32,569 bases of DNA from Aquabacterium olei (GTDB lineage: Bacteria; Pseudomonadota; Gammaproteobacteria; Burkholderiales; Burkholderiaceae_C): contig JAJUHM010000006.1 of the NCBI GenBank assembly GCA_029279925.1, positions 1-32,569 on the forward strand, written 5' to 3'. Position 1 is the stretch's first letter, and each line of letters starts with the position of its first letter. The translations under genes and the position numbers were made by a program. The notes below the pieces were generated by a model, which searched no databases, was not told where the DNA came from, and saw only the letters and a program-made list of their open reading frames with translations. Of the stretch, positions 1 to 32,569 are shown one piece after another.

Positions 1-437
1 ACATCGACCGCGACCGACACATACCCTCGCTTGTTCATGAAGCGGTCCTGCCCCCCGACCAGCAAGGTGTTGCCCGTGCCGACCACCGAGCCCAGCAACT
101 GACCGACGTCGATGCGGTAGGCGGTCTGCGTCAGGATGGCCGGAAACGTGCCCGCCACCGGGCGGCCCATGGCGTCGGCCGGCATGGACACCAGCACGGC
201 CAGCTTCTGTCCGCTGCGCGTGGTGATGAACTGCAATGGCAGCGTCACCGAGCCCGGATGGTCCTCGGCCCGTGTGTATGCCTTCCAGGTGGCGTCTGCA
301 TGGCTGGTCAGCGCCGTCAGGGGCTGGCTCGGGCGGCTGCGGGTGCCCAGGGTGGTGGTCTGCGCGTGCACCGCGGTGTAGGCGCACAGCGCCGCGGCCA
401 CGAGTGCCAGGTTGCGCGGGGTTCGGGTTCGGGTCAT
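1..437 (-). CDS. CocE/NonD family hydrolase (X-Pro dipeptidyl-peptidase-like), N-terminal part, truncated by window edge
   Basis: Reverse-strand reading from 437: MTRTRTPRNLALVAAALCAYTAVHAQ (signal peptide) ... SVTLPLQFITTRSGQKLAVLVSMPADAMGRPVAGTFPAILTQTAYRIDVG ... RGYVSVAVDV; open to the window edge. Typical N-terminus of secreted CocE/NonD hydrolases. Confidence 0.6.
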   Translation of the reverse strand, partial: MTRTRTPRNLALVAAALCAYTAVHAQTTTLGTRSRPSQPLTALTSHADATWKAYTRAEDHPGSVTLPLQFITTRSGQKLAVLVSMPADAMGRPVAGTFPAILTQTAYRIDVGQLLGSVVGTGNTLLVGGQDRFMNKRGYVSVAVD

Positions 438-503
438 GGGCTCCTCCGGTGTGAAATGGGGCCTGCGTCTGAAGCAGCGCCTGCCGTGATGCAAAGGGGC
501 ATG

Positions 504-1601
504 CTAGGGATCCGAGGGCTGCGCGCCTTTGCCCGCAGCGGCCACTTTGTGGCCAGCCCGGGCCAGACTATCCTGGGGTGCAGGCGTGCCATGCGCCAAG
601 ACGCCGCCTCGAGCACGCCAGGTCGCCGGTGTCTGGCCGAACCAGCGCCGGAAGGCCCGGTGAAAGCTGTGGACGGACGCGAAGCCCAGGCTGGCCGCGA
701 TCTGCTTGAGCGGGACCCGACCCTCTGCCAGCAGTCGCTCCGCGACCAGGCGCTGGCATTCCTGGACGAGATCGGCGTAGTTGGTGTCCAGGGCCGCAAG
801 GTGACGCCGCAGGGTGCGCTCGGCCTGCCCCAGCTCCCGCGCCATCTCGGTCAGGGTCGGCACGGCGGGGAGCGTGCGGAGCAAGGCTTCCCGGATCAGC
901 TCCGCCACATCGGTGCGGGCCTGCATGGCGCTGAGCAGGGCGTCGGCGCGCGAGCGGGCCGCAGCATAGGCCACCGGGTCGTGCGAGGGCAGGGGGCGAT
1001 CCAGCAGCGCGGGATCAAACTGGATCTGACACGGCGTGCGCCCGAACTCCACGTGCGGCCCGAAGGTGCTGCTGTAGCGCACGCTCCCCGCCCGGGGCGC
1101 GGGGTAAGGCAGGTGAACGGCGCGCACCTCGGTGTGGCCGGCTCCCGCCAACCGCAGCATCTGCATGGCGCTCGTGGCGACCAGATCCAGCCGGAACCAG
1201 CCACTCGCGCCACCTTGCACCACCGGCTGGATCAGCAGCCGAGCGAGCGCAGGAGTGTCGTCCAGCACGATCTCGGATTGCGGCACCGACAGGCTCGCGT
1301 AGTGAGCGATGTCTGCCAGCATCTGCCGAAGCGGGGGGGTGGCCAGCACCACGGGCGTGATCGCCCCATAGCGCATCAAGGCCAGGCTCTTGCCCGCAAT
1401 CAGCCCGAACGCGGGATCGCGTGTGATGGCCAGCGCGTCTGCCATTCGCTGGTCGAACTGTTCGACGGGCAGCCATTGGCCGTCTTCATCGAGGGCATCG
1501 AGTGTGTCGACCCCGCACGCGCGCAGAAACGGGGCTGTGTCGTAGCCCTCCACCTCCAGGGTATAGGCCAGGATCTTGATGTTGACCGGAGCGACGTGCA
1601 T
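504..1601 (-). CDS. AraC family transcriptional regulator (Arabinose_bd-type N-terminal domain plus C-terminal HTH)
   Basis: 365 aa; C-terminal PTLTEMARELGQAERTLRRHLAALDTNYADLVQECQRLVAERLLAEGRVPLKQIAASLGFASVHSFHRAFRRWFGQTPATWR is a classic AraC HTH. Confidence 0.9.
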   Translation of the reverse strand: MHVAPVNIKILAYTLEVEGYDTAPFLRACGVDTLDALDEDGQWLPVEQFDQRMADALAITRDPAFGLIAGKSLALMRYGAITPVVLATPPLRQMLADIAHYASLSVPQSEIVLDDTPALARLLIQPVVQGGASGWFRLDLVATSAMQMLRLAGAGHTEVRAVHLPYPAPRAGSVRYSSTFGPHVEFGRTPCQIQFDPALLDRPLPSHDPVAYAAARSRADALLSAMQARTDVAELIREALLRTLPAVPTLTEMARELGQAERTLRRHLAALDTNYADLVQECQRLVAERLLAEGRVPLKQIAASLGFASVHSFHRAFRRWFGQTPATWRARGGVLAHGTPAPQDSLARAGHKVAAAGKGAQPSDP

Positions 1602-1666
1602 GGCAGGACAGCAGGGGAGGGCAGCTGACGCAGCATGCAGCTTGGCGTCGGCCTCCCAACCCCGTG

Positions 1667-3121
1667 CTATCCATGCCGCGCGCGCGGCTTGGGGGCGGTT
1701 TCCTGACGATGCTGCGCGGTGATCAGGCGTCCCAGTGTCTGGATGCTGTGGAGCACCCGATCGTCACCGGGATGCCCTGCATTGAGCCGCAAGGCATGTC
1801 GGAAGCGGTGGTCAGCCGAGAAGAGCGGGCCGGGCGCAAGGCTGATGCCCTTTTCCAGGGCCTGTTGATGCAGCCGCAGGGTGTCGACGCCCTCGGGCAG
1901 CTCGACCCAGAGAAAGTAGCCGCCCTGAGGATCCGAGACGGAGGTGCCCGGCGGGAAGTGCGCCAGCACCCACCGCCTCACCCGACCGACCTGCTCGGCC
2001 AGCTGCCGGCGCAGGCGCCGCAGGTGGCTGTCCAGCCCCCCTTGTTCCAGGTAGTCGGCCAGCGCGAGCTGTGACGGGACCGGGGCACCGAGCGAGCCCA
2101 TCATCTTCAGCCGCATGACGGTGGTGGCATACCGCCCCGCCGCCGCCCAGCCGATGCGATAGCCCGGCGCCAGACACTTCGAAAACGAGCTGCAGTGCAG
2201 CACGAGCCCGTCGCGATCGAAGGCCTTGAGGGGATGCGGTCGTGTGGCGCCATGGAAGAGCTCGGCGTAGACATCGTCCTCGATGACGGGAATGCCTTCG
2301 GCGGCCAGCCGCTGCACGATGGCCTGCCGCCGGGAAGTCGGCATCAACGCACCCAGCGGGTTCTGAAAGCTGGGCATGATCCAGCAGGCGGCGGGCCGGT
2401 GCCGCGCGATGACCTCGGCCAGGCCGTCCGGGTCCATGCCCTGTTGCGGATCGGTCGGCACCTCGACGGCGCGCAGGTGCAGCCGCTCGAGCGCCTGCAG
2501 CGCGGCGTAGAAGGTGGGGCTTTCGACCGCGACGACATCGCCCGGCCGGGTGACGGCCTGCAGGCACAGATTGAGGGCCTCCATGGCCCCGTTGGTGATC
2601 AGGGGTTCGTCGGCGTTGAGCGTGATGCCGTGGCGCGTGGACCGGGCCCTCAGGGCGCTGCGCAGGCGTTCGTTGCCGGCCGTGAGCTCGGCGGTCAGGG
2701 CCGTGGGGGCGAGGTGCCGCATGGCGCGGGCACCGCTGCGGGCCAGCTTGTCCAGCGGAAACAGGGCGGGCGAGGGAAAGGCCGATCCCAGCGGCACGAC
2801 ATCCGCATCGCGCGTCGAGCGCAGCACGTCGAAGATCAGCTCCGACACGGCGACTTCGGTGGTGGCCGTGGAGACGTCTGCGGCCGACGGGGGGCGCACG
2901 GCCGCGGGCGTGCGGTGGCAGACGTAATAGCCCGAGCGCGGTCTGGCTTCGATGAGCCCGCGCGATTCGAGCAGGTAATAGGCCTGGAACACCGTCGACG
3001 GACTCAGGTGGGTGTTGCGGCAGGCCTGGCGCACCGAGGGCAGCTTCTCTCCGGGCCGCAGCTGACCTGCCTGGATGCGCAGGGAGAGGGCCTCGGCCAG
3101 TTCTTCGTACCGCGTGGCCAT
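1667..3121 (-). CDS. MocR-type regulator: GntR-family wHTH fused to class I PLP-dependent aminotransferase domain
   Basis: Start MATRYEELAEALSLRIQAGQLRPGEKLPSVRQACRNTHLSPSTVFQAYYLLESRGLIEARPRSGYYV (GntR wHTH); SSFSKCLAPGYRIGW PLP-lysine motif. The longer ORF to 3949 is an upstream in-frame extension over another gene. Confidence 0.9.
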   Translation of the reverse strand: MATRYEELAEALSLRIQAGQLRPGEKLPSVRQACRNTHLSPSTVFQAYYLLESRGLIEARPRSGYYVCHRTPAAVRPPSAADVSTATTEVAVSELIFDVLRSTRDADVVPLGSAFPSPALFPLDKLARSGARAMRHLAPTALTAELTAGNERLRSALRARSTRHGITLNADEPLITNGAMEALNLCLQAVTRPGDVVAVESPTFYAALQALERLHLRAVEVPTDPQQGMDPDGLAEVIARHRPAACWIMPSFQNPLGALMPTSRRQAIVQRLAAEGIPVIEDDVYAELFHGATRPHPLKAFDRDGLVLHCSSFSKCLAPGYRIGWAAAGRYATTVMRLKMMGSLGAPVPSQLALADYLEQGGLDSHLRRLRRQLAEQVGRVRRWVLAHFPPGTSVSDPQGGYFLWVELPEGVDTLRLHQQALEKGISLAPGPLFSADHRFRHALRLNAGHPGDDRVLHSIQTLGRLITAQHRQETAPKPRARHG

Positions 3122-4518
3122 CACATCACCGAGGCGTGCACCTGCTCGGGGTGCGCCAGCACATCGGCCACGACGCGCAGGCTCTGCTCGCATTGCGACT
3201 GGGTGGTGGGACCGCCCAGACACAGCCGCACGGCCCGTGGCGGTGCCGTGTTGGTGGCAAACGCGGTGCTGGCCACGGCGGCCACGCCGCGAGAGCGCCA
3301 GAACGATGCGGCCTCGTTCGGGCTCAGGGTGTCGGGCAGCCGCAGCCAGGCATGGAAGCAGTCGGGCTGGCTCCAGATCTCGTGCTGCCCCAGGTGGCGC
3401 TCCAGCAGCGCGTGACGGACATTGGTTTCGCGCCGCACGGCCTGCACCACGGCCGATGCGGTGCCGTCGTTCACCCATTGCGTGGCCAGGGCCACGGTCG
3501 GAGGTGCGGCCATCACGCTCAGGGCCCGCAGCGCGCCGGCCAGCCGTTGCGTGGCCTGCGGGGTGGGGGCGTGCACATAGGCCACCCGCAATCCGGCCCC
3601 CAGGCATTTGGCGAAACCGGTCACGTGGTAGGTCAGCCCGGGTGCCAGCTCGGCCAGCGTGACGGGGGGCTTGCTCGACAGCGCCCCGTACGCGTCGTCT
3701 TCGATGATGGGGATGCTGTAGCGCAGGGCGATGTCGGCCAGCGCCTCGCGGCGGCGCGGGCTCATCGTCATGGCCGTGGGATTGAGCATCGTGGGATTGC
3801 AGTACAGCGCCTTGGGGCCGACGTGCTTGCACGCGTCCTCGAAGTGGTCGGGGCAGGGGCCTTCCTTGTCCACGGGCAAGGCATAAAGCTTGACACCGAG
3901 TTGCGTGGCGAGGGCCTTGATGCCCGGGTAGCTGACCGACTCCACACACAGGGTGTCGCCGGGTCGCACCAGCATGCTCAGCAGGCCGGCCAGCACGCCG
4001 TGGATGCCGGGCCCCACCAGAACCCGGTCTGGATGGGTCGGGCCCATGATGGTGGTGAGCCAGCGCGCGCCCGCATCGCGGTCGGCCGGCGTGCCGCCGA
4101 AGTCCTGATAGCGCAGATGGGCGAGCAGCCGCCGGGGATCCTGGTACATCTGGCGGCAGCCGTCCGCCATGCGGGCCAGCAGGTCCGGGTCGTCCGGCTC
4201 GGGCGGCAGGTTCATCGTCATCTCGGCGGCCGTGCCTCCGCGCAAGGGCACGGCCGGTGCCGCGCTGCGCACGAAGCTGCCTCGGCCGGGGCGCGCCTCG
4301 ATCTGGCCGCGCTTCTGCGCCTCGGCCAGGCCCCGGGCCACGGTGGTGTAGTTCAGGTCCAGCGCGTCGGCCAGCGCCCGCATGGGCGGCAGCCGGTCGC
4401 CCGGTGAGAGGCGGCCGCTGGCCAGGTCGTCTGCCAACAACTCCGGGATGAGGAGGTAGGCCGGCTTGTGGCTGTCACGCAGGCGCTGCAGCCAATGCTT
4501 GTAGAGCGTCGAAGGCAT
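3121..4518 (-). CDS. MocR-type regulator: GntR-family wHTH fused to class I PLP-dependent aminotransferase domain
   Basis: 465 aa; LLADDLASGRLSPGDRLPPMRALADALDLNYTTVARGLAEAQKRGQIEARPGRGSFV wHTH; HVTGFAKCLGAGLRVAYVH PLP-lysine motif. Stop overlaps the next gene's start (TGATG). Confidence 0.9.
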   Translation of the reverse strand: MPSTLYKHWLQRLRDSHKPAYLLIPELLADDLASGRLSPGDRLPPMRALADALDLNYTTVARGLAEAQKRGQIEARPGRGSFVRSAAPAVPLRGGTAAEMTMNLPPEPDDPDLLARMADGCRQMYQDPRRLLAHLRYQDFGGTPADRDAGARWLTTIMGPTHPDRVLVGPGIHGVLAGLLSMLVRPGDTLCVESVSYPGIKALATQLGVKLYALPVDKEGPCPDHFEDACKHVGPKALYCNPTMLNPTAMTMSPRRREALADIALRYSIPIIEDDAYGALSSKPPVTLAELAPGLTYHVTGFAKCLGAGLRVAYVHAPTPQATQRLAGALRALSVMAAPPTVALATQWVNDGTASAVVQAVRRETNVRHALLERHLGQHEIWSQPDCFHAWLRLPDTLSPNEAASFWRSRGVAAVASTAFATNTAPPRAVRLCLGGPTTQSQCEQSLRVVADVLAHPEQVHASVM

Positions 4519-4524
4519 GGCTCA

Positions 4525-4778
4525 TTGATTGCATCAAGTGTGCCGATTGATCGGGTCACATTGTGCACTCAATGGGTGCGGCGCGAGCCAACAACGTGCA
4601 TGCCGTGTGCGCCACCAGCGGCGTTGATCCGATCTGGTGCGAGGAGCAATCCCCCTTTGGCAAAAGGGTTCTGGCGGCAGAGCCGAATCCGGCATCCCAC
4701 TTGATCGCATTTCGGCCGATCAAGGTGGCGCCTTGCGTCAGATGCCCCGTGCACCGGTCATTGATCGCAAATTGATCG
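4525..4778. promoter_or_regulatory. Cluster of TTGATCG/CGATCAA motifs (candidate operator array) between the MocR pair and the Nit1C cluster
   Basis: TTGATCG at 4547-4553, 4701-4707, 4761-4767 and 4772-4778; CGATCAA at 4717-4723 (with the 4701 copy forms CTTGATCG-N9-CGATCAAG); TTGATTGCATCAA at 4525-4537; ATTGATCG repeated at 11-bp spacing (4760-4767, 4771-4778). Confidence 0.55.
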
Positions 4779-4796
4779 GACCTGGCGGGCACGGAC

Positions 4797-4812
4797 TGGC
4801 ACATCCGGTGCA
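4797..4812 (+). promoter_or_regulatory. Candidate sigma54 (-24/-12) promoter for the Nit1C cluster
   Basis: TGGCAC-ATCCG-GTGCA: one mismatch to TGGCAC-N5-TTGC; GG (4798-4799) and GC (4810-4811) are separated by exactly 10 nt; about 58 nt upstream of the 4869 ATG. Confidence 0.5.
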
Positions 4813-4868
4813 CCTGCTTCAGCAGCGCGCGCCCACCCTCTCTCATCCCTTACTTCTGGAGTGATCCC

Positions 4869-5351
4869 ATGCCTGCTGTGACCAAAGCCCCCAATCAGAT
4901 CGGCGACTTCCTCGTGGACTACGAAGAGAAGGTCTTCGAGGACGTGAAAGCCGAACCCGGCGACAAGGCCCTCGTCACCTTCCACACCGTGGCCTTCGAA
5001 GGCTCCATCGGCTTCGTCAACCTGCTGCAGGCCACGCGTCTGCAGCGCAAGGGCTTCGACACCTCGGTGCTGCTGTACGGGCCGGGCGTCACCCTGGGCG
5101 TGAAGCGCGGCTTTCCCAAGCTGGGTGACGCCGCGTTTCCCGGCCACCTGAACTTCAACGACCAGATCGCCAAGTTCATCGCCGAGGGCGGCAAGGTCTA
5201 TGCGTGCCGCTTCGCGCTGCAGGCCCTGTACGGGCACGGCGAGGGCTCGCTCATCGAAGGCATCAAGCCCATCAACCCGCTCGACGTGCTGGACATCATC
5301 CTGCTGCACCGCAAGGAGAAGGCCTTCATCCTCGACACCTGGACGCTCTGA
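4869..5351 (+). CDS. MSMEG_0572/Sll0783 family nitrogen starvation response protein (NitB-like)
   Basis: 160 aa; [77 protein letters not shown] matches the family as recalled; first gene of the co-directional cluster. Confidence 0.85.
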
Positions 5352-5374
5352 TCGACTCACCCGGGTACGCCACC

Positions 5375-6415
5375 ATGAGCCAGCCACGCATCATCAAAGC
5401 CGCCGCCGTGCAGATCTCGCCCGTGTTGAACGAGGCCGAAGGCACGCTGCACAAGGTGCTCGACCGCATCGATGCCGCCGCCCGACAGGGCGTGCAGATC
5501 ATCGTGTTCCCCGAGACCTTCGTGCCGTACTACCCCTACTTCTCGTTCATCCGGCCGCCCATGGCATCCGGGGCCGAGCACATGGCGCTGTACGAGCATG
5601 CGGTGGTCGTACCCGGCCCCGTCACCGAAGCCGTGGCCCAGCGCGCCCGCCAGCACGGCATGGTCGTCGTGCTCGGTGTGAACGAGCGCGACCACGGCAC
5701 GATCTACAACACCCAGCTGATCTTCGACGAGACCGGCACCCTGCGGCTCAAGCGCCGCAAGATCACGCCCACCTTCCACGAGCGCATGGTGTGGGGGCAG
5801 GGCGATGGCAGCGGCCTGAAGGTGGTCGACACGGCCGTGGGCCGGGTCGGGGCACTGGCCTGCTGGGAGCACTACAACCCCCTGGCCCGTTATGCCCTCA
5901 TGGCGCAGCACGAAGAGATCCACTGCGCCCAGTTCCCGGGCTCGCTCGTGGGGCCGATCTTTGCCGACCAGATGGAGGTGACGATCCGCCATCACGCACT
6001 CGAGTCGGGCTGCTTCGTCATCAACAGCACGGGCTGGCTGACGGACGAGCAGATCCAGTCCATCACGCCCGAGCCCGGCTTGCAGCGTGCGCTGCGCGGG
6101 GGCTGCTGCACGGCCATCGTGTCGCCCGAAGGCGTGCACCTGGCGCCGCCGCTGAAGGAGGGCGAAGGCATGCTGGTGGTGGATCTCGACATGAGCCTCA
6201 TCACCAAACGCAAGCGGATGATGGATTCGGTCGGGCACTACGCGCGGCCGGAGCTGCTGAGCCTGCAGCTGGATGACCGGCCGACCGCGCCCGTGCACCT
6301 GCTCGGCGGGGCGGCCCTCGAGGGGCTGCCCCCTTCCACGGCCACGGGTCTCGGCACAGCGACCTCGCCGGAAGCCTCGGCCTTGGCCCCTGCACCGCTG
6401 ACCCGCGTCGCCTGA
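5375..6415 (+). CDS. Nit1-type nitrilase (carbon-nitrogen hydrolase)
   Basis: Start [30 protein letters not shown]; Glu ([12 protein letters not shown]), Lys ([24 protein letters not shown]), Cys ([18 protein letters not shown]) triad of nitrilases. Confidence 0.93.
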
Positions 6416-6451
6416 CCCCCTCGTCCCCGTCCTTGTCCCCAGGAGACTGGC

Positions 6452-7588
6452 ATGACCCTCTCGACCCTCAGTCCTCGCGCCCGCGACCTCATCACCGAGC
6501 TGCAATCCCGAGGCCTGCGCCTGGCGGACCCGGGCGCCGGTGCCCCGAGCCGCCGCGGCGGGGCAGGCCCGTCCGATCACAAGGCCGTGACCATCGACGG
6601 GCACACCGTGATGGTGCCCGTCCACACGGCGCCGGCCTTCGACTCGCCCTTTCTGGCCGATGCGCCGGATGCAGCCGGCACCAGCACGCTCAAGCACGGC
6701 AGCATCCCGATCGCGCAGATCACGTTTCCGTCGACCCCGCGGTTCTACGAACGCGAGACCGCCGACGGCATCCCCTACAGCCACATCGCGACCTTGCACG
6801 GCCGCGATGTGCTGGCCACCACGGTGCTGCAGACCTGCATCCGCTACGAGAGCCGACGCAAGAGCTGCCAGTTCTGCTCCATCGGCCAATCGCTGGCGGC
6901 GGGCCGCACGATCGCGCACAAGACACCGGCCCAGCTGGCCGAGGTGGCGCGCGCTGCGGTCGATCTGGACGGCATTCGCCACATGGTGCTGACGACCGGC
7001 ACTCCGGCCACGCCCGACCGCGGCGCCGCCGTGCTGGTGGACAGCGCGCGCGCCATCAAGGCTGCCGTGCCGGATCTGCCCATCCAGGCGCAGTGCGAGC
7101 CGCCGGACAGCGACCTCTGGTTCCCGCGCTTGAAAGATGCGGGCGTCGACACGCTGGGCATGCACCTGGAAGCCGTCACGCCCGCCGTGCGCGAGCGCGT
7201 GATGCCGGGCAAGGCCAGTGTGCCGCTCGCGCGCTACTTCAGCGCTTTCGAGGCGGCAGTGGCCGTGTTCGGGCGGGGCCAGGTCAGCACTTACATCCTG
7301 GCTGGCCTCGGCGACAGCCGCGAAGCCATTCTGGACATGAGCCAGCGTCTGCTCGACCTGGGCGTCTACCCCTTCGTGGTGCCCTTCGTGCCCATCAGCG
7401 GCACACCGCTGGAAAGCCATCCGGCACCGACCACCGCGTTCATGCGCTCGCTGCTCGAGCCACTCGGTCAGATGGTGAGCCAGGCCGGGCTGCGCGCCAG
7501 TGACATCAAGGCAGGCTGCGGCAAATGTGGCGCCTGCTCGTCGCTGTCGGTGTACGAAACCGCCAGCCCTGTGGCCGTTCCGGCTTGA
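6452..7588 (+). CDS. MSMEG_0568 family radical SAM protein (NitD-like)
   Basis: 378 aa; TCIRYESRRKSCQFCSIGQS (CX9CX2C), LTTGTPATPDRG, C-terminal AGCGKCGACSSLSVYE. Confidence 0.88.
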   Translation: MTLSTLSPRARDLITELQSRGLRLADPGAGAPSRRGGAGPSDHKAVTIDGHTVMVPVHTAPAFDSPFLADAPDAAGTSTLKHGSIPIAQITFPSTPRFYERETADGIPYSHIATLHGRDVLATTVLQTCIRYESRRKSCQFCSIGQSLAAGRTIAHKTPAQLAEVARAAVDLDGIRHMVLTTGTPATPDRGAAVLVDSARAIKAAVPDLPIQAQCEPPDSDLWFPRLKDAGVDTLGMHLEAVTPAVRERVMPGKASVPLARYFSAFEAAVAVFGRGQVSTYILAGLGDSREAILDMSQRLLDLGVYPFVVPFVPISGTPLESHPAPTTAFMRSLLEPLGQMVSQAGLRASDIKAGCGKCGACSSLSVYETASPVAVPA

Positions 7589-7615
7589 TCAAAAAGCGCT
7601 TCGAAGGAGCCCGCC

Positions 7616-8191
7616 ATGCAAGCCCTGACCGTCTGTGAGTTGCCGATCGACTTTGCCCCGGCTGCCTTTCGCATCAAGTGCGTGAGCGAGCCGTGGGAGC
7701 GACGCGAGGCCCTGGCGCTGCGTCGTGCGGTGTTCTGCGTCGAGCAGGGCCTCTTCGTCGGCAACGACCTCGATGCCATCGACGCCGACGCCACCCTGCT
7801 GGTGGCCTGCGCCTGCGTGGCGGGCGAGTGCGACCAGGTGGTGGGCACGGTGCGCATCCACGAGGCCCAGCCCGGTGTGTGGTGGGGCTCGCGCCTGGCG
7901 GTGCACCCGTCCTACCGGCATCTCGGCCGGCTGGGGGCCACGCTGATACGCCTGGCGGTCAGCATGGCCCATGCGCGGGGCGCGACGGCATTCTGGGCGC
8001 ACGTGCAGCAGCAGAACGTCGCGTTGTTCGAGAAGCTGAACTGGCACCTGCATGGGCCGGTGCAGTTGCATGGCCGGCCTCATGGCCTGATGGAGGCCAG
8101 CTTGGCGCACTACCCGCCATGCCATGAACCGGACTGGGGCTACTTCACGCTGCCGCAGGCCCGTGCGCGCGCTGGGGGGAACGGGGCATGA
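7616..8191 (+). CDS. MSMEG_0567/Sll0786 family GNAT N-acetyltransferase (NitE-like)
   Basis: 191 aa; RREALALRRAVFCVEQGLF ... VVGTVRIHEAQPGVWWGSRLAVHPSYRHLGRLGATLIRLAVSMAHARGATAFWAHVQQQNVALFEKLNW, a GNAT fold pattern. Confidence 0.87.
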   Translation: MQALTVCELPIDFAPAAFRIKCVSEPWERREALALRRAVFCVEQGLFVGNDLDAIDADATLLVACACVAGECDQVVGTVRIHEAQPGVWWGSRLAVHPSYRHLGRLGATLIRLAVSMAHARGATAFWAHVQQQNVALFEKLNWHLHGPVQLHGRPHGLMEASLAHYPPCHEPDWGYFTLPQARARAGGNGA

Positions 8192-9258
8192 GCACCGCTC
8201 ACCCACGCGCGCCCCAGAGGCTCCCGCTCGACCTCGCGGCCCTGACCGTCCAGCTGCGTGCCAGCCGTGGCTTCGTGCACAAGCAGGACATCGCCGGGGT
8301 GGCGCAGGTGCTCTCGCGCCACCTGCCCGGCGGCTTGGGCGACACCACGCTGGCCCAGCAGGCCGGCATCGGCCTGGGCGACGACTGTGCCGTCATCCCC
8401 GATGGGCACGGCGATCACCTGCTGCTGGCCATTGAAGGCCTGGTCGAGGACTTCGTCAGCGAGATGCCTTGGTTTGCCGGCTACAGCGCCGTCATGGTCA
8501 ACCTCAGTGACATTGCCGCCATGGGTGGCCGGCCCATCGCGGTGGTCGATGCGCTGTGGAGTGATGGGGTCGGGCAGGCAGAGCCCATCGTGCAAGGCAT
8601 GGCCGCCGCCTCGGCCGCCTATGGCGTGCCCATCGTCGGCGGGCACAGCAACGCACGCGCGCCCCGGCCGCAACTCGCGGTGGCGGTGCTGGGCAAGGCC
8701 CGGCGTCTGTTGAGCAGCTTCGCGGCACGGCCGGGTCAGCGGTTGCTGATGGCCGTGGACCTGCGCGGGCAATGGGAGGGCGGCTACCCGTTCTGGAATG
8801 CGTCGACGCGGACTCCGACCGACTGCCTCCGGGCCGACCTCGCCTTGTTGCCCCAGCTGGCCGAGGACGGGCTGTGCGCCGCCGCGAAGGACATCAGCAT
8901 GGCGGGCGTGCTGGGCACGGTCCTCATGATGCTCGAGTGCTCGCAAGTCGGCGCCACGGTGGACCTTGCTGCCTTGCCGCATCCGCCCGGGCATGGGCCT
9001 GCCGAAGGGCTGCCCGCGTTGCTGCGGTGGCTGCAGGCCTTTCCGAGCTTCGGCTATGTGCTGGCCGTGGACGGTGACCATGTGGCGGCGGTGTGTGCGC
9101 GCTTCCACGCCCGCGGGATGGCCTGTGCGCCGATCGGCACGGTGCAGGGGGGCAGTGCCCTGCAACTGCAAAGCGGCCCGGACAGCGACCTCGCGCTGCT
9201 GTGGGACTGGGCCGCGCACCCCTTCATCGTGCCGCGGTGCGAGCGGGAGGCCCCATGA
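8188..9258 (+). CDS. Sll0787 family AIR synthase-like protein (PurM/SelD-type ATPase fold; NitF-like)
   Basis: 356 aa; GLGDDCAVIPDGHGDHLLLAIEGLVEDFV ... GYSAVMVNLSDIAAMGGRPIAVVDALWSDG ... GVPIVGGHSNARAP; ATGA overlap with the upstream gene. Confidence 0.88.
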   Translation: MSTAHPRAPQRLPLDLAALTVQLRASRGFVHKQDIAGVAQVLSRHLPGGLGDTTLAQQAGIGLGDDCAVIPDGHGDHLLLAIEGLVEDFVSEMPWFAGYSAVMVNLSDIAAMGGRPIAVVDALWSDGVGQAEPIVQGMAAASAAYGVPIVGGHSNARAPRPQLAVAVLGKARRLLSSFAARPGQRLLMAVDLRGQWEGGYPFWNASTRTPTDCLRADLALLPQLAEDGLCAAAKDISMAGVLGTVLMMLECSQVGATVDLAALPHPPGHGPAEGLPALLRWLQAFPSFGYVLAVDGDHVAAVCARFHARGMACAPIGTVQGGSALQLQSGPDSDLALLWDWAAHPFIVPRCEREAP

Positions 9259-10445
9259 AGGCCGACCGACTCCGGATCGCCTTGCTCATGCACTCGCTCA
9301 ACCCGCGGGGCGGGGTGGTGCACACGCTGGAACTGGCCGATGCGCTGGTGGCCCAGGGCCACGACGTGACCGTGATGGCAGCCGCCGCAGCAGGTCAGAC
9401 CCTGTTCAGGGCCACGCGGGCGCGGCTGTCGATCGCGCCGCTTTCAGCCGGCCCGTCCGGGCTCGTGAACATGGTGCGCCATCGCATTGACGCCATGACC
9501 GATCACCTGCGTACATGGAGCGCGTTGGCGGACATCGATGTCTTTCACTCGCAGGACAGCATCACCGCCAATGCCCTGGCCAACCTGACCGAAGAGGGCA
9601 GGGTGGGGGGCTACGTGCGCACGGTTCACCACCTTGACGCGTTCGACGAGCCGCCACTCACGGCATGGCAGGCCAGGGGCGTGACCACCGCCAGCCTGCT
9701 GCTGTGCGTGAGCGACCTGTGGCAAGGTGTGTTGCGCCGCGACTGGGCGCGCGAGGCCCGGCGCGTGCACAACGGCGTGAACCTGCAGCGCTACACCCCT
9801 GTCGTGACGGACGAGCAGGCCGCCATGGACCGCGAAGCCTTGTGTGCGCTGGGCGTTCAGCCCGCAGGGCCGGTGTGGCTGGCCGTGGGCGGCGTCGAGG
9901 CCCGCAAGAACACCGTCGCGTTGCTACAGGCCTTTGCGCGTGTGCGCCGGTTGGTTCCACAAGCTCAGTTGGTGATCGCCGGTGGCGCGAGCCTTCTTCA
10001 GCATGACGCAGCCGTGCAGGCCTTCCAGACCCTTCGACACGAGGCCGGCCTGGCCCCGGGGCAGCCCCATGCCGATCGCCTGGTGTGCACGGGGCCGGTC
10101 TCCGATGCCGTTCTCGCTGCACTGTACCGACGGGCCCGCGCACTCGTGATGCCGTCCCTCAAGGAGGGCTTCGGGCTGGTGGCTCTGGAGGCCATGGCGT
10201 GCGGGACGCCCGCCCTCGTCTCGCGCCGTGCGCCCTTCACAGAGCACTTCCGCGAAGGCGAGGTCTTCTGGGTCGACCCGCTCGATGTGGACGACATCGC
10301 CCGCGGCCTCGTGCAGAGCCTCGATCCGGATCACCACAGCGCCCTGGCGCACCAGGCCCGCGACGTGTGCCAGCGCTTCAGCTGGGCGGCCTCGGCCACC
10401 CGCCACATCGACCTTTACCAGCACCACCTTGCCTGCCATGCCTGA
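9255..10445 (+). CDS. MSMEG_0565 family glycosyltransferase (GT4-like)
   Basis: Start MKADRLRIALLMHSLNPRGGVVHTLELADALVAQGHDVTV; VGGVEARKNTVALLQAFARV; MPSLKEGFGLVALEAMACGTPALVSRRAPFTEHF (GT4 EX7E region); ATGA overlap with upstream CDS. Confidence 0.9.
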   Translation: MKADRLRIALLMHSLNPRGGVVHTLELADALVAQGHDVTVMAAAAAGQTLFRATRARLSIAPLSAGPSGLVNMVRHRIDAMTDHLRTWSALADIDVFHSQDSITANALANLTEEGRVGGYVRTVHHLDAFDEPPLTAWQARGVTTASLLLCVSDLWQGVLRRDWAREARRVHNGVNLQRYTPVVTDEQAAMDREALCALGVQPAGPVWLAVGGVEARKNTVALLQAFARVRRLVPQAQLVIAGGASLLQHDAAVQAFQTLRHEAGLAPGQPHADRLVCTGPVSDAVLAALYRRARALVMPSLKEGFGLVALEAMACGTPALVSRRAPFTEHFREGEVFWVDPLDVDDIARGLVQSLDPDHHSALAHQARDVCQRFSWAASATRHIDLYQHHLACHA

Positions 10446-10728
10446 AATGCACTTCACCGTCCGCTGGCCGGACGGCACCGAACAGACCTGCTATTCGCCC
10501 TCCCTGGTTGTGCGCGAGCACCTGACGGCCGGGCAGCGCTACCCGCTGCCGGAGTTCCTGCAGCGCACCCACACCGCCCTGTCGATCGCGTCCGAGCGCG
10601 TGCGAGAAAAGTACGGCTTTGCCTGCTCGCGCGCCATGGACCAGTGGGCCGAGATCGAAAGCCAGGCCGAGCGCCACACCCCGTCCCCCCAGGCCGAGGT
10701 CATGGTCCTGCATTTCGACCCTGCCTGA
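10438..10728 (+). CDS. MSMEG_0570 family nitrogen starvation response protein (NitG-like)
   Basis: 96 aa, MPEMHFTVRWPDGTEQTCYSPSLVVREHLTAGQRYPLPEFLQRTHTALSIASERVREKYGFACSRAMDQWAEIE; overlaps the end of the glycosyltransferase gene. Confidence 0.85.
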   Translation: MPEMHFTVRWPDGTEQTCYSPSLVVREHLTAGQRYPLPEFLQRTHTALSIASERVREKYGFACSRAMDQWAEIESQAERHTPSPQAEVMVLHFDPA

Positions 10729-10784
10729 CAGCGCCGCCATTCCTCTTTTCCACACACGCACCCACCCTCCGCGAGGACCCGACC

Positions 10785-12074
10785 ATGCACGCCCACCCTT
10801 CATCCGATCCTGCCCATCACGCCGTTCTCATCGTCGGAGGCGGCCAGGCGGCGCTGTCGCTCAGTTACTACCTGCAGCAACGCAGCATCGACCACCTCGT
10901 GCTGGAGAAGCACACGCCCATGCACGCGTGGCGCACCCAGCGCTGGGACGCCTTCTGTCTGGTGACGCCCAACTGGCAGTGCAAGCTGCCGGGTCATGAC
11001 TACGACGGCCCCGAGCCCCACGGCTTCATGAAGAAGGACCAGATCGTGGCGTATCTCGAGGCCTTCCTGAAGAAGGTGAACCCGCCGATGCTGACCGGCG
11101 TGACGGTGCAGCACGTCAAGGCCCGTCCGGAAGGGGGCTATGCCGTGCAGACCACGGCCGGTCTGTTCACCGCCGATCAGGTGGTGGTGGCGTCCGGCGG
11201 ATACCACGAGCCTGTGGTGCCCCGCCTGGCCGAACGCCTGCCGGCCCACATCACCCAGCTGCACTCGGAGCAGTACCGCAACCCGCAGAGCCTGCCTGAA
11301 GGGGGCGTGCTGGTGGTGGGCTCCGGCCAGTCCGGGGCGCAGATTGCCGAAGACCTGCACCTGGCCGGCAAGCAGGTGCACCTGGCGGTCGGCGACGCGC
11401 CGCGGTGTGCGCGCTTCTACCGCGGCCGTGATGTGGTCGACTGGCTGGCCGACATGGGCTACTACGACATGCCGGTGGACCAGCACCCGCTGCGCGAAGG
11501 CGTGCGCGACAACACCAACCACTATGTGACCGGCCGCGATGGCGGGCGCGACATCGACCTGCGCGCCTTCGCGAAGCAGGGCATGAAGCTGTACGGACTG
11601 CTGGACGGCCTGCAAGACGGTGTGGTCTCGTTCCAGGACAACCTGAAGGCGGCGCTGGACCAGGCCGACAAGGTCTACAACGGGATCAACGCGGCCATCG
11701 ACAAGCACATTGCCGAACAGGGCATCGATGCACCCGCGGGCGAGGTCTACGAGCCGGTCTGGCAACCCGATGGCAACCACACGCGGCTGGATCTGGCGGC
11801 CGAAGGCATCACCTCGGTCATCTGGTGCATCGGCTTCAAGCCGGACTTCAGCTGGCTGGATGCGCCGGTGTTCAACGGCCGGGGCCAGCCGGTGCACCAC
11901 CGGGGCGTCACCCGGCAGGCGGGCCTGTACTTCCTGGGACTGCCGTGGCTGTACACCTGGGGATCGGGCCGGTTCTCGGGCGTGGCGCGCGATGCGCTGT
12001 ACTTGGCCGAGGCCATCGAGAAGCAGGCGCTGCGCGCACCCGTGGCGGCCCGTGAGCCCGCCCTGCACAGCTGA
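10785..12074 (+). CDS. MSMEG_0569 family flavin-dependent oxidoreductase (NitH-like)
   Basis: Start MHAHPSSDPAHHAVLIVGGGQAALSLSYYLQQRSIDHLVLEKH (GxGxxA FAD motif), second dinucleotide motif VLVVGSGQSGAQIAEDL, GLPWLYTWGSGRFSGVARDALYLAE. Confidence 0.92.
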   Translation: MHAHPSSDPAHHAVLIVGGGQAALSLSYYLQQRSIDHLVLEKHTPMHAWRTQRWDAFCLVTPNWQCKLPGHDYDGPEPHGFMKKDQIVAYLEAFLKKVNPPMLTGVTVQHVKARPEGGYAVQTTAGLFTADQVVVASGGYHEPVVPRLAERLPAHITQLHSEQYRNPQSLPEGGVLVVGSGQSGAQIAEDLHLAGKQVHLAVGDAPRCARFYRGRDVVDWLADMGYYDMPVDQHPLREGVRDNTNHYVTGRDGGRDIDLRAFAKQGMKLYGLLDGLQDGVVSFQDNLKAALDQADKVYNGINAAIDKHIAEQGIDAPAGEVYEPVWQPDGNHTRLDLAAEGITSVIWCIGFKPDFSWLDAPVFNGRGQPVHHRGVTRQAGLYFLGLPWLYTWGSGRFSGVARDALYLAEAIEKQALRAPVAAREPALHS

Positions 12075-12092
12075 CGGGCCATCTGATACGGT

Positions 12093-12108
12093 GTTTTCTG
12101 CAGAAAAC
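12093..12108. promoter_or_regulatory. 16-bp perfect palindrome GTTTTCTGCAGAAAAC upstream of 12150 CDS (possible operator)
   Basis: Self-complementary; lies in the only gap between the nitH-like gene and the acyl-CoA-dehydrogenase-like gene. Confidence 0.4.
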
Positions 12109-12149
12109 TGATCACACCATCCCAGGCCGCCGTGCGGGAGCATGGCGGC

Positions 12150-12872
12150 ATGACATCGGATCTCACCTCCACCGGCGCTGAGCAGGACGCGCCATCCCGC
12201 CTGACTTCTGTCGCACGCCGCGGGCTGTTGCGCTGTGCCGTGCCCCTGGCGCAGGGCGGCGACGGCGCCCCGGTTGACGAACTGGTCAGCCGGATCCGCG
12301 AGCTGGCCGGTCAGGACATGGCCTCCGCCCGCATCGTGTGGGCCCAGCGCCTCGCCATCGAGGCACTGGTCCACAGTCCCAACATCGCGCTGCGCGAGCA
12401 CCTCTTGCCCGATCTGCTGACTGGGGCCCTGGCCGGCACCTTGTCCTGGCGCCAGGACCTCACCCTGGCCTCTGCACGGTCGCTGGTCCAGGCACAGCCG
12501 CTGGAGCGCGGCTGGCACCTGAACGGCTTGCTCGACGACGTGCCCAACCTGCAATGGGAGGGCTATGTGGTCGTGTGCCCGGTGCGCTTTGATGCGCAGG
12601 TGGGCCAGCCCCAGCGCTGGGCCTGGGTGGTCCTGCGCAGTGAAGAGGACGGTCTGCGCCACGTGATCGACGTGGCCCGTCCCCAGGACGTGGCCACCGC
12701 CAGCGGCACCGTCCGCCTGAACAACGTCTATTTCCGTGAGGACGAGCTGCTGGCCGACGACCCGCACCGCCTCGCCCTGCACCTGCAACTGCTCGATCAG
12801 GCCCTGCGTCCCGCGATGATGGCGGCGGCGCTGAGCCGGCCTGCGCCTGTCCACAAGAAGTACGAGGTCTGA
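12150..12872 (+). CDS. Truncated acyl-CoA dehydrogenase-like protein (N-terminal and middle domain only)
   Basis: 240 aa; GLLRCAVPLAQGGDGAPVDELVSRIRELAGQDMASARIVWAQRLAIEALVHSPN..LREHLLPDLLTGALAGTLSW resembles acyl-CoA dehydrogenase N/mid domains; no C-terminal helical domain. Confidence 0.55.
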   Translation: MTSDLTSTGAEQDAPSRLTSVARRGLLRCAVPLAQGGDGAPVDELVSRIRELAGQDMASARIVWAQRLAIEALVHSPNIALREHLLPDLLTGALAGTLSWRQDLTLASARSLVQAQPLERGWHLNGLLDDVPNLQWEGYVVVCPVRFDAQVGQPQRWAWVVLRSEEDGLRHVIDVARPQDVATASGTVRLNNVYFREDELLADDPHRLALHLQLLDQALRPAMMAAALSRPAPVHKKYEV

Positions 12873-12874
12873 CC

Positions 12875-14317
12875 ATGTCGTCCACCCCCCGCGTGATTCC
12901 CATTCAGCCCGTGTCCCTGATGCCGGGCGTGGAGGCTGCCAGCAAGGTGCAGCCCAAGTCCGTCAAGGGCCGGTTCAGCCGCCTGCGCTGGCTGATGCTG
13001 GCCCTGACCCAGCTCTTCTTCTTCGGCCTGCCCTGGCTGGAATGGCAGGGCCGCCAGATGGTGCGCTTCGACCTGGAAGCCAAGCGCTTCTACCTGGGCA
13101 GCCTGATCTTCCTGCCGCAGGACCTGATCTTCCTCACCGGCTTGCTGGTGTTCTGCGCGATGCTGCTGTTTGCGGCCACCACCCTGGCCGGCCGCGTGTG
13201 GTGCGGCTTCAGTTGCCCGCAGACGGTGTACACCTCGCTGTTCATGTGGGTCGAGCGGCACACCGAGGGCGACCGCTACCAGCGCATCCGGCTCGATCAG
13301 TCGGGCTGGACCGCCAACAAGCTGCTGCGCCGGGGCGGCAAGCACGCGGTGTGGATCGCCATCAGCCTGTGGACGGGCTTCACCTTCGTGGGCTGGTTCT
13401 CGCCCATCCGCGAGGTCGGGCCGCAGATCCTGCACGGCACCGTCGGCTTCTGGGATGCGTTCTGGAGCCTGTTCTACGGCGTGGCCTGCTATGGCAACGC
13501 AGGTTTCCTGCGCGAGAAGGTGTGCCTGCACATGTGTCCCTACGGCCGCTTCCAGGGTGCCCTGATGGACAGCGAGACCCTGATCGTGGGCTATGACGTG
13601 AAGCGGGGTGAGCCGCGGGGCGTGCCCCGCAAGGGCAGCGACGAGCCCTCGCGCCCGGGCGCCTGTGTGGACTGCACCCTGTGCGTCCAGGTCTGCCCCA
13701 CCGGCGTGGACATCCGCAATGGCCTGCAGGCCGGATGCATCGGCTGCGCGCTGTGCATCGACGCGTGCGATGCCGTCATGGACAAGATCGGTCAGCCGCG
13801 TGGTCTGGTCCGCTACGCCCGGCAGCGCGAGCTTCAGGGCGATGGGTTGACCGGCAAGGCCACCACACCGGGCGGCGTCGGCAGCCTGCTCATGCGCCAC
13901 CGCGTTCGCCTGTATGCTGGCATGATGGGCGGCTTGCTGCTCGCCATGGCCTGGTCGGTGGCGCATCGCCCCGACATCCGTGTGGACGTCATCCGCGACC
14001 GAGGCGTGATGGCCCGCCTGGTCGAGGACGGCGCCGTTGAGAACGTCTACCGCCTGCAACTCATGAACCAGACCGAGCAGCTTCAGCGCATCGCGATCAC
14101 CGTCGAAGGCTTGCCGGGCGCTCAGGTGATGAGCCGGTCGGACATCGTCCTGCCGCCAGTGGCCGACATGCAGTGGACCGTGTCGGTGCGACTGCCCATG
14201 TCCCAGGCCGCCAGGCTGGCAGGTCAGACCCTGCCGATCCGGTTCCAGGTGGCCAGCCGAAGCGCGACGCAGGCCGACCTCGTGTCCGAAGGCAGCACCT
14301 TCATCGTGCCGCGATGA
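12875..14317 (+). CDS. ccoG: Cytochrome c oxidase accessory protein CcoG (FixG/RdxA-like polyferredoxin)
   Basis: 480 aa; TM segments; WCGFSCPQTVYTSLFMWVER; CLHMCPYGRFQGALMD; CVDCTLCVQVCPTGVDIRNGLQAGCIGCALCIDACDAVMDKIG (2x[4Fe-4S]); FixG-like C-terminal domain. Confidence 0.93.
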   Translation: MSSTPRVIPIQPVSLMPGVEAASKVQPKSVKGRFSRLRWLMLALTQLFFFGLPWLEWQGRQMVRFDLEAKRFYLGSLIFLPQDLIFLTGLLVFCAMLLFAATTLAGRVWCGFSCPQTVYTSLFMWVERHTEGDRYQRIRLDQSGWTANKLLRRGGKHAVWIAISLWTGFTFVGWFSPIREVGPQILHGTVGFWDAFWSLFYGVACYGNAGFLREKVCLHMCPYGRFQGALMDSETLIVGYDVKRGEPRGVPRKGSDEPSRPGACVDCTLCVQVCPTGVDIRNGLQAGCIGCALCIDACDAVMDKIGQPRGLVRYARQRELQGDGLTGKATTPGGVGSLLMRHRVRLYAGMMGGLLLAMAWSVAHRPDIRVDVIRDRGVMARLVEDGAVENVYRLQLMNQTEQLQRIAITVEGLPGAQVMSRSDIVLPPVADMQWTVSVRLPMSQAARLAGQTLPIRFQVASRSATQADLVSEGSTFIVPR

Positions 14318-15222
14318 GGCCCCGCGCGGCCGGCGAGACCGGCGCCCGCCATGCAAGCGACAACCTGAGGGGCATGGGCTGGATGGTGCTGGCGATGGCG
14401 GCCTTCGCGCTGGAAGACGCCTTGCTCAAGCAGGTGGCCCGCATGCTGCCGATCGGCCAGGTCCTGGTGCTGTTCGGGATCGGGGGCGCGCTGGTGTTCG
14501 GGCTCTGCCGACGCGAGGGCATGCAGCCCCTCTGGCACGCCGATGCGCGCTCGAAGCCCATGTGGGTGCGGGCCGGATTCGAGATCACCGGCCGCCTGTT
14601 CTATGTGCTGGCCATTGCGCTGACACCGCTGTCTTCCGCGACGGCCATCCTGCAGGCCACGCCGGTGCTGGTGGTGCTGGGCGCACGCTTTTACTTCGGC
14701 GAACGGGTGGGCGCCGTGCGTTGGGTGGCGGTACTGCTGGGCCTGGCCGGCGTCGCCGTGGTCCTGAGGCCGACCGCGGGCGACTTCTCCGTGCTCTCCC
14801 TGCTGACGGTGGTCGGCATGGTGGGCTTCGCCGGGCGTGACCTGGCCAGCCGTGCGGTGCCCGTGACGCTGGGCACGCGCCACCTCGGCTTCTACGGCTT
14901 TCTGGCCGTGGTGGTGGCCGGTGCGCTGTATGCCGTCTGGCAAGGGCAGGCCTGGGTCTGGCCGGATCGCGCGGGCGCGGTGGCCCTGGTTGTGGCCGTG
15001 CTGGTGGGCACCGGGGCCTATGCTTCGCTGATGAAAGCCATGCGCACGGGCGACGTGGCGGCAGTCACGCCATTGCGCTACACGCGGCTGCTGTTTGGCA
15101 TTGGCCTGGGTGTGGTGGCGTTCGATGAGACGGTGGATGCCGCCACCGCGGTGGGATGCGGCGTGATTCTGTGTGCAGGCCTGCTGCTCGCGCTGAACGC
15201 GCGACGGAGCGGCCTGACATAG
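14314..15222 (+). CDS. DMT family (EamA) transporter
   Basis: About 10 hydrophobic segments; MAAFALEDALLKQVARMLPIGQVLVLFGIGGAL ... TPLSSATAILQATPVLVVLGARFYFGERVGAVRWVAVLLGLAGVAVVLRP; ATGA overlap with ccoG. Confidence 0.85.
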   Translation: MRPRAAGETGARHASDNLRGMGWMVLAMAAFALEDALLKQVARMLPIGQVLVLFGIGGALVFGLCRREGMQPLWHADARSKPMWVRAGFEITGRLFYVLAIALTPLSSATAILQATPVLVVLGARFYFGERVGAVRWVAVLLGLAGVAVVLRPTAGDFSVLSLLTVVGMVGFAGRDLASRAVPVTLGTRHLGFYGFLAVVVAGALYAVWQGQAWVWPDRAGAVALVVAVLVGTGAYASLMKAMRTGDVAAVTPLRYTRLLFGIGLGVVAFDETVDAATAVGCGVILCAGLLLALNARRSGLT

Positions 15223-15260
15223 CGCCACGCCCCCGCGTTGTGCCGGGTGACGCGGGTGTG

Positions 15261-16724
15261 TTACCAGGCGACCGCAGCGTATTTGGTGACGAGGTACTCG
15301 TCGAGCCCCTGACGACCGCCCTCCCGGCCGATGCCTGACTGCTTCACACCGCCGAAGGGCGCCACCTCTGTGGAAATCAGCCCTTTGTTCACGCCCACCA
15401 TGCCGCTCTCGAGTGCTTCCTTGACCCGGTGTACACGGCCAATGTCGCGGCTGTAGAAATAGCTGGCCAGACCGAAAGGCGAATCGTTGGCCAATGCAAT
15501 GGCTTCTTCTTCGGTGCGAAAGCGGACGAGGGCGGCCAATGGGCCGAAAGTTTCCTCGCGCGTCACGCGTGCGTCAGCTGGGACCTCGGTCAGCACGGTG
15601 GGCGCAAAGAAATGGCCTTGAGCCAGTTCACCTCCGCGCAGACGCTCGCCGCCCAGCCGCAGCGCGGCGCCGCGCTGAAGGGCGTCCTGCACGTGCTCCG
15701 CCACCTTATTGCATGCGGCTTCGTTGATGAGAGGGCCTGCCGTGACCCCGTCATGCGTGCCATTGCCCACGCGCAATGCCGATACCGCGGGCAGCAACTT
15801 CTCGACGAAGGCGTCGTACACCGCGTCCTGCACATAAATGCGATTGGCACACACACAAGTCTGTCCGCTGTTGCGGAACTTGGAGGCCATGGCTCCCTGC
15901 ACGGCGGCATCCAGGTCTGCATCATCAAAGACGATGAAGGGCGCGTTGCCACCAAGCTCCAGAGACAGCTTCTTGACGCTGCCGGCGCATTGCCCATAAA
16001 GGAGTTTGCCCACCGTTGTGGAGCCCGTGAAGCTCAGCTTGCGCACCACCTCGCTGGCGCAGAGTGTGGCGCCAATGACCTTGGGGTCTCCAGTGATGAC
16101 CTGCAGCAGGTTGCCGGGGATGCCGGCCTCCTGGGCCAGCTGCGCGAGGGCCAGGGCCGACAGCGGGGTGGCTTCAGCAGGTTTCACGATCATCGGATTG
16201 CCGGCGGCCAGCGCCGGTGCAACCTTGCGGGTGATCATGGCCAGAGGAAAGTTCCATGGTGTGATGGCCGCGCACACGCCAATGGGTTCACGGGTGACCA
16301 CCAGCTGCCGGTCGGCTACCGGGCTGGGGATGGTTTCGCCGTAGATGCGTCGGGCTTCTTCAGCAAACCAGGCGATGTATGCCGCTGCATAGGCGACTTC
16401 ACCGCGAGCCTCGGCCAGCGGCTTGCCTTGCTCGGACGTCAACAGCAGGGCGAGGTCGTCGAGGTGCGCCAGCATCAGGTCGTGCCAGCGCATCAGCAGC
16501 TTGCCGCGTGTCGCTGCGGTCTGTCGTCTCCACGCCGGCCAGGCCAGCCGGGCGGCCGCGATGGCACGGAGGGTCTCCGCTTCGCCGAGCAGGGGCACGT
16601 ACGCAAGCACCTCGCCGGTGGCCGGGTTGTGCACGGCAAATCGGGCTTGGGCGTCTGCATCGGCCCATTCGCCTGCGAAAAAGGCTTGCTGACGCAGCAG
16701 TTCGGTGTGTTTCAGGGTGAGCAT
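15261..16724 (-). CDS. NAD(P)-dependent succinate-semialdehyde dehydrogenase family
   Basis: 487 aa; ITPWNFPLAMITRKVAPALAAGNPMIVKPAEATPLSALALAQLAQEAGIP, LSLELGGNAPFIVFDDADLDAAVQGAMASKFRNSGQTCVCANRIYV; SSADH-like throughout. Confidence 0.9.
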   Translation of the reverse strand: MLTLKHTELLRQQAFFAGEWADADAQARFAVHNPATGEVLAYVPLLGEAETLRAIAAARLAWPAWRRQTAATRGKLLMRWHDLMLAHLDDLALLLTSEQGKPLAEARGEVAYAAAYIAWFAEEARRIYGETIPSPVADRQLVVTREPIGVCAAITPWNFPLAMITRKVAPALAAGNPMIVKPAEATPLSALALAQLAQEAGIPGNLLQVITGDPKVIGATLCASEVVRKLSFTGSTTVGKLLYGQCAGSVKKLSLELGGNAPFIVFDDADLDAAVQGAMASKFRNSGQTCVCANRIYVQDAVYDAFVEKLLPAVSALRVGNGTHDGVTAGPLINEAACNKVAEHVQDALQRGAALRLGGERLRGGELAQGHFFAPTVLTEVPADARVTREETFGPLAALVRFRTEEEAIALANDSPFGLASYFYSRDIGRVHRVKEALESGMVGVNKGLISTEVAPFGGVKQSGIGREGGRQGLDEYLVTKYAAVAW

Positions 16725-16781
16725 GGGCGTTCACGCCGGGTGAGCGGCGTGTGGTGACAGAGATCGCGGTTGATGGGAGGG

Positions 16782-17465
16782 TCAGCTCTGCTCTTGATGC
16801 AGGGCTTCGAGTGCGCGTGTTGCGGCCTGTCGTACGTGGGCCTCTGCCGCTCTTTGCGCTGCCTCGGGCTGACGTTGACGGATCGCTTCCAGGAGCTGCT
16901 TCATTTCTGCCGGGCCGCTGCTGCTGCGTTCCCGACTTGTGATCGTGATGGCACGCAAGCGGTTGATGCGGGCGTTCAGGCTCTGGACGATGCTCCAGGC
17001 CACTGCTTCACGGCCTGCCGAGAACATCACTTCATAGAAACGGGTCGTCTCGGCCAACACCCCGACATGGTCGTTCTGCGCAAACGAGGCTTCAATCAAC
17101 ATGAGCGCGGCCGCCATGCGGACGATGGCCTGTTCATCGGCCAGTCGGGCGCAGGATGCTGCAGCATGCCCCTCAAGCAGCGCACGGATCTCGTAGATCT
17201 GGCGGGTGGTCTCGAGATCGATCGTTGCCACGATGGGGCCCTGCCCCTGAGGCGTTTCCACCAAACCTTCGGTTTCGAGGTGACGCAGGACTTCCCGCAC
17301 GATGGTGCGGCTGACCCCGAGTTCGTCGCACAGCGTCCGCTCCACCAGGCGCTGACCTGGCTGAAAGTACTGTCCGATGATGGCGTTGCGCATCTTCTCC
17401 AGGGTCAACTCCCGCAGGGTCTTCTGGTTGCGGTCGATCCGGAGTGAGCTACCTTGGGCTGGCAT
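16782..17465 (-). CDS. GntR family transcriptional regulator, FadR/FCD subfamily
   Basis: 227 aa; TLEKMRNAIIGQYFQPGQRLVERTLCDELGVSRTIVREVLRHLETEGLVETPQGQGPIVA wHTH plus helical FCD domain. Confidence 0.92.
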   Translation of the reverse strand: MPAQGSSLRIDRNQKTLRELTLEKMRNAIIGQYFQPGQRLVERTLCDELGVSRTIVREVLRHLETEGLVETPQGQGPIVATIDLETTRQIYEIRALLEGHAAASCARLADEQAIVRMAAALMLIEASFAQNDHVGVLAETTRFYEVMFSAGREAVAWSIVQSLNARINRLRAITITSRERSSSGPAEMKQLLEAIRQRQPEAAQRAAEAHVRQAATRALEALHQEQS

Positions 17466-17546
17466 GAATCAACTCTCTTGGCGGAGTGTGCGGGACCCGG
17501 GTGGGCCCCGCGTGACACGGGTTGGCTGAGATTGTCGCAGGCGTTC

Positions 17547-18566
17547 TCAGAAGCTGTGGTTCAGGCCCACACCGTAGCCTAGCTTGCCGTCGTTCGCATG
17601 CGGCTTGTAGTGGCTCAGGTTGGTGTAGATGTAGGTACGCTTCGAGAGTGGCAGCCGGGCGCCGACGGACGCCATGCGATTGACCTCGTCACCGATCGAC
17701 TGCCGACCCAGGCTGGCCTGCAGGAGCACCGAGGTGAGCTGCCAGGTGGCACCCACCGTGGCTGCGTGCGCCGTGCTGTTGCTGAGGGTGCCCTTGTAGG
17801 TGCTGATGTCGTAGGCGCCCATGACGGCAACCGGACCGAAGGACTGCTTCAAGCCGAGGAACTTGACCGTGTCGCCATCGCCGTTGCGCCCGGTTGCCAG
17901 CATGGCACTGAAACCACCCTCGGCGTATTTCAATGCGCCAGACAGCGGCTTCGATTGACCGGCTCCCGCTGCGGTCGCCTTTTCAGGCGAGCCGGAGACC
18001 GACAGGGAGAAGCCGCCATAGGTGGGCGAGTCGTAGAAGATGCCGTTGCTCATCCGGAAGTACTCGGCGCTGCCATTGTTGCTGCGGCGGTCGACAGCGT
18101 AGTTGTAATGCCAGAAACTCCAGGCCGGAGAAGCGAGGCGATCGAAGTTGTCCCACGGGTCGTATGCCCAGTCGTTGGCGGTGACGGCGTCCATGGCCCG
18201 GCCGACGCGAATGTGGCCGAAGCCACCCTTGATGCCCACGGTGGATTCCCCGTGCCAGAAGGGCTTGTTCGTCAGCTCGGTGGAGCCGGTGTCGGTTTCG
18301 AAGCGGGTACTGAGTTTGAACGTGGCGGCCAGCCCGCCACCCAGGTCTTCGTTGCCGCTGAAGGTCAGGTTGCTGCGCGACAGCGGACCGATCTGCGTGC
18401 CCTTGGCGGTGTTGTAACCATTGCCGCGGTAGGCAGCAATGTCCATGGTGCCCGAGAGGGTCACATTGGATTGGGCCATTGCACTGACCGCAGCCAGAGA
18501 CAGTGCCGCGAGGGCCAACGTGCGGGCACGCAGAGAAGAAAGGACGGAACTACGGGACATGGTCAT
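17547..18566 (-). CDS. Porin (Burkholderiales general porin type)
   Basis: 339 aa; signal peptide ...LAALSLAAVSAMAQSNVTLSGTMDIAAYRG; TFSGNEDLGGGLAATFKLSTRFE; C-terminal GLNHSF terminal aromatic. Confidence 0.9.
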   Translation of the reverse strand: MTMSRSSVLSSLRARTLALAALSLAAVSAMAQSNVTLSGTMDIAAYRGNGYNTAKGTQIGPLSRSNLTFSGNEDLGGGLAATFKLSTRFETDTGSTELTNKPFWHGESTVGIKGGFGHIRVGRAMDAVTANDWAYDPWDNFDRLASPAWSFWHYNYAVDRRSNNGSAEYFRMSNGIFYDSPTYGGFSLSVSGSPEKATAAGAGQSKPLSGALKYAEGGFSAMLATGRNGDGDTVKFLGLKQSFGPVAVMGAYDISTYKGTLSNSTAHAATVGATWQLTSVLLQASLGRQSIGDEVNRMASVGARLPLSKRTYIYTNLSHYKPHANDGKLGYGVGLNHSF

Positions 18567-18613
18567 CTTCCTTGTTGGTGGGAGGGGGGAGCGAACAGGT
18601 AAAGCGGGGCCAG

Positions 18614-18634
18614 CAGGGCCGTTTTCCGGCCCTG
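18614..18634. promoter_or_regulatory. Intergenic hairpin CAGGGCCG-TTTTC-CGGCCCTG between ABC ATPase gene and porin gene
   Basis: 8-bp perfect stem with a 5-nt loop in the 102-nt gap 18567-18668. Confidence 0.4.
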
Positions 18635-18668
18635 GAACGGGGGGGTGATTCAGCGGGCGGTCGGGACG

Positions 18669-19778
18669 TCAGGCTGCCGCGTGCACCTGGCTTTGGGCGA
18701 TGTCCCAGCTGAGGTGGGCGGTGGATCCGATCTGCCAGTCGGCCGGCACGCCAGGGCGAAGGGGGACGCGGATGTCGAGGTCCTGCTCCCAGGCTGTACT
18801 GAGATGCACCTGCATGACGTCACCGAGGTAGCTCAGGTCGGTCACGCGAACAGGGATGCTCGGGCCGTCGTGCCGCGCTGCGTGCTGCAGTGACAGACGG
18901 TCGGGGCGCAGCATGAGCGCCGCGTCGGCGCCTGTCGGTGCGTCACAGCGCAAGGGCGCATTGGCTACGCGACGTCCATCGGGCAGGACGACGTCCGCAA
19001 GCCCCCCTCGGCGCTGTTCCAGCTTGACGGGCAGGAAGTTGCTGTGGCCGATGAAGCCCGCCACAAAACGGGTGGCGGGGTGCTCGTACAGCTCGTGGCC
19101 CGTGCCCACCTGTTCGATGCGTCCTTTGTTAAACACGGCAATGCGATCAGACAGACGCAGCGCTTCCTCCTGGTCGTGGGTCACGTACAGGATCGTGATG
19201 CCCGTGTCGTGATGAATGCGTTTGAGCTCGAACTGGATCTCCTCGCGCAGTTGCTTGTCAAGTGCCGACAGCGGCTCGTCCATCAGCAACACCGGCGGGT
19301 TGTAGGCCAGCGCGCGGGCGATGGCCACCCGCTGCTGTTGCCCGCCCGAGAGCTGGCTGGGCTTGCGGTCGCCGTGCTGATGCAGGTGAACCAGCTTGAG
19401 CATGGCCTGCACCCGCTCGGCGATGCGAGATCTCTCCCAGCCGCGCACTCGCAACGGGAAGGCAACGTTCTCCGCCACGCTGAGGTGGGGAAACAGCGTG
19501 TAGCGCTGAAACACCATACCGATGTTGCGCTCGTTGGGTGGCACATTAAGCAGCGGTTTGCCGGCAAGCTGCACTGTGCCTTCGGTAGGATCCTGGAAGC
19601 CGGCGGTGATGTAGAGCGTCGTGCTCTTGCCTGAGCCTGACGGGCCGAGGAAGGTCATGAACTCACCCTCGCGGATGTCCAGCGACACGCCGTCGATCGC
19701 CACGGATTGGCCGTAGGTCTTGCGCAGGCCGCGGATGCTCAGGAAGGGGGCGTCAGGGGTTGTCGTTTCAGTGGCCAT
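18669..19778 (-). CDS. ABC transporter ATP-binding protein (PotA-like, spermidine/putrescine family)
   Basis: Walker A GPSGSGKST, signature LSGGQQQRVAIARALAYNPPVLLMDEPLSALDK, TOBE-like C-terminus; start MATETTTPDAPFLSIRGLRKTYG. Confidence 0.93.
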   Translation of the reverse strand: MATETTTPDAPFLSIRGLRKTYGQSVAIDGVSLDIREGEFMTFLGPSGSGKSTTLYITAGFQDPTEGTVQLAGKPLLNVPPNERNIGMVFQRYTLFPHLSVAENVAFPLRVRGWERSRIAERVQAMLKLVHLHQHGDRKPSQLSGGQQQRVAIARALAYNPPVLLMDEPLSALDKQLREEIQFELKRIHHDTGITILYVTHDQEEALRLSDRIAVFNKGRIEQVGTGHELYEHPATRFVAGFIGHSNFLPVKLEQRRGGLADVVLPDGRRVANAPLRCDAPTGADAALMLRPDRLSLQHAARHDGPSIPVRVTDLSYLGDVMQVHLSTAWEQDLDIRVPLRPGVPADWQIGSTAHLSWDIAQSQVHAAA

Positions 19779-20577
19779 GGTCGTCGTCTTTCTTGAACAG
19801 GGCAGCAATCAGCATGAAGATCAGGGTGATGCCGATCAGCACGGTGGACACCGCAGCGATCACGGGTGACAGGTCTTGCCGCAGGGCGCTCCAGATGCGC
19901 ACTGGAAGGGTTTCCATGCCGGGCGTCGCCATGAAGATGGAAACGACCACTTCGTCCCAGGACACTAGGAAGGAGAACACGCCGGCGGCGAACAGGCTGA
20001 GGCGCAGGGCGGGCAGCGTGACACGCCACTTCACCTGCCATGGAGTGGCGCCGCAGATCAAGGCCGCCTCCTCGAGCGCGAAGTCATAGCCTTCGAGTGC
20101 GTTGCACAGCGTGATGATGGAGAAGGGCAGTGCAATCACCAGGTGGCCGATGACGAAGCCCACAAAAGTACCCGTCAGGCCGACCTTGAGACACAGTGCG
20201 TACAGCGCCACGGCCAGCACCACCACGGGCAAGACCATCGGGGTGATGAAAAAGCCTCGGAGTAGCGCGCGCCCCGGGAAGGTGCCTCGTACCAGCGCCA
20301 GGGCTGTGATGAACCCGAGGCTGACGGACAGCGCGGTCACGACGAGCGCGACGCGGGTGCTGTGCCACATCGCCTGCAGCCATCCGGGATCGGCCCACAT
20401 TTCGCGGTACCACTGCAGCGTCCAGCCAGGCGGGGGAAAGATGAGCCAGGGTGAGGAGCCGAAGGACAGCAGGGTGATGAAGACGATCGGTGCGAGGAGG
20501 AACGCCACCACGAGTGTGCCGATGGCGCCCAGGCTCAGACGGAGGGGGAGGCCCAGGCGATCATGGTCAAGCAGCAT
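19768..20577 (-). CDS. ABC transporter permease (PotC-like)
   Basis: MLLDHDRLGLPLRLSLGAIGTLVVAFLLAPIVFITLLSFG; EEAALICGATPWQVKWRVTLPALR (EAA loop). Confidence 0.9.
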   Translation of the reverse strand: MLLDHDRLGLPLRLSLGAIGTLVVAFLLAPIVFITLLSFGSSPWLIFPPPGWTLQWYREMWADPGWLQAMWHSTRVALVVTALSVSLGFITALALVRGTFPGRALLRGFFITPMVLPVVVLAVALYALCLKVGLTGTFVGFVIGHLVIALPFSIITLCNALEGYDFALEEAALICGATPWQVKWRVTLPALRLSLFAAGVFSFLVSWDEVVVSIFMATPGMETLPVRIWSALRQDLSPVIAAVSTVLIGITLIFMLIAALFKKDDDHGH

Positions 20578-21448
20578 GCTGGCCTCCCTTCGCTGGGAAG
20601 AGTTTGAGTTGAAGGGCGTACAGGCCCAGGGTGATGACGAGCAGCACCAGGGAGGCGGCCCCTGCAAGGCCCCAGTTGAGAAGGGACTGCACCAGCTGGG
20701 CGATCAGTTCGGCCAGCATCATGTGGCTGGCGCCCCCAAGCAAGGCGGGGGTCACGAAGTAGCCCAGAGACATTACAAACACCATCAGCGCGCCGCTGGC
20801 CACACCGGGCAGGGCCAGTGGCCAAAGCACCAGCCAGAACGCCTGCCAGCGCGAGGCGCCACACGTGGCGGCGGCACGCAGGATCGCCGGGTCCAGCGCC
20901 TTGATCGTCGCGTGCAGGGGCAGAACCAGGAAGGGCAGCATGATGTAGGTCATGCCGATGGTGACGCCCGTGAGGTTGTTGACCAAGGCGAGTGGTTCGT
21001 CGATGACGCCCCATTTCATCAAGGTCTGGTTGATGAAGCCAGTGCGTTGCAGCAGCACCATCCAGGCGTAGGTCCGAACCAGCAGGTTGGTCCACATGGA
21101 TAGCAGCAGGCAGCCCATCAGGAAGCGGCTCCAGCGGCTCGGCATGATGGCCATCAGCCAGGCGACCGGGAAGCCCAACACCACCGTTACCACGGTGACC
21201 ACGGAGGCGACCAGCAAGGTGTTGTAGAGCACCTTGACGTAGGTCCAGCTGCCAACAAGTTCTGCGTAGTGCTGCAGGCCGAACTCGGGCTCTGTGATGC
21301 TGCGCAGGAGCAGGCTCAGAACGGGCAGCACGAAGAACAGAGCCAGCAGGGCCAGGGAGGGGGTGAGCCAGGCGAGGCCGCTGCGCCGTCTGGGCGGTGC
21401 AGCGACGGCCGGTAGAGCCAAGGTGGCCGTCATGGTGTCAGTGGGCAT
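20567..21448 (-). CDS. ABC transporter permease (PotB-like)
   Basis: MPTDTMTATLALPAVAAPPRRRSGLAWLTPSLALLALFFVLPVLSLL; RAAATCGASRWQAFWLVLWPLALPGV (EAA loop). An alternative start at 21469 is possible. Confidence 0.9.
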   Translation of the reverse strand: MPTDTMTATLALPAVAAPPRRRSGLAWLTPSLALLALFFVLPVLSLLLRSITEPEFGLQHYAELVGSWTYVKVLYNTLLVASVVTVVTVVLGFPVAWLMAIMPSRWSRFLMGCLLLSMWTNLLVRTYAWMVLLQRTGFINQTLMKWGVIDEPLALVNNLTGVTIGMTYIMLPFLVLPLHATIKALDPAILRAAATCGASRWQAFWLVLWPLALPGVASGALMVFVMSLGYFVTPALLGGASHMMLAELIAQLVQSLLNWGLAGAASLVLLVITLGLYALQLKLFPAKGGQHAA

Positions 21449-21508
21449 GGGTTCATCCTCTAGGGGCAAGCGCAGGGGCCGAGCCCCTGCGCACTTCCGC
21501 GGCGCGGG

Positions 21509-22552
21509 TTACTGGGCCTGCCAGGCGTACCAGCGCTTGGCGACGACGTCGCGGTTCTCTGCCCACCAGGCCATGTTCAGGTTGATCTGGCCTTTGGTGA
21601 ACTGATCGGGCAGGGCCTTGACCGCCGCAGGGGACATCAGCGCCTTCGAACCGAGGTTGACCGGGGCGTAGGCTGTGTCCGTCGCGAAGTCGGCCTGCCC
21701 CTTGGCACCAGCGGCATAAGCCAGGAACTTCATCGCCTGGGCCTTGCGCTTGCTGCCCTTGGGAACGACGAGCACGTCGGCGGCTGTCAGGCTTTGAGTC
21801 CACGACACGTCCACGTTCTGGCCACTGCTCTCGACAGAGTGCACGCGACCGTTCCAGAACACGCCGATGGGCGCTTCCCCCGAAGCCAGCAACTGCTGCG
21901 ACTGGGCGCCTCCCGTCCACCACACGATGTTGCCCTTGATGGTGTCCAGCTTCTTGAAGGCGCGGTCGAGGTCCAGCGGGTAGAGCTTGTCGGCAGGCAC
22001 GCCGTCGGCCAGCAGGGCCATTTCCAGCACGCCAGGGGCGGACCATTTGTAGAAGGTGCGTTTGCCGGGGTAGGTCTTGGTGTCGAACAGGGCCGAGAAG
22101 TTGGCGGGGGCCTTGCCCTTGTAGATGTCCTTGTTGAAGGCCATCACGAAGGCGTAGTAGAAGCTGCCCACGTGGTACGGACCGGAGAAACGCGGGTCGA
22201 GCTGGGCCTTGGGGACCACGCTGTAGTCGATCGGCTCGAGCAGGCCATCCTTGGCGGCCTTCGCGGCAAAGTCGGCCTCGACGTCGACCACGTCCCATGT
22301 GACGTTGCCGCTCTCGACCATGGCCTTGAACTTGCCGTAATCGGTCGGACCGTCTTGCTGCACGGTGATGCCCGTGACCGCAGTGAAGGGGACGGCCCAG
22401 TGTTTCTTCTGGGCAGCCTGGGTGGTGCCACCCCAGCTGGTGAAGACGATGCCGTCTTGCTGGGCTTGCGCGCTCAGGCTGGTGGCGCCCAGCAGGCCCA
22501 TCACAAGGGTGGCGATGGCGTGACGACGGGGGGAGCGAAGGGTATCGGTCAT
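21509..22552 (-). CDS. ABC transporter substrate-binding protein (PotD-like)
   Basis: 347 aa; signal peptide ending AQAQQDG; IVFTSWGGTTQAAQKKHWAVPFTAVTGITVQQDGPTDYGKFKAMVESGNVTWDVVDVE. Confidence 0.92.
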   Translation of the reverse strand: MTDTLRSPRRHAIATLVMGLLGATSLSAQAQQDGIVFTSWGGTTQAAQKKHWAVPFTAVTGITVQQDGPTDYGKFKAMVESGNVTWDVVDVEADFAAKAAKDGLLEPIDYSVVPKAQLDPRFSGPYHVGSFYYAFVMAFNKDIYKGKAPANFSALFDTKTYPGKRTFYKWSAPGVLEMALLADGVPADKLYPLDLDRAFKKLDTIKGNIVWWTGGAQSQQLLASGEAPIGVFWNGRVHSVESSGQNVDVSWTQSLTAADVLVVPKGSKRKAQAMKFLAYAAGAKGQADFATDTAYAPVNLGSKALMSPAAVKALPDQFTKGQINLNMAWWAENRDVVAKRWYAWQAQ

Positions 22553-22592
22553 GGTCGTGTGCAGGTTGGGGTGGGGCGGAAGAAACAGGGGC

Positions 22593-22907
22593 TCAGGGCA
22601 AGGGGGAGAAGGAAGCCGGGCGCATGACCTTGCTGTCCATTTCCTCGATCAAGGCCTGGATGTGTGGGATGAAGGCTTGCCAGGCTGGGTCGGCAGCCAG
22701 CGTGGCGCGGCGACGGTCGCGTTCGTCCAGGCTCTGGAAAGCCCAGATGTGCACGATCTGGTTCTGGGGTCCGATGTCGGACTGGAAGTACCCGACCAGG
22801 TGGCCGAGGTGCGCGCGCTGGATCGCGATGCCTTGCTCGCCCACCAGGGCCAGGTAGTTGGGCAGGGCGCCGACCTTGAGGCGATAGGTGCGGATCTCGT
22901 AGTACAT
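22593..22907 (-). CDS. NIPSNAP family protein
   Basis: 104 aa; MYYEIRTYRLKVGALPNYLALVGEQGIAIQRAHLGHLVGYFQSDIGPQNQIVHIWAFQSLDERDRRRATLAADPAWQAF. Confidence 0.88.
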   Translation of the reverse strand: MYYEIRTYRLKVGALPNYLALVGEQGIAIQRAHLGHLVGYFQSDIGPQNQIVHIWAFQSLDERDRRRATLAADPAWQAFIPHIQALIEEMDSKVMRPASFSPLP

Positions 22908-22909
22908 GT

Positions 22910-24406
22910 TCAGCGCATCACGAAGGGGTCGGGGATGGGAGCGTCCGAGGTGTTGATCCAAACGGACTTGGTGCGGGTGTAAGCCAGCGCGGCTTCCATG
23001 CCACCTTCGCGGCCCAGACCGCTTTGGCCGAAGCCGCCGAAGGGCACAAGCGGAGAGACGACTCGGTAGGTGTTGACCCACACGATGCCGGCGCGCAACT
23101 CGCGGATGAGGCGGTGGGCCCGCGTCAGGTTGGTGGTGAACACGCCCGAAGCCAGACCGTAAGCGCTGTCGTTGGCCAGCGCGATGGCCTCGGCTTCGTT
23201 GTCGAAGCGGATCACGCTGAGCACGGGACCGAAGAACTCGGTGCGCAGGCTCGGGATGTCGGCGTGCGGACAGTCCAGGATGGTGGGCGCGACATAGTGG
23301 CTGTCGGGCGCGAAACCTTCTGCCGTGCCGCCGCCGCACACCAGCGTGGCACCCGCATCGATGCTGGCCTTCACGGTGCGCTGAAGGTGCTCGACCTGCT
23401 TGCGCGTGGCCAGCGGTCCCATCTCGGTGGCCAGATCTTGCGGGCTGCCGATGCGGATCCGGGCAGCCTTCTCGGCCAGCATGGCCAGCAGGCGATCGGC
23501 CACGCCACGCTGCACCAGCAGGCGTGAGCCAGCCACGCAACTCTGGCCGCTGGCACCGAAGATGCCAGCGACGATGCTGTTGCAGGCGCTTTCCAGATCG
23601 ACGTCGTCGAACACCAGCACGGGCGACTTGCCACCGAGTTCGAGCGAGGTGTCGGCCAGGTTCTCGGCCGTGTTGCGCACGATGTGCCGCGCGGTCTCCG
23701 GGCCACCGGTAAAGGCCACCTTGTCGACCAGTGGGTGCGTGGTCAGCGTTTGGCCGCAGTCGTGGCCAAAGCCAGTGATGACGTTGACCACCCCGGCGGG
23801 GAAGCCCGCTTCATGCACCAGCTTGGCAAAGGCCAGCAGAGGCGCCGGGCCTTCTTCAGACGCTTTTAGCACCACGGTGCAGCCTGCTGCCAGTGCGGGA
23901 CCCAGTTTGACGGCCGAGAGAAAGAGCTGCGAGTTCCACGGCACGATGGCGGCCACCACGCCCAGGGGCTCGCGGCGGGTGTAGGCCTCCATGTCGGCCT
24001 TGTCCACCGGCAGGTGGCGGCCTTCCATCTTGTCGGCGAGGCCCGCGTAGTAGCGGTAGTACTCGGCCACGTAGCCGATCTGCGCACGGGTTTCGCGGAT
24101 CACCTTGCCGGTGTCGCGCGTTTCCAGCTCGGCCAACATCGTGGCGTCGCGGGTGATCAGATCCGCCAGCCGGGCCAGCAACTTGCCGCGCGCACTAGCA
24201 TGCAGGCCGCGCCAGGGAGACGCTGTCAAGGCCCGATGGGCTGCTCGCACGGCACGGTTCACGTCTTCCGACGTGGCGGCGGGCATGCGGGCCCAGGCCT
24301 GGCCGGTGGCCGGGTCCACGCTGTCGAAGTGCGCGGTGCCCGGCTCGAATTGGCCGTCGATGTAGTGCTGGAAGGTCTGCAGCATGGCGGGCCTGAGTGG
24401 GTTCAT
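22910..24406 (-). CDS. NAD(P)-dependent aldehyde dehydrogenase
   Basis: 498 aa; VAAIVPWNSQLFLSAVKLGPALAAGCTVVLKASEEGPAPLLAFAKLVHEAGFPAGVVNVITG; SLELGGKSPVLVFDDVDLE...FGASGQSCVAGSRLLVQ. Confidence 0.93.
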   Translation of the reverse strand: MNPLRPAMLQTFQHYIDGQFEPGTAHFDSVDPATGQAWARMPAATSEDVNRAVRAAHRALTASPWRGLHASARGKLLARLADLITRDATMLAELETRDTGKVIRETRAQIGYVAEYYRYYAGLADKMEGRHLPVDKADMEAYTRREPLGVVAAIVPWNSQLFLSAVKLGPALAAGCTVVLKASEEGPAPLLAFAKLVHEAGFPAGVVNVITGFGHDCGQTLTTHPLVDKVAFTGGPETARHIVRNTAENLADTSLELGGKSPVLVFDDVDLESACNSIVAGIFGASGQSCVAGSRLLVQRGVADRLLAMLAEKAARIRIGSPQDLATEMGPLATRKQVEHLQRTVKASIDAGATLVCGGGTAEGFAPDSHYVAPTILDCPHADIPSLRTEFFGPVLSVIRFDNEAEAIALANDSAYGLASGVFTTNLTRAHRLIRELRAGIVWVNTYRVVSPLVPFGGFGQSGLGREGGMEAALAYTRTKSVWINTSDAPIPDPFVMR

Positions 24407-25440
24407 TGGAAGGCGGGAACGACCTGGGCGATGAAGCGTTCCAGCGTGCGCTTCTTGGTCTCGAAGGGCATGCAGTTGTCGATCCAGAAGCTGTACTGGT
24501 TGTAGCCCTGGGCTTCGTACGACTTCAATCGGGCGATCACCTCATCGGCCTGACCGATCACCAGCGTTTCGCGCAGCTTCTCGGGGGCGTACTGCGGGAA
24601 GGCGTCGAGGTCTTCCTGTCGCAGCGGCTCCATCAGCCCTTGCTCGATCGGGCGTTCCTTTTTCACCCACTTCATGAAGTGGCAATAGAAGGCCTGCAGA
24701 TCCTTGCACGCCTGGTTGACTTCCGCCTCGTCAGCACCGACGAAGGTGTGCATCAGCAGCATGATCTGCGGGCGCGGCACCTCGGGGTGGGCCGCACAGG
24801 CAGCGTTGAAGCGGTCCATCAGAGAGGCCACTTCGGCGTCGCCTGAGGCCAGCGGAGTGACCTGTACATTGCAGCCGCTTCCCACGGCGAAGTCGTGCGA
24901 ATGCGGGTCGCGGGCGGCGATCCACATCGGTGGCCAGGGCGACTGCACCGGTCGGGGCAGCGGGGTGGTGGCCGGGAACTGCCAGTAAGGCGTATCGGCG
25001 GATGCATTGCCCTGGAACAGCCTTTGCAACAGCGGCACCATGTCGCGCATGCGGGCGCCGGCCTCCATTGCGTCCAGCCCCGGGAACAGGCGTTCGTATT
25101 CGAACATGTAGGCGCCGCGGGCAATGCCGAGGTCCAGCCGGCCCTTGCTGAGGGCGTCGACGAGCCCCGCCTCACCAGCGAGCTTGATCGGGTGCCAGAA
25201 CGGCGCGATGACGGTGCCCGTGCCCAGGCGGATGGTCGACGTCTTGGCAGCCAGGTGGGCGAGGTTCACGAAAGGGTTCGGTGCAATGGTGAACCCCATG
25301 CCGTGATGCTCGCCGACCCATGCGGCCTCAAAGCCGCCCCGCTCGGCGATCTGCACCAGCTCGGTCATCTCATCGAGTTGCTGCGTGATGGGGGTCTGAT
25401 CGTCGTAGCGCTCGACGTGCAGGAAAAGAGAGAACTTCAT
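24403..25440 (-). CDS. LLM class flavin-dependent oxidoreductase (bacterial luciferase-like monooxygenase)
   Basis: 345 aa; MKFSLFLHVERYDDQTPITQQLDEMTELVQIAERGGFEAAWVGEHHGMGFTIAPNPFVNLAHLAAKTSTIRLGTGTVIAPFWHPIKLAGEAGLVDALSKGRLDLGIARG. Confidence 0.93.
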   Translation of the reverse strand: MKFSLFLHVERYDDQTPITQQLDEMTELVQIAERGGFEAAWVGEHHGMGFTIAPNPFVNLAHLAAKTSTIRLGTGTVIAPFWHPIKLAGEAGLVDALSKGRLDLGIARGAYMFEYERLFPGLDAMEAGARMRDMVPLLQRLFQGNASADTPYWQFPATTPLPRPVQSPWPPMWIAARDPHSHDFAVGSGCNVQVTPLASGDAEVASLMDRFNAACAAHPEVPRPQIMLLMHTFVGADEAEVNQACKDLQAFYCHFMKWVKKERPIEQGLMEPLRQEDLDAFPQYAPEKLRETLVIGQADEVIARLKSYEAQGYNQYSFWIDNCMPFETKKRTLERFIAQVVPAFQ

Positions 25441-25463
25441 GATCGGGCTCCAGTCAGGTCAAG

Positions 25464-26357
25464 TCAGGCGGTGGCCAGGGGGCGCACTTCGCCCGCGTCC
25501 TGGTTGCCGATGTAGATGCCGAAGGCGTCCTGGGCACGCTCACGCGCATAGCGGTTGAGCATGGCCTGCAGGGCGGTGTTGGCCAGGTTGAGTCGCGGTA
25601 ACTCGGCCACCGGGATGCAGCGCAAGGCATTGTCCTTGGGGGGGTGTGCGCTGCGGCCGCGGTACACGATGCGCGAGCCGGTCGGCGTGTCAAACACCGC
25701 GAAAAGGAAGTCGACCGAGGCCTGTACGCCATGTTGCTTCAGCGCGTCCAGCAGGCCAGCCACATCTCCTGAGGTGGGCAAATCCAGACCGTCCGGTCCG
25801 GCACTCAGCAAGACGCCATCCGGGGTCTCGATGAGGGCGGTGGTGCGTGCCTGGCGGGCCAGGGCTTCCTGCGCGGCCTGCTGCAGCTGGAAGCCGACAT
25901 AGGCTCCCTGGCAATAGCCCAGCGGTCGGGCCGTGCGCTGGCCCATGTCCTGTACCTGCCCGATCAGGATGGTGTGGTCGCCGGCATCCACACGTTGATG
26001 CACAGTACAGTCGAACCAGGCCACTGCCCCGGCGATGAGCGGGGCACCGGTGGTGCCCGGGTGCCACGCCGCCTGGCTGAACTTGTCGGGCGACTTGGAA
26101 GCGAACAGACCACTGATGTCTCGCTGGTCTTCGGCCAGGATGTTGATGGCAAAGCGGTCAGCTTCCATGAACACGGGGTGGCTGGCCGTGGTCTTACCCA
26201 GGCAGACCAGCACGAGGGCTGGATCGAGCGACACCGAGGTGAATGAGTTGGCCGTCAGGCCGCGCGGCGTGCCGTCGGTGTCGACCGTGGTGACGACCGT
26301 CACACCGGTCGGGAAGTTGCCGAGGGCTTGCCGAAAGGCTTTGGGATCGATGCTCAT
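25464..26357 (-). CDS. Flavin reductase family protein with an additional C-terminal (degenerate Nudix-like?) domain
   Basis: 297 aa; MSIDPKAFRQALGNFPTGVTVVTTVDTDGTPRGLTANSFTSVSLDPALVLVCLGKTTASHPVFMEADRFAINILAEDQRDIS (flavin reductase-like); extra ~130 aa ALIETPDGVLLSAG...GSRIVYRGRSAHPPKDN... Confidence 0.9.
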   Translation of the reverse strand: MSIDPKAFRQALGNFPTGVTVVTTVDTDGTPRGLTANSFTSVSLDPALVLVCLGKTTASHPVFMEADRFAINILAEDQRDISGLFASKSPDKFSQAAWHPGTTGAPLIAGAVAWFDCTVHQRVDAGDHTILIGQVQDMGQRTARPLGYCQGAYVGFQLQQAAQEALARQARTTALIETPDGVLLSAGPDGLDLPTSGDVAGLLDALKQHGVQASVDFLFAVFDTPTGSRIVYRGRSAHPPKDNALRCIPVAELPRLNLANTALQAMLNRYARERAQDAFGIYIGNQDAGEVRPLATA

Positions 26358-27199
26358 GCGGCCTCCAGTTTGTTTGCGCGGGCCTCCGCGGCCAGCAGGA
26401 AGGGGAGCAACTCCCCGTGGACTTGCGGGGCACCGGTCAGCCCCATCATGTGTCGCTCACCGGCCAGGACCCGGCACCGGGAGCCCGGGACTGCGGCGGC
26501 CATCGACTTGGTCATGTCCGGTGTGGAATTCGGATCGAACTCGCCGGTCATGAACAGGGCGGGGGGCTGCAGTTCAGTCAGTCTTCCAATGTGGGCGCGG
26601 TCGCTCGTGGCAAACAGGGCATAGGTGCGGGCATAGCCTTCTGCGTTCACGTCTTCAAGCAGGCGCTTGCACAGCTGCGCCGTTGTTTCCAGGTAAGGCG
26701 GGATCGGCTGACCAAACCAGCGTGCCAGCGTGGCCGCGATCCCGCCCTGTGTGTTGGACGTCTGCAGGCTGCGCACACGTTCCTGCACAGCCTCCCGTTG
26801 GGCGTCGCTGCGGTTGTAGACCGCATTGAGCGCGCTGACGCTCAGGCAACGTGCCGGCTCTCGCAAGGCAAATTCCAGTGCCACCAGCGCGCCCATGGAG
26901 TGGCCCACGATGTGAGCACGAGGCAGGTCCAGCTGGTCAAGCAGACGCTTGACCTGGTCTGCATAGTCCGCAAGTGCCGGGTTTTCCGGCGGGAGCGGGC
27001 TGCGGCCATGACCGAGCATGTCGAAGGTCACCACGGTGCGATCTCGGGCGAAGCCCAGGATCTGGGGCACCCACACGTCCTGCTGCATGCCGACGCCGTG
27101 TATGAACACGATGGGCGTCCCTTGTCCATACACCGCATAGCTGGTCCCGTCGGGCAACAGACCGCGGGCGCGGCTGGGGGGCGGCTGGAGTTCAGGCAT
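26354..27199 (-). CDS. Alpha/beta hydrolase
   Basis: Start MPELQPPPSRARGLLPDGTSYAVYGQGTPIVFIHGVGMQQDVW; VGHSMGALVALEFAL nucleophile elbow; MTGEFDPNST; AGERHMMGLTG. Confidence 0.9.
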   Translation of the reverse strand: MPELQPPPSRARGLLPDGTSYAVYGQGTPIVFIHGVGMQQDVWVPQILGFARDRTVVTFDMLGHGRSPLPPENPALADYADQVKRLLDQLDLPRAHIVGHSMGALVALEFALREPARCLSVSALNAVYNRSDAQREAVQERVRSLQTSNTQGGIAATLARWFGQPIPPYLETTAQLCKRLLEDVNAEGYARTYALFATSDRAHIGRLTELQPPALFMTGEFDPNSTPDMTKSMAAAVPGSRCRVLAGERHMMGLTGAPQVHGELLPFLLAAEARANKLEAA

Positions 27200-27776
27200 T
27201 GTTTTGCAGCTCCGCCATGTCCTTGTAGCGGTCACCAATGCGGTGGTGTGGGCGGCCGCCGATGGAAGCGCCCAGTGCCACGACGATTTCGTCGGGTGCT
27301 GGCGCATCGGTGATCGAGAACTGGATCGTCAGATAGTGCGAGCGCATGCCCTCGTCGTGCTTGTGCATCAGGGGAATGGCGATGGGACACGCCGGCCCGC
27401 CCCGCACGTTGGTGAAGCTCAGGAAGCTTTTAGCGCCCACGGCGTTTCGGTAGTGGTTGCCGAAGCGGAGCGTATGGGTCAGGGCGGAGGCGTGTTCGAC
27501 TTCGCCGGACGTGCCGACGATGGCCGCTTTGCCGTAGGCCTCCACGGCCTCGCCCGAGCCGGCCATGCGGATGATCTCCCGCGTCAGCAGTTCACCCAGT
27601 TGCGGCGCGATCTCGCGAATCTCGGGCTGAAGGTCCTCCACGAAGCCTCGGCCCGCCCAGGGGTTGCGCAACACTGCCGCAGCGGCAAACAGGCGCAGGG
27701 GTTTGGCGGCCACCTTGCCGCCTTCAATGAGGGTGTCTTCCGTATAGGTGACGACTTTGCGAAGGGCGAACGTCAT
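27192..27776 (-). CDS. Amino acid synthesis family protein (PF06684/DUF1185)
   Basis: Start MTFALRKVVTYTEDTLIEGGKVAAKPLRLFAAAAVLRNPWAGRGFVEDLQPEIREIAPQLGELLTREI ... AIVGTSGEVEHASALTHTLRFGNHYRNAVGAKSFLSFTNVRGGPACPIAIPLMHKHDEGMRSHYLTIQFSI. The ORF track extends it to 28130 through the upstream region. Confidence 0.88.
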   Translation of the reverse strand: MTFALRKVVTYTEDTLIEGGKVAAKPLRLFAAAAVLRNPWAGRGFVEDLQPEIREIAPQLGELLTREIIRMAGSGEAVEAYGKAAIVGTSGEVEHASALTHTLRFGNHYRNAVGAKSFLSFTNVRGGPACPIAIPLMHKHDEGMRSHYLTIQFSITDAPAPDEIVVALGASIGGRPHHRIGDRYKDMAELQNNA

Positions 27777-27809
27777 GAGCAGATTCCTTGGTTGTTGGCG
27801 CTTTGTATG

Positions 27810-27823
27810 TTGGTATACCAAGC
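27810..27823. promoter_or_regulatory. Candidate FCD-GntR operator, site 1 (TTGGTATACCAAGC)
   Basis: 12-bp perfect palindrome TTGGTATACCAA at 27810-27821, 33 nt of sequence from the 27776 start codon; resembles TTGGTnnnACCAA-type sites of FCD GntR regulators. Confidence 0.6.
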
Positions 27824-27945
27824 TGTTGGTGAGTGGATTTGAGCAGAGAGATCTCAGCCTGTGATCCCGGGATTTACCCGAGCTTCTCTCCAGGTATGCG
27901 GTTTGGAAGTGCTGTCCTAAACAGCTTTTAAGAAAGTGTTGTCGT

Positions 27946-27959
27946 ATGGCATACCAAGC
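27946..27959. promoter_or_regulatory. Candidate FCD-GntR operator, site 2 (ATGGCATACCAAGC)
   Basis: 12 of 14 positions identical to site 1, same orientation, 136 bp farther upstream in the same intergenic region. Confidence 0.5.
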
Positions 27960-28157
27960 ATGTATCGGGCCTGCTTTTGCCACGTGTCGGTGCTCGGAAC
28001 ATGAGAGAGGTGAAGCACCGGTGATGGCGATCTGCAGTGGCACTTCAGCTGGTGCCTTGAACTGGTTCGGTCTGCCTCGGCTCGGTGCACGGCGGGCAGC
28101 CGTGGTGCACCGGCTCTGAAGCAGCCGCATACCGACCGCATCGTCCGAGCATGAAGA

Positions 28158-28191
28158 AGGCCCCCATGCGGTCGCAACCGCATGGGGGCCT
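28158..28191 (-). terminator. Strong hairpin terminator downstream of the mgsC/glxD-like gene
   Basis: AGGCCCCCATGCGGT-CGCA-ACCGCATGGGGGCCT: 15-bp perfect stem, 4-nt loop, 33 nt beyond the 28225 stop; followed on the minus strand by TCTTCATG (weak T-tract). Confidence 0.75.
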
Positions 28192-28224
28192 ACGTGGCCG
28201 AGAGATAACGTCTTCAGTGGGCCA

Positions 28225-29589
28225 TTAGCCGGTCTGACCCGGCACCCAGCTCGTGCCGGCCAGCGGCACCTGGGCCATGGCCGCGGCCTCCACCGTCAGG
28301 GCCACCAGGTCTTCCGGCTCCAGATGGTGCACGTCCTGCTTGCCGCAGGCGCGGGCCAGCGTGGTCAGCTCCATGGTCAGCGTCTTGAGGTAGTTCTTGA
28401 GGTGCTTGGCACCCCATTCCGGCTCCAGGCGCTTTTCCAGCACGGCGTCCTGCGTGGTCACACCCACCGGGCACTTGCCCGTGTGGCAGTGGTGGCAGAA
28501 GCCGGGCGCGGTGCCCAGCGCGGCGTAGTCGGCCTCGGCGCTGTGCTGCTGGCCGCCTTGCTGGTAGGTGTCGCGGTTGCAACCCAGGGCCATCAGCACG
28601 CCCTGGCCGATGGCCACGGCGTCGGCACCCAGGGCCAGGGCTTTGGCCACGTCGGCGCCGGTGCGGATCCCGCCCGACACGATCAGCTGCACGGTGCCCT
28701 TCATGTCGAGGTCTTCCAGCGCGGCCACGGCCTGGCGCACGGCGGCCAGGGTCGGGATGCCCACGTGCTCGATGAAGCAGGTCTGCGTGGCGGCGGTGCC
28801 ACCCTGCATGCCGTCGACCACCACCACGTCGGCACCGGCGTGCACGGCCAGCTTGACATCGTTGTAGACGCGGGTGGCGCCCACCTTCACGTAGATCGGC
28901 TTTTCCCAGTCGGTCAGTTCGCGCAGTTCCTGGATCTTGATGGCCAGGTCATCGGGGCCGGTCCAGTCGGGATGGCGGCAGGCCGAGCGTTGGTCCACGC
29001 CTTCCGGCAGGGTGCGCATCTTGGCCACGCGCGGGTTCACCTTCTGGCCCAGCAGCATGCCGCCGCCGCCCGGCTTGGCGCCCTGGCCCAGCACCACCTC
29101 GATGGCATCGGCCTTGCGCACGTCGTCGGGGTTGAAGCCGTAGCGCGAGGGCAGGCACTGGTACACCAGCGTCTTCGACGAGCGACGCTCTTCCTGCGTC
29201 ATGCCGCCGTCACCGGTGGTGGTCGAGGTGCCGATGGCGGTGGCCGCCAGGCCCAGGGCTTCCTTCACGTTGGCCGACAGCGCGCCGAAGCTCATGCCGG
29301 CCACGGTGATGGGGGTGTCCAGCACGATGGGCTTCTTGGCGAAACGGGTGCCCAGCACGGTCTTCGTGCTGCACTTCTCGCGGTAGCCCTCCAGCGGGTA
29401 ACGCGACAGCGAGGCGCCCAGGAAGACCAGGTCATCGAAGTGCGGCAGCTTGCGCTTGGCGCCCAGGCCGCGGATTTCGTACAGGCCGGTGTTCGAGGCG
29501 CGGTGGATGTAGTCCAGCGTGCTGCGGTCGAACGACGCGGATTCTTCGCGTTGCAGGCGCTTGAAGGTGATGGGGTGTTCGGTGCTCAT
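28225..29589 (-). CDS. mgsC: FMN-binding glutamate synthase family protein; N-methylglutamate synthase subunit C / GlxD-like
   Basis: 454 aa; PITVAGMSFGALSANVKEALGLAATAIGTSTTTGDGGMTQEERRSSKTLVYQCLPSRYGFNPDDVRKADAIEVVLGQGAKPGGGGMLLGQKV ... CHHCHTGKCPVGVTTQD (GltB-like FMN/3Fe-4S). The mgs versus glx name is inferred from gene order. Confidence 0.88.
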   Translation of the reverse strand: MSTEHPITFKRLQREESASFDRSTLDYIHRASNTGLYEIRGLGAKRKLPHFDDLVFLGASLSRYPLEGYREKCSTKTVLGTRFAKKPIVLDTPITVAGMSFGALSANVKEALGLAATAIGTSTTTGDGGMTQEERRSSKTLVYQCLPSRYGFNPDDVRKADAIEVVLGQGAKPGGGGMLLGQKVNPRVAKMRTLPEGVDQRSACRHPDWTGPDDLAIKIQELRELTDWEKPIYVKVGATRVYNDVKLAVHAGADVVVVDGMQGGTAATQTCFIEHVGIPTLAAVRQAVAALEDLDMKGTVQLIVSGGIRTGADVAKALALGADAVAIGQGVLMALGCNRDTYQQGGQQHSAEADYAALGTAPGFCHHCHTGKCPVGVTTQDAVLEKRLEPEWGAKHLKNYLKTLTMELTTLARACGKQDVHHLEPEDLVALTVEAAAMAQVPLAGTSWVPGQTG

Positions 29590-29600
29590 GACAGGGCTCC

Positions 29601-30290
29601 TCAGTAGGTTTGATCAGCGTCTGCGTTCCAGTGGTACAGCGAGCGAGCGGAAGCCACGCGCTTGAAGTCTTGCGGCTTGTGGTTCAGGCCCGCGGCGGCC
29701 AGCAGCTCGGTCAGCGCGGTGATGTCGCTGTCGCCCAGTGGCTCCAGCTGCGCATCGGCGCCCAGGCTCTTGATCTCGCCCTTCACGTAGATCACGGCTT
29801 CGTACAGCGAATCGCCCAGAGCGTCGCCGGCGTTGCCGCAGATGACCATGCGGCCGGCTTGTGCCATGAAGCCCGAGAAGCTGCCGACCGAGCCCCCCAC
29901 CACGATGTCGCCGCCCTTGAGCGAGATGCCGCAGCGCAGGCCCGCATCGCCGTCGATGATCAGCAGGCCACCGTGGGCCGAGGCCCCGGCGCTGTTCGAG
30001 GCAAAGCCCTTCACGTGCACCTTGCCGCTCATCATGTTCTCGGCCACGCCGGTACTTGCACTGCCGTTGATCGTCACGTCGGCCAGCTTGTTCATGCCGG
30101 CCGCGTAGTAGCCCGCATGGCCATCGATGGTCACCTTCACCGGGGCGTTCAGGCCCACGGCGATGTTGTGGGCACCATCGGGGTTCACGACGGTGATGTG
30201 CTGACCGGTCAGCTCGGCTGCCGGGCCGTGCAGGTGCTGGTTGAGCGGGCGAACGCCACCCTGGCTCAGGTCAAAGGTCAGGCTTTCCAT
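29601..30290 (-). CDS. mgsB: GXGXG-domain protein; N-methylglutamate synthase subunit B / GlxC-like
   Basis: 229 aa; beta-helix GXGXG repeats: VTIDGHAGYYAAGMNKLADVTINGSASTGVAENMMSGKVHVKGFASNSAGASAHGGLLIIDGDAGLRCGISLKGGDIVVGGSVGSFSGFMAQAG. Confidence 0.88.
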   Translation of the reverse strand: MESLTFDLSQGGVRPLNQHLHGPAAELTGQHITVVNPDGAHNIAVGLNAPVKVTIDGHAGYYAAGMNKLADVTINGSASTGVAENMMSGKVHVKGFASNSAGASAHGGLLIIDGDAGLRCGISLKGGDIVVGGSVGSFSGFMAQAGRMVICGNAGDALGDSLYEAVIYVKGEIKSLGADAQLEPLGDSDITALTELLAAAGLNHKPQDFKRVASARSLYHWNADADQTY

Positions 30291-31186
30291 ACGTACATCT
30301 CCTCAGGGGCAGGTTCAAAGACGGTGGCGTGCTTCACATCGGGCAGGTGGGCCAGCGAGCGGAACTCGGAGGCAATGGCCACGTAGTCGTCGGTTTCGGC
30401 CACCACGGCCGGCTTGCAGGCAAAGGGGTCGCGGATCAGGGCGAGCTCGGTCGAGGTGCCCATCAGGAAGGTGTAAAAGCCATCCAGCGCTTCGAAGCCC
30501 TTCTGCAGTGCGTTGTGCAGGGTGTCGCCTTCGCGCAGACGCCACTCCAGGAAGCGGCAGGCCGCCTCGGTGTCGTTGTCGGTCTCGAACTGGATGCCAC
30601 GCGGCTCGAGCATGCGGCGCACGCCGTTCGGGTTCGACAGCGAGCCGTTGTGCACCAGGCAGAAGTCTTCACCGGCGGTGAAGGGGTGTGCGCGGTCCGG
30701 CGTCACGGCCGACTCGGTGGCCATGCGGGTGTGGCCGACCAGGTGGCTGCCTTGCAGCTGGCTGAACTGGTAGCGGGCGGCCACTTCAGCCGGTGTGCCG
30801 ATGTCCTTGTACAGGTCGATGCTGCGGCCGGTCGACAGCAGGTGCAGCTTCGGACCGTAGGCCTTGACGAAGGCCTTGACCGGCTCGGCCGCGCCCTCGA
30901 AGGTGATCACGGCATGGTTGGCCTTGACGCTCGCCTTGGCCTGGACTTTCAGCTCGGCGTTGAGCGCGTCCAGCAGGGCCGACCAGTCGTAGTCGTTGCC
31001 TTCCTCGGTCAGGCCCGAGTACACGCTGATCTTGCGCAGGCCCGCGGGCAGCGGGTCGGTGAACACGGCCAGGCCGGCCGAATCGGGGCCACGCTCGGTC
31101 ATGCCGATGAGCATGGGCACCATGAGCTCGCCGAGCTGGCTGCGCAGCGCGGGCTTCTTGAGGAGCAATCCAACGATTCCACACAT
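30278..31186 (-). CDS. mgsA: Class II glutamine amidotransferase; N-methylglutamate synthase subunit A / GlxB-like
   Basis: 302 aa; MCGIVGLLLKKP (Ntn Cys2), GSHLVGHTRMATESAVTPDRAHPFTAGEDFCLVHNGSLSNPNGVRRML. Confidence 0.9.
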   Translation of the reverse strand: MCGIVGLLLKKPALRSQLGELMVPMLIGMTERGPDSAGLAVFTDPLPAGLRKISVYSGLTEEGNDYDWSALLDALNAELKVQAKASVKANHAVITFEGAAEPVKAFVKAYGPKLHLLSTGRSIDLYKDIGTPAEVAARYQFSQLQGSHLVGHTRMATESAVTPDRAHPFTAGEDFCLVHNGSLSNPNGVRRMLEPRGIQFETDNDTEAACRFLEWRLREGDTLHNALQKGFEALDGFYTFLMGTSTELALIRDPFACKPAVVAETDDYVAIASEFRSLAHLPDVKHATVFEPAPEEMYVWKA

Positions 31187-31204
31187 GATGGGTCTGTTCC
31201 TTCT

Positions 31205-32551
31205 TCAGAAAAATTCCAGGTATTGCTTGACTTCCCAGTCCGAGACATGGCGCTGGTATTCGATCCACTCCATGCGCTTGAGCTTGAGGAACTCCTTGGC
31301 GACCGGGCCCAGGGCGCCCGTGATCAGCTCGTCGGCTTCCAGCGCATCCAGGGCGGCGCCCAGGTTCTGCGGCAAGAGGCCAATGCCCGCATCCTTGAGC
31401 TGTGCATCGCTCCACTCGTAGAGGTTCACGTTGCGCGGGGCACCCGGGTCCAGCTTGCGGTCGATGCCATCGAGACCGGCTGCGATCACAGCGGCGGTGG
31501 CCAGGTAGGGGTTGCAGGCACCGTCAGGCAGGCGCAGTTCCAGACGACCCTTGGGCACGTGCACCATGGTCGAGCGGTTGTTGTCGCCGTAGCTGATGTA
31601 GGCCGGGGCCCAGGTGGCGCCGGTCAGCGAGCGGCCCACTACCAGACGCTTGTACGAGTTCACCGTCGGGGCGCACAGCGCGGTCAGGGCCGGCGCGTGG
31701 GCCAGCAGGCCGCCCAGGAAGTGATAGGCCATGGGCGACAGTTCCAGCCCGTTGGCATCGGCCTTGTCGCAGAACAGGTTGCGCTTGCCGTCGCCGATGG
31801 ACAGGTGCATGTGCATGCCGTTGCCCGGGCGGTTGGCAAAGGGCTTGGGCATGAACGAGCACACCAGGCCCATCTCGTTGGCGATCTCGGCGGCCGCCAT
31901 CTTGAAGAACACAAAGTGATCACACGAGGTGAGACAGTCTGTGTAGGTGTAGTTCAGTTCGAACTGGCCGTTGGCGTCTTCGTGATCGATCTGGTAGACG
32001 TCGATGCCGGTGGCGCGCATCACGTTGGAGAGCTTCTCCAGGTAGGCGCGGGTGCGCGACAGGCCCTTGTAGTCATAGCAGGGCTTGGCCAGCGTGTCGC
32101 TGGGGTCGCAGGGCTCGATGCCGCCGGACTCGGTGCGACGCAGCAGCGAGAACTCGGGCTCCAGACCGGTGAACATTGTCAGGCCGCGCTCGGCCAGACG
32201 GGCCACCTGCTTCTTCAGCGTGACGCGGCTGTCGTAGACCCAGGGTTCGCCTTCCACATGGCCTTCGCACACGATGCGGGCCAGGCCGGGCTGCCAGGGC
32301 ACCAGCGAGACGGTGCTCAGGTCGCCGCGGGCCATGAAGTCCGGGCCGTGGGGCTCGATGCCGACGCCGCAGATGGCGAAGCCGGCGAAACCGGCGCCGT
32401 CGGTCAGCACGGTCTCCAGATGCGCCACTGGCACCGACTTTGCCTTCGCCACACCGTGGATGTCGACAAACTGGGCCAGCACATAGGACACGCCCTGGGC
32501 ACGCAGGTATTGCTGCGCTTCTTCGACGGTGTCGAAACGCACGGGGGGCAC
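31205..32551 (-). CDS. gmaS: Glutamine synthetase family protein, type III-like / gamma-glutamylmethylamide synthetase (GmaS/GlnT-like); frame open past the window edge so the start may lie outside
   Basis: [99 protein letters not shown]. Followed by mgsA/B/C-like genes in the same orientation. Confidence 0.88.
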
Positions 32552-32569
32552 GAGTTCGCCGGGCGGGGC

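Follow-up and report, generated by a model that had tools for sequence, protein, structure and literature searches.

Predicted operators of an FCD-GntR regulator upstream of a PF06684-first catabolic operon in Aquabacterium olei

Introduction

The question raised by this locus is which factor reads two short palindromes that precede a long catabolic operon, and what it does there. The window, meaning the whole 32,569-nucleotide stretch of Aquabacterium olei DNA that was analysed, carries a minus-strand unit running from 27776 to 15261, with a PF06684 gene first and a succinate-semialdehyde dehydrogenase (SSADH) gene last. In all probability, the palindromes are operators of an autoregulated FCD-GntR repressor encoded within the unit (16782-17465), and a ligand, likely an N-methylated pyridinium, would release the dimer. 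The computed basis of this reading is the sites themselves, their conservation, their linkage to one regulator clade, the conserved DNA-contact residues, and the promoter overlap in relatives.

The operon and its setting

The genes of the unit and the neighboring gene group are as follows.

27192-27776, minus strand: PF06684 (AA_synth/DUF1185) family protein, first operon gene (Pfam 1.8e-71; ATG at 27774-27776)
26354-27307, minus strand: alpha/beta hydrolase ORF, N-terminus overlapping the PF06684 gene
25464-26357, minus strand: flavin reductase (PF01613)
24403-25440, minus strand: LLM-class (bacterial luciferase-like) flavin monooxygenase (PF00296)
22910-24406, minus strand: aldehyde dehydrogenase (PF00171)
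22593-22907, minus strand: NIPSNAP-family protein (PF07978)
18669-22552, minus strand: polyamine-type ABC importer with binding protein, two permeases and ATPase (A. olei plasmid annotation)
17547-18566, minus strand: porin (PF13609)
16782-17465, minus strand: FCD-GntR regulator (PF00392 and PF07729), proposed to bind both operators
15261-16724, minus strand: SSADH (TIGR01780, above cut-off)
28225-32551, minus strand: N-methylglutamate-synthase-like subunits (FMN-binding GltB-like, GXGXG/GlxC, class II GATase) and a type III glutamine synthetase/GmaS-like protein

A near-identical segment is found on the A. olei plasmid pTB101. Because the N-terminus of the hydrolase ORF overlaps the PF06684 gene and its A. 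olei counterpart starts later, the true hydrolase start is probably near 27199. The genes of 28225-32551 end 268 bp before the distal palindrome; they may be relevant as a candidate methylamine sink, and their membership in the regulon is putative. Elsewhere in the window, plus-strand genes at 5204-12074 encode a CN-hydrolase (nitrilase), radical SAM, GNAT and AIR-synthase-like proteins, a glycosyltransferase and a flavin oxidoreductase; in A. olei, the annotation calls this group the MSMEG_0565-0570/Sll0786 ‘nitrogen starvation’ cluster.

Two probable operator sites in the window

Two sites lie upstream of the PF06684 gene.

27806-27825, no strand assigned: operator 1, 20-bp extended site TATGTTGGTATACCAAGCTG (unique in the genome; supported by matrix score; kept in relatives)
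27942-27961, no strand assigned: operator 2, a near-copy, with the 12-mer ATGGCATACCAA at 27946-27957 (two mismatches; kept in Aquabacterium)

Operator 1 holds a perfect 12-bp palindrome, TTGGTATACCAA, at 27810-27821 (0 mismatches), 34-45 bp upstream of the PF06684 ATG, and operator 2 lies 170-181 bp upstream. Read in the direction of the operon, operator 1 is TTGGTATACCAA and operator 2 is TTGGTATGCCAT. The half-sites are arranged as TTGGT-AT-ACCAA (general form TTGGT-N2-ACCAA). The first-pass annotation had described two sites 136 bp apart, and both positions and the spacing are correct. Its remark that they share one orientation says little because both are palindromic, and the resemblance that it saw to TTGGTnnnACCAA, with a spacer of 3 nt, fails on the 2-nt spacer found here.

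No other place in the window comes within two mismatches of the palindrome. Shuffled windows held a mean of 0.07 such places, and none of 100 shuffles held two. A scoring matrix was trained on sites from other genera, with Aquabacterium left out, and its background was set by thirty simulated 32-kb sequences (mean best score 3.7, maximum 9.5). Operator 1 scored 21.8, well beyond the simulated maximum, and operator 2 scored 7.2, above the mean simulated best and below the maximum. Because operator 2 is weak on the matrix alone, its support comes chiefly from conservation within Aquabacterium. Both scores fall under the training range (lowest training site 23.3) because Aquabacterium has TTGG...CCAA and GC-richer flanks. 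Between the operators, at 27869-27882, lies CCCGGGATTTACCC (GGGTAAATCCCGGG on the operon strand), which is nearly retained as GGGTAAGTCCCGGG in another Aquabacterium locus (L047) despite diverged surroundings and is possibly another control element.

The assembly (3.99 Mb in 640 contigs, 87% complete) contains a single TGGTATACCA core, and matches relaxed to two mismatches occur at 16 places versus 19 for the reversed control; a genome-wide regulon built on relaxed matches was rejected on this count. The relaxed match with the top matrix score (11.9, C24:15747) is inside an ORF, and C1:53436 and C10:1497, rejected as further sites, also lie within ORFs and score near zero. A literature search for the motif string returned mainly RSV primers and unrelated items, with no bacterial operator among the matches listed.

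Conservation in orthologous loci

The PF06684 protein, used as query against GTDB species genomes, retrieved 80 loci. The two sites are present in all four Aquabacterium loci seen, where the surrounding intergenic DNA has mostly diverged; the spacings are 136, 136, 135 (L047) and 155 bp (L048), with the window and A. olei counting as a single observation because they are almost identical. Outside this genus, 70 of the 78 PF06684 orthologues have the TGGTATACCA core (at most one mismatch) in the 300 bp upstream, compared with 8 of 1560 shuffled upstream regions under the same criterion, and the site consensus is TATTATGGTATACCATAATA. Conservation in orthologous promoters, on which the earlier proposal of operators depended, is thus borne out. 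In five further loci (L069, L070, L077, L079, L081) an exact core lies about 1.1 kb upstream, and in L070 a 335-aa ORF fits between this core and the PF06684 gene. The locus counts are not independent because many loci are closely related.

Most relatives have one site only. An extra site precedes the NIPSNAP-ABC operon in Acidocella and the SSADH gene in an Acinetobacter locus, so the regulon appears to reach the rest of the pathway. In the Burkholderiaceae loci L050-L063, two GntR copies of the same clade flank the operon, and two sites are 41-42 bp apart. Two Caballeronia loci (L067, L076) carry two divergent PF06684 clusters back to back, which match the window at about 79% and 65% identity.

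The FCD-GntR regulator

The product of 16782-17465 has the domain make-up of the FadR subfamily, an N-terminal GntR winged helix-turn-helix (PF00392, 6.8e-15) and a C-terminal FCD domain (PF07729, 9.4e-21), both above gathering cut-offs. The cluster-linked GntRs (100 sequences) fall together on one side of a branch supported at 99/99. Nearly every complete locus has gntR linked to the cluster, a linkage that is partly built in because the loci were collected through the PF06684 gene. The gntR gene is mostly divergent with the site in between. Elsewhere it stands beside the operon, and when it comes first in the operon, the motif is upstream of both gntR and PF06684.

The helix-turn-helix residues of the window regulator are E42, R43, S52, R53, T54, R57 and E58, of which E42, R43, S52, R53, R57 and E58 are invariant in the cluster-linked clade. 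FadR DNA-contact positions were taken from PMC4494728, and the FadR sequence used for the alignment agrees with the residue table of that paper. FadR R35, R45, R49 and E34/E50 align with E42, R43, R53, R57 and E58; FadR H65 is not conserved in the aligned regulator. The FadR-subfamily operator consensus is TKGT/ACMA, with 2-nt spacing in the UxuR, GntR, HpxS, HypR, MdcY and PrpR groups (PMC4494728), and both window sites are palindromes of the subfamily type TKGT-N2/3-ACMA near target genes. These 2-nt systems share with the window the palindromic TKGT-N2-ACMA, the AT-rich flanks, the Arg-G contacts, a site near the regulator gene and a catabolic operon, and single or double sites in divergons. 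They differ in that the named families match the window regulator only distantly and in that the regulon is a different pathway. Assignment to PhnR, UxuR, GlcC or NanR was rejected, all being far below NCBIfam equivalog cut-offs (best match PhnR_burk, 82 bits against 271; UxuR model, 37 against 442).

Control loci help to place the motif. The TGGTATACCA core is absent from the 3.5 kb around all 28 PF06684 paralogues (37-45% identity). Among 25 distant GntR loci (34-42% identity), it stands beside the regulator in L135 only; a one-mismatch match in L143 is not next to the regulator. L135/L166, a GntR-EamA unit with no pathway cluster, keeps the site 97 bp ahead of its own gntR, suggesting that the motif goes with the regulator and not with the PF06684 gene, though this GntR (L166:8387-9319, about 40% identity) is a looser relative outside the cluster-linked clade. 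The window likewise has an EamA gene, at 14173-15222 beside the SSADH gene. When the regulator alone was used for the search, GntR orthologues at 58-60% (L131-L134) all pointed back to this operon, whose PF06684 gene is preceded by two sites at a spacing of 41-44 bp. Some other FCD-GntR paralogues have the recognition helix SRTV but no nearby site, so this helix alone does not define specificity.

The FCD domain typically holds its effector in a metal-binding pocket with four ligands, an Asp and three His. By sequence alignment, the corresponding positions in the clade are T140 (97/100), Y144 (100/100), M188 (89/100) and H210 (99/100), so that only the last His is kept. Because T140, Y144 and M188 replace three of the four ligands, the alignment suggests that the effector is held without a metal. 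The A. olei RefSeq entry starts the GntR 24 residues later than the 16782-17465 ORF, which would cut into the beginning of the DNA-binding domain and is probably a start-site error.

Proposed mechanism of repression

The ligand-free regulator dimer would sit on operator 1 with one helix-turn-helix on each TTGG half-site, covering the promoter region of the PF06684-first operon and blocking transcription, while operator 2 would take a second dimer. A pathway substrate or intermediate would bind the FCD domain; an N-methylated pyridinium, for example trigonelline, is the likeliest candidate. The ligand-bound dimer would then leave, and the operon, regulator and importer included, would be expressed. 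Binding, repression over activation, the effector and the single transcript are the parts that we infer.

That the sites serve the unit's own FCD-GntR is very likely, and that they serve repression is likely. In 40 of 71 loci among the relatives, the core is preceded by a TTGACA-like hexamer (one mismatch allowed) whose first base lies 16-17 bp ahead of it. A dimer on the site would therefore mask the promoter, as expected of a repressor. At the stringency used, a sigma-70 promoter scan of the window's intergenic region passed nothing, and neither the window nor L048 shows TTGACA at the expected position. Many loci have gntR divergent from the operon and preceded, at 50-150 bp, by the same site, which argues for direct autoregulation there. 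In the window, autoregulation would be indirect and assumes one transcript, because gntR is about 10 kb downstream. Of the loop-assisted, autoregulated repression proposed by the first-pass annotation, the FCD-GntR operators and autoregulation are supported by comparative evidence (the conserved motif and the gntR/PF06684 arrangement), and looping is not.

Alternative explanations

Under looping, two dimers of the same regulator on the same sites would cooperate across 136 bp, with the loop needed for repression. The spacing invites this idea, as 136 bp makes 12.95 turns of 10.5 bp each, L047 has 135 bp, and the Burkholderiaceae pairs at 41-44 bp come to about four turns. However, spacings among two-site loci are 41-44, 89, 135-136, 155, 172-185 or 176 bp, with other pairs out of phase (89, 172, 183 bp) and no helical phase preference among these loci (R 0.19, p about 0.7). 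The L048 spacing is shifted to 155 bp, and most relatives manage with a single site. Looping is not supported because both spacing and site number vary, and we regard it as unlikely. Somewhat less probable still is an activator or dual-role regulator in place of a simple repressor. Some FadR-subfamily members do act as activators, and operator 2 is far enough upstream to suit an activator, but the site lies between the TTGACA box and the start codon in those 40 of 71 loci, which is a repressor position.

The sites could also be bound by another factor, the FCD-GntR link being incidental. The window gntR is some 10 kb distant, and L103, L108 and L048 have sites without gntR on the DNA examined, which includes truncated contigs. 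Yet the motif is of the GntR/FadR class, one regulator clade accompanies the sites across alpha-, beta- and gammaproteobacteria, and the L166 GntR-EamA unit retains its site in the absence of the pathway cluster, making this reading very improbable. As for a chance palindrome in AT-richer intergenic DNA, a lone 12-bp palindrome is indeed short, but a core that is unique in the genome and widely conserved leaves this next to no credence, and the conservation test refutes it. A repressor encoded by the unit itself remains the preferred reading.

The predicted pathway

Enzyme families suggest that the operon serves trigonelline-type catabolism, a reading we consider rather probable, because a monooxygenase, flavin reductase, aldehyde dehydrogenase, hydrolase and SSADH stand beside methylamine-assimilation genes. 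The latter would fit a pathway that releases methylamine. The Tgn pathway includes, beyond TgnA and TgnB, an aldehyde dehydrogenase, a hydrolase and SSADH, and the full set with LLM monooxygenase and flavin reductase is present in the window at the family level. Trigonelline degradation in Acinetobacter baylyi, as cited in PMC8269262 and PMC11354265, involves TgnA, a flavin reductase, TgnB, a luciferase-like monooxygenase, and further enzymes. The same enzyme classes occur in one cluster in both, a likeness at the level of families, and an Acinetobacter cluster has homologous genes together with the GntR clade and the site. The window operon differs by its extra PF06684 and NIPSNAP genes and porin.

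The substrate could not be read from PDB relatives of the monooxygenase, hydrolase and aldehyde dehydrogenase, and the literature search found no gene-level description of a homarine operon as an alternative pathway. Sinorhizobium meliloti has a homologous cluster on pSymA, in the neighborhood of nodL and noeB. Betaine catabolism genes are placed on the symbiotic plasmid of this species by Goldmann et al. 1991; the shared location is the likeness, and any identity between the two gene sets is putative. Tentatively, and with somewhat less confidence than in the pathway, the clade may comprise FCD-GntR repressors that have lost three of four metal ligands, sense trigonelline or a closely similar N-methylpyridinium betaine, and control a catabolic regulon on plasmids and symbiosis plasmids of alpha-, beta- and gammaproteobacteria.

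Significance

The bacterial switch proposed here is ordinary in mechanism, and the little-studied pathway probably degrades plant compounds of the trigonelline type. The analysis predicts which regulator, operator and regulon belong to a catabolic cluster that is widespread and whose substrate is putative. Structures of the PF06684 family have been solved, and the role of the family, along with the substrate and the inducer, becomes directly testable by reporter and binding assays.
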